DNA from: Frateuria sp. Soil773
GTDB lineage: Bacteria; Pseudomonadota; Gammaproteobacteria; Xanthomonadales; Rhodanobacteraceae
Length of the DNA stretch: 64,000 nucleotides
NCBI RefSeq assembly: GCF_001428405.1
Contig: NZ_LMSL01000005.1
Coordinates: forward strand, 1-64,000
Reading direction: 5' to 3'
The position numbers were made by a program, and so were the translations under genes. The notes below the pieces were generated by a model that saw only the letters and a program-made list of their open reading frames with translations, was not told the DNA's origin and made no database searches. This document shows, one piece after another, positions 1-64,000 of the stretch. Each line of letters opens with the position of its first letter. Within the stretch, counting starts at the first letter, position 1.

Positions 1-1
1 C

Positions 2-1492
2 GACGGCCTGGACAACCTAGCGGTGAAGTACGACGACGCCAGCAAGGGCAAGGTCACCCTGGGCGGTGCCGGCGGCACCGTGGTCACCAACGTCAAGGAC
101 GGCGACGTCTCCGACGGCAGCACCGATGCGGTGAACGGCAGCCAGCTTTACGCCGTGCAGGCGCAGGTGAACCAGAACGCCACCAACATCACCCTGCTGG
201 ACGGCCGCGTCACCAGCATCGAGGGCAGCATCAGCAACATCAACAACGGCAGCGTGGGCATGTTCCAGGTCAGCCAGGACCACAACACGCCGCCGCCGGC
301 GCCGACCGGGCGCAACTCGGCGGCGGGCGGCGCCGGTGCGCAGGCGTCGGGCGACGACAGCGTGGCCGTCGGCAACGACAGCAAGGCCGCGGGCAAGGGC
401 GGCACCGCGCTGGGCAACGCTGCCGAGGCGCGCAAGGACGGCGACGTGGCGCTCGGCGCCGGCGCGGTGGCCGACCGCGGCGCGGAGAGCTACACCGGCA
501 AGTATTCCGGCGCGCAGAACGACAGCGTCGGCACCGTGTCGGTGGGCAATGCCGGGACCGGCGAGACGCGCACCGTGAGCAACGTGGCCGACGGCAAGGA
601 GGCCACCGACGCGGTGAACCTGCGCCAGCTCGACGGTGCCGTGGCCGAATCGAAGAGCTACACCGACAGCCGCATCGGCGACGTGGTCAACAACATCAAC
701 AACGGCGCCACCGGCATGTTCCAGGTGAGCCAGGACCACAACGCCCCGGCGCCGAAGGCTGGCGGCAAGAACTCGGTGGCGGGCGGTTCCGGCGCGGAGG
801 CGTCGGGCGACAACGGCACCGCGCTGGGCAACGACACGCTCGCTTCCGGTACCGGCAGCACGGCGGTGGGCAACGGCGCCCATGCGACCGGCGACAACAG
901 CGTGGCGCTCGGCGCCGGCTCGGTGGCCGACCGCGCGGACAGCGTGTCGGTGGGGTCGGCCGGGCACGAGCGGCAGGTCACCAACGTGGCGGCCGGCACC
1001 CAGTCCACCGATGCGGTCAACGTGGGCCAGCTCAAGGCGGCGCAGGCGGGCAGCGTGCAGTACGACACCGGCACCGACGGCAGCGTCGACTACGCCAACG
1101 TCACGCTGAACCGCGGCGGCGCGGCCAGCACCCTGCACAACGTCGCCGCCGGTACGGCGCCGACCGACGCGGCCAACGTGGCCCAGTTGCGCGACGGGCT
1201 GCAGGAAACCCGCAACTGGGCGCGCGACTACGCCGACCAGCGCTTCCGCCAGGTCGGCCGCAACGCCAACGCGGGCGTGGCCTCGGCGATGGCGATGGCC
1301 GGCCTGCCGCAGGCGTACGAGCCGGGCAAGAGCATGGCTTCGGTGGCGGCCAGCAGCTTCCGCGGCGAGTCCAGCCTGGCGGTCGGCGTATCGACCATCT
1401 CCGAGAGCGGCCGCTGGGTCTACAAGCTCACCGGCTCGACCAACTCGCGCGGCGACGGCGGCGTGACGGTCGGCGCCGGCATGCAGTGGTAA
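2..1492 (+). CDS. YadA-type trimeric autotransporter adhesin, 3' part (5' end outside window)
   Basis: The frame is open from base 2, so only the C-terminal ~496 residues are present. The product is a type Vc (trimeric autotransporter) surface adhesin of the outer membrane. It shows head-type repeats with SVAVGNDS- and TALGNDT-like units, neck motifs of the form ATDAVNLRQL and STDAVNVGQL, and a last stretch of ~75 residues ending GVTVGAGMQW that matches a YadA anchor, which forms the trimeric 12-strand barrel. A head module of ~80 residues carrying GMFQVSQDHN occurs twice, evidence of internal duplication. A lipoprotein gene with an OmpA domain follows 138 bp downstream on the same strand. 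The N-terminal signal peptide cannot be seen here. Family assignment is secure; the ligand is unknown. Confidence 0.93.
   Translation, partial: DGLDNLAVKYDDASKGKVTLGGAGGTVVTNVKDGDVSDGSTDAVNGSQLYAVQAQVNQNATNITLLDGRVTSIEGSISNINNGSVGMFQVSQDHNTPPPAPTGRNSAAGGAGAQASGDDSVAVGNDSKAAGKGGTALGNAAEARKDGDVALGAGAVADRGAESYTGKYSGAQNDSVGTVSVGNAGTGETRTVSNVADGKEATDAVNLRQLDGAVAESKSYTDSRIGDVVNNINNGATGMFQVSQDHNAPAPKAGGKNSVAGGSGAEASGDNGTALGNDTLASGTGSTAVGNGAHATGDNSVALGAGSVADRADSVSVGSAGHERQVTNVAAGTQSTDAVNVGQLKAAQAGSVQYDTGTDGSVDYANVTLNRGGAASTLHNVAAGTAPTDAANVAQLRDGLQETRNWARDYADQRFRQVGRNANAGVASAMAMAGLPQAYEPGKSMASVAASSFRGESSLAVGVSTISESGRWVYKLTGSTNSRGDGGVTVGAGMQW
235..480 (+). repeat. adhesin head module, copy 1
   Basis: First copy of a duplicated segment inside the adhesin gene. 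It encodes NINNG..GMFQVSQDHN, then a Pro-rich linker, then AxG head repeats ending GAGAVADRG. The second copy lies at about 691-940. Confidence 0.75.
691..940 (+). repeat. adhesin head module, copy 2
   Basis: Second copy of the module at about 235-480. The proteins share INNG, GMFQVSQDHN and the ALGAGSVADR ending. The Pro-rich linker differs, which indicates diverged duplication rather than a recent exact repeat. Confidence 0.75.
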
Positions 1493-1630
1493 GCCCGTAG
1501 CCAGTCTGTCGCCGTCCGCACGCTGCATGTCACCCCGAGATCGCACGTCGTGCGGGCGGCGGCACCCCCATTGCGGCATGGCAGCGGGCTTGATCGCCCG
1601 GCTGCCTGCCTCCGAATCGAGGAGTACGAA

Positions 1631-2464
1631 ATGAAGATTGCCCTTGGAAAGACGATCCTGCTGTCGCTGGGCATGGCCGGCCTCGCCGCCTGCGCCAACG
1701 TGAGCCGCGGCATCGCCGCCGACGGCCGCGGCGCGGACGAGCTGCGCTGGCCGGCGCCGGAAGACACCACGCCGATGCACCGCGACGGCACCTGGCCCAC
1801 ACTCGCCAGCGTGCGGCAGGTGCAGGCGGGCCAGAGCAAGGACCAGGTGAGGGCGCTGATCGGTGCGCCGCACTTCAGCGAAGGCGTGTTCGGCGTGCGC
1901 GAATGGAACTACCTGTTCCACCTGCGCGACGGGCAGGCCGGCACGGCGACGGTGTGCCAGTTCAAGGTGCTGTTCGACGAGCACCGGCTGGCGCAGAGCT
2001 TCCACTGGAAGCCGGAGACCTGCGCCGCGCTGCTGGAGCCGCCGGCGCCCGCAGCACCGGTCGCACCGGCGCCCGCGGCCGGCGTCGAGCGCCGCAGCCT
2101 GTCCGCCGATGCGCTGTTCGCGTTCGACCGCTCCGGCCTGGCCGACATCCGCCCGGAAGGCCGCCTCCAGCTCGACCGGCTGGCCCGCGAGCTGCAGTCG
2201 CGCGAGGCCGGCGGCACGATCGCGGTGATCGGCCATGCCGACCGGCTCGGCAGCGCCGACTACAACCAGGCGCTGTCGCAGCGGCGCGCCGACACGGTGC
2301 GCGCGTACCTGGTGGACAAGGGCGTCGCGGCGGACGCGATCACCGCCGAAGGCCGCGGCAGCAGCGAGCCGGTGGCCGAGTGCGGCATGACCGCCCGCGC
2401 CGCGCTGATCGCCTGCCTGGCACCGGACCGGCGGGTGGAGATCGTGGTCGGCCCGCGTTCCTGA
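1631..2464 (+). CDS. outer-membrane lipoprotein with SmpA/OmlA-like and OmpA C-terminal domains
   Basis: A 277-residue lipoprotein. The ATG at 1631 is chosen over a GTG further upstream because it follows a GAGGAG-like ribosome site and opens a signal peptide with lipobox LAAC (Cys21). Residues ~55-130 resemble the SmpA/OmlA (BamE) fold: a GQSKDQVRALIGAP segment, then REWNY and FKVLFDEHRL. After a Pro/Ala linker, residues ~160-275 form an OmpA-like peptidoglycan-binding domain with FAFDRSGLADIRPEG, IAVIGHADRLGS and the closing DRRVEIVV. It therefore probably tethers the outer membrane to peptidoglycan. It lies just downstream of the adhesin and may help anchor or assemble it; that link is inference from position only. 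Confidence 0.85.
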   Translation: MKIALGKTILLSLGMAGLAACANVSRGIAADGRGADELRWPAPEDTTPMHRDGTWPTLASVRQVQAGQSKDQVRALIGAPHFSEGVFGVREWNYLFHLRDGQAGTATVCQFKVLFDEHRLAQSFHWKPETCAALLEPPAPAAPVAPAPAAGVERRSLSADALFAFDRSGLADIRPEGRLQLDRLARELQSREAGGTIAVIGHADRLGSADYNQALSQRRADTVRAYLVDKGVAADAITAEGRGSSEPVAECGMTARAALIACLAPDRRVEIVVGPRS

Positions 2465-2473
2465 GCGGCTTCG

Positions 2474-2502
2474 CCACGGCAGGGAACCGCTCCCTGCCGT
2501 GG
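2474..2502 (+). terminator. perfect hairpin after the OmpA-type lipoprotein gene
   Basis: A perfect 12-bp stem (CCACGGCAGGGA with its complement) and a 5-base loop start ten bases after the stop codon. There is no T-run, so it is a weak or Rho-assisted terminator or a 3'-end-protecting hairpin. Confidence 0.5.
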
Positions 2503-2741
2503 TGGTCGTCGGGCTCGATCCGCCGGTAATCGCCGGCGGGCTTTCTCTCTCCTGCTTGCGGGTCGGGCCGTCGCCGCAACATCGCCCCGCTTCCCTTCGT
2601 CGCCTTTGCATGCCGACGACAGAAGCGGCGATGCGGGGCGGTGCCGGTTCGCCCGGGCGGGGGCAAGGCGCCTGCTGCACGCAGGAACACCCTGGACCGT
2701 TCCGGTCCTCCCGCTCCGCTCCGCAGGCCGGCGGCGGAGCC

Positions 2742-2773
2742 AAAAAAAACCGCGCCATGGGCGCGGTTTTTTC
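2742..2773 (-). terminator. bidirectional intrinsic terminator of gap
   Basis: An 11-bp stem AAAACCGCGCC / GGCGCGGTTTT around a tiny loop, flanked by A-run and T-run, lies about 20 bp past the gap stop codon. The A- and T-runs on both sides allow it to work in both directions. Confidence 0.9.
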
Positions 2774-2792
2774 ATCCTGGAAGCGCGACGGC

Positions 2793-4215
<1,423 letters not shown>

Positions 4216-4234
4216 GCGGACATTATGCCGTAGC

Positions 4235-4257
4235 TTGCTAAATTAGCAATTTCTAAT
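4235..4257. promoter_or_regulatory. divergent promoter/operator for bigR and the sulfide operon
   Basis: Two overlapping inverted repeats lie in an AT-rich patch: TTGCT-5-AGCAA (4235-4249) and ATTAG-6-CTAAT (4242-4257). A TAATAT box at 4255-4260 fits a rightward -10. The patch lies 20 bp from the repressor start and ~33 bp from the dioxygenase start, suited to repression of both directions. The operator role is inferred. Confidence 0.6.
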
Positions 4258-4289
4258 ATAGTGCGCCCATCGTCCAGCGGTGAAACGCC

Positions 4290-5168
4290 ATGCCTGCCGA
4301 AGTCGCCTCCTTCTTCCACTCGCCCACCTCGACCTGGACCCATGTGGTCAGCGATCCATCCAGCGGCGCGGCGGCGGTGATCGATCCGGTGCTGGACTTC
4401 GATCCCGCCAGCGGGCGGCTGGGCACCGAGGCGGCGCGGCAGGTGCTCGACCACCTGCAGGCGCGGCGGCTGGACCTGCGCTGGATCCTGGAGACGCACG
4501 CCCATGCCGACCACCTCACCGCGGCGGCCTGGCTGCGCGAGCAGACCGGCGTGCCGGTGGCGATCGGCCGCGGCATCGTCCAGGTGCAGTCCACTTTCAA
4601 GCGTCTGCTCGGGTTGGGCGACGGGTTTCGCGCCGACGGCTCGCCGTTCGACCGCCTGCTCGACGACGGCGAGCGGCTGCCGCTGGGGGCGCTCGAAGTG
4701 CAGGCGATGGCAACGCCGGGACACACGCCGGACGGCATGAGCTATCGCGTGGGCGACGCGGTGTTCATCGGCGACACGCTGTTCGCGCCGGCGGCCGGCA
4801 GCGCCCGCTGCGACTTCCCCGGCGGCGACGCCGCCATGCTGTATGCCTCGGTGCGCCGACTGTACGCGCTGCCGCCGGAGACCCGCGTGTTCCTCTGCCA
4901 CGATTACCCGCCGGCCGGCGCCGAGCCGCGCGCGGAGGTGCCGCTGGCCGAGCAGATGCAGGCGAACATCCATCTGGCCGCGGGTGTGGACGAGGCCGGC
5001 TTCGTCGCCATGCGCGAGCGCCGCGACGCCACGCTCGCCGCGCCGCGTCTGCTGTGGCCGGCGCTGCAGGTGAACATCCGCGCCGGACAGTTGCCGCCGC
5101 CCGACGCCGAGGGCCGGCGCTTCCTCAAGCTGCCGCTGGATGCCGCCGCGCTGGGGCCGCTCGCATGA
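4290..5168 (+). CDS. blh: metallo-beta-lactamase-fold persulfide dioxygenase (Blh/ETHE1-like)
   Basis: A 292-residue MBL-fold enzyme. It has the metal motif THAHADH (His70, His72, Asp74, His75), a second ligand region ATPGHTPDGMSY and IGDTLF, and LCHDYPP near the C-terminal third. ETHE1/Blh enzymes use mononuclear iron to oxidise glutathione persulfide to sulfite, a step in hydrogen sulfide detoxification. The gene is divergent from the BigR-like repressor and its stop overlaps the next start (ATGA), so it is translated with the YeeE-type proteins. Persulfide dioxygenase is favoured over glyoxalase II by this context and by the HDY segment. Confidence 0.9.
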   Translation: MPAEVASFFHSPTSTWTHVVSDPSSGAAAVIDPVLDFDPASGRLGTEAARQVLDHLQARRLDLRWILETHAHADHLTAAAWLREQTGVPVAIGRGIVQVQSTFKRLLGLGDGFRADGSPFDRLLDDGERLPLGALEVQAMATPGHTPDGMSYRVGDAVFIGDTLFAPAAGSARCDFPGGDAAMLYASVRRLYALPPETRVFLCHDYPPAGAEPRAEVPLAEQMQANIHLAAGVDEAGFVAMRERRDATLAAPRLLWPALQVNIRAGQLPPPDAEGRRFLKLPLDAAALGPLA

Positions 5169-5590
5169 GCCAGTTCACGCCGTGGAGCGCGCTCGCCGGG
5201 GGCGTGCTGATCGGTGCGGCTTCGCTGTGGCTGCTGGCCGCGCTGGGGCGCATCGCCGGGGTCAGCGGCATCGTCGCCGGACTGCTGCCGCCGCGCACCG
5301 GCGACTGGGCGTGGCGGCTGGCCTTCGTGCTCGGCCTGCCGCTTGGCGCGGCGTTGTGGCAGTGGTACGGGCCGCTCGACGTGGCCGGCCACGCGCCGGC
5401 CTGGCGGCTCGCGCTGGCCGGCCTGCTGGTGGGCTTCGGCACCCGGCTGGGCGGCGGTTGCACCAGTGGGCACGGCGTATGCGGCGTGGCGCGGCTGTCG
5501 CCACGCTCGCTGGCGGCGGTGGCGGTGTTCATGGCGACCGCCATGCTCACCGTGGCGCTGCTGCGGCATGGGCCGGGAGCCGTGCCGTGA
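5165..5590 (+). CDS. YeeE/YedE-family sulfur transporter, N-terminal half protein
   Basis: A 141-residue membrane protein with about four hydrophobic helices and the conserved GGGCTSGHGVCG motif of the YeeE/YedE (DUF395) family. Members move thiosulfate or related reduced sulfur across the inner membrane. The ATG at 5165 overlaps the dioxygenase stop (ATGA). The family's two halves are here separate genes that overlap by GTGA and presumably assemble into one channel. In the BigR regulon the protein is thought to move sulfite or thiosulfate out after persulfide oxidation. Confidence 0.88.
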   Translation: MSQFTPWSALAGGVLIGAASLWLLAALGRIAGVSGIVAGLLPPRTGDWAWRLAFVLGLPLGAALWQWYGPLDVAGHAPAWRLALAGLLVGFGTRLGGGCTSGHGVCGVARLSPRSLAAVAVFMATAMLTVALLRHGPGAVP

Positions 5591-6000
5591 GGCGCGCGCT
5601 TGCCGCGCTGCTGGCCGGTGTGGCGTTCGGGCTTGGCCTGGCAATGTCGGGCATGGCCGATCCTCGCAAGGTGCTCGGCTTCCTCGACGTGGCGGGCGAC
5701 TGGGATCCGAGCCTGCTGCTGGTGATGGCCGGTGCGGTCGGCGTCTACGCGCTTCTCTGGCGGCGACTGACGCAGCGTCCACGGCCATGGCTGGAGACGC
5801 AGTTCCGGCTGCCAGGGGCGCGCCGCATCGATGCGCGCCTGCTCGGCGGCGCGGCGCTGTTCGGCGCCGGCTGGGGCCTCGCCGGCTACTGCCCGGGGCC
5901 GGCGCTGGCAGGCCTCGGGCTGGGCAACGCCGACCTGCGCTGGCTGTTGCCGGCCCTGCTGCTCGGCGTGTGGCTGGCCGGACGCGTGCCGGCGCGCTGA
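5587..6000 (+). CDS. YeeE/YedE-family sulfur transporter, C-terminal half protein
   Basis: A 137-residue membrane protein, the partner of the preceding gene. It begins at GTG 5587, overlapping the upstream stop as GTGA. It shows FGLGLAMSGMADPRKVLGFLD, which is typical of the second YeeE half, and a late GYCPGPAL motif whose cysteine matches the family's sulfur-conducting cysteines. About four membrane helices are visible. It is the last gene of the bigR-controlled operon; 48 bp separate it from the nuclease gene. Confidence 0.85.
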   Translation: MRRALAALLAGVAFGLGLAMSGMADPRKVLGFLDVAGDWDPSLLLVMAGAVGVYALLWRRLTQRPRPWLETQFRLPGARRIDARLLGGAALFGAGWGLAGYCPGPALAGLGLGNADLRWLLPALLLGVWLAGRVPAR

Positions 6001-6048
6001 GCGGAGCGTGTGGCAGACTGCGTGGCCTTCCCGCACCGGAACCCCGTC

Positions 6049-6876
6049 ATGCTCCCGTTCCGCCGCCTGCTGACCGTCGCGCTCGCCGGCTTCGCCATCG
6101 CGCCCGCCGCCCATGCCTGGGGACCGCTCGGCCACAGCATCGTCGCCGAGCTGGCGCAGCGGCACCTGAACCCGGCCGCCGAGGCCGAAGTGGAGCATCT
6201 GCTGGCGCCCGAACACACCACGCACCTGGCCGACGTCGCCAGCTGGCCGGACCAGATCCAGGACGATCCGGCGCTGGCGGCGCTGTGGAAGCAGACCCGT
6301 GCGCTACACTACATCGACTTCTTGCACGGCGACTGCGACTACGTGCCGCCGCGCGACTGCAGGGGCGGCAAGTGCGTGGTGGCCGGCCTCGACCATTACG
6401 TGCAGATCCTCGCCGACCGCGGCCAGCCCGACGCCGCGCGCCGCGAGGCGCTGAAGTTCGTGGTGCACTTCGTCGGCGACGTGCACCAGCCGCTGCACGC
6501 GGGCAGCCGCGACGACAAGGGCGGCAACACCTACCAGGTGCAGTTCCGGGGCAAGGGCAGCAACCTGCACAAGGTGTGGGATTCCGGCCTGCTCTCCACC
6601 CGCGGCCTGGACTGGCGCGGCTATGCCGCCGAGCTGGATGCGCGCGGTCCCGTGCCGCTGCCGCCGCCGATCGCGCCGCTGGACAACGCCTATGCGCAGT
6701 GGGCGGAAGAATCCTGCCGCATCACCGTCGCGCCGGGCTTCTATCCCGACGGCCACGTGATCGGCCAGGCCTACGTCGACGCCGAGCTGCCCGTCGCCGA
6801 GCGGCGCCTGCGCGAGGCGGGACGGCGCCTGGCCGAGGTGCTCAACCTCGCGCTGGAGGCACCTCGGCAGCCTTGA
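6049..6876 (+). CDS. secreted S1/P1-type nuclease
   Basis: A 275-residue zinc-dependent single-strand nuclease/3'-nucleotidase, exported. The ATG at 6049 is preferred to the upstream GTG because it opens a clean signal peptide cut after AHA, leaving Trp24 as the mature N-terminus. In P1 nuclease the N-terminal Trp1 and His6 bind zinc; here Trp24 and His29 (WGPLGH) keep that spacing. Other ligand segments visible are LHYIDF, HFVGDVHQPLHAG and NLHKVWDSGL. It likely salvages nucleotides or phosphate in the periplasm or outside the cell. It may be transcribed with the YeeE genes, but nothing links the functions. Confidence 0.93.
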   Translation: MLPFRRLLTVALAGFAIAPAAHAWGPLGHSIVAELAQRHLNPAAEAEVEHLLAPEHTTHLADVASWPDQIQDDPALAALWKQTRALHYIDFLHGDCDYVPPRDCRGGKCVVAGLDHYVQILADRGQPDAARREALKFVVHFVGDVHQPLHAGSRDDKGGNTYQVQFRGKGSNLHKVWDSGLLSTRGLDWRGYAAELDARGPVPLPPPIAPLDNAYAQWAEESCRITVAPGFYPDGHVIGQAYVDAELPVAERRLREAGRRLAEVLNLALEAPRQP

Positions 6877-7202
6877 GGAATGCGCCGCCGTCCGAATTTA
6901 TTGCATTGCGGCATGCCAGTCGCAGTGCGGATGGCCCGGTCCGGCGGCGCCGTCCGCCGGCGACGGCGCGGATGCGCCAGTCCATCCTCGGCGCGGCCGT
7001 GCAGCAGACCAATATGCGATGTCTGGACTGCCGTCGAACAGACCAGTGCTCCGCCGTATCCCGGCGATGTACGCACGCGGACCATACCACTGCGCCAGTC
7101 CGCGACCGTTCCGCGAGCAGTCCACTTGCGCCAGCGGCGGCAGGCGAAACACGCGGGCCCGCTACCCCTGGCGCGGCCGTCCGGTTCTGCTAGTTTGGAA
7201 GG
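6877..7202. other. intergenic region, no gene seen
   Basis: 326 bp between the nuclease and pyk. Open frames cross it but have no ribosome site and low-complexity Arg/Ala/Pro composition. It presumably contains the pyk promoter; no confident -35/-10 pair stands out. A GGAAGG ribosome site lies right before the pyk ATG. Confidence 0.55.
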
Positions 7203-8678
7203 ATGACTACCGAAACTGTGATGCGCCGCACCAAGATCGTCGCCACCCTGGGCCCCGCTACCGATGCGCCGGGCATGCTCGAGAAGATCCTCGCCGAAGG
7301 CGTGGACGTGGTCCGCCTCAACCTGTCGCACGGCCAGCCGGACGACCACCGCGCCCGCGCCAACGCCGTGCGCGACGCGGCGGCCAAGGTCGGCCGCGAG
7401 GTCGGCATCCTGGCCGACCTGCAGGGGCCGAAGATCCGCATCGAGAAGTTCGCCAACGGGCCGGTGGAACTGCGCGAGGGCGACGCCTTCGTGCTCGACT
7501 GCGCCCCGGGCGCGCCGGCGGGCGACGCCTCGCGGGTCGGGGTGAGCTACCACGACCTGCCGCGCGACGTGGCGGCCGGCGACGTGCTGCTGCTGGACGA
7601 CGGCCTGGTCGCACTGACCGTGCTGGCCGTGGTCGGCGCCGAGGTGCGCTGCCAGGTGCTGGTCGGCGGACGCCTGTCCGACCGCAAGGGGCTCAACCGG
7701 CAGGGCGGCGGCCTGTCCGTTTCCGCGCTGTCGGACAAGGACCGGGCCGACATCCAGCTCGCCGCCGAGATCGGCGCCGACTTCCTGGCGGTGTCGTTCG
7801 TGCGCTCGGCCGCAGACATGGACGAGGCGCGCCGGCTGCTGCACGAGGCCGGCGGCAATGCCGCGCTGGTGGCGAAGATCGAGCGCGCCGACGCGATCCC
7901 GGTGCTGGGCGAGATCATCGACGCCTCCGACGTGGTGATGGTGGCGCGCGGCGACCTGGGCGTGGAGATCGGCGACGCCGAGCTGCCCGGCCTGCAGAAG
8001 AAGATCATCCGCGAGGCGGTGCAGCGCAACCGCGCGGTGATCACCGCCACGCAGATGCTGCAGTCGATGGTGCGCTCGCCGATCCCGACCCGCGCCGAGG
8101 TGCTGGACGTGGCCAATGCGGTGATCGACGGCACCGACGCGGTGATGCTGTCGGAGGAATCCGCCGCCGGTGCGCACCCGGACAAGGCGGTGGCGGCGCT
8201 GCGCCGCATCTGCCTGGGCGCCGAGCGCCAGTTCGAGCCGAAGGAAGACCTGAGCGCCGGCGCGCACCAGTTCGACCGTACCGACCAGGCGATCGCGCTG
8301 GCCGCGATGCTGCTGGCCAGCGAGCTGGGCCTGCGCGCCATCGTGGCGCTGACCGAGTCAGGCGCCACCGCGCAATGGCTGTCGCGCTACCGCAGCGCGG
8401 TGCCGATCTACGCGCTGTCGCCGTTCGCCGGCTCGCGCCGGCGCATGCTGCTGCTGCGCGACGTGCAGCCGGTGGCGTTCAGCCACGGCGAGACGCAGAG
8501 CATGGCCGCCTCCACGCGCGCGGCGGTGCGGTTGCTGTTCGACCAGGGCCGGCTGGTGGAGGGCGACCGGGTGGTGATCACCTACGGCGACCGGGTCGGC
8601 CACGTCGGCGGCACCAACACCCTCAAGCTGCTCTCGGTCGAGGCGGGCGGCATGGTGGAGAGCCTGCGCGACCTGTAG
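7203..8678 (+). CDS. pyk: pyruvate kinase
   Basis: A 491-residue glycolytic enzyme transferring phosphate from phosphoenolpyruvate to ADP. It opens with RRTKIVATLGPATDAPGMLEKIL. The catalytic lysine lies in VAKIERADAI, followed by the metal/substrate segment MVARGDLGVEIG. It also has the signature-like VIDGTDAVMLSEESAAGAHP and a C-terminal effector domain with ALTESGATAQWLSRYR. Full length for the family. Start at ATG 7203 with GGAAGG just upstream. A small secreted protein gene follows after 75 bp on the same strand. Confidence 0.97.
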   Translation: MTTETVMRRTKIVATLGPATDAPGMLEKILAEGVDVVRLNLSHGQPDDHRARANAVRDAAAKVGREVGILADLQGPKIRIEKFANGPVELREGDAFVLDCAPGAPAGDASRVGVSYHDLPRDVAAGDVLLLDDGLVALTVLAVVGAEVRCQVLVGGRLSDRKGLNRQGGGLSVSALSDKDRADIQLAAEIGADFLAVSFVRSAADMDEARRLLHEAGGNAALVAKIERADAIPVLGEIIDASDVVMVARGDLGVEIGDAELPGLQKKIIREAVQRNRAVITATQMLQSMVRSPIPTRAEVLDVANAVIDGTDAVMLSEESAAGAHPDKAVAALRRICLGAERQFEPKEDLSAGAHQFDRTDQAIALAAMLLASELGLRAIVALTESGATAQWLSRYRSAVPIYALSPFAGSRRRMLLLRDVQPVAFSHGETQSMAASTRAAVRLLFDQGRLVEGDRVVITYGDRVGHVGGTNTLKLLSVEAGGMVESLRDL

Positions 8679-8753
8679 GCGGCGTTTCACCTGCCGGCCG
8701 CGCGCGACGGGATTACACTGGCGACCGGTCACCAATACCTGCCGGAGATTCCG

Positions 8754-9197
8754 ATGAACGCCTTCCGCACCGTTCGCATCCCCCTGCTGCTCGGCCTGGG
8801 GCTGGCCTGCGCCGTGCCGGCGCTGGCGCAGTCCGCGCACCGCCTCGGCCCGCAGCGGATCAACGGCTACTGGATCCTGATCAACCACAACGTCGCCGTG
8901 GACGTGCCCAACGGCGGCCGCAACATGAACAAGCCCGGCTGCGCCTCGGTCAGCTACACCATCGGCTCGGACGGCGTGCCACGCGACATCAAGGTGGAAA
9001 AGGTGGTGCCGGCCGGCGACTTCGGCCAGATCGCGGCGAGCGCCGTGGCCAACTTCCGTTACGGTCCCTCGCTCACCAACCGCGCCAGCGAGCCGGTTTC
9101 CACGTACTACATCGTGCCGTTCAACTCGCCGGACCAGGGCGAGGGCCAGCAGCAGTTGATGGCCCCATGCAGGCTGCCCGGCTACGACGAGGGCTGA
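8754..9197 (+). CDS. secreted protein with TonB C-terminal-like domain
   Basis: A 147-residue exported protein. It has a signal peptide ending near ALAQSA, then a region with PGCASVSYTIGSDGVPRDIKVEKVVPAGDFGQIAASAVANFRY. This resembles the TonB C-terminal (energy-transducer) fold: beta strand, DGxxxxxxV, helix, FRY. There is no N-terminal membrane anchor or Pro-rich spanner, so it is not a working TonB; it may be a soluble periplasmic relative. Two cysteines (one in the domain, one near the C-terminus) could pair. Exact role unknown. Confidence 0.7.
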   Translation: MNAFRTVRIPLLLGLGLACAVPALAQSAHRLGPQRINGYWILINHNVAVDVPNGGRNMNKPGCASVSYTIGSDGVPRDIKVEKVVPAGDFGQIAASAVANFRYGPSLTNRASEPVSTYYIVPFNSPDQGEGQQQLMAPCRLPGYDEG

Positions 9198-9241
9198 ACC
9201 GGCCCGCGGCGGCCCCCGGGCGACCCGGGGGGCGATCCGGC

Positions 9242-9247
9242 TATAAT
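9242..9247 (+). promoter_or_regulatory. -10 box upstream of the aldolase gene
   Basis: A perfect TATAAT stands alone in a very GC-rich stretch 87 bp before the aldolase ATG. No good -35 is visible at 17 bp. The form (AT-rich -10 followed by CG) recurs before metB, gcvT, gcvH and cbs in this window. Confidence 0.45.
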
Positions 9248-9333
9248 CGCCCGCTTTGAGCCTTGCCGGCCCCGGTTTCCGGGGCGGCGTCATCCTTTGC
9301 GCGGCCACGCCGCCCCGACTGCACGGAGTCGTC

Positions 9334-10338
9334 ATGAGCATTGAAGATCTGGAAAGCATCGCCCTGGCGATGGTCGCGCCCGGCAAGGGCATCATCGCGA
9401 TCGATGAGTCGACCAACACCATCAGGAAGCGCTTCGAGGCGGTCGGCATCGAGAACACCGAGGAGAACCGCCGCGCCTACCGCGAGCTGCTGCTGACCAC
9501 GCCGGGCCTGAACGAGCACATCTCCGGCGCGATCCTGTTCGACGAAACCCTGCGCCAGTCCACCAAGGACGGCGTGCGCTTCGCCGACTACATGAAGAAG
9601 AACGGCATGATCCCGGGCATCAAGGTCGACAAGGGCCCGGTGCCGCTGGCCGGCTTCCCGGGCGACGTGGTCACCGAAGGTTTGGACGGGCTGCGCGAGC
9701 GCCTGCAGGAATACGCCAAGCTTGGCGCGCAGTTCGCCAAGTGGCGCGCGGTGATCAACATCTCCGAGGACAACCCCAGCTCCACCGCGATCGAGGCGAA
9801 CTGCCACGCGCTGGCGCGCTACGCCGCGCTGTGCCAGGAAGCGGGCCTGGTGCCGATGGTCGAGCCGGAAGTGATCATGGACGGCGACCACACCATCGAG
9901 GTCAGCTACGAAGTGCACGAGGCCGTGCTGCGCAGCCTGTTCAACGCGCTGTACGAGCAGAACGTGATGCTCGAGGGCACCATCCTGAAGTCCAGCATGG
10001 TGATCCCGGGCAAGGACTGCGACGAGCAGGCCGAGGTCGAGGAAGTCGCCGACGCCACCGTGCGCGTGCTCAAGGCCACCGTGCCGGCCTCGCTGCCGGG
10101 CATCGTGTTCCTCTCCGGCGGCCAGACCGACGAGCAGAGCACCGCCCACCTCAACGCGATGAACCGCATCGGCCCGCATCCGTGGCCGCTGTCGTTCTCC
10201 TACGGCCGCGCCATGCAGCAGGCCGCGCTGAAGCTGTGGTCGAAGGACATGAAGGGCAACGTCGCCGAGGCGCAGAAGACCGTCGCCGCCCGCGCCAAGG
10301 ACAACGGCCTTGCCGCGCTGGGCCAGTGGAACGGCTGA
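9334..10338 (+). CDS. fba: fructose-bisphosphate aldolase, class I
   Basis: A 334-residue Schiff-base (metal-independent) aldolase that cleaves fructose-1,6-bisphosphate. It carries GKGIIAIDESTNTIRKRF near the N-terminus and the active-site lysine in LEGTILKSSMV (Lys219), matching the LLKPNMV site of animal-type enzymes. FLSGGQTDEQSTAHLNAMNR and the late SFSYGRAMQ are also present. The ATG at 9334 follows CGGAGT; a longer frame upstream has no ribosome site. It has a strong terminator downstream and is part of the glycolytic set of this region. Confidence 0.96.
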   Translation: MSIEDLESIALAMVAPGKGIIAIDESTNTIRKRFEAVGIENTEENRRAYRELLLTTPGLNEHISGAILFDETLRQSTKDGVRFADYMKKNGMIPGIKVDKGPVPLAGFPGDVVTEGLDGLRERLQEYAKLGAQFAKWRAVINISEDNPSSTAIEANCHALARYAALCQEAGLVPMVEPEVIMDGDHTIEVSYEVHEAVLRSLFNALYEQNVMLEGTILKSSMVIPGKDCDEQAEVEEVADATVRVLKATVPASLPGIVFLSGGQTDEQSTAHLNAMNRIGPHPWPLSFSYGRAMQQAALKLWSKDMKGNVAEAQKTVAARAKDNGLAALGQWNG

Positions 10339-10372
10339 GTTTCGCGGCATCCGCCTCGGCATGAGGCATGCG

Positions 10373-10404
10373 AAAACGGGCGCCGCGAGGCGCCCGTTTT
10401 TCGT
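10373..10404 (+). terminator. intrinsic terminator of fba
   Basis: Stem AAACGGGCGCC / GGCGCCCGTTT with a GCGA loop and a T-run, 35 bp after the stop codon. Confidence 0.92.
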
Positions 10405-10466
10405 TTCCCGCCGGATGCCGGTGGCATTGCGGTCCCGGCGACCGCCGCGCAGGCTGCACGCGATCG

Positions 10467-11057
10467 TCAGAAACGGTACTCGGCATTGACGGCGAAGATC
10501 CGTGTGCCGATGTCGTAGTCGTCCTTGTCGATTTTGTAGTAGTCGAAGCTGGCGCCCACGCTCCAGTGGCGGTCGATGTCGTAGCCCGTGCCCACGCCGG
10601 CGTACCAGCCTATCGATTGTTCGCTGCCTCTGAAGGTTTCGGTGCTGCCGTCGTCGTAGGCGACCCCGGCCTTGGCGCGCAACTTCCATAGGAAGGCTCC
10701 GCTGCGGGTGGAGACGTACCAGTGCCGGGTCGGGTTGAAGTGGCCGTTGAGGCCCAGGGTCCAGCCGTCGCCGGAAAGCTTCGCCCGGTCGCCGTAGCCG
10801 CCCTTGGCGTCGACGCTGCCCAGGTCGGTATAGCCGACCTCGAAGCCGAGGATGCGCTGGTCGTGGTATCCGGCATTGATCATGTAGGCGGTGCCGGCCT
10901 CGGTGCCCGAGCCGTAGCCGTCCACCGAGGCCTTGTAATGGGCGCTGCCGACGCCTGCGTTGACGAACCAGCCGTTTGGCTTCTTTGCCATTGCCGACGT
11001 GGTTGCGAGCATGCCGGCTCCGGCCAGCATCAGCGCCGGAAGTGTCTTCATCATCAT
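10467..11057 (-). CDS. outer-membrane beta-barrel protein (OmpX/Ail-like), paralogue 1
   Basis: A 196-residue protein with a signal peptide (MMMKTLPALMLAGAGMLATTSAMA). Alternating amphipathic strands follow, ending in the outer-membrane C-terminal signature NAEYRF with terminal Phe. The start at 11057 is chosen because AGGGG lies six bases upstream. It shares with its two neighbours the opening GWFVNAGVG, the EVGYTDLG segment, the GLNGHFN..WYVS segment and the final EYRF, so the three are tandem paralogues. Likely an 8-strand barrel; function unknown. The clear Phe ending is consistent with BAM-dependent assembly. Confidence 0.85.
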   Translation of the reverse strand: MMMKTLPALMLAGAGMLATTSAMAKKPNGWFVNAGVGSAHYKASVDGYGSGTEAGTAYMINAGYHDQRILGFEVGYTDLGSVDAKGGYGDRAKLSGDGWTLGLNGHFNPTRHWYVSTRSGAFLWKLRAKAGVAYDDGSTETFRGSEQSIGWYAGVGTGYDIDRHWSVGASFDYYKIDKDDYDIGTRIFAVNAEYRF

Positions 11058-11164
11058 CTGCTTCCCCTGTGCCCATCTTTTGGAGCGGCTTCCGGCGAGA
11101 AGGGAAGCCGTGTGGTCCGCCTTCATGGCGGCGCGCCATTCTACGGGGAGCGATAGCGGCAGGA

Positions 11165-11199
11165 GACAAAAACGGACGCCTGAAGGCGTCCGTTTTTGT
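11165..11199 (-). terminator. bidirectional intrinsic terminator after barrel gene 2
   Basis: Long stem ACAAAAACGGACGCC with its complement and a TGAA loop, with A-run and T-run on opposite sides. It ends the minus-strand gene at 11240 and lies upstream of paralogue 1. Confidence 0.9.
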
Positions 11200-11239
11200 A
11201 GGCATATACCCCGACGTCGTGTAGGGGTTCGCTGACTAC

Positions 11240-11833
11240 TTAGAAGCGGTATTCCGCGCTGACCGAGACCATGTCGGTGCTCAGGTCCACCCGGTTCTTC
11301 TTGGCGTTGTAGTAGTCGTAGTTCAGGCCGAGGCTGACGTTGTTGCTGAAGTCGTAGCCCACGCCCGCGCCGGCGTACCAGCTGGTGTCGTCCAGGCCCT
11401 TGCGGATCGGGTTCTCGTTGTTGCTGAGGCCGTGGCCCTTCCAGCCGTAGATGCCGCCGCGCGCGCTCACGTACCAGTTCGGATCGAGATTGAAGTGGCC
11501 GTTCACGCCGGCGGTCCAGCCGTGCAACTGCGACTTGCCCTTGTCCACCACGTCCTTGCTGTTGAAGACGTTCTTGACGTGGATGTTGCCCAGGTCGTTG
11601 TAGCCGGCCTCGACGCCCAGCGCGACCGACGGGTTCACCGCCCAGCGGTAGCCGCCGTTGATGCCGTAGCCCGTGTCGTGGCCGTCGTACGGGCCCTTGT
11701 CGATCGAGGTGCGGCCGACGTTGCCGTTGATGAACCAGCCGTCGTTGTGGGTCGGCGCGCTCTGCGCGAACGCGGCGGGGACGGCCAGCAGGCTGGCGGA
11801 AGCGAAGGCAAGGGCGAGCAAAGACTTCTTCAT
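11240..11833 (-). CDS. outer-membrane beta-barrel protein, paralogue 2
   Basis: A 197-residue exported protein. The signal peptide MKKSLLALAFASASLLAVPAAFAQ is cut near AFAQ. The mature part starts NDGWFINGNVGRTS and ends SAEYRF, a typical outer-membrane barrel terminus. It contains EAGYNDLGNIHVKNVFNSKDVV, nearly repeated in paralogue 3 (EAGYTDLGNFRVKNVFNSNDVN). The ATG at 11833 follows AGGAGAAACTCC. It is flanked by terminators, so each paralogue appears to be its own transcript. It is closer to paralogue 3 than to paralogue 1. Confidence 0.87.
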   Translation of the reverse strand: MKKSLLALAFASASLLAVPAAFAQSAPTHNDGWFINGNVGRTSIDKGPYDGHDTGYGINGGYRWAVNPSVALGVEAGYNDLGNIHVKNVFNSKDVVDKGKSQLHGWTAGVNGHFNLDPNWYVSARGGIYGWKGHGLSNNENPIRKGLDDTSWYAGAGVGYDFSNNVSLGLNYDYYNAKKNRVDLSTDMVSVSAEYRF

Positions 11834-11984
11834 GGAGTTTCTCCTGTTATGGATGCGGCGGATCTGCCTCGGGGCAGGCGTTGTGATCCGCCAATGGACG
11901 CAGGGGGTTTGTGCGTCACGGTTACTCAGATGCTGGCGGGCGGGAAAGGTTTCAATACCGGCCAGTACACCATTAAGCATGCGT

Positions 11985-12018
11985 TAAAAAACCATGGCGG
12001 CGGGTATGCCGCCCATGG
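11985..12018 (-). terminator. intrinsic terminator of barrel gene 3
   Basis: Read on the minus strand, CCATGGGCGGC and GCCGCCATGG pair around ATACCC and are followed by six T. It lies directly after the paralogue 3 stop codon. Confidence 0.85.
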
Positions 12019-12036
12019 CGATGGCGCGGGACGGCC

Positions 12037-12849
12037 TCAGAAGCGGTATTCGCCCGTGAGCGAGACGATGCCGGTGGAGCGCTTGAAGTCCGCGCGGGTT
12101 TCGCCGGTGTCGTCGTTGCGCACCTTGCCGGCGTTGGCGTGGAAGTAGTCGTACTGCACGCCTACGCCGAAGTGCTCGTTGACGTCCCAGCCGGTGCCGA
12201 TGCCGGCGTACCAGCTGCCGCGACCGGCGCGGCCGCCGCTGCTCAGGTGCAGGTCCTGGCCCACGCTGTTGTTGTAGTTGCGGTTGTTGTCGTTGGCGCG
12301 GAAGTAGCCGCCGTGGAAACCCATGTACCACTGCGGCATCAGGTTGATGCGGCCGTTCACGCCGACCAGCCAGCCGCGCAGCGCGTTCTCCTGCTTCCTC
12401 TGGTTGACGTCGTTCGAGTTGAAGACGTTCTTGACCCGGAAGTTGCCCAGGTCGGTATAGCCGGCCTCCAGGCCGAGGCCGAGGTCCTGGCCCACTTTCC
12501 AGCGATAGCCGCCGATCAGGCCGTAGCCGGTGCGGCGGCCGCGTTCGCCATGCAGGAAATTGAAGCCGCTGGCATTGCTGCCGAAGCCGCCGTTGCTATT
12601 GCCGTTGGTGCGGCCGACGTTGGCGCCGATGAACCAGTTGCCGCTGCCGACCGGCTGGCTGGGCTGGAGATTGCCGCCGGCCGCCCGGGTGTCGGACACC
12701 GGCGTGGCTGCGGTGGTGTCGGCGAGCGCTGCCTGGGGCTGCTCGGCCGGGGCCGCAGCGGGGGAGGTCGCCTGGCTGTCCTGTGCGAAGGCGGGCACGG
12801 AGCACAAACCGGCGGAAGCGAAAGCAAGGGCAAATAGCGTCTTTTTCAT
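12037..12849 (-). CDS. outer-membrane beta-barrel protein with Ala/Pro-rich N-terminal insert, paralogue 3
   Basis: A 270-residue member of the same tandem family. The signal peptide MKKTLFALAFASAGLCSVPAFAQ is near-identical in design to that of paralogue 2. It is followed by a ~45-residue Ala/Pro/Thr-rich low-complexity stretch missing from the other two. The barrel then runs from NWFIGANVGRTNG to TGEYRF. The insert would sit at the periplasmic or surface N-terminus. The ATG at 12849 follows GGAGAATCCCC. Likely origin is duplication followed by divergence; substrate or ligand unknown. Confidence 0.87.
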   Translation of the reverse strand: MKKTLFALAFASAGLCSVPAFAQDSQATSPAAAPAEQPQAALADTTAATPVSDTRAAGGNLQPSQPVGSGNWFIGANVGRTNGNSNGGFGSNASGFNFLHGERGRRTGYGLIGGYRWKVGQDLGLGLEAGYTDLGNFRVKNVFNSNDVNQRKQENALRGWLVGVNGRINLMPQWYMGFHGGYFRANDNNRNYNNSVGQDLHLSSGGRAGRGSWYAGIGTGWDVNEHFGVGVQYDYFHANAGKVRNDDTGETRADFKRSTGIVSLTGEYRF

Positions 12850-13090
12850 GGGGATTCTCCGCTTATGACATCAGACCGGCCGCAGGCTGGGGAGGCACTG
12901 CGGCGATCACGCACGGGGAAATGCGCCCGGCCATTGAACGGGGCTGAGCCTGAAGCCTGCCGATATCCCCTTCCGGAAAATTAAGGTCGAATTAATGTCG
13001 CTGCCCCGGGCGACATGCCCCCGGAGCGCGACAGCGGGTCGGGGAATCGGCGACAATCAACGCTTTGCCCAGCCTTTCGGAGATGCACCG

Positions 13091-15100
13091 ATGACCACCC
13101 GCCGCGAACTCGCCAACGCCGTGCGCGCCCTCGCCATGGACGCCGTGGAGGCGGCCAAGTCCGGCCATCCGGGCATGCCGATGGGCATGGCCGACATCGC
13201 CGAAGTGCTGTGGAACGACTTCCTGCGCTTCAATCCGGCCAACCCGAAGTGGTTCAACCGCGACCGCTTCGTGCTCTCCAACGGCCACGGCTCGATGCTG
13301 CAGTATGCGCTGCTGCACCTGACCGGCTTCGACCTGCCGATGGAGCAGCTCAAGCGCTTCCGCCAACTGCATTCGAAGACCGCCGGCCACCCGGAAGCCA
13401 GCGAGACGCCCGGGGTGGAAACCACCACCGGCCCGCTCGGCCAGGGCCTGGCCAATGCGGTCGGCTTCGCGCTCGCCGAGAAGGTGCTGGCGGCGCATTT
13501 CAACCGTCCCGGCCACGACGTGGTCGACCACCACACCTACGTGCTCCTGGGCGACGGCTGCCTGATGGAGGGCATCTCGCACGAAGTCGCCTCGCTGGCC
13601 GGCACCTGGCAGCTCGGCAAGCTGGTGGCGATCTACGACGACAACGGCATCTCGATCGACGGCGAGGTGCACGGCTGGTTCACCGACGACACCCCGGCGC
13701 GCTTCGAGGCGTACGGCTGGAACGTGATCCGCGGGGTGGACGGGCACGATGCCGACGCCGTGAAGAAGGCGATTGCCGCCGCCACCGCGCAGAACGACAA
13801 GCCCACCCTGATCTGCGCCAGGACCATCATCGGCTTCGGCGCGCCGCACAAGCAGGGCAAGGAAGAGAGCCACGGCGCACCGCTGGGCAAGGACGAGATC
13901 GCCGCGGCGCGCGAGCGGTTGGGCTGGCACTACCCGCCGTTCGAGATCCCCGCCGACATCTACGCCGGCTGGGACCACAGAAAGGCGGGCGCCGCCGCCG
14001 AGCAGGACTGGAACGACGCCTTCGCGGACTACGCCGCCGCGCATCCGGAGCTGGCCGCCGAATTCAAGCGTCGCATCGCCGGCGAGTTGCCGTCCGACTG
14101 GGCCGGGAAGTCGCAGGCGTACATCGCCAGGCTGCAGGCCGAAGGGCCGGAAGTGGCTTCGCGCAAGGCTTCGCAGATGACGCTGGACGCGTTCGGCCCG
14201 CTGCTGCCGGAACTGATCGGCGGCTCGGCCGACCTGGCCGGCTCCAACCTCACCAAGTGGAAGGGCAGCCTCGACGCCGGCAACGGCAACAGCGCCGACG
14301 GCAAGGGCAACTACGTCTACTACGGCGTGCGCGAGTTCGGCATGACCGCGATCGCCAACGGCCTGGCCCTGCACGGCGGCTTCATTCCGTACGACGCCAC
14401 CTTCCTGGTGTTCTCCGACTATGCGCGCAACGCGGTGCGCATGAGCGCGCTGATCCCGGCCCACGCCATCCACGTCTACACGCACGACTCGATCGGCCTG
14501 GGCGAGGACGGCCCGACCCACCAGCCGGTGGAGCACCTGGCCTCGCTGCGCTACATCCCGAACAACCAGGTGTGGCGCCCGTGCGACGCGGTGGAGTCGG
14601 CCGTGTCGTGGAAGGCGGCGATCGAGCGCAGGGGCAACCCGGCCTGCCTGGTGTTCTCGCGGCAGAACCTCAAGCACCAGCAGCGCAGCGAACGGCAGGT
14701 CGCCGACATCGCGCGCGGCGCCTATGTGCTGTCCGATCCGCTGGACACGAAGTTCCAGGCGATCCTGATCGCCACCGGCTCGGAAGTGGAACTGGCGATG
14801 GAAGCGGCGCGCACCCTGGCCCAGCAGGGCATGGCCGTGCGCGTGGTGTCGATGCCGTGCACCGAGGTGTTCGATGCGCAGCCGCTGGAATACCGCGAAG
14901 GCGTGCTGCCCGGCTGGTGCCGCGCCCGCGTCGCGGTGGAGGCGGCCACCGCCGACTTCTGGCGCAAGTACGTGGGCCTGGACGGCGAGGTGGTCGGCAT
15001 GACCGGCTTCGGCGCCTCGGCACCCGCGCCGCAACTGTTCGAGCACTTCGGCTTCACCGTGGCGCACGTGGTCGACGCGGTGAAGCGCGTGGTCGGCTGA
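13091..15100 (+). CDS. tkt: transketolase
   Basis: A 669-residue thiamine-diphosphate enzyme of the pentose phosphate pathway and sugar interconversion. Near the N-terminus is [18 protein letters not shown]. The TPP/metal site is [28 protein letters not shown]-like (here [14 protein letters not shown]). The central pyrimidine-binding part has [17 protein letters not shown] and [19 protein letters not shown]. The C-terminal domain ends KRVVG. The ATG at 13091 (GGAG nine bases upstream) is preferred to an upstream ATG at 12995, which lacks family similarity. Full length. It has its own terminator. Confidence 0.98.
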
Positions 15101-15124
15101 TTGCCTGTCGCCCGGATGGGAAAG

Positions 15125-15157
15125 GAGCCGCGGCACGCCGCGGCTCTTTTTTTGCCT
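15125..15157 (+). terminator. intrinsic terminator of tkt
   Basis: Stem GAGCCGCGGC / GCCGCGGCTC with a two-base loop and seven T, 25 bp after the stop. Confidence 0.92.
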
Positions 15158-15253
15158 GCGCCTGCGTCGCCATGCGCCGACGCTCTCCCGCCGTTCGGAG
15201 AAAGTGGCTGGCGCGGCGGGGAACGACAGTCTGACCGATGGCCCGTGGGCGCG

Positions 15254-15892
15254 TCAGGTAGCGAGCCAGCCTGCCAGTTCGCCAGGGGTGGCGGCGATCG
15301 CGCTGGCGCCGGCGCGCTCCAGCTCCTCGCGGCTGCCGAAGCCCCACAGCACGCCGATGCCGCGCACGCGGTTGGCCACCGCGCCGTCGATGTCGAAATG
15401 GCGGTCGCCGACCATGACCGCCTGCTCCGGCGCGACGCCGAAATCCGCCAGCGCCGCGGCGATCATCGTGGCCTTCTCGCTGTGCGGGCTGGCCGGGTCG
15501 GGGCCGTACAGGCGGCTGAAGGCGCCGCCGAACGGCAGGTGGTCGAGGATCGGCCGGGCGTGCCGCTCGGGCTTGCTGGTGACCACTGCCAGCGTGTGGC
15601 CGGCGTCGCCCAGCCGCCCGATCATCGCCTCGATGCCTGGGTAGACGGCGTGCTCGTGCCAGCCGTGGGTGTCGAAGCGCTCGTGGTAGTACGCCACCGC
15701 CGCCTCGACCCGGACCGCATCGTGGTCCAGCAGCGGCGCGAAGCTGTGCCGCAGCGGCGGGCCGATCCAGCGCCGCAGTTCCTCGTGCGCCGGCGCCGGC
15801 ACGTCCAGCCGCGCCAGCGCGTGCGCCACGCAGGCGGTGATGCCGCGCTCGGAGTCGATCAGGGTGCCGTCGAGGTCGAACAGGCAGAGCAT
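15254..15892 (-). CDS. HAD-family phosphatase, phosphoglycolate phosphatase-like
   Basis: A 212-residue HAD hydrolase. Motif I is FDLDGTLIDSERG, motif II VVTSKPE, motif III lysine in the SEKATMI region, and motif IV MVGDRHFDIDGA. The helical cap after motif I and the overall length fit 2-phosphoglycolate phosphatase-like (Gph/PpaX) enzymes. The start overlaps the pgk stop by one base (TAATG), so the two are translationally coupled. Coupling with phosphoglycerate kinase suggests removal of a phosphorylated glycolytic by-product such as 2-phosphoglycolate; this is inference. Confidence 0.85.
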   Translation of the reverse strand: MLCLFDLDGTLIDSERGITACVAHALARLDVPAPAHEELRRWIGPPLRHSFAPLLDHDAVRVEAAVAYYHERFDTHGWHEHAVYPGIEAMIGRLGDAGHTLAVVTSKPERHARPILDHLPFGGAFSRLYGPDPASPHSEKATMIAAALADFGVAPEQAVMVGDRHFDIDGAVANRVRGIGVLWGFGSREELERAGASAIAATPGELAGWLAT

Positions 15893-17055
15893 TACTTGGC
15901 CGCGCGCGCCTTGAGGGCGGTGACGGCCGGCAGTTCCTTGCCCTCGAGGAATTCGAGGAAGGCGCCGCCGCCGGTGGAGATGTAGGAGACGCCGTCGGCG
16001 ATGCCGTACTTGTCTACCGCAGCCAGGGTGTCGCCGCCGCCGGCGATCGAGAACGCGTCCGAGGCGGCGATCGCGCGGGCCAGCGTCTCGGTGCCCTGGC
16101 CGAAGGCGTCGAACTCGAACACGCCGACCGGGCCGTTCCACACCACCGTGCCGGCCCTGGCGATCAGCTCGGCGTAGTGCTTGGCCGTCTCCGGCCCGAT
16201 GTCCAGGATCATCTCGCCGTCCTTGACCTGGTCGACCGGCTTTACCGTGGCCGGCGCGTGCGCGGAGAACTCCGGCGCGACCACCACGTCCACCGGCACC
16301 GGCACTTCGGCGCCGCGGCGCCGGGCCTCGGCCATCACCTTTTTCGCGGCCTCGACCAGGTCCGGCTCGTACAGCGAATTGCCCACCGAGTGGCCCATTG
16401 CCGCGATGAAGGTGTTGGCGATGCCGCCGCCCACGATCAGCTGGTCCACCTTGCCGATCAGGTTGTCGAGCAGGGTCAGCTTGGTGGAGACCTTGGAGCC
16501 GGCCACGATCGCCAGCAGCGGATGCGCCGGATGCTCCAGCGCCTTGCCCAGCGCGTCCAGCTCGTTGCACAGCAGCGGGCCGGCCGCGGCCACCGGAGCG
16601 TACTTGATCACGCCGTGGGTGGACGCCTGCGCGCGGTGCGCGGTGCCGAAGGCGTCCATCACGAAGATGTCGCACAGCGCGGCGTACCGCTTCGCCAGCG
16701 CCTCGTCGTCCTTGCCCTCGCCGACGTTCATGCGGCAGTTTTCCAGCACCACCACCTCGCCGTCGGCCACCTCGACGCCGCCGAGGTAGTCGGCCACCAG
16801 CCGCACCGGCTTGCCCAGCTTGTCGCCCAGCCACTGCGCCACCGGCGCCAGCGAGGATTCGGCGTCGAACTGGCCTTCCTTCGGGCGGCCCAGGTGCGAC
16901 AGCACCATCACCCGGGCGCCGGCGTCGCGCGCGGCCCGGATCGTGGGCAGCGCGGCGTCCAGGCGCTGGGTGGAGGTGATGTGGCCGTTCTCGATCGGCA
17001 CGTTCAGGTCTTCGCGGATCAGCACGCGCTTGCCGCGCAGGTCGAGATCGCTCAT
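15892..17055 (-). CDS. pgk: phosphoglycerate kinase
   Basis: A 387-residue glycolytic kinase, ATP + 3-phosphoglycerate. It has the N-terminal substrate-binding [26 protein letters not shown], the [17 protein letters not shown] stretch, and the C-terminal nucleotide domain with [31 protein letters not shown] and [16 protein letters not shown]. The ATG at 17055 gives the standard [18 protein letters not shown] start; earlier in-frame ATGs would add unusual residues. The HAD phosphatase start overlaps its stop. Confidence 0.97.
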
Positions 17056-17213
17056 GCGGATGACGGACACGACGGAACTCCTAGGTTTCATGGGTGCGGG
17101 CGCCCGATGGCGCGAACCGCGCATTGTCCCGCCCGCCCGACGGCGATGCAAACCGCGGCGACGGGTATCCTAGGCGGCCACGTTCCGGTTTCCCCGCATG
17201 AGGACCTAAGGTC

Positions 17214-17882
17214 ATGGCCCAGGATCTGGTGTTGTACGGCTACTGGCGATCCAGCGCCGCCTATCGCGTGCGCATCGCCCTGAACCTGAAAGGGCTGGCC
17301 TACGAATCGCGCCCGGTGCACCTTGTCCGCGACGGCGGCGAGCAGCATGCGCCGGGCTATCGGGCGCTGAATCCGCAGGAGCTGGTGCCCTGCCTGGTCG
17401 ATGGCGGGCAGGCGCTGACCCAGTCCCTGGCGATCATGGAGTACCTGGACGAGACGCGGCCCGCGCCCTCGCTGCTGCCCGGCGACGCGGCCGGACGCGC
17501 CCGCGTCCGTGCGCTGGCGCAGCTCGTCGCGTGCGACGTCCATCCCTTGGGCAACCTGCGCGTGCTGCAGTACATCGGTGCGACGTTCCAGGCCGACGAT
17601 GCCGCCAAGGGCGCCTGGTCGCGGCATTGGATCGCCGAAGGCTTCAAGGCGCTGGAGGCGATGCTGGCCGGCCACCCGGCGACGGGGCGGTTCTGCCACG
17701 GCGACACGCCTACCCTGGCCGATGCCTGCCTGGTACCGCAGGCCTACAACGCGGTGCGCTGGAAGCTGCCGATGGACGACTATCCGACGATCCGGCGCAT
17801 CCTGGCCGCCTGCGACGAGCTGGAAGCCTTCCGCCGGGCCGCGCCGGAAGCGCAGCCGGACGCTCCGGCCGCGGAAGCGTAG
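17214..17882 (+). CDS. maiA: maleylacetoacetate isomerase (zeta-class glutathione transferase)
   Basis: A 222-residue zeta-class GST, which isomerises maleylacetoacetate to fumarylacetoacetate in tyrosine breakdown. The family-specific glutathione site SSAAYRVRIALNLKGL lies near residue 14, followed by NPQELVPCLVDGG and QSLAIMEYLDE in the thioredoxin-like domain. The helical domain has CDVHPLGNLRVLQYI and GDTPTLADACLVPQ. Full length. It stands alone between divergent pgk and convergent pilU; the other tyrosine-degradation genes are not in this window. Confidence 0.93.
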   Translation: MAQDLVLYGYWRSSAAYRVRIALNLKGLAYESRPVHLVRDGGEQHAPGYRALNPQELVPCLVDGGQALTQSLAIMEYLDETRPAPSLLPGDAAGRARVRALAQLVACDVHPLGNLRVLQYIGATFQADDAAKGAWSRHWIAEGFKALEAMLAGHPATGRFCHGDTPTLADACLVPQAYNAVRWKLPMDDYPTIRRILAACDELEAFRRAAPEAQPDAPAAEA

Positions 17883-17889
17883 GGTCTCT

Positions 17890-17918
17890 GGCGGAGCCTG
17901 CCGCTCGGCGGCTCCGCC
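17890..17918. terminator. hairpin between convergent maiA and pilU
   Basis: Inverted repeat GGCGGAGCC / GGCTCCGCC with an 11-base loop eight bases after maiA. No T-run, so termination is uncertain. Confidence 0.35.
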
Positions 17919-17964
17919 TCGTTGTCCGGTCGGGATCGAAAGGTTCGGGGATCGAAACGCCGGA

Positions 17965-19083
17965 TCAGAAGCCCAGGCCGTACGGGTCGTTGCCCGCCAG
18001 CTCGGCGCTGTCGGCGTTCGAGCCGCCCTCGGACAGGCGGATCTTCAGGGCCAGGCCGTCGCGCGAGTCGGCCTTGCTCAGCGCCTCCTCCAGCTCGATG
18101 CGGCCTTCCTTGTAGAGCCGGTACAGCGACTGGTCGAAGGTGCGCATGCCTTCCTGCAGGCTGCGGTCCATCGCCTCCTTCACCTCGTGGATCTGGCCGC
18201 GGCGGATCATGTCGCGGATCAGCGGCGTGTTCAGCAGCACTTCGGTCGCCGGCAGGCGGCGGCCGTCCTTGCCGATCACCAGGCGCTGGCTGATCACCGC
18301 GCGCAGGTTCAGCGCGAGGTTCATCAGCACGTTCTTGTGCGCCGACTCGGGGAAGAAGTTGAGGATGCGCTCCAGCGTCTGGTCGGCGTTGTTGGAGTGC
18401 AGGGTGGCCAGGCACAGGTGGCCGGTCTCGGAGAAGGCGATCGCCGCCTCCATCGTGTCGGTGTCGCGGATCTCGCCGATCATGATCACGTCCGGCGCCT
18501 CGCGCATCGCGTTCTTCAGCGCCTCGTGGTAGCTGTGGGTGTCCAGGCCCACCTCGCGCTGGTTGACGATCGACTTCTTGTGGCGGTGCAGGTACTCGAT
18601 CGGGTCCTCGATGGTGAGGATGTGGCCGGGCGAGTTGGAGTTGCGCTGGTCGAGCATCGCCGCCAGCGTGGTCGACTTGCCCGAGCCGGTGGCGCCGACC
18701 ACCAGGATCAGCCCGCGCGGCTCCATGATCAGCTCGCGGAAGATCGGCGGCAACTGCAACTGCTCGATGCTGGGGATCTCGCTCTTGATCGCGCGGATCA
18801 CCATGCCCACCTCGCCGCGCTGCTTGAACACGTTGATGCGGAAGCGGCCGGCCTCCTTCACCGCCAGCGCCATGTTCAGCTCCAGGTCGCGCTCGAACTG
18901 CGGCACCTGGCCCTCGTCCATCAGGGAATACGCGATCTTCTTGACCATGCCGCCGGGCAGGCCGGTGTTGCCCAGCGGGTAGAGCTTGCCCTCGACCTTG
19001 ATGTTCACCGGGGCGCCGGTGGTCAGGAACATGTCCGACGCGCCCTTGTCTACCATCAGCTTGAGGAAGTAACCGATATCCAC
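17965..19083 (-). CDS. pilU: type IV pilus retraction ATPase PilU
   Basis: A 372-residue PilT/PilU-class hexameric ATPase driving twitching motility. It begins MDIGYFLKLMVDKGASDMFLTTGAPV. Walker A GATGSGKST is at 130-138. The Asp/His boxes contain ILTIEDPIEYLH and the Walker B-like DVIMIGEIRD. GHLCLATLHSNNADQTLERI and TEVLLNTPLIRDMIRRG follow. The C-terminal tail beyond residue ~340 is PilU-like. In many relatives pilU follows pilT; here no pilT lies next to it, and upstream is a divergent lipoprotein gene 83 bp away. Confidence 0.93.
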   Translation of the reverse strand: MDIGYFLKLMVDKGASDMFLTTGAPVNIKVEGKLYPLGNTGLPGGMVKKIAYSLMDEGQVPQFERDLELNMALAVKEAGRFRINVFKQRGEVGMVIRAIKSEIPSIEQLQLPPIFRELIMEPRGLILVVGATGSGKSTTLAAMLDQRNSNSPGHILTIEDPIEYLHRHKKSIVNQREVGLDTHSYHEALKNAMREAPDVIMIGEIRDTDTMEAAIAFSETGHLCLATLHSNNADQTLERILNFFPESAHKNVLMNLALNLRAVISQRLVIGKDGRRLPATEVLLNTPLIRDMIRRGQIHEVKEAMDRSLQEGMRTFDQSLYRLYKEGRIELEEALSKADSRDGLALKIRLSEGGSNADSAELAGNDPYGLGF

Positions 19084-19166
19084 GTAAGACCCCTGAATCT
19101 AAGCGCGTTGCAATCCTGGATTATGCCCGCCCACAATACGCGGTGACACTCCGTGAGGAATGAGTG

Positions 19167-19748
19167 ATGGTGCACATCTTTTCCCCGTCGGCCGGGCGCT
19201 TCCCGCGTATCGGCACGGCGGTTCATGGCTTGACCCTGGGCACGCTGCTGGCGTTGGCCGGCTGCGCCAGCGTGCCGCCGCCGGATGGCGCGATGAACCA
19301 GGCCCAGGCCCAGTTGCAGGCGGCCCGCGACGCGGGTGCGGCCGACTATGCCCCGGTCGACCTGGGCTTCGCGCAGAACAAGTTCCAACTGGCGCAGGCG
19401 GCGATGGCCAGCCGCAAGTACGAGGACGCGGCGAACTTCGCCGAGGAGGCGCGCGCGGACGCCGAGCTGGCGCGCGCCAAGGCGCGGCTTGGCAGCGCGC
19501 GGGCGCAGATCCAGTCCAAGGTCGAGGAAAACTCGCGCCTGCGCGCGCAGCTCGAACAGCCCGTCGACGACGGCAGCCAGGCGCCGGCGCAGCAGCCGGC
19601 CGCGCCCACTTCGATCGAGGACATGCCGGCGCCGTCTTCGTCGGTGCTGTCGGCGCCGCTGCCGCAGTCCGGGCAGGACGGCCAGGGCTTCCAGTCGATG
19701 CCCGATCCCGCATCCGATTCCAGCCAGCAGCCGGGAGGCCAGCCATGA
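19167..19748 (+). CDS. DUF4398-type lipoprotein
   Basis: A 193-residue lipoprotein. The ATG at 19167 follows GAGG by eight bases; a GTG three bases earlier is also possible. A signal peptide with lipobox LAGC (Cys33) leads into a DUF4398-like helical region, APVDLGFAQNKFQLAQAAMASRKYEDAANFAEEARADAELARAKA (two halves of it recur widely in the family). A short coiled coil and a Pro/Ser/Gln-rich disordered tail follow. The next gene starts inside its stop codon (ATGA), so the two are a coupled pair. Such proteins often precede OmpA genes; no function is established. Confidence 0.82.
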   Translation: MVHIFSPSAGRFPRIGTAVHGLTLGTLLALAGCASVPPPDGAMNQAQAQLQAARDAGAADYAPVDLGFAQNKFQLAQAAMASRKYEDAANFAEEARADAELARAKARLGSARAQIQSKVEENSRLRAQLEQPVDDGSQAPAQQPAAPTSIEDMPAPSSSVLSAPLPQSGQDGQGFQSMPDPASDSSQQPGGQP

Positions 19749-20395
19749 AGCGTTCCCGCGTGATCTTCGCCGGCGTGGCGCTGGCGCTGACCGTCGCCAC
19801 GGCGCAAGCCGCCCGCGACGACATCGACGTGAGCCGGCTCAGCTCCAGCCTCGACCAGTTGGCGAACGACCCGACCCTGGGCGTGTACGCGCAGGCCGAG
19901 CAGGCGCGCGCGCGCGACGCCATCGCACGGCTGGCGCAGGCCCGTTCGAGCGACCGCGCGCACGACCTGTACCTGGCCGAGCGCAGGGTCGACCTTGCCA
20001 AGGCGGCGGCGCAATACCAGGACGCGCAGAACAAGCTGACCCAGCTCGACCGGGAGCACGACCAGATCCTGCTCGAAGGCAGCCGCCGCGAGGCCGAGGC
20101 CGCCCGGCGCGAGCTGGAACGCCAGCGGATGCAGTACCAGATGGCGCAGGAGGAAGCGGCGCGCCTGCAGCAGCAGGGCCTGGAAGCCTCGCAGGCCGCC
20201 GAGCAGGCCCGTGCCGAGGCGGAGCAGGCGCGCAAGCTGGCCGCCGCTCAGAGCCGCGTCGCGCATGCCGCCCGGCGCCAGGCCGAGCTGGCCGCGCAGG
20301 CGGCGAAGGCCATGCGTTCGCAGATGCAGGGCGATACGCCGGACGTGACCCCCGCCGAGACGCCGAAAAAGAAGAAATCCAGCAAGGGAGGCTGA
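19745..20395 (+). CDS. periplasmic coiled-coil protein, partner of the DUF4398 lipoprotein
   Basis: A 216-residue protein with signal peptide MKRSRVIFAGVALALTVATAQA and no lipobox. It is followed by a long Ala/Gln/Glu/Arg-rich coiled coil covering about residues 45-195 and a very basic tail PKKKKSSKGG. Its early part (DPTLGVYAQAEQARARDAIARLAQARSSDRAHDLYLAERRVDLAKAAA, described here in pieces) again resembles the DUF4398 repeat, so the pair may be relatives. The start overlaps the upstream stop (ATGA). The two products may interact at the cell envelope; that is inference from coupling. Confidence 0.75.
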   Translation: MKRSRVIFAGVALALTVATAQAARDDIDVSRLSSSLDQLANDPTLGVYAQAEQARARDAIARLAQARSSDRAHDLYLAERRVDLAKAAAQYQDAQNKLTQLDREHDQILLEGSRREAEAARRELERQRMQYQMAQEEAARLQQQGLEASQAAEQARAEAEQARKLAAAQSRVAHAARRQAELAAQAAKAMRSQMQGDTPDVTPAETPKKKKSSKGG

Positions 20396-20727
20396 CGGGA
20401 AGGCCGGCTCCCGCCGGCGCTGCGTCGGCAGTCAGAGTTTCGATTTAACGAATATAAAAGCCTGTTTCGACAGGCTTTTTTCTTGACTTTCGCATGGCGC
20501 CGCGGTTTGCGCGAAGCCGCTTGCATGCCCCTGGGGCGGGGAGTAGGGTCGAAGTCCCATGGGGCACTCATGCGCCATGGGTCACTGACCTGAATCATGC
20601 GCCCACCGATCCCTTTGTCCGCCAACCATGTTCCGCCTGCCGGCCATGGTGCGTGGGTGCGCGCGTGGTTCTTCCGTCCGCGGGCGCACCGATCACGCGC
20701 CCGCCTTACTCGCGAGGAGGTCGGATC
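20396..20727. other. intergenic region, terminator plus upstream region of ydcH
   Basis: 332 bp. After the terminator at 20457-20482 there is no gene I can support; a frame running through from 20494 lacks a ribosome site until the internal ATG at 20728. The segment ends with GAGGAGG, a strong ribosome site for the next gene. Confidence 0.6.
20457..20482 (+). terminator. intrinsic terminator of the DUF4398 pair
   Basis: Stem AAAAGCCTG / CAGGCTTTTTT with loop TTTCGA, 62 bp after the stop codon. Confidence 0.9.
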
Positions 20728-20955
20728 ATGTTCGAAAACCAGCAGCGTGACGATGTCGAGGCATTGATGAAGGCCGATGCGGAGTTCCGCCGGCTCTACC
20801 AGCACCACAAGGAACTCGACAGCAAGGTGCACGACGCCGAGATCGGCGTGCTCCCCATCGACGACGTCACCCTGGCAGGGATGAAGAAGGAAAAACTCCA
20901 CGCCAAGGAACGACTGCAACGCATGTGGGATGGCCGGATGCACCGGATCAACTGA
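20728..20955 (+). CDS. YdcH/DUF465-family small protein
   Basis: A 75-residue soluble helical protein. It shows DAEFRRLYQHHKELDSKVHDAE, an Asp-rich turn, and LAGMKKEKLHAKERLQRMW, the two-helix pattern (LK+EKL.LKD) of the YdcH/DUF465 family. The ATG at 20728 lies seven bases from GAGGAGG. The family is widespread in proteobacteria and has no firm function. It stands alone with a hairpin after it. Confidence 0.85.
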   Translation: MFENQQRDDVEALMKADAEFRRLYQHHKELDSKVHDAEIGVLPIDDVTLAGMKKEKLHAKERLQRMWDGRMHRIN

Positions 20956-20979
20956 ACCTGCGTGGTTTCACATGACAAC

Positions 20980-21015
20980 GCGGCCCCGGGCTTCCGCCAT
21001 GGAACCCGGGGCCGC
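20980..21015 (+). terminator. strong hairpin after the YdcH-like gene
   Basis: An 11-bp stem GCGGCCCCGGG with its complement, extended by an inner TTCC/GGAA pair, 24 bp after the stop. The following sequence has only short T-runs. Confidence 0.6.
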
Positions 21016-21047
21016 TGCCTTTCGGGCGTCGCCTCGGGCGCCTCGGG

Positions 21048-21053
21048 TATCAT
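21048..21053 (+). promoter_or_regulatory. candidate -10 box of cbs
   Basis: TATCAT followed by CGGCGG, 66 bp before the cbs ATG, in otherwise GC-rich sequence. No convincing -35. Confidence 0.3.
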
Positions 21054-21119
21054 CGGCGGCCAGCCAGGCCGCACGGGACCGTGCACCGGCTGCCTGATCC
21101 CTTTCGCCACGGAGCCCCC

Positions 21120-22490
21120 ATGACGGTCCAGCACAGTGTCCTCGAACTGATCGGACGTACCCCGATGGTGCGCGCGCAGCGCCTGGACACCGGGCCGTGC
21201 GAGCTGTTCCTGAAGCTGGAAAGCGCCAACCCCGGGGGCTCGATCAAGGACCGCATCGGCCTGTCGATGATCGAAGGCGCCGAGCGGGCCGGCAAGATCA
21301 AGCCCGGCGCCACCCTGGTCGAGGGCACCGCGGGCAATACCGGCATCGGCCTGGCCCTGGTGGCGCAGCAGAAGGGCTACCGCCTGATCCTGGTGGTGCC
21401 GGACAAGATGAGCCGGGAGAAGATCTTCAACCTCAAGGCGATGGGCGCCGAGGTGGTGCTGACCCGTTCCGACGTCGCCAAGGGCCATCCGGAGTACTAC
21501 CAGGACATGGCCGAGCGGATCGCCCGCGAGACGCCCGGCGCCTATTTCATCAACCAGTTCGGCAATCCGGACAACCCGGCCGCGCACGTCGCCACCACCG
21601 GCCCGGAGATCCTCGAGCAGATGGACGGCCGGGTCGATGCGGTCGTGCTCGGCTGCGGCTCGTCCGGCACGCTGAGCGGCCTGTCGAAGTTTTTCGCCGA
21701 GCATTCGCCGCGGACCGAGCTGATCCTGGCCGACCCGGTCGGCTCGATCCTGGCGCAGTACATCAACGAGGGCGTGCTCTCGACCAAGTCCGGCAGTTGG
21801 ATGGTGGAGGGCATCGGCGAGGATTTCCTGCCCACGATCAGCGACTTCACGCGCGTGAAGAAGGCCTATGCGATCTCCGACAAGGAAAGCTTCCTCGCTG
21901 CGCGCGAGCTGCTCGGCAAGGAGGGCGTGCTGGGCGGCTCGTCCACCGGCACGCTGCTGGCCGCGGCGCTGAAGTACTGCCGCGAGCAGACGCAGCCCAG
22001 GCGCGTGGTGACCCTGGTCTGCGACACCGGCAACAAGTACCTGTCGAAGATGTACAACGACTACTGGATGCTCGACAACGGCTTCCTGGAGCGCGAGCAG
22101 CACGGCGACCTGCGCGACCTGCTGCTGCGCCCGTTCGCCCAGCGCGACACCGTGGTGGTGGGCCCGGGCGAACTGCTGATGACCGCCTACACGCGCATGA
22201 AGCTGTACGACGTGTCGCAGTTGCCGGTGATGGACGGCGAGCGGCTGGTCGGCATCCTCGACGAGTCGGACGTGCTGATGCACGTGCACGCCGACGAATC
22301 GCGCTTCCGCGACACGGTGTCCACCGCGATGATCACCAGCCTGCAGATGCTCGACGTGCGCTCGCCGATCGAGTCGCTGCTGCCGGTGTTCGAGCGCGGC
22401 CACGTGGCGATCGTGGTCGACGGCGAGCAGTTCCTCGGTCTGATCACGCGGATCGACCTGCTCAACTATCTACGCCGAAAGGTGCACTGA
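21120..22490 (+). CDS. cbs: cystathionine beta-synthase with C-terminal CBS domain pair
   Basis: A 456-residue PLP enzyme that condenses homocysteine (or O-acetylserine-type acceptors) with serine to cystathionine. The PLP lysine is Lys43 in NPGGSIKDRIG, the phosphate loop GTAGNTGIG lies near residue 75, and the LGCGSSGTLSG and GVLGGSSTGT glycine loops follow. Residues ~330-456 form two CBS modules typical of regulated CBS enzymes (RPFAQRDTVVV..MTAYTRM and VSTAMITSLQMLDV). The ATG at 21120 is preferred to an upstream GTG. Together with the metB-like gene at 30169 it gives this strain a transsulfuration route. It is not adjacent to that gene. Confidence 0.93.
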   Translation: MTVQHSVLELIGRTPMVRAQRLDTGPCELFLKLESANPGGSIKDRIGLSMIEGAERAGKIKPGATLVEGTAGNTGIGLALVAQQKGYRLILVVPDKMSREKIFNLKAMGAEVVLTRSDVAKGHPEYYQDMAERIARETPGAYFINQFGNPDNPAAHVATTGPEILEQMDGRVDAVVLGCGSSGTLSGLSKFFAEHSPRTELILADPVGSILAQYINEGVLSTKSGSWMVEGIGEDFLPTISDFTRVKKAYAISDKESFLAARELLGKEGVLGGSSTGTLLAAALKYCREQTQPRRVVTLVCDTGNKYLSKMYNDYWMLDNGFLEREQHGDLRDLLLRPFAQRDTVVVGPGELLMTAYTRMKLYDVSQLPVMDGERLVGILDESDVLMHVHADESRFRDTVSTAMITSLQMLDVRSPIESLLPVFERGHVAIVVDGEQFLGLITRIDLLNYLRRKVH

Positions 22491-22613
22491 ACTTAAGCCT
22501 TACGGCCGGTATGCCCGGCGCCCAAGCGGCCGTGAAAGTCTGCTGAAATAACCGGCCTCCAAAGTCGCCACCCGCGGGGCCGCCGGCCTCGCCCATCGAA
22601 GGAATGAAGCTCC

Positions 22614-24443
22614 ATGTGTGGAATCGTTGCCGCCGCCGCCCAGCGTGATGTCGCGCCCTTGCTGATCGCCGGCCTGAAGGCGCTGGAATACCGCGGCTAC
22701 GACTCTGCCGGCATGGCCGTGCTCGGTCCGGAGGCGATCCAGCGCGTGCGCGCCAAGGGCAAGGTGCGCGAGATGGAAGCGCGCTACCAGGCCGATCCGC
22801 TGCTTGGCGGCACCGGCATCGCGCACACCCGCTGGGCCACCCACGGCGTGCCGAGCGAGTCGAACGCGCACCCGCACGTCTCCGGCGGCGTGGCGCTGGT
22901 GCACAACGGCATCATCGAGAACCACGCCACGCTGCGCCAGGAGCTGCAGGCACGCGGCCACGTGTTCACCTCCGAGACCGACACCGAAGTGATGGTGGCG
23001 CTGATCGACGAGCGCATGCGCGGCGGGATGGGGCTGCGCGAGGCGGTGCTCGCCACCGTGCGCGAGCTCGAAGGCGCCTATGCGATCGCGGTGATCAGCA
23101 GCGACGAGCCCGGCCACGTGGTCGGCGCGCGGCGCGGCGCGCCGTTGCTGGTGGGCGTGGGCATCGGCGAGCATTTCCTGGGCTCCGACGCGCAGGCGCT
23201 GATCCAGGTCACCAACCGCATGATCTACCTCGACGAGGACGACGTCGTCGAGATCACCCGCGACAGCGTCCAGGTCTACGGCCTCGACGGCGAGCCGGTC
23301 GAGCGCGCCGTGCACGACAGCGAGCTGTCCGCCGACGCTGTGGAGCGCGGCGAATACCGCCACTACATGCAGAAGGAAATCTTCGAGCAGCCGCGCGCGG
23401 TGGCCGACACGCTGGAGGCGCGCATCGGTCAGCACGGCGTGCTGCCGAACATCTTCGGCGTCGGCGGGGATGTCCTGCTGGAGAAGGTGAAGGGGCTGCA
23501 CATCATCGCCTGCGGCACCAGCTACCACGCCGGCCTGGTCGCCAAGTACTGGATCGAGGAGCACGCGCGCCTGCCGGTCAGCGTGGAAGTGGCCAGCGAA
23601 TACCGCTACCGCGACGCCGTGGTGCCGCCCGACACGCTGTTCGTCGCCATCTCGCAGTCGGGCGAAACCGCCGACACCCTCGCGGCGATGCGCGAATCGC
23701 GCCGCCGCGGCTACCTGGGCACCCTGGCGATCTGCAACGTGCCCGAGTCGTCGGTGGTGCGCGAGGCGGACCTCAAGCTGATGACCCGTGCCGGCCCGGA
23801 GATCGGCGTCGCCTCGACCAAGGCATTCACCACCCAGCTCGCCGCGCTGGCCCTGCTGACGCTCGAACTGGCTCACAAGCGCGGGCTGGGGAAGGAGCGC
23901 TACCTCGACCTGTGCGCGCAACTGCAGCACCTGCCGCGCGCGATCGAGACGGCGCTGCAACTGGAGCCGCAGATCGTCGCGCTGGCGGAGCGCTTCATCC
24001 CGCGCCAGCACGCGCTGTTCCTCGGCCGCGGCGCGCAATACCCGGTGGCGCTGGAAGGCGCGCTGAAGCTCAAGGAAATCTCCTACATCCACGCCGAAGC
24101 CTACCCGGCCGGCGAGCTGAAGCACGGCCCGCTGGCGCTGGTCGACGAGGACATGCCGGTGGTCGCGGTCGCGCCCAGCGGCCCGCTGCTGGACAAGCTC
24201 AAGTCCAACCTGCAGGAAGTGCGCGCCCGCGGCGGCGAGCTGGTGGTGTTCGCCGACGGCGAGGCGAGCATGGAAGACAAGGCGATGCGCGGCTCGGTGA
24301 CCCAGATCGCCGGCGGCGGCGATTTCATCGCGCCGGCCGTGTTCACCGTGCCGCTGCAACTGCTGGCCTACCACGTGGCGGTGCTGCGCGGCACCGACGT
24401 CGACCAGCCGCGCAACCTGGCCAAGTCGGTGACGGTGGAATAA
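22614..24443 (+). CDS. glmS: glutamine-fructose-6-phosphate aminotransferase (isomerizing)
   Basis: A 609-residue enzyme making glucosamine-6-phosphate, the entry to UDP-GlcNAc for peptidoglycan and LPS. The N-terminal Ntn glutaminase opens MCGIVAAAAQRDV with nucleophile Cys2; ALEYRGYDSAG and TRWATHG follow. The isomerase half has two SIS domains, with ACGTSYHAGLVAKYWIE, SQSGETADTLAA and the C-terminal LRGTDVDQPRNLAKSVTVE. Full length, ATG at 22614. It is a single gene here, without glmU beside it. Confidence 0.98.
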   Translation: MCGIVAAAAQRDVAPLLIAGLKALEYRGYDSAGMAVLGPEAIQRVRAKGKVREMEARYQADPLLGGTGIAHTRWATHGVPSESNAHPHVSGGVALVHNGIIENHATLRQELQARGHVFTSETDTEVMVALIDERMRGGMGLREAVLATVRELEGAYAIAVISSDEPGHVVGARRGAPLLVGVGIGEHFLGSDAQALIQVTNRMIYLDEDDVVEITRDSVQVYGLDGEPVERAVHDSELSADAVERGEYRHYMQKEIFEQPRAVADTLEARIGQHGVLPNIFGVGGDVLLEKVKGLHIIACGTSYHAGLVAKYWIEEHARLPVSVEVASEYRYRDAVVPPDTLFVAISQSGETADTLAAMRESRRRGYLGTLAICNVPESSVVREADLKLMTRAGPEIGVASTKAFTTQLAALALLTLELAHKRGLGKERYLDLCAQLQHLPRAIETALQLEPQIVALAERFIPRQHALFLGRGAQYPVALEGALKLKEISYIHAEAYPAGELKHGPLALVDEDMPVVAVAPSGPLLDKLKSNLQEVRARGGELVVFADGEASMEDKAMRGSVTQIAGGGDFIAPAVFTVPLQLLAYHVAVLRGTDVDQPRNLAKSVTVE

Positions 24444-24655
24444 CGGCCGGCTGCGGGCTTGCCGGCGTGCCGCCCGCATCCACGTCGGGCGGTGCGTAGT
24501 CATCCATCCAGCAGAACAAGCCTAGAACCGAGAGGCGCGGTGCCGGCTGCTCTGCGATTCAGGTCGATGACGATTTCGCAACCCGCGTGCGGGCCGGCTG
24601 TGGCGGAGGGGCGACCTTCGGGACGAGTCGTAAGCCTGTACTAAGCCAGCCGGTC

Positions 24656-24673
24656 CAGTCTCCCGGGAGACTG
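24656..24673. repeat. perfect 18-bp palindrome upstream of an orphan gene
   Basis: CAGTCTCCCGGGAGACTG reads the same on both strands. It lies 19 bp upstream of the ATG at 24692, a position suited to a dimeric repressor operator or a transcript hairpin overlapping the 5' leader. Confidence 0.6.
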
Positions 24674-24691
24674 CAATGAAGAAAGGCCGTG

Positions 24692-25042
24692 ATGAGCAGG
24701 CAACGGTACGCGGTACGGTTCGAGAGCGATCGCTATGTGGTGGCGCAAAGGCTGCCGCTGGGCATCGGGAGCTGGGCGTGGAGTTCGATCTGCGTGGCGA
24801 TCAAGGCCGAGGGCCGGCTCGTCGAGGCGTCGCTCCGGGAAAGGCTCTTTCTCGGTGCCGTGATGCGCAGCCTGTCCAGGCTCGGCATGGCCGGTCCGGA
24901 CGAGGTCCATGAGCATCTGTTCGAGCATTTTGCCGCGTCGGTGGGCGCGCGCGGCACGCCGGCCTGGCAGGCCTTCTTCCGCGAAAGGACGCCGCAGGCG
25001 GTGGCCCGGTCGCTTGCCGGCGGCGGGCTGCTTCCGGCATAG
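24692..25042 (+). CDS. hypothetical protein, 116 residues
   Basis: I do not recognise this protein. It is soluble, with no signal peptide or membrane segment. It opens MSRQRYAVRFESDRYVVAQRLPLG (read in parts), then a mid-region AIKAEGRLVEASLRERLF and a helical C-terminal half containing HEHLFEHFAASVG and RERTPQAVARSLAGG. The ATG at 24692 lies after AAAGG; a GTG three bases upstream would add one residue. Codon usage has the high-GC third positions of the neighbourhood, which supports a real gene. A perfect palindrome lies just upstream. The antiparallel genes around it give no functional hint. Confidence 0.6.
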   Translation: MSRQRYAVRFESDRYVVAQRLPLGIGSWAWSSICVAIKAEGRLVEASLRERLFLGAVMRSLSRLGMAGPDEVHEHLFEHFAASVGARGTPAWQAFFRERTPQAVARSLAGGGLLPA

Positions 25043-25153
25043 CCGAAGGCCGGCGCCGGTTTCCCGTCGTGGGCGCTCGATGCCGCCCCGGCAGCACGGG
25101 GGCGGCGAAACGCAATGGGCGGGAAGTCGCCTGCGGACCGGCGCGCCGACCGC

Positions 25154-26566
25154 TCAGGCGCGCCCGTAGACGTCGTCGAAGCGCACGATGTCGTCCTCGC
25201 CCAGGTAGCTGCCGGACTGCACCTCGATCAGCTCCAGCGGCACCTTGCCGGGATTGCGCAAGCGGTGCTTGCTGCCGAGCGGGATGTAGGTGCTCTGGTT
25301 TTCGCCCAGCAGGAACACCTTGTCGTCGCAGGTGACTTCGGCGGTGCCGGAGACCACGATCCAGTGTTCGGCGCGGTGATGGTGCTTCTGCAGGCTCAGC
25401 GCGGCGCCCGGCTTGACCTGGATGCGCTTGACCTGGAAGCGCTCGCCCGCCTCCAGCGAGTCGTAGCTGCCCCATGGGCGGTGCACCACACGGTGCAGCG
25501 AATGCTCGCTGCGCCCGGCCGACTTCAGCTGGTCGACGACCTTCTTCACGTCCTGCGCGGCGTCGCGGTGCGCGACCAGGGTGGCGTCCGGCGTGGTGAC
25601 CACGATCAGGTCGTCGACGCCCACGGTGGCGAGCAGGTGGCGGTCGTGCGAGCGCAACAGGGAGTTGCGCGTCCCGATCGCCAGCGTATCGCCGTCGCGC
25701 ACGTTGCCCTGCGCATCCTTGGCGCCGGTCAGCCACAGCGCCGACCACGAGCCGATGTCGCTCCACGCGCAACTTACCGGCACCACGGCGGCGCGGCGGG
25801 TCTTTTCCATCACGGCGTAGTCGATCGAATCGTCCGGCACCCGGGCGAAGCGCTCCGCGTCGAGACGGATGAAGTCGAGGTCCGCCTTGGCCGAGGCCTG
25901 GGCTTCCCGCACTGCGGCCAGCATCGCCGGCGCGTGCTCGGCCAGCTCTTCCAGGTAGCGCGAGGCGCGGAACAGGAACATGCCGGCGTTCCAGTCGTAG
26001 CCGCCGTCGGCGAGATAGCGCTCTGCAGTAGTCTGGTCGGGCTTTTCCACGAACTGCTCGACCCGGAAGGCGTCGCCGTCGATGGCTTCGGCGCGGCGAA
26101 TGTAGCCGAACCCGGTTTCCGCGCGATCCGGACGCACCCCGAAGGTGACCAGCCAGCCCTGCGCGGCGGCGGGCAGCGCGCGCTGCACCGCCTCGGCAAA
26201 GCTTGCCGTGTCACCGATCAGGTGGTCGGCCGGCAGCACCAGCACGATCGCCTCCGGATCTTGCGCGACCGCCTGCAGCGCGCCCAGGGCGATCGCCGGC
26301 GCGGTGTTGCGCGCCAGGGGTTCGAGCACGATGGTGGCGTCGTCGATGCCGGCTTCCAGCAACTGCTCGGCGGCGAGGAAACGGTGGTCTTCGCTGGCCA
26401 CCACGATCGGCGCGGCGATGCCGGGCAGGGCGCGGGTGCGGGCGATCGTCTGCTGGAACAGGGTGCCCTGGCCGGCCAGGCTCAGGAATTGCTTGGGCAG
26501 GTTCTTGCGCGATACCGGCCAGAGCCGGGTGCCGCTGCCGCCGCTGAGGATGAGGGGGATCAACAT
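25154..26566 (-). CDS. xanB: mannose-1-phosphate guanylyltransferase / mannose-6-phosphate isomerase
   Basis: A 470-residue bifunctional enzyme (XanB/ManC/CpsB family) giving mannose-1-phosphate and GDP-mannose for LPS and exopolysaccharide. The N-terminal nucleotidyltransferase has LSGGSGTRLWPVSRKNLPKQF and EPLARNTAPAIALGAL. The C-terminal type II isomerase cupin has VHRPWGSYDSLE, QKHHHRAEHWIVVSG and the final LGEDDIVRFDDVYGR. The ATG at 26566 starts four bases after the rmlD stop; an in-frame extension upstream is rmlD antisense-frame noise. It is the last gene of the rmlBACD-xanB operon, as in xanthomonads. Confidence 0.96.
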   Translation of the reverse strand: MLIPLILSGGSGTRLWPVSRKNLPKQFLSLAGQGTLFQQTIARTRALPGIAAPIVVASEDHRFLAAEQLLEAGIDDATIVLEPLARNTAPAIALGALQAVAQDPEAIVLVLPADHLIGDTASFAEAVQRALPAAAQGWLVTFGVRPDRAETGFGYIRRAEAIDGDAFRVEQFVEKPDQTTAERYLADGGYDWNAGMFLFRASRYLEELAEHAPAMLAAVREAQASAKADLDFIRLDAERFARVPDDSIDYAVMEKTRRAAVVPVSCAWSDIGSWSALWLTGAKDAQGNVRDGDTLAIGTRNSLLRSHDRHLLATVGVDDLIVVTTPDATLVAHRDAAQDVKKVVDQLKSAGRSEHSLHRVVHRPWGSYDSLEAGERFQVKRIQVKPGAALSLQKHHHRAEHWIVVSGTAEVTCDDKVFLLGENQSTYIPLGSKHRLRNPGKVPLELIEVQSGSYLGEDDIVRFDDVYGRA

Positions 26567-26570
26567 GGGC

Positions 26571-27506
26571 TCAGGATACCTTGCCAGCCAGCTCGCCGAT
26601 AACCTCGCGTAGGCCTTCGCGCCAATCGGGCAGCGGAAAGCCGAATGCGTCCGTAAAGCCCGAATTGTCCAGCACCGACCGGGCCGGCCGGCGCGCCGGC
26701 GTCGGGAAGTCGGCGGTGGCGATCGGGACCACGCGCGGCTTGCGCGCGACCAGGCCGGCTTCGGCGGCCTCGTCGAAAATCGCCGAAGCGAAGCCGTGCC
26801 AGGTGGTGGCACCGCTGGCGACCAGGTGGTGCGTGCCGTTGAGTTGCCGCCGCCGTTCGGGGGCGGCGTGCAGCCAGCCGTCCAGCGCGGCGAGGCTGGC
26901 GCGGACGATCAGCCGCGTGGCGGTCGGCGCGCCGTGCTGGTCGGCGACCACGCGCAGTTCGTCGCGCTCGGCGCCCAGCCGCAGCATGGTGCGCAGGAAG
27001 TTGTGCCCGTGCGCGGCATAGACCCAGGCGGTGCGGAACAGCAGATGATCGGCGCCGCTCGCGCGCAGGGCCTGTTCGCCGGCGAGCTTGCTGCGGCCGT
27101 AGGCGCCCAGCGGCGCCGTCGCCGCATCGGTGGCATAGGGCCGTGCCTGCGTGCCGTCGAACACGTAGTCGGTGGAGTAGTGCATCACCAGCGCACGGTT
27201 CGCCGCGGCCCACCGGCCCAGCACGCCCACCGCTTCACCATTGACGCGGGTGGCCAGCGCCTCTTCCTGCTCCGCCCGATCGACCGCCGTATAGGCGGCG
27301 GCATTGACGATCAGTTGCGGCTGCAGACGGTCGAGCAGGGCGGGCAGCGTGTCCGGCGCGGCGAGGTCGGCGGTTTCGGCAGGGCCCGCATCGAAACGCC
27401 GGCCGTCGCGGCTGGCCGCAACCAGCGTGCCGCGCGCCGCCAGGCCGCCGTCCTCGACGAAGCTGCGGCCGAGCTGGCCGTTCGCGCCGAGCAGCAGGAT
27501 CCTCAT
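26571..27506 (-). CDS. rmlD: dTDP-4-dehydrorhamnose reductase
   Basis: A 311-residue SDR-type reductase, last step to dTDP-L-rhamnose. It opens [16 protein letters not shown] with the NAD(P)-binding glycine pattern. VNAAAYTAVDRAEQEEALA, the YSTDYVFDG segment and the catalytic Tyr-x3-Lys in YGRSKLAGEQ are all present. FRTAWVYAAHGHNF and VVADQHGAPT are family hallmarks. Start ATG 27506 overlaps the end of rmlC by four bases. Operon order is rmlB-A-C-D-xanB. Confidence 0.96.
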   Translation of the reverse strand: MRILLLGANGQLGRSFVEDGGLAARGTLVAASRDGRRFDAGPAETADLAAPDTLPALLDRLQPQLIVNAAAYTAVDRAEQEEALATRVNGEAVGVLGRWAAANRALVMHYSTDYVFDGTQARPYATDAATAPLGAYGRSKLAGEQALRASGADHLLFRTAWVYAAHGHNFLRTMLRLGAERDELRVVADQHGAPTATRLIVRASLAALDGWLHAAPERRRQLNGTHHLVASGATTWHGFASAIFDEAAEAGLVARKPRVVPIATADFPTPARRPARSVLDNSGFTDAFGFPLPDWREGLREVIGELAGKVS

Positions 27507-28060
27507 GCGGTGAAGACGGGCAGGCGCTCGACTGGCACCTCGGCCAGCAAAGGCGCCTTGCCGTCCTTGTCGGACAGCAGCGGCTCGGCGACCGGCCAAT
27601 CGATGCCCAGCGCCGCATCGTTCCAGCGGATGCCGGCATCGGCCTTCGGGTCGTACAGCGCGGTGCACTGGTAGGCGAAGGTGGCGAACTCGGAGACCAC
27701 GCAGAAACCGTGCGCGAAGCCCTCTGGTATCCAGAAATGGCGCTTGTTCTCGGAGGTCAGCATGACCTCGGCCGACTGGCCGAAGGTAGGTGAGCCGCGG
27801 CGGATATCCACCACCACGTCGTAGACCTCGCCTTCCAGCACGCTGACCAGCTTGCCCTGCGGATTCGGCCACTGGTAATGCAGTCCACGCAGGACGCCGC
27901 GGGCGGAACGCGATACATTGGATTGCACGAAATGGCAGGCCATGCCGGCTTCGCGGTATTTCGTCTCGTTGTAGCTCTCGTAGAAGAAACCGCGGGCGTC
28001 GCCGAACACCTGCGGCTCGATCACCACGGCACCGGGCAGGTGCGTCTGGATCACCTTCAC
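27503..28060 (-). CDS. rmlC: dTDP-4-dehydrorhamnose 3,5-epimerase
   Basis: A 185-residue cupin epimerase of dTDP-rhamnose synthesis. It starts at GTG 28060 ([21 protein letters not shown]), overlapping the rmlA stop as GTGA. It contains [19 protein letters not shown], the catalytic His in [10 protein letters not shown], the [14 protein letters not shown] strand and [14 protein letters not shown]. Full length. The non-ATG start and four-base overlap suggest strict coupling to rmlA. Confidence 0.95.
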
Positions 28061-28947
28061 CGTGCCGTGCCTTTCTGGGACAGTTGCTTGAGGTATTGGC
28101 CGTAGCCGGTCTTGGCCAGCGGCGCGGCCAGCGCCAGCAATTGCTCGGCGTCGATCCAGCCGTTGAGGTAGGCGATCTCCTCCGGACAGCACACCTTCAG
28201 GCCCTGGCGGTTCTCGATGGTCTGGATGTAGTTGCCCGCTTCCATCAGCGACTCGTGCGTACCGGTATCCAGCCAGGCGAAGCCGCGGCCGAGCTGTTCG
28301 AGGTGCAGCGAGTGGTCGTCGAGGTAGCAGCGGTTGAGATCGGTGATCTCCAGCTCGCCGCGCGGGGACGGCTTCAGCGCGGCGGCGTAGTCGCAGGCGC
28401 GGCCGTCGTAGAAATACAGCCCGGTGACGGCGTAGTGCGACTTCGGCTGCGCGGGCTTCTCTTCCAGGCCGACCACCTTGCCGGCGGCGTCGAACTCGGC
28501 CACGCCGTAGCGCTCCGGGTCGCGCACCCAGTAGCCGAACACGGTGGCGCCGTGGTCGCGGGCGGCGGCACGCTTCAGCCGCTCGGTGAGGCCGTGGCCG
28601 TAGAAGATGTTGTCGCCCAGCACCAGGCAACTGGGCTGGCCGGCGATGAAGTCGCGGCCGATGGTGAAGGCCTGCGCCAGGCCGTCGGGCGAGGGCTGCA
28701 CCGCGTAGCGGATGTCCAGGCCCCACTGCGAGCCGTCGCCCAGCAGGCGCTGGAACAGTGCCTGCTCGTGCGGGGTGTTGATCACCAGCACCTCGCGGAT
28801 GCCGGCCAGCATCAGGGTGGCCAGCGGGTAGAAGATCATCGGCTTGTCGTACACCGGCAGCAGTTGCTTGCTCACCGCCTGGGTGATCGGGTACAGCCGG
28901 GTGCCGGAGCCGCCGGCGAGGATGAGGCCCTTGCGTGCCGCGGTCAT
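28057..28947 (-). CDS. rmlA: glucose-1-phosphate thymidylyltransferase
   Basis: A 296-residue nucleotidyltransferase joining glucose-1-phosphate and dTTP. It has [17 protein letters not shown], the [21 protein letters not shown] segment, [11 protein letters not shown], and [22 protein letters not shown]. The start overlaps the rmlB stop (ATGA). The product dTDP-glucose feeds rmlB, giving dTDP-4-keto-6-deoxyglucose. That intermediate is shared by rhamnose synthesis and, by my reading, by the WecE/WecD-like pair at 46-48 kb. Confidence 0.97.
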
Positions 28948-29993
28948 TGGCCGAGCCGCTCCATGCGATAGCTGCCGTCGAGCACGCGCTGCACCCACGG
29001 CTGGTTGGCGAGGTACCAGTCGACCGTGGCCGCGATGCCGCTCTCGAAGGTCTGCGAGGGCTTCCAGCCCAGTTCGCGCTGCAGCTTGCTGGAATCGATG
29101 GCGTAGCGGCGATCGTGGCCGGGGCGGTCCTTCACGTAGGCGATCAGCGATTCGCGGGGGCGGCCATCGGCCAGCGGATGGCGCTGGTCGAGCAGGGTGC
29201 AGATCGCCTTCACCACGGTGATATTGGTGCGCTCGGCGTTGCCGCCCACGTTGTAGGTTTCGCCCACGCGGCCGGCCTCCAGCACGCGGCGGATCGCGCT
29301 GCAGTGGTCGCCCACGAACAGCCAGTCGCGGATGTTCAGCCCGTCGCCGTAGACCGGCAGCGCCTCGCCGGCCAGCGCCTTCTGGATCACCAGCGGAATC
29401 AGCTTCTCGGGAAACTGGAACGGCCCGTAGTTGTTCGAGCAGTTGGTGGTCAGGACCGGCAGGCCGTAGGTGTGGTGGAAGGCGCGCACCAGGTGGTCCG
29501 ACGCGGCCTTCGAGGCCGAGTACGGCGAGTTGGGCGCGTAGGGCGTCTGCTCGGTGAACTGGCCTTCCGCGCCCAGCGAGCCGTAGACCTCGTCGGTCGA
29601 CACGTGCAGGAAACGGAAGGCGTCGCGGGCCTCGCCCTCCAGGTCGCGCCAGTAGTCGCGCGCGCACTCCAGCAGTCCCAGTGTGCCCACGACATTGGTT
29701 TCGACGAACGCGGCCGGGCCGTCGATCGAGCGGTCCACGTGCGACTCGGCGGCGAAGTTCACGATCGCGTCGGGGCGATGCTCGGCGAGCAGGCGGGCCA
29801 CCAGCGCGCGGTCGCCGATGTCGCCCTGCACGAACACGTGGCGGTCGTTGCCTTCGAGCGAGGCCAGCGTGTCCGGATTCCCGGCGTAGGTGAGCTTGTC
29901 CAGGTTGACCACGCGCAGGCCGTCGGCTACCGCCTGCAGCACGAAATTGGCGCCGATGAAGCCGGCTCCGCCGGTGACTAAGAGAAGGGGCAT
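28944..29993 (-). CDS. rmlB: dTDP-glucose 4,6-dehydratase
   Basis: A 349-residue extended SDR enzyme making dTDP-4-keto-6-deoxyglucose. It has [30 protein letters not shown], the HVSTDEVYG substrate segment, and the catalytic [27 protein letters not shown] and [12 protein letters not shown] follow. First gene of the rmlBACD-xanB operon. The intergenic gap to the divergent metB-like gene (175 bp) must hold promoters for both directions. Confidence 0.97.
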
Positions 29994-30110
29994 CGTTTGA
30001 GATACGCTCCGGGACTAAGACTTTGCATTGTGGCATGGCGGCCGCGTGGAGAGTCTGCCGGCGTTCATGGTCCGCAGGGCGAATGTTAAGGCTGGGCGGG
30101 GTTTCGGGGT

Positions 30111-30116
30111 TAGAAT
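30111..30116 (+). promoter_or_regulatory. candidate -10 box of metB
   Basis: TAGAAT followed by GGCCGG, 53 bp before the metB ATG, in the divergent rmlB/metB gap. The same TAnAAT-CG form appears before other genes here. No clear -35 at 17 bp. Confidence 0.4.
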
Positions 30117-30168
30117 GGCCGGTCCCCCATGCGGCCAGGGTCTCGTGCCGCCTTCGTTCGGTATCGCC

Positions 30169-31341
30169 ATGAGCAAGCAGCCAACCCTATCCCGACTCGG
30201 CCTTGGAACCCGCGCCATCCACGCCGGCCAGCATCCGGATCCGTCTACCGGCGCGATCATGACGCCGATCTACGCGACTTCCACCTACGTGCAGGAGAGC
30301 CCCGGTAGGCATAAGGGGTACGAATACTCGCGCACGCAGAATCCAACGCGCATGGCCTATGAACGCTGCGTGGCGGACCTGGAGGGCGGCGTTTCCGGTT
30401 TCGCGTTCGCGTCTGGCATGGCTGCGTCTTCGACCGTGCTCGAATTGCTCGACGGTGGCGATCATGTGATCGCGATGGACGATCTTTACGGCGGCAGCTA
30501 TCGGTTGTTCGAGCGCGTGCGCCGGCGCAGCGCCGGCCTGGATTTCAGTTTCGTCGACCTGTGCGACCTTGCCGCCTTCGAGGGCGCAATCGGATCAAGG
30601 ACCAGGATGGTGTGGATCGAGACGCCCACCAACCCGTTGCTCAAGATCGTTGATATAGCCGCCGTCGCAGAGATCGCCTGCCGCCATGGGCTGATTGTCG
30701 TGGTGGACAACACTTTTGCATCGCCGGTGCTGCAGCGTCCGCTGGAGCTGGGAGCACAGGTCGTCGTCCATTCGGCGACCAAGTACCTCAACGGCCATTC
30801 CGACATGGTGGGTGGAATGGCTGTCGCTGGCGACGAAGCCTTGGCGGAGAAGCTGGCCTTCCTGCAGAACTCCATCGGGGCTGTACAGGGGCCATTCGAT
30901 AGCTTTCTTGCCTTGCGCGGACTCAAGACCTTGCACTTGCGCATGAAGACGCATTGTGAGAACGCTCTTGCCCTGGCCGAATGGCTCGATTCCCATCCCG
31001 CGGTCGAGCGTGTGGCTTATCCTGGACTGAAGTCGCACCCCCAGCACGCCTTGGCAAAGCGGCAGATGCATGGCTTCGGCGGGATGGTGTCCATCTGGCT
31101 GAAAGGCGGTGCGGAAGCTGCCACGAGCCTGTGCGAACGGACCGAACTGTTCGCGCTGGCCGAGTCGCTTGGTGGGGTGGAAAGCCTGATCAACCACCCG
31201 GCGATCATGACGCATGCCTCGGTGCCGCCGACGCGCCGTGCCGAGCTTGGCATCGACGACAACCTGGTGAGGCTCAGCGTGGGCGTGGAGGATGTCGGCG
31301 ATCTGCGCAGCGAGCTGGATGGCATCCTGTCGGCGCTTTGA
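30169..31341 (+). CDS. metB: cystathionine gamma-synthase/lyase family PLP enzyme
   Basis: A 390-residue Cys/Met-metabolism PLP enzyme. It has [42 protein letters not shown], the [11 protein letters not shown] substrate site, and the PLP lysine in [38 protein letters not shown] ends the core. Gamma-synthase versus gamma-lyase cannot be settled from sequence. With a CBS enzyme in the same window, a lyase (reverse transsulfuration) is quite possible, while the position matches the gene called metB at the left edge of the Xanthomonas lps locus. The ATG at 30169 is chosen over a longer frame. Confidence 0.93.
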
Positions 31342-31410
31342 AGCGGCGGACAGGGAAACAATAATCGAATAAGGCCGGCAAAGCGCCAGTCGCTTCCGGG
31401 ATGGAAGACC

Positions 31411-32238
31411 GTGAATCCATATGCCACTCACCGATTGAGCCCGCTGTTCGCCCTGCGTTCCCTGGCAGGGCATCGGCGGCTGATTTTCGAAATGGTCAAG
31501 CGCGAAGTCATCGGCCGGTACCGCGGAGCGATGATGGGGCTGCTCTGGTCGTTCTTCACGCCGGTATTGATGCTGATCGTCTATACGTTCGTTTTCAGTG
31601 TGGTCTTCAAGGCGCGCTGGGGCGGTGGGACCGGTTCGCGCGCGGAATTCGCGATTGTCCTTTTCGCGGGAATGATCGTTTTCAATCTTTTTTCGGAGTG
31701 CATCAATCGGGCGCCGAGCCTTGTGATAGCCAATCCGAACTACGTCAAGAAGGTCATCTTTCCGCTTGAGATATTGCCAGTCGTCGCCTTTGGCTCGGCA
31801 CTCTTCCATTTCTTCGTGAGCGTGCTCGTCTGGCTTTTGTTCTACGTTATCATTTTCGGGATACCGCATATCGGTATCCTGTGGCTTCCGGTCGTCCTGT
31901 TGCCGCTGGCGTTGTTCAGCGTGGGGATTTCATGGTGCCTGGCCTCACTTGGAGTCTTCCTGCGGGACGTTGGACAGGTGATCGGGGTGATCACGACGAT
32001 ATTGATGTTCATGTCGCCGATTTTCTATTCGATAGAATCGCTGCCGGAGAAGTTTCGCGGATTCATGTACCTGAGCCCGGTTACTTATTTCGTGGAGCAG
32101 ACCCGGGACGTGCTGTTCTGGAACAAGGGCGTGCATTGGGAGCCTTGGTGCAAGATGATGCTGCTATCGATGGCCATTGCCGCGCTGGGCTTTGCATGGT
32201 TCCAGAAGACCAGGAAGGGTTTTGCCGATGTCATCTGA
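31411..32238 (+). CDS. wzm: ABC-2 type polysaccharide export permease
   Basis: A 275-residue inner-membrane permease of the Wzm/RfbD family that exports undecaprenyl-linked O-antigen together with an ATPase. It starts at GTG 31411. The N-terminal amphipathic part FEMVKREVIGRYRGAMMGLLWSFFTPVLML is typical. It has about six membrane helices and the family's late YLSPVTYFVEQTRDVLFW. It overlaps the wzt gene by 11 bp. Third-position GC is lower than in the flanking housekeeping genes, in line with horizontal acquisition of the island. Confidence 0.93.
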   Translation: MNPYATHRLSPLFALRSLAGHRRLIFEMVKREVIGRYRGAMMGLLWSFFTPVLMLIVYTFVFSVVFKARWGGGTGSRAEFAIVLFAGMIVFNLFSECINRAPSLVIANPNYVKKVIFPLEILPVVAFGSALFHFFVSVLVWLLFYVIIFGIPHIGILWLPVVLLPLALFSVGISWCLASLGVFLRDVGQVIGVITTILMFMSPIFYSIESLPEKFRGFMYLSPVTYFVEQTRDVLFWNKGVHWEPWCKMMLLSMAIAALGFAWFQKTRKGFADVI

Positions 32239-33556
32239 AAATGTCATCGAGATCGGCGGCCTCGGCAAGTGCTACCAGGTGTACGACAAACCTCGCGATA
32301 GGCTCTTGCAGATGCTTTTCGGCCGGAATGGGAAAAGCTATTACAAGGAGTTCTGGGCGCTTCGCGACATAAGTTTCGCTATTCCCAAGGGGAAGGTGTA
32401 CGGCATTCTGGGGAAAAACGGCGCTGGCAAGTCGACCCTCCTCCAGGTCATCTGCGGGACGCTGGCGCCTACGACGGGCACCGTGGCGGTCAAGGGCAAG
32501 GTCGCGGCATTGCTCGAGCTGGGATCAGGGTTCAATCCGGAGTTCACCGGCATCGAGAACATCTACATGAACGCCCAGTTGCTCGGCCTCAGGCGCGAAC
32601 AGGTGGATGCGAAACTGGAACAGATCATCGCCTTCGCTGATATCGGCGACTACGTGCACCAGCCGGTGAAGACGTATTCCAGCGGTATGTTCGCCCGTCT
32701 GGCATTTTCGGTAACGATCCACGTTGAGCCGGACATCCTCATTGTCGACGAGGCGCTGAGCGTGGGCGATGCGTGGTTCCAGCACAAGAGCATGGCCCGG
32801 ATGCGCAAGCTGATGGAAAGCGGATGCACGGTGCTCTTCGTCAGCCACTCGATCGATGCGGTGCGTGCGTTGTGCGACCACGCCATCTGGATCGAGTCCG
32901 GAAAAGTGAAGATGCAGGGCGGAGTGACGGAGGTCACCAACGCCTACATGAACGACGTGTTCATCGAGCATAACCGTATCGTGCTGGAGTCGATGGCCAG
33001 CGATGTACTGACATTGCCGGAAGTCGGCGACAAGTCTGCAGAGTCGGGGCCCATGCCTGGCGGCGAAGTTTGCGAGGCAGTGGAATCCGAGGCACCAGCC
33101 CCCGCACCGAATGATGGCTCCGTATTGCAGATCGAATCCCTGCAGATACTGGACGCGCAAGGCAAGCCGACGAGCAAGGTCGAGCAAGGCGAGAATTTCT
33201 CGCTTGCGCTCGACGTGATGTTCCACAAGAGCCTGAGAAATGTAAGCGCCGGCTTTCTGATCAAGGACCAGTTCGGACAGGAACTCACGGGCGAGAGCAT
33301 CTTCAACACCTATCGCCGGAGCATGGACGTTCGGGCCGGACAGCGGGTCCGTATCCGTTTCTCGTCGAGCATGCTGCTACGCGGTGGACAGTCGTACAGC
33401 GTTGCCATCCGAATCAATCAGGTCAGCAAATGGGACCGAAGCGACAATATGGTCATCTACGCCGATGAGCTTGCGCTGGTCTTCGACGTGCTGGCCGATA
33501 GCAACGACCCCATGTGGTTCAAGTTCCGCATGCCCTTCCAGGTGACATACCAATGA
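32228..33556 (+). CDS. wzt: O-antigen export ATPase with C-terminal carbohydrate-binding domain
   Basis: A 442-residue ABC ATPase. Residues ~1-250 form the nucleotide-binding domain: Walker A GKNGAGKST, TYSSGMFARLAF signature region, Walker B ILIVDEAL and SVGDAWFQHKSMARM. After a Ser/Glu/Pro-rich linker, residues ~290-440 form a Wzt C-terminal beta-sandwich (LQILDAQGKPTSKVEQGENFSLALDV read in parts, ending WFKFRMPFQVTYQ). In E. coli O8/O9a systems that domain binds the modified non-reducing end of the glycan. Its presence implies a capped, length-controlled O-polysaccharide. The ATG at 32228 is inside the wzm 3' end. Confidence 0.94.
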   Translation: MSSENVIEIGGLGKCYQVYDKPRDRLLQMLFGRNGKSYYKEFWALRDISFAIPKGKVYGILGKNGAGKSTLLQVICGTLAPTTGTVAVKGKVAALLELGSGFNPEFTGIENIYMNAQLLGLRREQVDAKLEQIIAFADIGDYVHQPVKTYSSGMFARLAFSVTIHVEPDILIVDEALSVGDAWFQHKSMARMRKLMESGCTVLFVSHSIDAVRALCDHAIWIESGKVKMQGGVTEVTNAYMNDVFIEHNRIVLESMASDVLTLPEVGDKSAESGPMPGGEVCEAVESEAPAPAPNDGSVLQIESLQILDAQGKPTSKVEQGENFSLALDVMFHKSLRNVSAGFLIKDQFGQELTGESIFNTYRRSMDVRAGQRVRIRFSSSMLLRGGQSYSVAIRINQVSKWDRSDNMVIYADELALVFDVLADSNDPMWFKFRMPFQVTYQ

Positions 33557-35691
33557 ATGGTGCCGACGTAAGCGTCGTCCTCAACCTGCATCGCGAAGCG
33601 CTGCTTCTAGCGCCGACTTTGCGTTCGTTGCATGCCTGTGCGCAGGAGGCTGGCAGAAACGGCATTACCGTAGAAATGGTGGTGGTTTTCGATCGCTCGG
33701 ACGATGCGACCCGCGAAGTGTTCCGCTCGATCCCGCTGCCTGCCTTTTGCCGGGTGGAAGAAGTGGAGGCCGATGTCGGTTCGCTTGGGCTTGCCAGGAA
33801 CGTCGGCATCGAGCGGGCTCGCGGTGAATTCGTCTGGACGGCGGATGCCGACGACCTGCTTTCGTCCAACTGCATCGTCGCGCTGCTCGATAAGGCACGT
33901 CAGCACCCTCGCCCCGAGGTGGCGGTTTTCATGGAATACCTGTGCGCCTTCGGCGACCAGTACCATGTTTGCCGTTATGTCGGGTCGGAATACCTGACGG
34001 CTGCCGATTACGCTTTTCAGCATCCTTACGGATCGAGGATCTTCGTCCGGCGCGCTGCCTTCGATTTGGTCCGGTACGACGATTTGCGTGTGACCTCGGG
34101 ATTCGCCTACGAAGACTGGTTCATGAACTGCGAACTGCGCGCCATCGGCTACGACATGGCCGTGGCTCCGGACACGGTTTTCTTCTACCGGCAGCGGGCA
34201 GGCAGCCTGCTCAGACAGGCAGATGCTGCCTCGGTGCGACTCATTCCGCACAGCCGGCTTTTCGACGTCGAAACCTTCCTGGCTGATATGCAGGCCTGCC
34301 GCGAGCGGGTCGGTAGCTGGGATCGCTTCATGAAGAAGCGGAACGAAATTTTCGAAAGCAACAACACCCGCAGTTTCATGGCATCGGAAAAACTCGTAGG
34401 TTTCATGCGCGACGCAATGCGCCTCGAGCCCGAGATCGAACCAAACCGGGTGGAGGTGGCGGACAGCTATGGTCCAATACCCTGGAATCCCCGGCATTGG
34501 GGCATGCAGCTGGAAAATCTCTACAGGATGGTGGGCAAAGAAAAGTTCACCGATGTAGTGCTATTGCCGTGGCTGAAGCCTGGCGGAGCGGAAAAGTTCA
34601 TACTGCAGGTACTCGAGGAAATCGGGGCCAAGGACCCGGGGGCCAGATTCCTGGTGATTACCGGGGAGTCAGCCAAGGTCCATGAATGGGCGAAGAAGCT
34701 GCCCAGGAACGCAGTCTTCATCGATGCCCACAATGCGTTCCCGCTCCTGGACGAGAAAGAGTGCCGCCAGATGCTGCTGCGGGCGATGCTGGCAGTGAGC
34801 GAGGATGGTGCCCGGCTGCATCTGAAATCGTCGGTGTTCGCCCATCGGATGCTGGACGCTTATGCTCCCGTGCTGGCCGGCAAGTTCCGCACCGTCTACT
34901 ATCGTTTCAGTGATGGAACATATGCCTGGCGTGGTGAGCGGCTGCGCGGCCCATGGGGTATCAACCACATGCGGCGCCATCTCGGCGGATTCTGGAAAGT
35001 CGTGTGCGATTGCAATGCGATTGCGGACTATGACCGTACTTTCCTGGGCATCCTGGGTTCCAAGTACGAGACGATTTACGCCAGGTGCGATCCCAAGCCG
35101 GCGGGAGACAAATCGTCACAGCCGAAGCGGCGCCTGCTCTGGGCATCGCGGGTTGCCCCCGAGAAGCGGCCGGAATTGCTCGTGCGGATCGCTGCAGCCT
35201 TGAAGGACGCGGGAATCGATGTGGTGATCGACGCCTATGGAGCGACATGCGACGGGCTCCATCCACGGGATCTGTTCGATCGGCAGTCTGGCATCGTTTA
35301 TTACGGTTCGTTCTCGTCGTTCTCGGCCTTGCCCATCGAGTCGTACGATGCTTTCCTGTACACGAGTGCCTATGACGGCCTGCCCAACGTCCTGCTCGAA
35401 GCCCTGGCGGCGGGTCTGCCCGTCATTGCGCCGGACGTGGGCGGCGTCAAGGAAGCGGTCGTCAGCGGTACCACCGGATGGTTGGTCCAGGCGGAAGACG
35501 ACGATACCCTGGTCCGCCATTATGTCGATGCCATCCGGGAGCTTTACGCGGATTGGTCCGTGGCCGCGGAAATGGCGTCCAACGGGCGGCATTTGATCGC
35601 TCATCGCCACGGCGTCGAAGCGTTCACGCAACGCGTGGCCGAAGCTTTCGACCTCGGCCTCGACTGCGACGAAACGAAGAAGGTGGCCTGA
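33553..35691 (+). CDS. two-domain glycosyltransferase (GT2 + GT4)
   Basis: A 712-residue cytoplasmic glycosyltransferase overlapping wzt by ATGA. Residues ~1-260 are a GT-A (GT2) domain: DVSVVLNLHREALLLAPTLRSL, VGSLGLARNVGIERARGE and the metal-binding TADADD. Residues ~345-705 are a GT-B (GT4) domain: LLPWLKPGGAEKFI, LLWASRVAPEKRPELLVRIA and the C-terminal nucleotide-sugar loop LLEALAAGLPVIAPDVGG. The two domains match, one each, the two separate proteins encoded on the minus strand at 39040-39795 and 37595-39043. It probably adds two successive sugars to the O-antigen repeat; the sugars cannot be told from sequence. Confidence 0.9.
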   Translation: MNGADVSVVLNLHREALLLAPTLRSLHACAQEAGRNGITVEMVVVFDRSDDATREVFRSIPLPAFCRVEEVEADVGSLGLARNVGIERARGEFVWTADADDLLSSNCIVALLDKARQHPRPEVAVFMEYLCAFGDQYHVCRYVGSEYLTAADYAFQHPYGSRIFVRRAAFDLVRYDDLRVTSGFAYEDWFMNCELRAIGYDMAVAPDTVFFYRQRAGSLLRQADAASVRLIPHSRLFDVETFLADMQACRERVGSWDRFMKKRNEIFESNNTRSFMASEKLVGFMRDAMRLEPEIEPNRVEVADSYGPIPWNPRHWGMQLENLYRMVGKEKFTDVVLLPWLKPGGAEKFILQVLEEIGAKDPGARFLVITGESAKVHEWAKKLPRNAVFIDAHNAFPLLDEKECRQMLLRAMLAVSEDGARLHLKSSVFAHRMLDAYAPVLAGKFRTVYYRFSDGTYAWRGERLRGPWGINHMRRHLGGFWKVVCDCNAIADYDRTFLGILGSKYETIYARCDPKPAGDKSSQPKRRLLWASRVAPEKRPELLVRIAAALKDAGIDVVIDAYGATCDGLHPRDLFDRQSGIVYYGSFSSFSALPIESYDAFLYTSAYDGLPNVLLEALAAGLPVIAPDVGGVKEAVVSGTTGWLVQAEDDDTLVRHYVDAIRELYADWSVAAEMASNGRHLIAHRHGVEAFTQRVAEAFDLGLDCDETKKVA

Positions 35692-35696
35692 AGCCC

Positions 35697-37550
35697 ATGC
35701 ACTTGTATTTGTATGCGGACGACGAAAGCATCGAGGTCCTTGGTGCGCAGCGTCCCAAGGCCCTGTTGATCGGCAGCGACTTTGGCTACGGGAATTTCGG
35801 CGACGTCCTGCAGCACAAAGGAGCGATATCGCGCGTCAAGGCCGCTTCAGGACTTGCCGCGGTTTCGATATTGACGCTGGATGCCATTTCCAGATACGTC
35901 GATACCGGGGCGCTCCGCAAGGACTATGGGGCGGATGCCCTCGCGTTTGTCTCCGAAATGCCGATCGCGTCCGAAACGGCCGCGCAATTGCAGCTGCGCG
36001 AAGTCGCGGTCCTACGCAACGTTTCGTACATTCAGCTTTATGGCGGGGGTTTTCTGAACGAGATGTGGGGCGACTTCGTTCTCGGGGTCGCCGAGTATTT
36101 CCTCGAGCGCTTGCCCGGCGCTGCTTACGTCATATCCGGACAGCAAATTGCTGGCGCCTATGCGTCGCGGGTTCGCGACCATGTAGCCAGGTTCAAGCCG
36201 CAGATGCTGGGGGTCAGGGACCGGAATTCCGCCGGTCTCATGGCCGACCAGGGCATGCGTGCGGACTTCTCTTTCGACGACGCCGTAGAGCCGCTTCTGG
36301 AGTTGCACCACAAGCTGGGTCTGCAAGCGGGTGAAGGTGCCTTCGTCCATCTGAACACGTCGGGCTACACCGGCAACGACGGCGCGATGGACGAAATGGT
36401 TGCCCATTTGCGCCTGGTTGCCGACCGCGTCGGCTCCGAAAAGCCGACCCTTCTCCACGCATTCCAGGATGCCAGGGAGGAAGTGGTGGATTCGATCGAG
36501 ACGGTGAAGCGGCTCGAATCGGGATTCCCTTTCACCGACGTCGAGACCGTGATGCTTGTTGCCGCGATCATGGAAAGCGGGCATCCAGGAAACATGCGTG
36601 TGCTGACTGGGCGATTCGGGTACTCGAGTTCCTATCATGTGACGCTTTGGCTCCAGCTTGCCGGCATTCCCTGCTGGTTGCGAGGCAGCAACGAATACTA
36701 CCGGCAGAAGAGGGCAGCTCTGGGCATCGAGGGGAGGTTCGAGGACTTCCTGGAACAGATGCATTGCCCCGACCACCGCGAGAACCTGCACGAGAGATCG
36801 CAATGGGTCGCGCGGCTCGAGCATATCCTCGGTCGCGCGGAACTGATGGAGAACAGGATCGCCTGGGAGAGAAGCAACCGTGCCACGCCGGAGCGCACCT
36901 TCAACTTCAAGGGCGAACCGAGGATGGAGGAGCGTCTGAACCAGGCATGGCAGGCCGCCGAAGGCAACCGCCAGGAAAACGAGCGGTTACGAGCGCTATT
37001 GGAAGGCGACACGGATGGGACTGGTGCGCAGGATCCGGTCAGGCAGAGTCGCCATGAAGGCGGATTGGACGTGCTCTTCGCGCGGTTCGAGAAAGCGGTG
37101 ATGGCCAGCGCCAAGCTCGAAATCGAATTGCTCCATAGTGCCGAGAAAATCGGGGAACTGGAGCAGGGGCTGGCCCGGGAGCGCGCGCTGGCGGAAGCCT
37201 TGAAGAGCCGACTGGAAGAGACCGAGTTGCGCATGCAGGCATGCAATAGGCAACTGACCGAGGTCGGCACGGACGCGAGGTACTACCGCGAGCAGTACCT
37301 GTCGATGCAGTCCGGACTGCAGCAGGCGGCAGTCTGTGCCGAGCAATTGCGGCAGATCACGAGCAGCCGTTCGTGGCGTATCACGCGCCCGCTCCGGGTC
37401 GCCAATCGCTTCCTTGCCACCAGGCGCTTCGACCCCGCGGGCGAGGTCGGCGTGTACGCCATGCTGCGAATCGTTGCAGAGAAGCTGCCGATCAAGGCGA
37501 GGTGGAGATCCGCGGCTGGGCGCACATTGCGACGGTTCCGCCGGCGCTGA
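35697..37550 (+). CDS. polysaccharide pyruvyl transferase family protein with coiled-coil extension
   Basis: A 617-residue protein starting five bases after the upstream gene. Residues ~20-400 resemble the polysaccharide pyruvyl transferase (CsaB/WcaK) GT-B fold: KALLIGSDFGYGNFGDVLQHKG, YIQLYGGGFLNEMWGD, LGVRDRNSAGLM and later SSSYHVTLWLQLAGIPC. Residues ~420-580 are a charged coiled coil. The end carries SRSWRITRPLRVANRF, a tail seen in many O-antigen glycosyltransferases, followed by a basic stretch. It may add pyruvate ketals or a related terminal group, which would suit a Wzt that reads chain ends. Specific reaction uncertain. Confidence 0.82.
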   Translation: MHLYLYADDESIEVLGAQRPKALLIGSDFGYGNFGDVLQHKGAISRVKAASGLAAVSILTLDAISRYVDTGALRKDYGADALAFVSEMPIASETAAQLQLREVAVLRNVSYIQLYGGGFLNEMWGDFVLGVAEYFLERLPGAAYVISGQQIAGAYASRVRDHVARFKPQMLGVRDRNSAGLMADQGMRADFSFDDAVEPLLELHHKLGLQAGEGAFVHLNTSGYTGNDGAMDEMVAHLRLVADRVGSEKPTLLHAFQDAREEVVDSIETVKRLESGFPFTDVETVMLVAAIMESGHPGNMRVLTGRFGYSSSYHVTLWLQLAGIPCWLRGSNEYYRQKRAALGIEGRFEDFLEQMHCPDHRENLHERSQWVARLEHILGRAELMENRIAWERSNRATPERTFNFKGEPRMEERLNQAWQAAEGNRQENERLRALLEGDTDGTGAQDPVRQSRHEGGLDVLFARFEKAVMASAKLEIELLHSAEKIGELEQGLARERALAEALKSRLEETELRMQACNRQLTEVGTDARYYREQYLSMQSGLQQAAVCAEQLRQITSSRSWRITRPLRVANRFLATRRFDPAGEVGVYAMLRIVAEKLPIKARWRSAAGRTLRRFRRR

Positions 37551-37594
37551 CGCGGAAAGGGCCTCGCGGGGCGGCGGCGAGTGCTGCGCGAGGA

Positions 37595-39043
37595 TCAGGA
37601 CGAATAGCCCGGGATCCCGCGCAAACTTGCGACGAAGGCTTCGGTGGTGAATCCGGGCAGTCGCTCCTGCTGGATGTTCAGCCAGGCTTCGCGTGCGACC
37701 GGGTCTTCCAGTGCTCGGATAGCGCGTACGTATCGGTCTGCGTCGTCGGCGGGATGGATCAGGTGCTGAGCGGGAATCAGGTCGCGAATGCCGCCAATGT
37801 CGGGCGCAACGACAGGCAAATGCGAGCTGGCGGCTTCCAGCAGGACGTTCGGCAAGCCATCCCATGCCGTGGTGTAGATGAAGGCCGCATGGTCCGGGCG
37901 TACGATCTTGGCGAAATCGTCGTAGCCGCCGTGCAACGTCACATTATCCGCTTTCTGCAAGGCGCCGATGTCACCCCCGTGGCCAGGGACGACCTGGATG
38001 CCATAGACGTCCCAGTGATAGTCCGGCAACGCGGCGACGAGGCGGGCCAGGAGGTCGGGGCGTTTCTGGCGATCCAGGCGGCTTGCCCAGAGCAGTCGCT
38101 TGCCGGATCGTGATGCTTCAGCAGGACGTGTTGGCGGTGCGGGGAAATGCACGACATGGAAAAGATCGTCGGCCACGCCAAGGTCGCGACGCCAGCCTTC
38201 GGGAGAAACTGAATTGTCGGTAATCACCGCATCCAGGCAGGAGGCGGCATCTGCCAGGTAGCGGACGGCCAGTCCATCGCGGTAACCGCGCTCGTCGCGG
38301 TCATCGCAATAGAGCGACGCATAGAGCCGGCTTGCCTGCCTAATGGCCAGGCCATGGCGGACGACGGTACGCCAACCCAGATGCGAGCCGATGAGGTGGA
38401 CGCGGCGGGGAGCCAACTGGATCAGCAGGCGTGCCAACACTATCTCCTGCTCGGCATGCGGCGTGCTGAGTTTGGCCAATTCCAGGCCGGCTTCCAGGAA
38501 CCGTACTCCACCAGGCAAGCGCGTGGCCCATGGCGAATCGTGCGGTTCCGTGGCGATCACCAGAATTCGATGGCCGAAGGCCTCGTGGCACGCGCGGATG
38601 TGGTGGAGTGCGCCGAGGTCAGCGCCGCCGCGCTTGAGCCACGGGACCAGGAATACCGTGTCGTAGTCGCCTTGACCAAGTTGCGAACGCAGGTGCCCGT
38701 AGACGATTCCCGCTTCCTGCCAATGGATCGGCGGCGCGTAGAAGCCAGGGTGGGCAGCGACGAATTTGTCGGGTGAGAGCATGGGGTCGACGGTACGCGC
38801 GAGGCCATCCATGTCCTTTCTTGCCCAGTCCGGAAGCCTGCGCTGCGGGCCAGGCGGGATGCGGGGCCGCCGCCGGACCAGCAAGGGATCGACCGAGGCT
38901 GGCCAGGCGTGTGCGGGAAACAGGGCGCGGGCCATACGCAATGCGGCGCTGGCGGTCGATTTCTGCCAACGCATGGGAAGACGAGAGAACACCTGCTCGT
39001 CCACGAGCCGGTAGATCCGGATGAGTGCGCGGCGCAGTGTCAT
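37595..39043 (-). CDS. GT4-type glycosyltransferase
   Basis: A 482-residue GT-B glycosyltransferase. Its N-terminal ~100 residues are basic and may associate with the membrane. The core has VFLVPWLKRGGADLGALHHI and VHLIGSHLGW. The C-terminal domain carries LLWASRLDRQKRPDLLARLV, FIYTTAWDGLPNVLLEAASSHLPVVAPDIGG and LPGFTTEAFVASL. It is similar in sequence to the C-terminal half of the 712-residue protein at 33553. The ATG at 39043 overlaps the upstream GT2 stop (ATGA). It faces the plus-strand genes across a 44-bp gap. Confidence 0.9.
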   Translation of the reverse strand: MTLRRALIRIYRLVDEQVFSRLPMRWQKSTASAALRMARALFPAHAWPASVDPLLVRRRPRIPPGPQRRLPDWARKDMDGLARTVDPMLSPDKFVAAHPGFYAPPIHWQEAGIVYGHLRSQLGQGDYDTVFLVPWLKRGGADLGALHHIRACHEAFGHRILVIATEPHDSPWATRLPGGVRFLEAGLELAKLSTPHAEQEIVLARLLIQLAPRRVHLIGSHLGWRTVVRHGLAIRQASRLYASLYCDDRDERGYRDGLAVRYLADAASCLDAVITDNSVSPEGWRRDLGVADDLFHVVHFPAPPTRPAEASRSGKRLLWASRLDRQKRPDLLARLVAALPDYHWDVYGIQVVPGHGGDIGALQKADNVTLHGGYDDFAKIVRPDHAAFIYTTAWDGLPNVLLEAASSHLPVVAPDIGGIRDLIPAQHLIHPADDADRYVRAIRALEDPVAREAWLNIQQERLPGFTTEAFVASLRGIPGYSS

Positions 39044-39795
39044 GGAGCGAAGCCGAAAAGCCGGGTACGGTGGATCAGGGCATGATGGCGTTCGTGTGCC
39101 GCATTGAGCGAACCGTGCGCCTTCCTTCGAACATAGTGCACGGTACCCTCGGCAATTCGATGGGGGTGGCCGAGAGAGAGCGTTTCGCAGTTCCAGTGCC
39201 AATCTTCGAACCCAAACCCGCTTTCCCCGGGGCGCGCCCGCACATAGGGAACATCGATATACAAATCGCGTCGCGCAAAGCTGCATGAGTTCCAGGGGTT
39301 GCAGACCAACAGGCAAGCCGGATCAAAGGCGGGATCATCGTCGCCGACCTGCCAACTGATGGCGTTCCATCCGTCGAACAGAACCACCAACTGAGCGTGA
39401 AGAATGGCCTTCCCGCCGAATTCCGAGGCGGCTTGCATGCAGCAGCAGATGAAGTTCTCCGACAGGTAGTCGTCGCCGTCACAGACCAGCACCCAGCGGC
39501 CGGATGCCTCCCGGATTGCCTTGTTGCGGGCAAGCCCAAGATCGCCGATGTCGAGTGGCAGCAGCACGTCAGGTTTGCCGGGACCATCGTAGCCGCGCAC
39601 AACGCGTTCGGTTTCCGCATCCGGGCGGTCCAGGGTCGCGACGATCTCCACGCGGATGCCCGCTTTTTCCGCCGCGATGCGGCAACGGCTCAACGACAGC
39701 AGGCTCTTGTGCGCCAACAGCCCTTCCTGGTGGAAAGTGATGACGACCGAGACATCGGGCTGCATGATGTGGGATTGCACGAGCGCCTCTGTCAT
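39040..39795 (-). CDS. GT2-type glycosyltransferase
   Basis: A 251-residue GT-A glycosyltransferase. QPDVSVVITFHQEGLLAHKSLLSLSRC (read in parts), DIGDLGLARNKAIREASGRWV and the metal-binding VCDGDDYLS are present. GFGFEDWHWNCE near the C-terminus holds the catalytic acidic residues. It resembles the N-terminal half of the protein at 33553-35691. I chose ATG 39795, five bases after the galE stop; a later ATG at 39765 is possible, and neither has a good ribosome site. It is coupled to the GT4 gene by ATGA. Confidence 0.87.
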   Translation of the reverse strand: MTEALVQSHIMQPDVSVVITFHQEGLLAHKSLLSLSRCRIAAEKAGIRVEIVATLDRPDAETERVVRGYDGPGKPDVLLPLDIGDLGLARNKAIREASGRWVLVCDGDDYLSENFICCCMQAASEFGGKAILHAQLVVLFDGWNAISWQVGDDDPAFDPACLLVCNPWNSCSFARRDLYIDVPYVRARPGESGFGFEDWHWNCETLSLGHPHRIAEGTVHYVRRKAHGSLNAAHERHHALIHRTRLFGFAP

Positions 39796-39800
39796 GCGGG

Positions 39801-40820
39801 CTAGCCGGATGCCGCTTCCGCACCTGCATGGCGAAGCTGCCAATTCCAGGCGTCCGCGCACATCCTGGCCAGGTCAAGACGGGCACGCCAGCCGAGCAGA
39901 CGCTGGGCTTGCGCGGGATCTGCATAGCAACTGGCGACATCGCCTTGCCGACGACCAACGATACGTATGGGCACGGCGCGCCCGCTGGCTGCCTCGAAGG
40001 CGTGCACGACTTCGAGCACGCTGTATCCCTGTCCAGTGCCGAGATTGACGGTGAGGCTTTCTTTCCGGCGAGCCAGGAAGTCGAGGGCGTCAACGTGGGC
40101 GGCTGCCAAGTCGAGTACGTGGATGTAGTCGCGCAGGCCGGTGCCGTCGGGCGTCGGATAATCATTGCCGAAGACCTGCAGGTATTCGCGCTGGCCGCTC
40201 GCGACCTGCGCGATGTATGGCATCAAGTTGTTTGGTATTCCATGGGGGTCTTCGCCGATCAACCCGGATGGATGGGCGCCCACGGGGTTGAAGTAGCGCA
40301 GTACCGCGGCGTGAAACCGTGGCTGTGCCTGCACCAGGTCGGAAATCAGCTGCTCGCAGACCAGTTTCGTCCTGCCGTACGGATTGGTGATGCGGGTGGC
40401 CGCAGTCTCGGGAATGGGGCATGCGTCGGGTTCACCGTAGACCGTGGCCGACGAACTGAAGACAAACAGGTCTACTCCGCTGGCTTTCATCGCCTGCAGA
40501 AGGCTGATGGTTCCGCCGATGTTGTTGTCGAAATAGCGCAGCGGCTGCTGCCAGGATTCGCCGACCGCCTTCAGTGCCGCGAAGTGGATGACCGCATCGA
40601 CATTCCACTCTTCGAGCAGCTTGCGGACCAATGGCTGATCGCGGACATCGCCGACAGCGAGGACGGGCCGGCGACCCGCAATGCTGGCGATGCGATCGAT
40701 TACCTCGGCCTTGCTGTTGGACAGGTTGTCCAGTACGAAGACATCGTGACCGCGCTCGAGCAACTCGGTGCAGGTGTGCGAGCCGATGAAGCCGGTACCC
40801 CCGGTGACCATCACTCTCAT
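39801..40820 (-). CDS. galE: UDP-glucose 4-epimerase
   Basis: A 339-residue SDR epimerase interconverting UDP-glucose and UDP-galactose (or the N-acetyl forms). It has VTGGTGFIGSHTCTELLERG, VIHFAALKAVGES, SSSATVYGEP and the catalytic NPYGRTKLVCE. YFNPVGAHPSG, DGTGLRDYIHV and NLGTGQGYSVLE are GalE hallmarks. It is first in a three-gene minus-strand unit with the GT2 and GT4 genes, so galactose or GalNAc is a likely substrate for one of them. Confidence 0.95.
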   Translation of the reverse strand: MRVMVTGGTGFIGSHTCTELLERGHDVFVLDNLSNSKAEVIDRIASIAGRRPVLAVGDVRDQPLVRKLLEEWNVDAVIHFAALKAVGESWQQPLRYFDNNIGGTISLLQAMKASGVDLFVFSSSATVYGEPDACPIPETAATRITNPYGRTKLVCEQLISDLVQAQPRFHAAVLRYFNPVGAHPSGLIGEDPHGIPNNLMPYIAQVASGQREYLQVFGNDYPTPDGTGLRDYIHVLDLAAAHVDALDFLARRKESLTVNLGTGQGYSVLEVVHAFEAASGRAVPIRIVGRRQGDVASCYADPAQAQRLLGWRARLDLARMCADAWNWQLRHAGAEAASG

Positions 40821-41133
40821 TGATTCCTCCAGAAAGCAAGCTGGCCCGACGAGCCGGTTTCCAAATGTGCCGCGACGTTGTCAACGGAACGGTCAAGTAT
40901 GCGTTTTACGCCCTGGGAGAACAATGCGAGACCGAAACGTGGCGGTCGGGTACGCCCAGTGGGGACTGGCGATGGCCTGCGTCGAGCTTGGCGGAAGGCC
41001 CCGCTCGGAGATCACATGTTATGGTCCGGATGACTCTTGGTCTGCTGAATAGGCTGACTTGGTGGGGGCCGACATGATATTTCATGTACAAAAGGCGGTT
41101 ACCGGGTGAGCCTCTACCATTGAGGCGTTTCTG
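40821..41133. other. divergent intergenic region in the island, no gene seen
   Basis: 313 bp between galE and the sulfatase gene. It must carry promoters for both. Short frames cross it without ribosome sites. No JUMPstart or ops element was recognised. Confidence 0.5.
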
Positions 41134-41208
41134 ATGAATCGATCCTTCGTGCTTCATGTGGCCCGTCTGATGGCCATCATGATTCTGTCTTGCATCATTG
41201 CGATATGA
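41134..41208 (+). pseudogene. detached 5' fragment of the sulfatase-family gene
   Basis: The ATG at 41134, with GAGG eight bases upstream, opens MNRSFVLHVARLMAIMILSCIIAI, a good first membrane helix, and then meets TGA at 41206-41208. The same frame reopens and leads into the large sulfatase frame (ADPYIGWSS..AAIAINAALPVLLVLLL). Between ~41205 and ~41250 the third frame encodes a more family-like SRSIYWVEQFLGSH. The pattern suggests two small indels or a sequencing error near 41206 and 41250. Confidence 0.7.
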
Positions 41209-41274
41209 GCCGATCCATATATTGGGTGGAGCAGTTCCTGGGCAGCCATTGCAATCAATGCAGCGCTTCCCGTA

Positions 41275-43923
41275 TTGCTCGTTCTGCTGCTGTGCGGGTT
41301 GACGGGGCGGGTATGGCTTGCGTTGTTGATGGAATTCCTACTGCTCTGGCTGCTCCGCTATGCGGACCACACTAAGATCGTTTACCTCGGCATCAACGTG
41401 GTATATGCCGATCTTACGGTGCTCGGCGGGATCCTGGAGAACCCTCGTCTCGTCGTTGGCTTCATCCATCCCACCGGAGCGAAAATCGTCGGTGTGCTTG
41501 CCGCGATCGTAGGCATTGCCGTCCTATACCTTTTCTTCCGGAAATGGCTGAATCGACTCCCCGCACTGATCGACAGGTACGTGCGGATATCTTGCCTTTT
41601 CCTGGCCGTGGCTGGTTTGGCCGTTGTGAATTTCTGTCGCGTGCCCGACGTGATCGCGCCGCTCGGATGGGAAGTCTTTTCGCAGATTCACGGTGCATAT
41701 GCGGCCGGCATAACAGGCAACTTGCTTCTCGGCAAGATGACCGAGAGAAGCGTCCAGCGAAAGCCCGACAAGGCTGCGATCCGTGCCTTCTGGCAGGAGC
41801 CGGCAGTGAAGTCGGTAGTGGCGGGCCTGGAGGGGGTAAAGAGCGTATCCCGCCCAGACATCGTGGTCATCCAGAGCGAGTCCCTTTTCGAGCCTTCCCA
41901 GCTTTGCGGCTTTCCCGACGAGCCGGTGCTGAAGCATGTTGCCCAGCAGCGGCCACGCGGAGCGGGAAATCTGCATGTGCCCGTATTCGGTGGACGGACC
42001 TTGCAGACCGAATTCGAGGTTCATACCGGGGTTCCGGTCGATTTCTATCCGGGCTCGATGTTCGCTTACTACGAACTGGTCAAGCATCCTTTCAATGCGC
42101 TGCCAGGGTTGCTTGCCCAGCAGGGATACAAAACGCTGGCGATCCATCCAGGCAATCGGGGTTTCTGGCGGCGCGATGTGGCGATGCCTGACATGGGCTT
42201 CGATGCCTTCGAAGCGATTGGAAGCTTTCTATATCCGCGGGATTTCTCCGATCGCGGGCACGTGCGCGATGCCGCATTGATGCGGGCGATACTTGCCGAG
42301 CTGGATGCGGCGAGCGGACCTACCTTCATTACCGGCATCACCATAGACAATCATTTTCCGTACGGGGCGGGCGCACCACCCATGGATGCGGGCCTGGGAA
42401 TGCCGGACAGCCTTCAAGGCCAGGCTCGCAGGGAAATGTCGGATTATCTGGTTCATGCCATCGATGCCGACAACGCCTATGGCTTCCTGCTCGATGCATT
42501 GAAAAGGCGGGAGCGCCCGACGGTCGTGCTGTTCTATGGCGACCACTTGCCGCCTTTGGGTTCCGTCTACCAGGAGCTGTGTTTCAAGGATGGCAAGCGT
42601 CCCGAGGAACATTTCCCGCCGTTCCGCATCTGGGCGAATTTTCCGTTGCCCAACATTCCCGATACGACCTATTCCTATCTTTTGCCCGGCATGCTGATGC
42701 ATGCCGCCGGGTTGCCTTTGGAAGAAGTCATGCTAGCCAACGCCGTGGCCGGCATCGTGGCGAACAACCCTGCGACGGGTCCAGACGAGCGTCAGCGCAT
42801 CCTGGATGAATACGCCAACATTGCAGCGGCCGACACGGCACGTCGCGTGTCGCCGGATCCCGGACGAGGTCCGGTCTTCGTCAGCAGGGCACATGGCCTA
42901 AAGTTGCTCATGGCGCTGTCCGAAAAGGGCAAGGACGTTGCCGGCATATCGCCCGAGCACAGCGACCTTTATTTCCCACGGCCGGACGGGGGGGAAGTGG
43001 ATTTCAAACTTGATGGCGGTATCGGTTCGATGACGCTGCGTCCGTATCTGGGAGCCCCGACACTGGCATGCATGCATGCCGATACGGACAAGCGGGCGGA
43101 GTTTGGTATCGAAGGCGATGGCAAGCTGCTTTACCGAGTGTCGGTGACAGCGCAGTCCGTCCGGCTGGTAACGCTGGATCTGAAAGGCGTCAGGCATCTG
43201 AAGTTATGGACGACCGGAAGCGGCAGCTCGAGAGCCTGTTCGCAGTTGTTTGTCAGAGTCGCCCGCATGCGCTGCTATTCGGCCAAATGTGCAGGGACGC
43301 AGCAGGAGGTAGCTCATGTCGAAGCCTCTGCCGATGAATCTAGGATTCTCAAGGCTGATCCGGAAGCTGGTGATATTGCCGAACTGGCCTCGGTCACGCC
43401 CGAAAGCGTTCGCCTTTCGGGCGAGGAAAAACCTGGCCTGTTCTGGCTGATGGATCGTGAAACCGGGCGCGCCGATGGATATTCGCCAATTTCGGTGGAG
43501 CCTGGCGGGCGCCTGTTCATGCCGCCTGCCGACGATCACTCCGCCTGGATCGATTTCGACGTGGATGCGTTGGACGAGGTGACATTTGACCCTCATATCA
43601 ATCAGCTCACGCCCGAATGCGCGCTCAACAACGAATCAGGCAAGGAGTCCGGCCTGGTGAAGTTGGCGTTCCTGCTGGATGGCAAGCCCGTGGCCGCACC
43701 GCGCATAGTGGATCGAAACTATAGAGGGGCTGTCTCGGTCAAGACGGACGGGGAGCGCACTCTGCGTATCGTCGTGGACAAGGGGAACCAGGTGTCATGG
43801 TGCGACTGGTTTTCGATCGGAGTGGATAAGCTGAAACCCAAGAATCCTGGTGCAGGCGGAAATGCGCGGCTACCGGACGTCACCGCCTCATATCGCGCCG
43901 TGCCTCCTCCCATCGATCAATGA
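41275..43923 (+). CDS. LTA-synthase/phosphoglycerol-transferase-like sulfatase-fold membrane protein
   Basis: The open frame of up to 882 residues has no good start of its own (TTG 41275 or ATG 41329, neither with a ribosome site); the true start was probably 41134. About four membrane helices lie before residue ~155. An alkaline-phosphatase-superfamily domain follows: DIVVIQSESLFEPS (metal-binding Glu), FGGRTLQTEFEVHTG (candidate nucleophile Thr242), and FYGDHLPPLG. The last ~350 residues are a beta-rich region I do not recognise. Family members transfer phosphoglycerol or phosphoethanolamine to glycans outside the membrane, so it may decorate the O-antigen. Whether a working protein is made is doubtful. 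Confidence 0.8.
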   Translation: MLVLLLCGLTGRVWLALLMEFLLLWLLRYADHTKIVYLGINVVYADLTVLGGILENPRLVVGFIHPTGAKIVGVLAAIVGIAVLYLFFRKWLNRLPALIDRYVRISCLFLAVAGLAVVNFCRVPDVIAPLGWEVFSQIHGAYAAGITGNLLLGKMTERSVQRKPDKAAIRAFWQEPAVKSVVAGLEGVKSVSRPDIVVIQSESLFEPSQLCGFPDEPVLKHVAQQRPRGAGNLHVPVFGGRTLQTEFEVHTGVPVDFYPGSMFAYYELVKHPFNALPGLLAQQGYKTLAIHPGNRGFWRRDVAMPDMGFDAFEAIGSFLYPRDFSDRGHVRDAALMRAILAELDAASGPTFITGITIDNHFPYGAGAPPMDAGLGMPDSLQGQARREMSDYLVHAIDADNAYGFLLDALKRRERPTVVLFYGDHLPPLGSVYQELCFKDGKRPEEHFPPFRIWANFPLPNIPDTTYSYLLPGMLMHAAGLPLEEVMLANAVAGIVANNPATGPDERQRILDEYANIAAADTARRVSPDPGRGPVFVSRAHGLKLLMALSEKGKDVAGISPEHSDLYFPRPDGGEVDFKLDGGIGSMTLRPYLGAPTLACMHADTDKRAEFGIEGDGKLLYRVSVTAQSVRLVTLDLKGVRHLKLWTTGSGSSRACSQLFVRVARMRCYSAKCAGTQQEVAHVEASADESRILKADPEAGDIAELASVTPESVRLSGEEKPGLFWLMDRETGRADGYSPISVEPGGRLFMPPADDHSAWIDFDVDALDEVTFDPHINQLTPECALNNESGKESGLVKLAFLLDGKPVAAPRIVDRNYRGAVSVKTDGERTLRIVVDKGNQVSWCDWFSIGVDKLKPKNPGAGGNARLPDVTASYRAVPPPIDQ

Positions 43924-44113
43924 CTGGGGCTAACGAGACATATGCGCCCAGATGATTAAAACATAGTGGGCGAGTGACTTGCGTTCTGAAGCGACTCAAG
44001 TTGAAATCCGGTGATCGCAGGAGAGGGGCGGGGCGAAAAGTACAAGGGTTGAGTCGACTGCTTCGGCTGGCTGGAATGCGTATGTTAGAGCCGCAGCATT
44101 GGCTGGCAGCGAG

Positions 44114-45895
44114 TTATTTAATTTTTGTGATCACAATATTGCATCCGTAATTGTTTTTCGAGCCCTCAGCCATGCTGACTGCTAGTATAGCGCTACCTAT
44201 ATTTTTACCCCAGCCATTCAGCACTATGGGTGTAGATCCACTATAAATCCCACTGGCAAGTTGCTGGCCCGTGAGACTCTTCAAATTGAAAAATAGCGGG
44301 TACGTGCAGGTGCTTTTTCCTTTCCTGATCAAATATCCCTTCTGTACTGGCTCGAGCATGACGGAAACTGGTCTTTTGCTGCTGCCTGGAAAGAATGGAG
44401 TGATTTGCGCCGAGTCGGAGCTGTAACGCAGAAATATGCGATACCCAAGTTTGAGTTCGGTTTCCTCGAATTCGCCCGGATAATCTCGCTGAATGACATT
44501 TAGTTGGTGGATGGATTTGTTATTGATATCAAATATGAGAGCTAACTTTCCATTTAATGCTAGAAGGGGTGATACTTGATTTTCATGTGTAGCGAGATAT
44601 TGTTGGACTTCATTGCAAAAGCTTGCCGTGCACTCTTCGAGTTTGATGTCATACCTCTTTAGCATGGACATGGTTAGTGCTGGCATTACATTTGGAGCGT
44701 CCATTGACCGAAGTTCGGCAGTGCGTCGTGGATCTCCTACAACCTCTACATAAGGGATGCCGGTTATTGCCTGGTATTGATGGATCCAAATGGCAAGTTC
44801 CTCCTGGTACGCGGCGATTGGTTGCTTTTGTCTGTAAAGATTCCACCAGCTATGCATCCCATATATAGAAAGTAGTGATAGTAAGATGAGTCCGGTGGTT
44901 TTGCATAACGTATGATCAGACATCGCCGTCTGCGCGCAGAGTGCGCAGATCGCAAGCCATAGCCATACGTAAGAGCGAGAAGGTATTGGCGTCCCTGTAA
45001 TCAGGACTATGCCAAGTTCGATGCCACATATTAGTAGTGCGGCCAGAAGGATTGAGGTTGCCATGCGGCGGGTTTCTGGCCTTCCGATTGCGGCTATTGA
45101 CGCAACGACTCCACACACAATGGGTATGGCATGAAGTCGCAGCAGTGTGCTCCATGAGCCAAAGTAAAGTGCGATATTGGCAACTGCATCAGTAATGCTG
45201 CGTAGTGGGTGAGGGTGGCGCCAAGTGTCGATCTTGACTCCAAAGTGTCCGTGTTCAAAATAATTCAAAAAGTAAATGGCAAGCGAGCCGATGGCAAATG
45301 CGAAGACATAAGTAAAGGCTAGGGCGGCCTTAAATTTTATTTGCGACTCTGCTGTTTTTATAGTGGCTGCAAGTAGAACTATTGAGGCGATAGGAGGATA
45401 CGTGAGGATCAATAGAGATGTGGAAATGAAAATGACTGGCAATATATGACTTTTTTTGGCCAGAAGAATCGCCAGCGTTGATAAGCTTCCGATAGCGACA
45501 CTAATAAACATACCCGTTGGCCATAGTGAGAGATCGCCAAACATGGGCGAGAAGAACAGGGCCAAACCGCAAAGAAGAAACGTTCTCGGGGCGGATATGT
45601 GGTGCGCCACTGCGCATGACATAACAAAGTATGCCGTGATATAGAGCAAGTAAGAGCTCTTAGGTGTGAGGTGCTGGCTAGCCCCGTACCATAAATAGCT
45701 TATCCAGCGACCCTCGGTTAGCGTCTTTTCCCATGGAGTGGAATAGCCTCCATTCCATCCTTTTGGCATCAAGAAATCGAAATCGTCATGCCTTATGTAG
45801 GGGGTGCTTAGCTGAGATGTTGCGTACAGAAAGAAAAATACAATAAAAGCAAATCCCAGGATTTGCCAAGATAAGCCATGATGGTTGTCTTGCAT
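44114..45895 (-). CDS. multi-spanning membrane glycosyltransferase, GT-C/GtrII-like
   Basis: A protein of ~593 residues with about ten membrane helices over the first ~390 residues. A hydrophilic, probably periplasmic C-terminal part of ~200 residues carries three or more cysteines. After the first helix comes IRHDDFDFLMPKGWNGGY, then TLTEGRWISYLWYG. The Asp-Asp pair plus GRW matches the layout of GtrII-like and other GT-C enzymes that use polyprenyl-phosphate sugars in the periplasm. Its DNA is markedly AT-richer than everything around it, a sign of recent transfer. The start is uncertain (ATG 45895 or 45913). Specific family membership is inferred from topology and those motifs. Confidence 0.75.
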   Translation of the reverse strand: MQDNHHGLSWQILGFAFIVFFFLYATSQLSTPYIRHDDFDFLMPKGWNGGYSTPWEKTLTEGRWISYLWYGASQHLTPKSSYLLYITAYFVMSCAVAHHISAPRTFLLCGLALFFSPMFGDLSLWPTGMFISVAIGSLSTLAILLAKKSHILPVIFISTSLLILTYPPIASIVLLAATIKTAESQIKFKAALAFTYVFAFAIGSLAIYFLNYFEHGHFGVKIDTWRHPHPLRSITDAVANIALYFGSWSTLLRLHAIPIVCGVVASIAAIGRPETRRMATSILLAALLICGIELGIVLITGTPIPSRSYVWLWLAICALCAQTAMSDHTLCKTTGLILLSLLSIYGMHSWWNLYRQKQPIAAYQEELAIWIHQYQAITGIPYVEVVGDPRRTAELRSMDAPNVMPALTMSMLKRYDIKLEECTASFCNEVQQYLATHENQVSPLLALNGKLALIFDINNKSIHQLNVIQRDYPGEFEETELKLGYRIFLRYSSDSAQITPFFPGSSKRPVSVMLEPVQKGYLIRKGKSTCTYPLFFNLKSLTGQQLASGIYSGSTPIVLNGWGKNIGSAILAVSMAEGSKNNYGCNIVITKIK

Positions 45896-46025
45896 GGGGT
45901 TTTCTGTGCGCATATCACATTGTTTTGACAGTGGTGGGTCGTTCGATCTGCATGTCAGGCTTCGGATGGCTGAGATTTTTTTGTAAATCACGCAAATCAA
46001 ACGAAACAACCAGCTTCTTATTTTG

Positions 46026-47156
46026 TTAGAGGGTGGCGATTGCTTCGTCGACTGCCTGTAATACCTGTTCCAGATGGGGCTCCAGACCTAGCCAGAGCGG
46101 CAGTCGGACCAGACGGTCGCTGATGTCGTCAGTCACGCCCATGTCCGAAGCCACTCGGCCAAGCCGCTGGCCGGCTGGCGCGGAGTGCAGTGGTATGTAA
46201 TGGAATACGCATTGCACCCCCTGTTCACGCATATTGGTGATGAACCGCGTCCGGGCTTCTAGGCTTGGCAGTAGCGCATAGTACATGTGCGCATTGTGTC
46301 GGCAATGAGACGGCACGATGGGGCGGCGTAAAGATCCGTTGTCCTCATGCTTTTTCGCCCAGGCATGGTAGCGATCCCACAGCGCCAGCCGCTGCGCGGT
46401 GATGCTGTCGGCCATTTCGACCTGCGCCGCGAGGAATGCGGCTGTGATTTCGCCCGGCAGGAACGAGGAGCCGAGATCGACCCATGTGTACTTGTCTACC
46501 TGGCCGCGGAAGAAGCGGCTGCGGTTGGTGCCCTTTTCACGAACGATTTCGGCTTGCTCGGCGAAGTCCTGGTCGCGACAGAGCAGGGCTCCACCTTCGC
46601 CGGCAATGACGTTCTTGGTTTCGTGGAAGCTGTAAGCGCCCAGGTCGCCGATGGCGCCGAGCGGCTTGCCCTTGTAAGTGGACAGGATGCCTTGGGCCGC
46701 GTCCTCCACCACGCGCAAACCGTGCTTTGCCGCGATGGCAAGTATGGCGTCCATTTCGCAGGCCACGCCGGCATAGTGGACCACGCATATGGCCTTGGTG
46801 CGCGGCGTGATGGCGGCTTCGATCAGTGTTTCGTCGATGTTGAGCGTGTCGGGTCGCACATCCACGAACACCGGCACCGCGCCGCGCAATGCGAAGGCGC
46901 TGGCCGTGGTCACGAACGTATAGGACGGCACGATGACTTCGTCGCCCGGCTCCAGTCGCAGCAACAGGGCCGCCATTTCGAGCGCGGCGGTACAAGAGTG
47001 GGTAAGCAGTGCCATGTGCGCGCCGCTTTGCTCGCGCAGCCACTGGTGGCACTTCCTGGTAAAGGGGCCGTCGCCTGACAGGTGTCCATTCGCATGGGCC
47101 TGGGCGATGTACGACAGTTCGCGCCCGGTCATGTAGGGGCGGTTGAATGGGATCAT
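46026..47156 (-). CDS. wecE: dTDP-4-amino-4,6-dideoxygalactose transaminase (WecE/RffA-like)
   Basis: A 376-residue DegT/DnrJ/EryC1/StrS aminotransferase. The N-terminus MIPFNRPYMTGRELSYI and the length match E. coli WecE, and the PLP lysine Lys181 in SFHETKNVIAGEGGAL falls at the same number. EVIVPSYTFVTTASAF, VVEDAAQG and HYIPLHSAPAGQRLG are typical. WecE aminates dTDP-4-keto-6-deoxyglucose, which rmlA/rmlB here can supply. The start is placed at 47156 (MIPF) rather than two codons upstream. It lies in the same run as the acetyltransferase expected to act next. Confidence 0.92.
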   Translation of the reverse strand: MIPFNRPYMTGRELSYIAQAHANGHLSGDGPFTRKCHQWLREQSGAHMALLTHSCTAALEMAALLLRLEPGDEVIVPSYTFVTTASAFALRGAVPVFVDVRPDTLNIDETLIEAAITPRTKAICVVHYAGVACEMDAILAIAAKHGLRVVEDAAQGILSTYKGKPLGAIGDLGAYSFHETKNVIAGEGGALLCRDQDFAEQAEIVREKGTNRSRFFRGQVDKYTWVDLGSSFLPGEITAAFLAAQVEMADSITAQRLALWDRYHAWAKKHEDNGSLRRPIVPSHCRHNAHMYYALLPSLEARTRFITNMREQGVQCVFHYIPLHSAPAGQRLGRVASDMGVTDDISDRLVRLPLWLGLEPHLEQVLQAVDEAIATL

Positions 47157-47187
47157 GTCCATTGTCCGTGGATGGATATGTGAAAGA

Positions 47188-47562
47188 TCAGGCCTGGCTC
47201 ATGATGACCAAGCCTGCGACTACCGTGAGCAAGCCGACCGCCTTGGCCGTCGAGAAGGATTCACCGAAAAGCGGCACGGCAATCAGGCAGACGATCAGAA
47301 AGTTCAGGGCCATGAACGGATAAGCCTTGCTCAGCTCGAGCTTGGAGACGGCGAGCATCCAGCATAGCGAAGCGCCGAAGGCTGCGATGAAGGCCGAGAT
47401 GATCCATGGCTGGAACAACAGTTGCACCAATGGCGGCAGGCGCGAGAGGAGGCCGACGGTAGATGCCTTGAACGTGCCGACTTGCCACTTGATGACAAGC
47501 TGGCCGTAACAGGTGAGCAGGATGGTCATGGCGACCATGAGCCAGGAGAAGGCGGCGTTCAC
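47188..47562 (-). CDS. small four-helix DMT-type transporter (EmrE/ArnE-like), candidate lipid-sugar flippase
   Basis: A 124-residue membrane protein with four hydrophobic helices. WLMVAMTILLTCYGQLVIKWQ in helix 1, ASLCWMLAVSKLELSKAYPFMALNFL and a last helix ending GLVIMSQA are close in plan to EmrE and ArnE/ArnF proteins. The GTG at 47562 follows GGGAG by eight bases and overlaps the acetyltransferase stop (GTGA). In this neighbourhood a role in moving a polyprenyl-phosphate sugar across the inner membrane is more likely than drug efflux. It would work as a dimer, like other small DMT proteins. Confidence 0.82.
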   Translation of the reverse strand: MNAAFSWLMVAMTILLTCYGQLVIKWQVGTFKASTVGLLSRLPPLVQLLFQPWIISAFIAAFGASLCWMLAVSKLELSKAYPFMALNFLIVCLIAVPLFGESFSTAKAVGLLTVVAGLVIMSQA

Positions 47563-48323
47563 AGCAATGTCTCCCGTACGCGGAGCCGGCGGTCGATGTG
47601 ATAGGTATCGTAGGCCCGCTCCAGGGATAACCCGGCTCGCGCCCACTGGCGCTGCACGGTGTAGTTCCACAGCTGGGTCGAGATGGCGAGGCGCCGATAC
47701 GACCGGGCGGAATAATGGTGCAGGATGCCCTTGAGCAAGCGCCCGTACAGCCCTCGCTGCGAAAACCGCGGGTGAACGGCATTGAGCACGATCTCGGCCT
47801 TGCTTCCGTCGGCGGAAAGATCGCAGGTTGCGAAGCCGGCAGCGCGTCCTTCCGCAGTTACTACCCAGGTGCAGCTTCCGGGATTCGACGGCGCCAACCG
47901 GCTCTTGGCCCATTCGACGTAGCCGGCGAGGATCTTGTCCTGAGGCAGCAGGGGGTTGGCGGAGTAATGCGCACGGTAGCCCTTGAAGCTGCTTTCGGCG
48001 ATCTCGTGGATGGCATCCTGGTCGGCGCTGGTCGCAAGCCGGACCTCTTCGGGCAACGGTTCGTGAGTCAATGCGGTCAGATCGATGCCGTAGTAGACGA
48101 GCGTATCCGCGTGGATCACCGGCCATCCCTGACGCTGCAGTTGGACGATGGCGCTGGAATCTCCTGCGTCGGTACGCAGGATGATCAGGTCGGCATCGCA
48201 GTTCGTGACTTCGTCGACGATGTCGGCGCAGGAGGTACTCGCCGGCACCTGGCCGCGCACGACCTTGATACCGAACCGGGCGGAGTCGAGCGCGGAATCA
48301 CTCAGTACGCGGGAACTGCCCAT
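47559..48323 (-). CDS. wecD: GNAT acetyltransferase, WecD-like (dTDP-fucosamine acetyltransferase)
   Basis: A 254-residue protein with an N-terminal part of ~115 residues seen in WecD/RffC-type enzymes. A GNAT domain follows, with EEVRLATSADQDAIHEIAESSFKGYRAHY, WVVTAEGRAAGFATCDL and the acetyl-CoA loop HPRFSQRGLYGRLLKGIL (RxxGxxG/A-like QRGLYG). The start at 48323 is one base past the GT2 stop. WecD acetylates dTDP-4-amino-4,6-dideoxygalactose made by WecE. The presence of both supports a Fuc4NAc product. Other 4-amino sugars cannot be excluded from sequence alone. Confidence 0.85.
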   Translation of the reverse strand: MGSSRVLSDSALDSARFGIKVVRGQVPASTSCADIVDEVTNCDADLIILRTDAGDSSAIVQLQRQGWPVIHADTLVYYGIDLTALTHEPLPEEVRLATSADQDAIHEIAESSFKGYRAHYSANPLLPQDKILAGYVEWAKSRLAPSNPGSCTWVVTAEGRAAGFATCDLSADGSKAEIVLNAVHPRFSQRGLYGRLLKGILHHYSARSYRRLAISTQLWNYTVQRQWARAGLSLERAYDTYHIDRRLRVRETLL

Positions 48324-48324
48324 C

Positions 48325-49314
48325 TTATGGATTCCGTGTGTCTTGCCAGACGATGTATTGGGGGCGCCCCTTGGTTTCGTCGTGCAAGCGTCCAAGGTAG
48401 AGGCCCAGTACGCCGAGGCAGAACGTGATGCCGCTGCCGATGAGCCAGATGGAGGCCACAATGCTCGTGAAGCCCGCGACCCGAATGTTGCCGGCCACGT
48501 ACTGATACACGGAAAAACCGGCGATGCAGATAGACACGGCGGCCAGCAGCAGGGCGCCCTTCATGACCAGGCGCAGGGGCTTGTCGGAGAACGACAAGGC
48601 CACCCGTGTGGCCAGCCTTACCAGGGTCCTGAAGTTGTAGCTGCTTTTGCCTTCGCTGCGTTGTCCATGGGAAACCGCGACATAGGCCGCCCTGAAGCCG
48701 GTCCACCGCACCAGCAGCGGAAAAAAACGGTCCTGTTCGGGCATGCGGTTGACCGTATCGATGACTCGGCGACTGTAGGCGCCGAAATTGGCGGTGGTAT
48801 GGTCGTAGCGCGTGTCCGTCAGCCATCCCAGGGCCTGGTAGAAGAGCTTGGAACCCAGTTTCTTGAACCAGCTGTCCTGCCTGTCGATGCGTTGGCCAAG
48901 GGCGACTTCTACATCCTTCTGCTCCATGGCGGCCAATAGGGCCGGTATCTCTTCCGGAATGTCCTGCAGGTCGCAATCCATGACGACGACCACTTCGCCG
49001 GCTGTGTGCAAGAGGCCGGCGGATATGGCCGCATGCTGCCCGAAGTTCCTCGACAGTCGTAATCCCCGGACTTGCGGGTACAGGCCGGCAAGTTCGGTAA
49101 TGCGGGGCCATGCGTCATCGGGACTGCTGTCGTCGACGAGAATGATCTCGAACGATTGATCGATGCTTTCCAGGGAGCGGGAGACGCGTTGAACCAGATC
49201 CTCGAGACAGTTTTTGCAGCCGTAGACGGGGACCACGACCGAAACGCGAGCCACGCGCGGCTGTTCGCGGTCGTCTTGCCACGGCAACACTGTCTCGGCA
49301 CCTGCGGCGTTCAT
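48325..49314 (-). CDS. polyprenyl-phosphate glycosyltransferase (GtrB/ArnC-like GT2)
   Basis: A 329-residue membrane-anchored GT2. The catalytic domain has [47 protein letters not shown] and [16 protein letters not shown]. Two membrane helices follow residue ~235, then [19 protein letters not shown], the hallmark end of GtrB/DPM1-type enzymes. These load a sugar onto undecaprenyl phosphate on the cytoplasmic side. Its ATG shares a base with the etfA stop (TGATG), so it is read from the etfBA transcript. It is the first gene of the proposed Fuc4NAc cassette. Confidence 0.9.
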
Positions 49315-50255
49315 CAAATGGCGGCTTCCAGCTCGGGAATCAGCTTGAACAGATCGCCCACCAGCCCGATGTCCGCCACTTCGAAGATCGGCGCCTCGGC
49401 GTCCTTGTTGATCGCCACGATGGTGCCGGCGTCCTTGATGCCGGTGAGGTGCTGGATGGCGCCGGAGATGCCGATCGCCATGTAGAGCTCCGGGGCGATG
49501 ATCTTGCCGGTCTGGCCGACCTGCATTTCGTTGGGCACGTAGCCGGCGTCCACCGCAGCGCGCGAGGCGCCGACGGCCGCGCCGATCCGGTCGGCGAACT
49601 TGTAGATGATCTCGAAGTTTTCCTTCGAACCGACGCCGCGCCCGCCGGAGACGACCTTGCTCGCGCTCTGCAGGTCGGGGCGGTCGCTCTTGCCCTGCTT
49701 CAATTCGACGAAGCGGGTGTGCGACGGCAGCGCCGCGTCGGTCGTCACCGCTTCGATCGGGGCGCTGTTCGCGCCGGTGGCCGCTGCCGGCCACGAGGCC
49801 GTGCGGATGGTGGCGACGACCGCATGTTCCGCAGGCGCCTCTACCGTGACGATGGCATTGCCGGCGTAGATCGGGCGCTTGAACGTGTGGCTGCCCTCGA
49901 CGCTCATCACGTCGCTGACCTGCGCCACGCCGAGCAGGGCGGCCACGCGCGGGGCGACGTCCTTGCCGAAGGTGGTGGATGGCGCGAACACGTGGCTGTA
50001 GCCCGCGGCGGCCTTGGCGATCTGCGGCGCCAGCACGGCGGCCAGCGGGTGCGCGTTCTCGGCGCGGGCGATGGTGAGCACGCGGCTCACGCCGTCGATC
50101 TTCGCCGCCTCGGCGGCGACTGCGTCGACGCTGTCGGCGAGCACCAGCACGTCGATGGCGTCGGCCTTGACGGCGGCCGCCGCGCTGACGGCGCGCGCGG
50201 TGGAGGGGTTCAGCTTGCCGCCCAGGTGCTCGGCGATGATCAGGACTTTGGACAT
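49314..50255 (-). CDS. etfA: electron transfer flavoprotein alpha subunit
   Basis: A 313-residue FAD-binding subunit of ETF, which passes electrons from acyl-CoA dehydrogenases to ETF:ubiquinone oxidoreductase. It opens [25 protein letters not shown]. The C-terminal FAD domain has [53 protein letters not shown] (read in pieces), then [20 protein letters not shown]. Full length. It lies downstream of etfB with a repeat element between them. Its position marks the right edge of the polysaccharide island, as in Xanthomonas. Confidence 0.97.
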
Positions 50256-50271
50256 GTTCGATTCCTCGTGC

Positions 50272-50356
50272 CGTCGTTCCGGCAGGCGCCGGAACCCAGT
50301 GTCTTTGGCTTGATGTGGACGAAAGTCGCTGGATCCCCGCGTTCGCGGGGATGACG
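50272..50356. repeat. REPIN-like element in the etfB-etfA gap
   Basis: Two 28-base hairpin units, 50272-50299 and 50329-50356, lie in inverted orientation 29 bp apart. They agree at 19 of 28 positions as reverse complements. Each is itself a small hairpin (GGATCCCCGCG TTCG CGGGGAT in the right unit). The ends read CGTC..CCAG and CTGG..GACG, like widespread proteobacterial REP doublets. No RAYT transposase is in the window. Confidence 0.65.
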
Positions 50357-50361
50357 AGCGA

Positions 50362-51108
50362 TTACAGCAGGCCCTTCTGCTTCAGCGCCGCGACCAGCTC
50401 GGCCGCATCCTTCACCATCACCCCCTTGCTGCGCTTGGGCGGCGCGGCGTAGTGTGTGGTCTTCAGGTGGTCGTGCGACTCGACGCCGAGCGAGGCGAAC
50501 TCGATCGCGTCGATCGGCTTGGACTTGGCCTTCATGATGTCCGGCAGCTTGATGAAGCGCGGCTCGTTGAGGCGCAGGTCGGTGGTGATGACGGCCGGCA
50601 GCTCGGCCTCGATCACTTCCAGGCCGGCGTCGACCTCGCGGGTGACCGCGGCCTTGCCGTCGGCGATCTCGACCTTGCTGGCGAACGTGGCCTGCGGGCG
50701 GTCCCACAGCGCGGCCAGCATCTGGCCGGTCTGGTTGGCGTCGTCGTCGATGGCCTGCTTGCCCAGGATCACCAGGCCCGGCTGCTCCTTCTCGACCAGC
50801 TTGAGCAGGGTGCGCGCGGCGGTCAGCGGCTGCACGGCTTCGTCGGTGACCACGTGGATGGCGCGGTTGGCGCCCATGGCGAGGCCGTTGCGCAGGTGGG
50901 CGGTGAGGTCGGCCGGGCCGATGCCGACCACCACCACCTCGTCGGCGGCGCCCTTCTCGCGCAGGCGCAGCGCCTCTTCCAGCGCGATGTCGTCGAACGG
51001 GTTGGCGGAGAGCTTGACGCCGTCGGTCACCACGCCGGTGCCGTCGGGCTTCACCTGGATGCGCACGTTGTAGTCCACGACGCGCTTGTAGCCGACCAGA
51101 ATCTTCAT
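50362..51108 (-). CDS. etfB: electron transfer flavoprotein beta subunit
   Basis: A 248-residue ETF beta subunit binding AMP. MKILVGYKRVVDYNVRIQVKPDG opens the protein. NPFDDIALEEALRLREKG, LVILGKQAIDDDANQTGQMLAALW and EVDAGLEVIEAELPAVITTDLRLNEPRF (read in parts) are family signatures. The ATG at 51108 is well supported by the start pattern; the longer upstream frame is not. It is transcribed ahead of etfA. Confidence 0.97.
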   Translation of the reverse strand: MKILVGYKRVVDYNVRIQVKPDGTGVVTDGVKLSANPFDDIALEEALRLREKGAADEVVVVGIGPADLTAHLRNGLAMGANRAIHVVTDEAVQPLTAARTLLKLVEKEQPGLVILGKQAIDDDANQTGQMLAALWDRPQATFASKVEIADGKAAVTREVDAGLEVIEAELPAVITTDLRLNEPRFIKLPDIMKAKSKPIDAIEFASLGVESHDHLKTTHYAAPPKRSKGVMVKDAAELVAALKQKGLL

Positions 51109-51214
51109 ACGCGGTTCCTTACTGTGTGGGCAGCCCTGGCGGGTGCTCGAAAGCCGCCATTCTAACCCGGCGGCAAACACATGTATGAAATACCGCGGAC
51201 GGCGCCGGGGCCGG

Positions 51215-53284
51215 TCAGCCGAGCACCCGGCGCAGCACGGCCCGCGCGGCGTCGAAGGAGAAGTGCCGGCGCACGTTGTCGAGCCCGCCCTCGGAGAGGC
51301 GCAGCCACAGTTCCTCGTCCTCGTGCAGCCGCAGCACGGCCTCGGCGAACGCCGGCGCGTCGGGGCCGAGCAGCACGCTTTCGCCATCGACCAGGTTCAT
51401 GCCTTCGGCCGCGATGGGCGTCGCCACCACGGGCAGGCCGTGGCTCATCGCCATGTTGACCTTGCCCTTGACGCCGGCGCCGTAGCGCAGCGGGGCCAGC
51501 GCGACCCGGCAGCCCTCCATCCAGGGGCCGAGGTCGTCCACGCGGCCGTGGATCTGCACGCCGGGCCGCATGAACTGCTGCCGGGCCGCATCGGGGATGT
51601 CGCCGATCAGGTGCAGCGTCATGCCGGGCAGCCGCTCGCGTATCGAGGGGTAGATGTCCTCGACCAGCCACTTGACCGCATCGACGTTGGGCGGATGGGC
51701 GAAGCCGCCGACGAAGACCAGCCCGTGCCGCTGCGCGAACGGCTTGCTGCGCCCGAAGACCTCGTGCACGTTGGACAGCAGCTCGACACGCGCCTCGGGC
51801 ACCTCCGCGGCAAGCAGTCCGTATTCGACCGGGCTCACCACGAAACTGGCGTCGCTGGCGCGGATCAGGCCCAGCTCGCACTGGCGCGAAGCTTCGGCCT
51901 GCCGGGCCAGGGCCGCGTTGCCGGTATGCGAAGCCGCGCGTTGCTCGCGCAGGAAGTGCAGGTCCACGGTGTCGAACAGGAGCTTCGCGTCGGGCGCGAG
52001 CCTGCGCACCAGGGACAGGTGCGGCTGCGCGACGTAGTGGCGGCACAGCATAGCCGCGTCCAGGCCGGCGCCCTCGCGCTTCAGCCAGGCCGGCAGCGGC
52101 GGCGCCCACGGCTTGCACAGCACGTGGACGCCCAGGCGGCCGAGCAGGGCGATCTCGTCCTTGCTGGCGCGGCGGTTGTCCGCCATGAAGCTGATCCGCC
52201 AGCCCTGCTCGCGCAGCAGCCGCATGATGTTGACCAGCCGCAGCGAGCCCGAATCCCTGGCCGGGTCGGGCGTGAGCGCGTCCACGATCAGGATGTGGCG
52301 AAGCCCGGGGCGGTGGATCGCCCGCTCGACCGGCGTGCGGGGCGCCGGCTGCCGCTTCAGCGCGTCCTGCCATTTGTCGACGAATTTCCCGCGGTTGACC
52401 GTCTGGTAGCGCTTGACGCCGGCGAACGGGTCGAGCCCCGAACTGATGCCCTCGCAGTGCACCACCAGGCTGGCCGGCTGGTAGATCACCCGGCGCCCCG
52501 CGGCGCGCACCGCGAAGGCCAGGTCCATGTCCTCGCAATAGGCCGGTGCGTAGCGTGCGTCGAAGCCGCCCACCTGGCGGAACAGGGCGGCCTCGATCAT
52601 CAGCGCGGCGCCAGACACGTAGTCGGCGTCGCGCCGGTACAGGAAGCGCGGGTCGTCGCGCGACTCGAACCGGCCGTAGTTCCATGCCTCGCCGTCGGCG
52701 TACACGATGCCGCCGGCTTCCTGCAGCCGGCCGTCGGGATAGGCCAGGCGGCTGCCGGCGATGCCGCAGCCGGTTTCCTCGGCGAAGCAGTCGAGCAGGC
52801 GGTCGAGCCAGCCCGGCGTGACCTGGGTGTCGTTGTTGAGGAACAGCAGGAATCTGCCTGCGGCCTGTGCCGCGCCGGCGTTGCAACTGCCGATGAAGCC
52901 CAGGTTGGCCGGATTGCGCAGCAGGCGCAGGCCCCCGACCCGCGCCAGGGTGGCGGCGCTGTCGTCGGGCGATGCGTCGTCGACCACGATCACTTCGAAG
53001 GGCGCGTCCGCGCCGTGGCGCGCGATCGAGCGCAGGCAGGCCAGCGTATAGGCGAGCTTGCCGTGGATCGGGACGATCACCGAGACCAGCGGCTCGCTTG
53101 CGCGCGGCAGGGCGAACGGCATGAACGGCGTGTCCAGCGGCACCAGCTCCCATGCAGGGTCCGCTTCGGAGCGCGGGCGCAGCTCCTGGACGATGCGCGA
53201 GATCGTGCCGCGAAGGCCGCGCTGGGCCACGCTGCCGCCGATCCGCTGCAGCAGGTAGTGCAGGCGCCGGAGCTGCCATCGCAT
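51215..53284 (-). CDS. large two-domain glycosyltransferase (GT2 + GT4)
   Basis: A 689-residue protein. Residues ~65-310 are a rhamnosyltransferase-type GT2 domain: PLVSVIVPIHGKLAYTLACLRSI, VIVVDDASPDDS, NLGFIGSCNAGAAQA and LFLNNDTQV, then EDMDLAFAVRAAGRRVIYQP. Residues ~325-685 are a GT4-like domain: ILIVDALTPDPARDSGSLRLVNI, LVFVGGFAHPPNVDAVKWLV and APLRYGAGVKGKVNMAMSHGLPVVATPIAAEGM. The layout matches proteins of rhamnan or O-antigen clusters. It lies outside the island proper, between etfB and the ETF:ubiquinone oxidoreductase gene, all on one strand. Its sugar substrate is unknown. Confidence 0.9.
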   Translation of the reverse strand: MRWQLRRLHYLLQRIGGSVAQRGLRGTISRIVQELRPRSEADPAWELVPLDTPFMPFALPRASEPLVSVIVPIHGKLAYTLACLRSIARHGADAPFEVIVVDDASPDDSAATLARVGGLRLLRNPANLGFIGSCNAGAAQAAGRFLLFLNNDTQVTPGWLDRLLDCFAEETGCGIAGSRLAYPDGRLQEAGGIVYADGEAWNYGRFESRDDPRFLYRRDADYVSGAALMIEAALFRQVGGFDARYAPAYCEDMDLAFAVRAAGRRVIYQPASLVVHCEGISSGLDPFAGVKRYQTVNRGKFVDKWQDALKRQPAPRTPVERAIHRPGLRHILIVDALTPDPARDSGSLRLVNIMRLLREQGWRISFMADNRRASKDEIALLGRLGVHVLCKPWAPPLPAWLKREGAGLDAAMLCRHYVAQPHLSLVRRLAPDAKLLFDTVDLHFLREQRAASHTGNAALARQAEASRQCELGLIRASDASFVVSPVEYGLLAAEVPEARVELLSNVHEVFGRSKPFAQRHGLVFVGGFAHPPNVDAVKWLVEDIYPSIRERLPGMTLHLIGDIPDAARQQFMRPGVQIHGRVDDLGPWMEGCRVALAPLRYGAGVKGKVNMAMSHGLPVVATPIAAEGMNLVDGESVLLGPDAPAFAEAVLRLHEDEELWLRLSEGGLDNVRRHFSFDAARAVLRRVLG

Positions 53285-53360
53285 CGTGCTGGTCAGAATG
53301 AGTTCCTCAAGGATGGTTGCTGCGCCCGGACGCGCGGGCGGCGCCGCGCCCCGCCGTGCG

Positions 53361-54962
53361 CTAGAGATTCTGGTAGTTCGGCCCCGATCCGCCTTCCGGC
53401 GTGACCCAGTTGATGATCTGGTAGGGGTCCTTGATGTCGCAGGTCTTGCAGTGCACGCAGTTGGCGGCGTTGATCTGCAGGCGCTTGCCGGCCTCGTCCT
53501 GCACGATCTCGTAGACGCTGGCGGGACAGAAGCGGGTGCAGGGGTTGCCGTATTCCTCGGCGCACTTGGTGACGCAGATGGTGGTGTCGGCCACGTGCAG
53601 GTGGACGGGCTGGTCCTCGTCGTGCTCGGTGGCGGCGAAGTACACGCCGGCGAGGCGGTCGCGCGGGGGCAGGCTGCGCTGCACGTAGTCGCGCCTGGGT
53701 TCTTCCTGCTGGCCGAGCTTGTGCAGCGCGGACCAGTCGGGCTTGTTCTTCAGCGTCCACGGCGAGGCGCCGCCGGTGACGGTTTCCCAGGCGGCGTTGA
53801 GCATGCCGAACCACAGGCCCTTCTTGAAGGCGGGCTTGATGTTGCGCACCTTCTTCAGTTCGGCCATGGCCGCCGAATCGCGCAGCCGGGCGTCGAAGCC
53901 GGCCGGGTCGAGGCCGCTCGCGGCGAGGTGCTCGGCGGCGAGCATGCCGGAGCGGATCGCCTGGTGGGTGCCCTTCACCTTGGGCACGTTGAGCAGGCCG
54001 GCAGTGTCGCCGATCAGCAGGGCGCCGGGCATCTCCACCTTCGGCAGCGACTGGTAGCCGCCGGTGACGATGGCGCGCGCGCCGGCGGACAGGATGTTGC
54101 CGCCTTCGAGCAGCGACTTCACCATCGGGTGGTTCTTCCATTGCTGGAAGGCCTCCCAGGGCTGGTAGTCGGGGTCGCTGTAGTCGAGGCCGCTGACGTA
54201 GCCGAGCGCGACGCGGTCCTTGTCCAGGTGGTACAGGAAGCTGCCGCCGTAGGTATGGCTGTCCGCCGGCCAGCCGAAGCTGTGCACGATCTTGCCCGGC
54301 GTGACGCGCCCGGCCGGAAGCTGCCACAGCTCCTTGATGCCGATCGAGTAGCCCTGCGGATCGCTGTCGCGGTCCAGCGCGAAGCGCTTGATCAATTGCT
54401 TGGTCAGGCTGCCGCGCGCGCCCTCGGCCAGCACGGTGACCTTGGCCCTGATGTCGATGCCCTGGGTGTAGCCGGCCTTGTGCGAGCCGTCCTTCGCCAC
54501 GCCCATGTCGCCGATGCGCACGCCGGCGACCGAGCCGTCCTCGTTGTAGATGTTGTCGGCGGCGGCGAAGCCGGGGAACACGTCCACGCCCAGCGCCTCG
54601 GCCTGCGGCGCGAGCCACGCGCACATCGCGCCGAGGGAGACGATGAAGTTGCCGTGGTTCTTCATGCCCGGCGGCACCGGCAGCTTGCGGCCGCCGGTCT
54701 TGGACAGCAGCCAGAACTCGTCCTGGCCGGCCGGCACGCAGATCGGCGGCGGGTTGTCGCGCCAGCCGGGAAGCAGCGCGTCCAGAGGCTGCGGCTCGAT
54801 CACCGCGCCGGAGAGGATCTGCGCGCCGATGGTCGAGGCCTTCTCGATCACGCACACGCTCACGTCGGGCTTGAGCTGCTTCAGGCGGATCGCGAACGAC
54901 AGCCCGGCCGGGCCGGCGCCGACCACGACCACGTCGTATTCCATCGTTTCGCGTTCGCTCAT
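53361..54962 (-). CDS. etfD: electron transfer flavoprotein-ubiquinone oxidoreductase
   Basis: A 533-residue FAD and 4Fe-4S membrane-associated enzyme passing electrons from ETF to ubiquinone. It has the N-terminal VVVGAGPAGLSFAIRLKQL, ILSGAVIEPQPLDALLPGW and the TPGKIVHSFGWP region with a membrane-facing loop. The C-terminal ferredoxin-like domain has cysteines in CTRFCPASVYEI and NCVHCKTCDIKDP, ending EGGSGPNYQNL. Full length. Together with etfB and etfA it completes the ETF electron route, although a glycosyltransferase gene lies between. Confidence 0.96.
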   Translation of the reverse strand: MSERETMEYDVVVVGAGPAGLSFAIRLKQLKPDVSVCVIEKASTIGAQILSGAVIEPQPLDALLPGWRDNPPPICVPAGQDEFWLLSKTGGRKLPVPPGMKNHGNFIVSLGAMCAWLAPQAEALGVDVFPGFAAADNIYNEDGSVAGVRIGDMGVAKDGSHKAGYTQGIDIRAKVTVLAEGARGSLTKQLIKRFALDRDSDPQGYSIGIKELWQLPAGRVTPGKIVHSFGWPADSHTYGGSFLYHLDKDRVALGYVSGLDYSDPDYQPWEAFQQWKNHPMVKSLLEGGNILSAGARAIVTGGYQSLPKVEMPGALLIGDTAGLLNVPKVKGTHQAIRSGMLAAEHLAASGLDPAGFDARLRDSAAMAELKKVRNIKPAFKKGLWFGMLNAAWETVTGGASPWTLKNKPDWSALHKLGQQEEPRRDYVQRSLPPRDRLAGVYFAATEHDEDQPVHLHVADTTICVTKCAEEYGNPCTRFCPASVYEIVQDEAGKRLQINAANCVHCKTCDIKDPYQIINWVTPEGGSGPNYQNL

Positions 54963-55133
54963 GGCGGGCTCCCTCGGGGCTATGCGCTGGGTCGGGCCGG
55001 AGCGGCGCGGACCAAGCCGCCATTGTCCGGATTCGTGCGCCGCGCGGCAAACCGTGTCGGGAGTGCTGCATCACCGCTTGCAATCGTTTCCCCGCTGCCG
55101 GCCATAATCGGGCGACCTTGCGAAGGAGTACGC

Positions 55134-56534
55134 ATGAATCCATTGCCGCCGATCGCCGACCACGACCTGCGCCGCGCATCCCTGTGCCAGTTGCTGCACT
55201 GGCTGGCGATCGGACGGGTGCAGCCGCAGGCGCTGGCCGACGTCTATCAGCAGGCGATCGAGCGGCTCGACCCGGAACTCAATGCCTATGTCGACCTGCG
55301 CCCCGGGTTGCTGCAGGAACAGGCGCGAACCGCCGAACGCCGGCGGCGCGACGGGGTGATCGGCCGGCTCGACGGCATCCCGATCGCGCTGAAGGACAAT
55401 TTCGACATGGCCGGCTGGCCGACCCGGGCAGGGCTGCCCGGGCGCAATGTCCCGGCGGCGGAGGATGCCCACGTGGTGGCCCGCCTGCGCGCCTCGGGAG
55501 CGGTGCTGGTCGGTCGCACCAACATGGATGAAGGCGCCCTGGGCGCGACGACCGACAACCCGCATACCGGCGCCACCCATAATCCGCATCGGCGCGGCTA
55601 TACCGCCGGCGGTTCGTCCGGCGGCGCGGCGGCGGCGGTCGCCGCCGGCCTGGCGGTGGCGGCGGTCGGCTCGGACAGCCTCGGCTCGATCCGCATTCCC
55701 GCCAGCTATTGCGGCGTGTACGCGCTCAAGCCCACCCACGGCGAGGTCTCGGCGCGCGGCATGGTGCCGGCGGCGCGGCGCCTGGATGCCGTGGGCCTGC
55801 TGGCGCGCAGCGTCGACGACCTCACTGTGCTGCTGCGGGTGCTGGCCGGCTACGACGCCGACGACGCGCGTTCGCGCCGCCGCCGCGTCGCGCTGTCGCC
55901 GCCGGACTGGGAGCCGGGCAACCTGCGCGCAGGCCTGCTGCCCGATCTGGCGGCGGTCGGCGTGCAGCCGGAGGTTGCCGCCGTGTTCGACGCCGCGATC
56001 GCCCGGCTGGGCCATGCGCTGGCCGACCGCCGCACCGTCGATTTCGACGACTGGAACTTCGCGCGCACCCGCCGCGCCGGCCTGTTGCTGATGGAGGCGG
56101 AAATGCTGAGCACCTTCGCCGGCGACCTCGCCGATACCGCACATCCCGTCTCCGAGCGCTTCCGCCGGATGCTCGGCTACGCGGCCGGCAAGAGCGCCGC
56201 CGACTACGCGGTGGCCGACCGGGTGCTGGATGCCGCCACGCTCAAGATGCGCCGGCTGTTCGCCCAGGTCGACGTGCTGGTGCTGCCGACCACGCCGCAG
56301 GGCGCGTTCCCGCTGGATGGCCCGGTTCCCGATTCGCAGGCCGACCTCACCAGCTTCGCCAGCCTTGCCGGCTGCCCGGCGGTGAGCCTCCCGATGGGCA
56401 CCTTGCCCGACGGGATGCCGGTCGGGCTGCAACTGGTGGGCGCGCGCGGCTCCGACCTGCGCCTGCTCGAACTGGCGGCGGTGTGCGCGGCGACATTGGA
56501 TGCCGAGCCCAGCTACCCGGTGGAGCCCGCCTGA
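55134..56534 (+). CDS. amidase signature family enzyme
   Basis: A 466-residue Ser-cisSer-Lys hydrolase. Catalytic Lys87 is in IPIALKDNFD, the Gly/Ser loop YTAGGSSGGAAAAVAAG holds the cis-Ser (161/162), and the nucleophile is Ser185 in GSDSLGSIRIPAS. Most relatives read D-T/S-G-G-S here; this one has Leu instead of the first Gly. The C-terminal VLPTTPQGAFPL and AGCPAVSLPMG are typical. It could be a broad amidase or a Glu-tRNA amidotransferase relative, but GatB/GatC genes are absent and the sequence looks like a stand-alone amidase. ATG 55134 follows AAGGAG. Confidence 0.9.
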   Translation: MNPLPPIADHDLRRASLCQLLHWLAIGRVQPQALADVYQQAIERLDPELNAYVDLRPGLLQEQARTAERRRRDGVIGRLDGIPIALKDNFDMAGWPTRAGLPGRNVPAAEDAHVVARLRASGAVLVGRTNMDEGALGATTDNPHTGATHNPHRRGYTAGGSSGGAAAAVAAGLAVAAVGSDSLGSIRIPASYCGVYALKPTHGEVSARGMVPAARRLDAVGLLARSVDDLTVLLRVLAGYDADDARSRRRRVALSPPDWEPGNLRAGLLPDLAAVGVQPEVAAVFDAAIARLGHALADRRTVDFDDWNFARTRRAGLLLMEAEMLSTFAGDLADTAHPVSERFRRMLGYAAGKSAADYAVADRVLDAATLKMRRLFAQVDVLVLPTTPQGAFPLDGPVPDSQADLTSFASLAGCPAVSLPMGTLPDGMPVGLQLVGARGSDLRLLELAAVCAATLDAEPSYPVEPA

Positions 56535-56614
56535 ACGGTCCACCTGGCCGGCACGACCCACGTGCCATACTTGGATGCGTTGCCCGGTCATCGGCGGGCG
56601 CCCGGGAGAACACG

Positions 56615-57223
56615 GTGGGTGACATCGATACAGGCGCGATCATGCCGGCCTACCTGCAATGGTTGGCCTTCTTCAGGCAGTGGATGCGGCATCCGTTGCG
56701 CATGGCGTCGGTGGCACCTTCCGGACGTCAGCTCGTGCGGCTGATGCTGTCGGCATTGCCGCGCGACGCGCATCGCGTGGTCGAGCTCGGGGCCGGCACC
56801 GGAGTCATCACCGAGGCGTTGCTCCGGCACGGCATACAGCCCTCCCGGTTGCTGGCAGTGGAGATGGACGAGACGCTGCACGGCATGTTGCACCGGCGCT
56901 TTCCGGCCGTGCGCCTGGTCTGCGCCGACGCACGGCATCTCAACGACCTGGTGGCGCGCAGCGGGGCGTTCGCACCGGGCCAGGCCGATGCCGTGCTGAG
57001 CAGCCTCGGGTTGCTCACGATGCCGGTCGAACTGCAATACGAGATCCTGGCCGCCGCGTTCGACACGCTGCGGCCGGGCGGGGTCTTCCTGCAGTACACC
57101 TACGGCCTGGCCGGTCCGCTGGACGAGACGGTGTGCGAGCGACTCCGCCTGCGCTGCGAGCGGATCGGATCGGCCTGGCGCAACCTGCCGCCCGCGCGGG
57201 TGTTCGCCTATTCGCGGCGCTGA
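56615..57223 (+). CDS. class I SAM-dependent methyltransferase, phospholipid N-methyltransferase-like
   Basis: A 202-residue methyltransferase. I place the start at GTG 56615, six bases from GGGAG; ATG 56642 is the alternative. The sequence FFRQWMRHPLRMASVAPSGRQLVRLML precedes motif I VVELGAGTGVITEALLRHG, then acidic motif LLAVEMDE and ADARHL. YEILAAAFDTLRPGGVFLQYTYG is motif post-III. The N-terminal pattern (P..vgSvaPSS..La..m) is that of PmtA-type phosphatidylethanolamine methyltransferases and rRNA-adenine-dimethylase relatives. The substrate is a prediction. Confidence 0.82.
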   Translation: MGDIDTGAIMPAYLQWLAFFRQWMRHPLRMASVAPSGRQLVRLMLSALPRDAHRVVELGAGTGVITEALLRHGIQPSRLLAVEMDETLHGMLHRRFPAVRLVCADARHLNDLVARSGAFAPGQADAVLSSLGLLTMPVELQYEILAAAFDTLRPGGVFLQYTYGLAGPLDETVCERLRLRCERIGSAWRNLPPARVFAYSRR

Positions 57224-57276
57224 GGCGATCCGGATCTTCCGGGCGTTGCCGCTCCTGCGGCATTCGGCATAGATGC

Positions 57277-57305
57277 TTGGATTGTGCCGGGGCGGCGGCG
57301 ATAAT
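57277..57305 (+). promoter_or_regulatory. candidate promoter of gcvT
   Basis: TTGGAT and GATAAT are separated by 17 bp, 27 bp before the gcvT ATG. The gap is too short for a glycine riboswitch, and none is seen. Confidence 0.45.
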
Positions 57306-57331
57306 CAGCGTTTCCCCAAGGCGCCTTCGCA

Positions 57332-58432
<1,101 letters not shown>

Positions 58433-58498
58433 GGCCGCTTCGCCGCACGCCGCACGGAAGTGCCCCGCATACGAAGTGCCCGTACGACCGGAAGCGGT

Positions 58499-58504
58499 TA
58501 GAAT
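58499..58504 (+). promoter_or_regulatory. candidate -10 box of gcvH
   Basis: TAGAAT followed by CGCCGC, 77 bp before the gcvH ATG. A 15-bp tandem repeat starts immediately after it. Confidence 0.4.
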
Positions 58505-58505
58505 C

Positions 58506-58535
58506 GCCGCTTCCACCCTTGCCGCTTCCACCCTT
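58506..58535. repeat. 15-bp tandem repeat in the gcvH leader
   Basis: GCCGCTTCCACCCTT occurs twice, exactly adjacent. A third degenerate copy (9 of 15 matches) may follow at 58536-58550. Confidence 0.75.
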
Positions 58536-58580
58536 GGCTGATCCTACCTTGGCCGAACCCAACGACGACTGGACCCGATC

Positions 58581-58976
58581 ATGAGCGAGATTCCCGGCGA
58601 TCTGAAATTTCTCAAGTCCCACGAGTGGGCCCGCGTCGAAGACGACGGCCTGGTCCGCGTGGGTATCTCCGACCATGCCCAGGGCCAGCTCGGCGACCTG
58701 GTGTACGTCGAGCTGCCGGAAATCGGCGCCAGCGTGCAGGCCGGCCACGGCGCGGCCGTGGTCGAGTCGGTCAAGGCCGCTTCCGACATCTATTCGCCGG
58801 TTTCCGGCGAGGTCGTCGAGGTCAACGAGGTGCTGAACGACAAGCCGGAGACGATCAACGAGGACGCCTACGGCGACGGCTGGATCTTCGCCGTCCGTGC
58901 CAGCAACCGCGACGAGCTGAACGACCTGCTCGACGCGGATGCCTATGCCGAACGGATCGAGAACGACGACCACTGA
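58581..58976 (+). CDS. gcvH: glycine cleavage system H protein
   Basis: A 131-residue lipoyl carrier protein. The sequence [41 protein letters not shown] (seen in parts) leads to the lipoylation lysine Lys65 in [32 protein letters not shown] is the C-terminal hallmark. It shuttles the aminomethyl group between the P and T proteins. Normal length. It is followed by a strong terminator. Confidence 0.98.
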
Positions 58977-58998
58977 TCGCCGGAATCCCGTCGCATCG

Positions 58999-59035
58999 AA
59001 AAGCACCGGCCGCGCAAGCGGCCGGTGCTTTTTTT
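58999..59035 (+). terminator. intrinsic terminator of gcvH
   Basis: Stem AAAAGCACCGGCCGC with its complement and loop GCAA, followed by seven T, starting ~23 bp after the stop codon. Confidence 0.93.
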
Positions 59036-59438
59036 GGATTGCGGCCCGGCGGTGCCGGGCGCGTTTGCAGCGCGATAAATGGACGTCCAAACGCCGACGA
59101 CGGATGGCCGCGGCGTTTCTCCGCGAGTGCGGCCGGCGTCTCCCGACTGCGTCGTCGAAGAGGTGGCCCGGTCGGGCGGACGACTTCCGCGGGCCTCTCT
59201 TCCAGGACGGCGGAGGGGGCATGCGGGGCGCTCCGCGTGAAATTTTTTTGGCCGCGAATCGTCGTTCCAGTCGATCCCCGTTCATCCGCCGGAAGTCGCC
59301 GCGAAGGGGGCGTGGCTTGCGCTCCTTGCCTGCATGTGCATCGCAGCGAATCGCGCGGGTTTTGCGCCGTTGTGTCGCAAAAGCCTTGTGGGATGCGGCT
59401 TTTGGCACGACTTGCGATTTTGTCGGCCGATTATGATT

Positions 59439-59454
59439 GGACGTATGGATGTCT
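59439..59454. promoter_or_regulatory. metJ: candidate tandem met boxes (MetJ operator)
   Basis: GGACGTAT and GGATGTCT are directly adjacent 8-mers, each matching the MetJ consensus AGACGTCT at six of eight positions. MetJ dimers bind arrays of two or more such boxes cooperatively. They lie 160 bp before the metJ-like start, suggesting autoregulation. Two 6/8 boxes can occur by chance, so confidence is modest. Confidence 0.4.
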
Positions 59455-59553
59455 ATATATGATTTTAATGGATGGCCTTCCGGGCCTTGGTGGACGGGGG
59501 TTTGGAGGCTGAAGCGGGCGGGTGATCCGGCTTGATTTCATGGTTAAAATCAA

Positions 59554-59582
59554 TTGACAGCCGAAATCTTCAGGAATAGCTT
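59554..59582 (+). promoter_or_regulatory. candidate promoter of the metJ-like gene
   Basis: A perfect -35 TTGACA, 17-bp spacer, and TAGCTT as a weak -10. The start codon lies 33 bp downstream. Confidence 0.45.
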
Positions 59583-59615
59583 TCGCTCCAGATAACGGGA
59601 ACGGGTTCCATAGCA

Positions 59616-60167
59616 ATGTCGAAATTCATCAAGCCTTATATCGAGCACGGCGAAAAGGCCGGTGCGGTGCGCAAGATCACCGTATCGATTCCGCTGCATG
59701 TGCTGCGTCCGCTTTCGGATGAGCGCACCCGTCGTCAAGTCAACAATCTTCGGCACGCCACCAACAGCGACCTGCTGGTGGAGGCGTTCCTGCACGCTTT
59801 TACTGGGCAACCACTGCCAACTGATGAGGAGCTGAGACGAACCATGGCCACTGCCAAGAAAACCGCTGCAAAGAAGCCGGCCGCCAAGAAGGCGGTCAAG
59901 AAAGCTGCCGTGAAGAAGGTCGCCGCGAAGAAGTCGGCCGCCAAGAAGCCGGTAGCGAAGAAGCCGGCCGCCAAGAAGGCTGCCGTGAAGAAGGTCGCCA
60001 AGAAGGCTGCCGCCAAGAAGCCGGCTGCCGCCAAGAAGGCCGCCGTCAAGAAAGTTGCCGTGAAGAAGGTCGCTGCGAAGAAGGCAGCGCCGAAGAAGGC
60101 CGCCGTCAAGAAGGCTGCGCCGGCCAAGGTGGTGAAGGCCACCAAGACGTCCAAGTCCAAGAAGTAA
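59616..60167 (+). CDS. metJ: MetJ methionine repressor fused to a lysine-rich histone H1-like tail
   Basis: A 183-residue protein. Residues 1-~75 are clearly Met[20 protein letters not shown], then [19 protein letters not shown], then [24 protein letters not shown]-contacting residues of E. coli MetJ (Lys23, Thr25) correspond to Lys20 and Thr22 in RKIT. MetJ uses S-adenosylmethionine as corepressor to silence methionine genes. From residue 77 on, the usual MetJ C-terminus is replaced by ~107 residues of AAKKP/AVKKV repeats like AlgP or histone H1 tails. An internal ATG at 59844 (codon 77) could also start the tail alone. Not a frameshift: one continuous frame. Confidence 0.9.
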
Positions 60168-60482
60168 GCCAAACAATAATAGTTGTATCGACTTCATCTC
60201 CCTGCGGTGCCCAGCGCAGGGAGATACTTCGAAAGCGATTCGTCCCGGCCCCGGCCGGGACGCTTCGTTTCGGGGTCGGGATTCCCGGCCGGCCCGCCTT
60301 CCCGGCGAACCCACCTAGACCAATTCGCACCGCGTCGCCGTGAAGCCATGCGCGATTTGCCGTGGTGCCCCAATACGGTTACCTTTCGCACATCCGCGCC
60401 GCGGCGGGCCTGAGGGGGACCGTCGCTCCTGGATCTACAGGGGGAAAAAGCGCGGGTATCTGACGCCACGCAGTGAGAGTCC
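60168..60482. other. intergenic region, hairpins and promoter of the TonB-like gene
   Basis: 315 bp with the double hairpin at 60196-60262. The rest has no gene I can support. It should contain the promoter for the gene at 60483; no clear boxes stand out. Confidence 0.5.
60196..60262 (+). terminator. double hairpin after the metJ-like gene
   Basis: Two stems follow the gene: ATCTCCCTGCG with its complement and an 8-base loop (60196-60225), then CGTCCCGGCC with its complement (60241-60262). Neither has a long T-run; termination is plausible but not certain. Confidence 0.5.
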
Positions 60483-61508
60483 ATGGATACCCGAAACCGT
60501 CGTAATGCGCGCGCACGGGCGCGCGGGGCCGTCCGGCCCGTCACCGTCGCCGTGCTCGCCGTGCTTGCCCTGCTCGCCATCGCGGCATGGTTCCTGATCA
60601 TCCAGCCGCACCAGCAACTGGTGATGCAGGATGCCGGCGGGCATCCTTCCTCGCCGGTCTCCGCCGGGCGCGCCGCCGCGCCGCCGGCGAACGTCGAGGC
60701 GATGGACCTCAACCAGCTCCTGTCCGAGGCGCGCAAGGCGATGAACGAACAGCGCCTGCTGGCGCCGGCGGGCAACAACGCGTACGAGTTCTACCTGAAG
60801 GCGCTGGAGAAGCAGCCGGGCAATTCGGTGGCTACCGACGCGCTGCGCGAGACGTTCCCGTTTGCCGCGACGTCGGCCGAGCAGACCATCAACCAGCGCG
60901 ATTTCAACGAAGCCCAGCGCCAGATCGACCTGCTGGCCAAGGCCGACCCGGCCAACTACACGCTGACCATCCTGCGCTCGAAGCTCGACGCCCAGCGCAA
61001 GCTGCTCGACAAGGAGCAGCAGCTCGCCCTCGACCAGCAGAAGCAGGCGCAGTTGGCCGCGCAGAAGGCGGCGAACGACAAGGTCGAGGCCGACAAGCTG
61101 GCCGAGCAGCAGAAGGCGCAACTGGCGGCGCAGCAGAAGGCCGAGCAGGCGCGCGCCGAACAGCAGCGCCTGCAGGCGCAGCAGCAGGCCACGGCCGCGG
61201 CCAACCCGGCCCAGGACACGGCCGCCGTGGGCGCCTCCAGCCCCGCCATCCTGATCAAGAACGTGCTGCCGCGCTATCCCACCCAGGCGAAGCGCGCGAA
61301 CCAGGAAGGCTGGGTGGACGTGGAGTACACCATCACCGTCGAGGGCGACGTCAGCGACGTGAAGGTGACCGGCTCGCAGCCGCGCCACGTGTTCGAGCGC
61401 GAGGCGACCGACGCGGTGGAGCGCTGGAAGTTCAAGCCGGCCATGCGCGACGGCACGCCGGTGGCGAGCCGCGGACAGAAGCGGATCCTCTTCAAGCTCA
61501 AGGAATGA
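60483..61508 (+). CDS. energy-transducer TonB-like protein with coiled-coil spanner
   Basis: A 341-residue inner-membrane protein. A basic N-terminus (MDTRNRRNARARARGAVRP) precedes one membrane helix at ~20-40. A periplasmic helical domain (~65-165, with LDLLAKADPANYTLTILRSKLDAQ-like repeats) and a long Gln/Ala/Lys coiled coil (~165-245) follow. The C-terminal TonB domain has KNVLPRYPTQAKRANQEGWVDVEYTI (read in parts), VTGSQPRHVFEREATDAVERWKFKPA and RILFKL. The usual Pro-rich TonB spanner is replaced by coiled coil, so it is a variant TonB or a TolA-like envelope protein. No ExbBD genes are beside it. Confidence 0.85.
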   Translation: MDTRNRRNARARARGAVRPVTVAVLAVLALLAIAAWFLIIQPHQQLVMQDAGGHPSSPVSAGRAAAPPANVEAMDLNQLLSEARKAMNEQRLLAPAGNNAYEFYLKALEKQPGNSVATDALRETFPFAATSAEQTINQRDFNEAQRQIDLLAKADPANYTLTILRSKLDAQRKLLDKEQQLALDQQKQAQLAAQKAANDKVEADKLAEQQKAQLAAQQKAEQARAEQQRLQAQQQATAAANPAQDTAAVGASSPAILIKNVLPRYPTQAKRANQEGWVDVEYTITVEGDVSDVKVTGSQPRHVFEREATDAVERWKFKPAMRDGTPVASRGQKRILFKLKE

Positions 61509-61524
61509 GGCGGCGCGCCCAGGC

Positions 61525-61559
61525 GAAAAAAAGGCGGCGCATGCGCCGCCTTTTTTTGT
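61525..61559 (+). terminator. bidirectional intrinsic terminator between the TonB-like and serine hydrolase genes
   Basis: Stem AAAAAAAGGCGGCGCATGCGCCGCCTTTTTTT is almost perfectly palindromic, serving both convergent genes. Confidence 0.93.
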
Positions 61560-61580
61560 CTGCCGCACCAGCGGCGACGC

Positions 61581-62888
61581 TCAGTGGCGCCGCCGCGAAG
61601 CCTTGGTGGCGCGACGGGGCTTGGCCTTCTTCGCCTTGGCCGGTGCGGCGCGCTTGGCCGCCGGCGCGCTTTCCACGTTCGCCCAATCCACATGGTTCAG
61701 GCCGAGCAGGCTGTCGAAGACCATCGGCATCAACCCCGAAGGCATCGGGCCGGTGGAGTTCCACAGGGTGACCACGCCGGCATGGTATTTCGGGAAGAAG
61801 CCGATCATCGTGCGGTAACCCTCGACCGCACCGGCGTGGTACACCAGCGTCTCGCCGCCGTACTCGAAGACGCGCCAGCCCAACGCGTAGTGCGCCGCCG
61901 TGAGGCGGGCCCGCCGCCACAGCGTGGAATGCAGTTCGACCGGCGTGGCGACGCCCGGCTTGTGCAGGGTGTCGAGCACGGATTGCGGCAGCACGTCCGG
62001 CCGGCCGCCCATCTGCGCGATCAGCCATTGCTCCATGTCGCGCACGCTGGCGTTGACGCCGGCCGCGGGGGCCACGCGGTAGTAGTTCTCCTTGGGCTCG
62101 AACGGCAGCCAGCCGTGGCCGTAGGCGCGATGCGGCCGCGCCCAGCTCTTGCTGGACTCCAGCGCGTCGCGGCCGTAGCTGGCGGTCTTCATGCCGAGCG
62201 GAAAGAAGAGCCGCTTGTCGACCAGGCGGTAGAAGAAGTCGCCGGTCATCGCGTAGACCACGTCGCCGATCAGGCTGAAGGCGACGTTCTGGTAGCCGTA
62301 GCACTGGCCCACGCCGCAGGTCATGTCGACCTCGTCCAGCTTGCGCACCAGCTCCTCGTAGGGAATGTCGTCCTCGAGCATGTTGTCGTAGGTGTTGCGC
62401 GGCAGGCCGATCCGCTGGCCGAGGATGTCGCCCACGGTGGCCTGCTCGGTGTCCGGCACGCTCTTGAGCTTGAAGAACGGCAGCACGTTGACCAGGCGGG
62501 TATCCCAACTGAGCTTGCCGTCGTGCACCAGCACGCCGGTGAGTGCGGTGGCGAAGGCCTTGGACAGGGAGGCCAGGCGGAACACCGTATCCGGCGTCAC
62601 CGTTTCCTTGGTGGCGGCGTTGGCGTAGCCTAGGGTGTGCTCGAACACGACCTTGTCGTCGATCACCACCGCGGTCGCCAGGCCGGCCACGGCGTGGTGC
62701 TGGTCGAGCTGGTCCAGCCACTGCCGGTAGGCGGCGAGCGTTTCCTTGACGCGCTCGGCGGGCAGTTCCGCGCGCGGTGCGCCGGCCTGGGCGGAGCGGG
62801 CGGCTGCGGCCGCGGGAGCCGCCGGCAGCGACGGGCAGGCCAGGCCGAGCAGGCCTGCGATCAACAAGGGGAGTGTGCGAAACGGCAT
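61581..62888 (-). CDS. secreted serine hydrolase, class C beta-lactamase/esterase family, with basic tail
   Basis: A 435-residue exported protein. The ATG at 62888 is preferred to a TTG three codons upstream. A signal peptide (MPFRTLPLLIAGLLGLACPS..) is followed by a penicillin-binding fold: Ser107-Leu-Ser-Lys110 in FRLASLSKAF, Tyr-x-Asn in CYGYQNVAFSLIGDVVY, and the third motif in LVYHAGAVEGY (HAG in place of KTG). LGMKTASYG is also typical of the EstB/AmpC-like esterases. The last ~27 residues are AKRAAPAKAKKAKPRRATKASRRRH-like (very basic), unusual for the family. It could be a D-aminopeptidase, esterase or peptidoglycan hydrolase. Confidence 0.87.
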   Translation of the reverse strand: MPFRTLPLLIAGLLGLACPSLPAAPAAAAARSAQAGAPRAELPAERVKETLAAYRQWLDQLDQHHAVAGLATAVVIDDKVVFEHTLGYANAATKETVTPDTVFRLASLSKAFATALTGVLVHDGKLSWDTRLVNVLPFFKLKSVPDTEQATVGDILGQRIGLPRNTYDNMLEDDIPYEELVRKLDEVDMTCGVGQCYGYQNVAFSLIGDVVYAMTGDFFYRLVDKRLFFPLGMKTASYGRDALESSKSWARPHRAYGHGWLPFEPKENYYRVAPAAGVNASVRDMEQWLIAQMGGRPDVLPQSVLDTLHKPGVATPVELHSTLWRRARLTAAHYALGWRVFEYGGETLVYHAGAVEGYRTMIGFFPKYHAGVVTLWNSTGPMPSGLMPMVFDSLLGLNHVDWANVESAPAAKRAAPAKAKKAKPRRATKASRRRH

Positions 62889-63142
62889 GCTTCTCAACGG
62901 TTCCGGCGTGGCGGCACGCCACGGTGGTGGAGCGCCGGCGGCGCGGGAGCGTCATCCATGACCGACCGATTGTCTTGCACTTTGCAGTACGCGACAACGA
63001 GGCGCGGCCGGTGTCGGGCGACAGGACTGGGACACGGCCGGGCGGCATGCGTTCACTGGAAGGGAGGTTTTCCTGGCGATCGCCATGCCGGCCGCCACGG
63101 TAGCCGGGACGCCGGCTGCGCATGCTAGGCTTGCCGCGCCCC

Positions 63143-64000
63143 ATGCCGGATGCCCCCGTGAGCACGCGTCGCTATGCCTTAACCGTCGAAGGCGCCGCCC
63201 CGGCCCTGTCCGCGCTGGCCTTCTTCTTCATGATGGTCGCGTACTACATCATCCGCCCGGTGCGCGACCAGTTGATCGGCGCCCTCGGTTCGCAGTCGCT
63301 GCCGCTGTTCTACGGCGTGGTGTTCGTGGTGATGCTGCTGCTCATGCCGGTGTTCGGCATGCTGGTGGCGCATTTCCGGCGCCGCAAGCTGCTGGGCTGG
63401 AGCTACAGCTTCTTCATCCTGTGCCTGCTCGCCTTCGTGCCCGCGTTCGTGGCGCAGGACCGCATCGGCGCGCGCGAGCTGGGCGTGGTGTTCTTCGTCT
63501 GGGTCAGCGTGTTCAACCTGTTCGTGGTGTCGCTGTTCTGGAGCTTCATGGCGGACATCTTTTCCAGCGGCCAGGCGCGCCGGGTGTTTTCGCTGATCGC
63601 GCTGGGCGGCATGGCCGGCGCGATCTTCGGCCCGCTGGTGACCAAGCTGCTGGTGCAGGTGATCGGGGTGGCGCCGCTGTTGCTGGTGTCGGCGCTGGCG
63701 CTGAGCCTGTCGCTGGCCTTGCTGCTGCGCCTGTCCGACCGGAACGAGCGCGGCCCGGGCAACCGCGGCGACGAGGCGATCGGCGGTTCGCTGTGGGCCG
63801 GCGTCAAGGAGCTGTGGTCGCGTCCCTTCCTGCGCTACATGGCCTTGCTGATGCTGTTCGGCGACGGCATCGGCACGCTGGCCTACGCGCTGGTGGCCGA
63901 CTACGCCAAGGCGAATTTCGCCGATACCGTGGCGCGCACGTCGTTCTACAACGACCTCGACCTCGCCACCAACCTGCTCGGCGCGGTATTGCAGCTCAGC
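63143..64000 (+). CDS. ATP/ADP-translocase-like MFS carrier, 5' part (runs off window)
   Basis: An open frame without stop to base 64000, so 286 residues are visible. ATG 63143 starts MPDAPVSTRRYALTVEGAAP; GTG 63158 is an alternative. At least six membrane helices are seen. The stretch SALAFFFMMVAYYIIRPVRDQLI, then VFFVWVSVFNLFVVSLFWSFMADIFSSGQARRVFSLIALGGMAGAIFGP (read in pieces), is the signature of the bacterial NTP/NDP-exchanger-like (Tlc-related) carriers. The MADIFSSGQARR loop is typical of the free-living bacterial branch, whose substrate is not known. Confidence 0.85.
   Translation, partial: MPDAPVSTRRYALTVEGAAPALSALAFFFMMVAYYIIRPVRDQLIGALGSQSLPLFYGVVFVVMLLLMPVFGMLVAHFRRRKLLGWSYSFFILCLLAFVPAFVAQDRIGARELGVVFFVWVSVFNLFVVSLFWSFMADIFSSGQARRVFSLIALGGMAGAIFGPLVTKLLVQVIGVAPLLLVSALALSLSLALLLRLSDRNERGPGNRGDEAIGGSLWAGVKELWSRPFLRYMALLMLFGDGIGTLAYALVADYAKANFADTVARTSFYNDLDLATNLLGAVLQLS

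Follow-up and report, generated by a model that had tools for sequence, protein, structure and literature searches.

A PF04230-like head with a coiled coil and basic tail beside a Wzt_C exporter in Frateuria sp. Soil773, a candidate chain-capping terminator of an O antigen

The stretch of DNA analysed here (the window; 64,000 nucleotides of Frateuria sp. Soil773, contig NZ_LMSL01000005.1) contains a polysaccharide cluster bounded by a gene for a cystathionine-type PLP enzyme at 30028 and by electron-transfer flavoprotein genes at 49314-51387. The cluster has a GC content of 0.58-0.64, with one 2-kb stretch of 0.47, compared with 0.68-0.70 in the flanks. Four genes on the forward strand follow each other in an operon-like order: wzm, encoding the ABC-2 membrane subunit (31411-32238); wzt, encoding the ABC ATPase (32228-33556, start chosen in an ORF listed from 32177); the gene of a two-module GT2-GT4 glycosyltransferase (33553-35691, start chosen in an ORF listed from 33514); and the gene under study (35697-37550), the ATG of which lies five bases past the stop of the GT2-GT4 gene. 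Wzt carries a C-terminal Wzt_C domain (71.7 bits in Pfam; extent used in searches 33104-33553, forward strand), confirming the end-reading domain that an earlier note on this DNA had assigned to it. The coordinates given there for the gene under study were also right, running from ATG to stop. The encoded protein of 617 aa consists of a head domain (residues 1-408, 35697-36920), a coiled coil (36921-37388) found by a crude heptad scan at residues 409-436 and 462-564 and broken at 437-461, and a C-terminal region (residues 557-617, 37365-37547) with the motif SRSWRITRPLR and basic, partly amphipathic helices, which is likely a membrane or complex anchor. A PF04230 search of the Frateuria assembly matched this place only.

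Downstream on the reverse strand lie a GT4 glycosyltransferase (37595-39316) and a GT2 glycosyltransferase (39040-39861), with counterparts in a Microbulbifer locus at 33% and 37% identity, respectively. The same cluster encodes on the forward strand an LtaS-like sulfatase-fold protein with an NPCBM domain (41275-43923), 40% identical to a Microbulbifer protein that adjoins the homolog of the head protein there (L002 9837-12503); it is possibly an extracytoplasmic glycan modifier.

The head was followed in eight homologs, namely those of the window, Microbulbifer, one Candidatus Paraburkholderia, two Caballeronia, Tepidicella (Burkholderiales) and two more genomes of the same family as the Caballeronia genome. 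An orthologous GT2-GT4 protein lies directly upstream in seven of the eight loci, the window counted, the exception being L020. In Tepidicella the GT2-GT4 part and the pyruvyltransferase-like head are fused in one protein of 1209 residues (L006 5862-9491). Microbulbifer shares with the window the GT2, GT4, GT2-GT4, head and LtaS-like genes; compared with the window exporter, its Wzm is only 20% identical and its Wzt is without Wzt_C. Outside the genome of the window, the head was matched in none of 98 relatives, with three further genomes matching in coil and tail only, in none of 368 genomes drawn from the class, again with three matching in coil and tail only, and in none of 397 drawn from the phylum. 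In the family of the Caballeronia genome it was matched in 4 of 299 genomes, two of them already known. These counts indicate that the head family is rare and probably horizontally acquired, the rarity being an upper estimate because alignment queries scored up to 3-4 candidates per genome. A phage or plasmid origin was rejected, as neither the head against a phage collection nor the whole protein against a plasmid collection (tblastn) gave a match.

The sole Pfam family found for the window protein is PF04230 (polysaccharide pyruvyltransferase), its score of 14.8 bits falling short of the cut-off, which is 25.3. PF04230 is matched by seven of the eight family members, above the cut-off in two of them (L020, 27.7 bits; L002, 27.2 bits), and it is the only Pfam match that recurs across the family. 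NCBIfam gave no match for the head-coil-tail protein, searches of PDB sequences gave no informative relative, and PHROGs gave no family for the window protein; four PHROGs families each matched one of the six members scanned, possibly through coil similarity. Glycan pyruvyltransferases, known and predicted, conserve NxGD, RxxxS/T and a His (PMC10629545). All three motifs are invariant in the alignment of the eight homologs, as N33-F-G35-D36, R174-xxx-S178 and H314, and belong to a total of 98 invariant columns. The head is related, though divergently, to the polysaccharide pyruvyltransferases of the PF04230 superfamily.

The coil is real, although the length of about 160 residues once claimed for it was slightly generous: it totals about 130 residues in two pieces. 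AlphaFold placed helices at residues 410-436 and 457-555. The heptad scan also flags stretches of 28-34 residues in globular heads, so that only runs well above this count. The longest heptad-like run of the protein has 103 residues, while none of 18 further ORFs from the region exceeds 49, making it the only long run among the 19 ORFs checked. Within segment 409-556 the observed run of 93 residues was reached by none of 200 shuffles. In contrast to the window coil, that of Tepidicella spans about 33 residues by the heptad scan, which is at noise level and weakens a ruler role there. A relaxed form of the tail motif had 22 occurrences in the ORFs of 33 loci (333,289 aa) and none in the reversed sequences. 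The surroundings of the motif are basic and amphipathic, with helices predicted, which is compatible with a membrane anchor like the membrane-associated C-terminal part of WbdD (PMC11231755). We infer that the tail anchors the protein at the membrane, and the coil might serve as a ruler. Chance similarity was rejected as an explanation of the protein, since the head is kept in eight homologs and both the tail motif and the coil exceed their controls.

The surroundings of Wzt_C domains were compared in 29 other loci, comprising 28 regions that matched the window Wzt_C at the E-value limits and L090, a tail-motif hit whose Wzt also has the domain; more divergent Wzt_C domains that gave no match (such as those of L092 and L143) fall outside this set. 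A SAM-methyltransferase lies downstream of wzt in 26 of the 29 and is the adjacent gene in 24, the 26 including L087 (adjacent, with a Pfam score below cut-off), L064 (second ORF listed) and L069 (about 4 kb away). The three uncounted loci are L066 and L081, with none in the downstream ORFs scanned, and L062, which meets the contig end; on the upstream side of wzt, both L066 and the flank of L081 (L152) do have a methyltransferase-like ORF. The methyltransferase protein bears the motif SxSWRxTxPLR in 16 of the 26 loci, and the heptad-like runs of these tailed proteins reach 56-169 residues in 12 and the noise level of 38-44 in the other four. The motif is there in the window protein. The earlier description of the tail as otherwise seen on O-antigen glycosyltransferases is half right: of the 18 motif-bearing proteins scanned in Wzt_C loci, 16 have methyltransferase heads, one a DUF4915 head and one no recognised head. 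These 18, L092 included, are taken from 20 such proteins, the second ones in L069 and L085 being left out. In an even draw of class genomes with any transporter, the tail was present in 19 of 134, and the ten tailed proteins scanned from this draw were four methyltransferases, four GT4 proteins, one with a sub-cut-off sulfotransferase match and one without assignment. Among them, a tailed GT4 protein (L099) is encoded upstream of the L081 gene for Wzt_C, and a tailed methyltransferase (L104) is the protein of L078, which has a looser form of the motif and stands outside the 16.

Polysaccharide loci often contain methyltransferases, and the base-rate control was a phmmer search on the short-Wzt loci only, the heads of the methyltransferases serving as queries; it gave a match in L003, where another ORF matched a methyltransferase by Pfam, and none in L002, L004, L005, L020 and L021. 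Among the cluster genes scanned with Pfam and NCBIfam, neither the window nor the Tepidicella locus yielded a methyltransferase, and phmmer with 26 of the methyltransferase heads against ORFs of at least 100 aa found none in the whole window or in the 17-kb Tepidicella locus. The head-coil-tail layout that accompanies Wzt_C with methyltransferase heads is the chain-terminator layout described in PMC11231755.

The window and Tepidicella share the gene order wzm-wzt-GT2GT4-head, with identities of 62, 67, 52 and 42%, respectively, while for the remaining glycosyltransferases the similarity is distant or a counterpart is missing. The two Wzt_C domains share 63% identity. The other Wzt_C matches came from 28 genomes (6 of 184 further genomes of the class, 4 of 219 of the family of Tepidicella and 18 of 118 further relatives) and are at most 34% identical, the highest local BLAST value being 36%. 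Therefore, in this one pair of loci, the domain goes with the module and not with the nearest relatives. Joint transfer of the wzm-wzt-GT2GT4-head block would be the simplest cause.

Taken together, the methyltransferase-type layout in the Wzt_C loci, the finding of none of these enzymes in the window and Tepidicella and the matched Wzt_C domains support a capping or terminating role, as the earlier note had suggested; length measurement and pyruvate chemistry are inferred. Against the terminator idea speak six homolog loci with exporters apparently lacking Wzt_C, a serine in place of one PEP-binding arginine and a fold search that did not single out pyruvyltransferases. Similar to the window protein, WbdD, WbbB, ORF7 of Klebsiella O4 and ORF6 of O7 have a capping head N-terminal to a long coil and a Wzt with a carbohydrate-binding module (PMC11231755), and a coil is described as characteristic of terminators in the same source. 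However, their heads are methyltransferase/kinase or Kdo-transferase domains, where the window head is PF04230-like (PMC11231755), and the window coil is interrupted and followed by no polymerase module, unlike the terminators of the WbdD and WbbB type as they are described there. Starting from the observed architecture, the family relation of the head, the linkage to the partner, the Wzt_C matching between window and Tepidicella and the layout common to methyltransferase-type proteins, we propose, at a chance we put at about even, that the protein is a chain-capping terminator of an ABC-transporter-dependent O antigen. The head would transfer pyruvate, probably from PEP, onto the non-reducing terminal sugar, and the acceptor would most likely be the sugar placed by the partner GT2-GT4 enzyme. 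The coil would keep the head off the membrane while the basic tail anchors it, allowing capping only after some chain growth. The matched Wzt_C domain would recognise the cap, which may signal completion of the chain and clear it for export. The window protein is thus most likely a capping protein with a pyruvyltransferase-type head that acts with its GT2-GT4 partner, and within the window it is the leading candidate for the terminator expected with a Wzt_C exporter.

Another possible reading, to which we give roughly half that weight, is that the enzyme pyruvylates a repeat-unit or side-branch sugar placed by the GT2-GT4 enzyme, with coil and tail acting only as a tether and with neither termination nor measuring. 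It draws on the exporters of the homolog loci, as six of the eight have a short Wzt of 237-249 aa. Pfam did not find Wzt_C in the short-Wzt loci L002 and L004, and a genome-wide search did not find it anywhere in the genomes of L002-L005; for L020 and L021 the assignment follows from Wzt length only. Homologs with coil and tail thus stand beside exporters apparently without Wzt_C, so that the cap cannot be needed as an export signal in every locus; here export of the product probably does not depend on end reading, which would match Klebsiella O1. The direct fusion of the Tepidicella head to a glycosyltransferase with only a short coil, and the presence of the tail on ordinary glycosyltransferases, point in the same direction. 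A precedent is WbbZ of K. pneumoniae O1, which like the window protein has PF04230-type motifs and belongs to an ABC-transporter-dependent O antigen, and which works with the dual-glycosyltransferase enzyme WbbY to place a terminal cap, much as the window protein has its GT2-GT4 partner. The terminal pyruvate of Klebsiella O1 is real (PMC10629545), a point in favour of the terminator reading, but WbbZ shows that pyruvylation need not control length; in the accounts of PMC10629545 and PMC11231755 it neither sets chain length nor licenses export. However, the WbbZ transporter is described in PMC11231755 as without a CBM, whereas the window Wzt has Wzt_C, and the PDB chain of WbbZ, at 272 aa, would leave no room for a coil of the window type. 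The precedent of exporters with Wzt_C calls for a terminator in the window, where no other scanned cluster gene resembles one, and the co-occurrence of Wzt_C with the module in both the window and Tepidicella also favours the terminator.

In CsaB of Paenibacillus alvei and Pvg1p of fission yeast, which resemble the head in the R and H of the PEP-site motifs and, for Pvg1p, in the GT-B fold, an Arg two residues before the catalytic His contacts PEP (CsaB R306, Pvg1p R337; PMC10435577, PMC4872226); the available text of these two reports mentions no coil or tail for either enzyme. This position is Ser312 in all eight homologs. Five PF04230 members above the cut-off (L120, L129, L133, L135 and L137) have Ser there too, and we therefore file the head only as a relative in the PF04230 superfamily. 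An invariant K338 follows the His by 24 residues, the spacing of the PEP-site Lys K328 in CsaB being 20. A fairly confident model of the head built from six sequences has a GT-B fold (pLDDT 82.7, pTM 0.85). The fold search of the models ranked UDP-GlcNAc 2-epimerases first and did not single out pyruvyltransferases; Pvg1p was found with Z 11.5 for the poorer full-length model and lay outside the best 50 matches for the better head model. WbbZ (6X1L) was absent among the matches listed, which says nothing against a relation. Profile-profile comparison with six other PF04230 members was weak, giving a probability of 3.2% and an E of 0.014 with the GGG, RD and H regions aligned; the six-member control alignment used for it was poor, with two members badly placed, and found Pvg1p and WbbZ in a PDB sequence search.

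The Ser, the sub-threshold Pfam score and the preference of the fold search for UDP-sugar enzymes would suit a PF04230-superfamily enzyme of GT-B fold with a different donor, for instance a nucleotide sugar, which would cap or extend the chain but not pyruvylate it. We regard this as unlikely, as the three published pyruvyltransferase motifs are invariant, two relatives exceed the PF04230 cut-off, and the DALI search reported for WbbZ itself was likewise dominated by 2-epimerases below Pvg1p (PMC10629545). Least likely by far is a head that has lost catalysis and scaffolds its GT2-GT4 partner; one changed PEP-binding position speaks for this, and against it stand the 98 invariant columns with their catalytic-type motifs.

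The pyruvate-terminator idea is already in print, and to that extent the 'different chemistry' of the earlier note is not new: PMC10629545 names Burkholderia vietnamiensis G4 and P. protegens as candidates for pyruvate-based termination and length regulation, without biochemical proof according to that source. The proposed function is the same as that considered here, and the window family looks like a distinct, divergent version. The exact family may have been described before, the relevant literature found being PMC10629545 and PMC11231755. A further candidate comes from G497, a genome of the same family as the Caballeronia genome (L143 4395-9639), in which the gene of a Wzt with a Wzt_C domain (62.5 bits) directly precedes that of a protein of 1303 residues. 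This protein has a complete PF04230 domain (131 bits), a C-terminal GT2 and, at residues 498-606, a heptad-like run 109 residues long. BLAST showed no meaningful similarity of this protein to the window protein, nor between the two Wzt_C domains, and it is an independent candidate for pyruvate-based termination.

More tentatively than the terminator itself, we suggest that wzm-wzt-GT2GT4-PyrT forms a mobile 'cap and read' cassette, in which GT2-GT4 would lay the cap sugars, the coil-borne head would close them off with a pyruvate ketal and Wzt_C, inherited together with the rest, would read the pyruvate cap, and which would have arisen independently at least twice, in the PF04230 branches of the window and of G497. 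According to PMC10629545, methyl and methylphosphate caps dominate among candidate systems, with Kdo in two Klebsiella serotypes. If the proposal is true, the cassette would add a third export-licensing chain end besides methyl/methylphosphate and Kdo. With its matched reader domain and conserved glycosyltransferase partner, such a clean locus would allow a direct test of whether an acidic ketal can act as stop signal and export ticket alike, and the coil-plus-tail part suggests a reusable ruler or anchor on which the capping heads are swapped.

Three further observations concern neighbouring sequences. In L092 (5749-10430), a Wzt_C transporter precedes a protein that combines a DUF4915 head, possibly another capping head, with a heptad-like run of 123 residues and an SRSWR tail. 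In the window, 44114-46009 encodes a protein of 631 residues with no Pfam or NCBIfam match; its ORF sits in a stretch of 46% GC, the window having 66%, and the gene is perhaps a recent arrival. In addition, 46026-48126 holds a WecE-type dTDP-4-amino-4,6-dideoxyhexose transaminase (NCBIfam) and a neighbouring EamA/ArnE-F-like gene below the cut-off, and the transaminase suggests that the glycan may contain an amino-dideoxy sugar.
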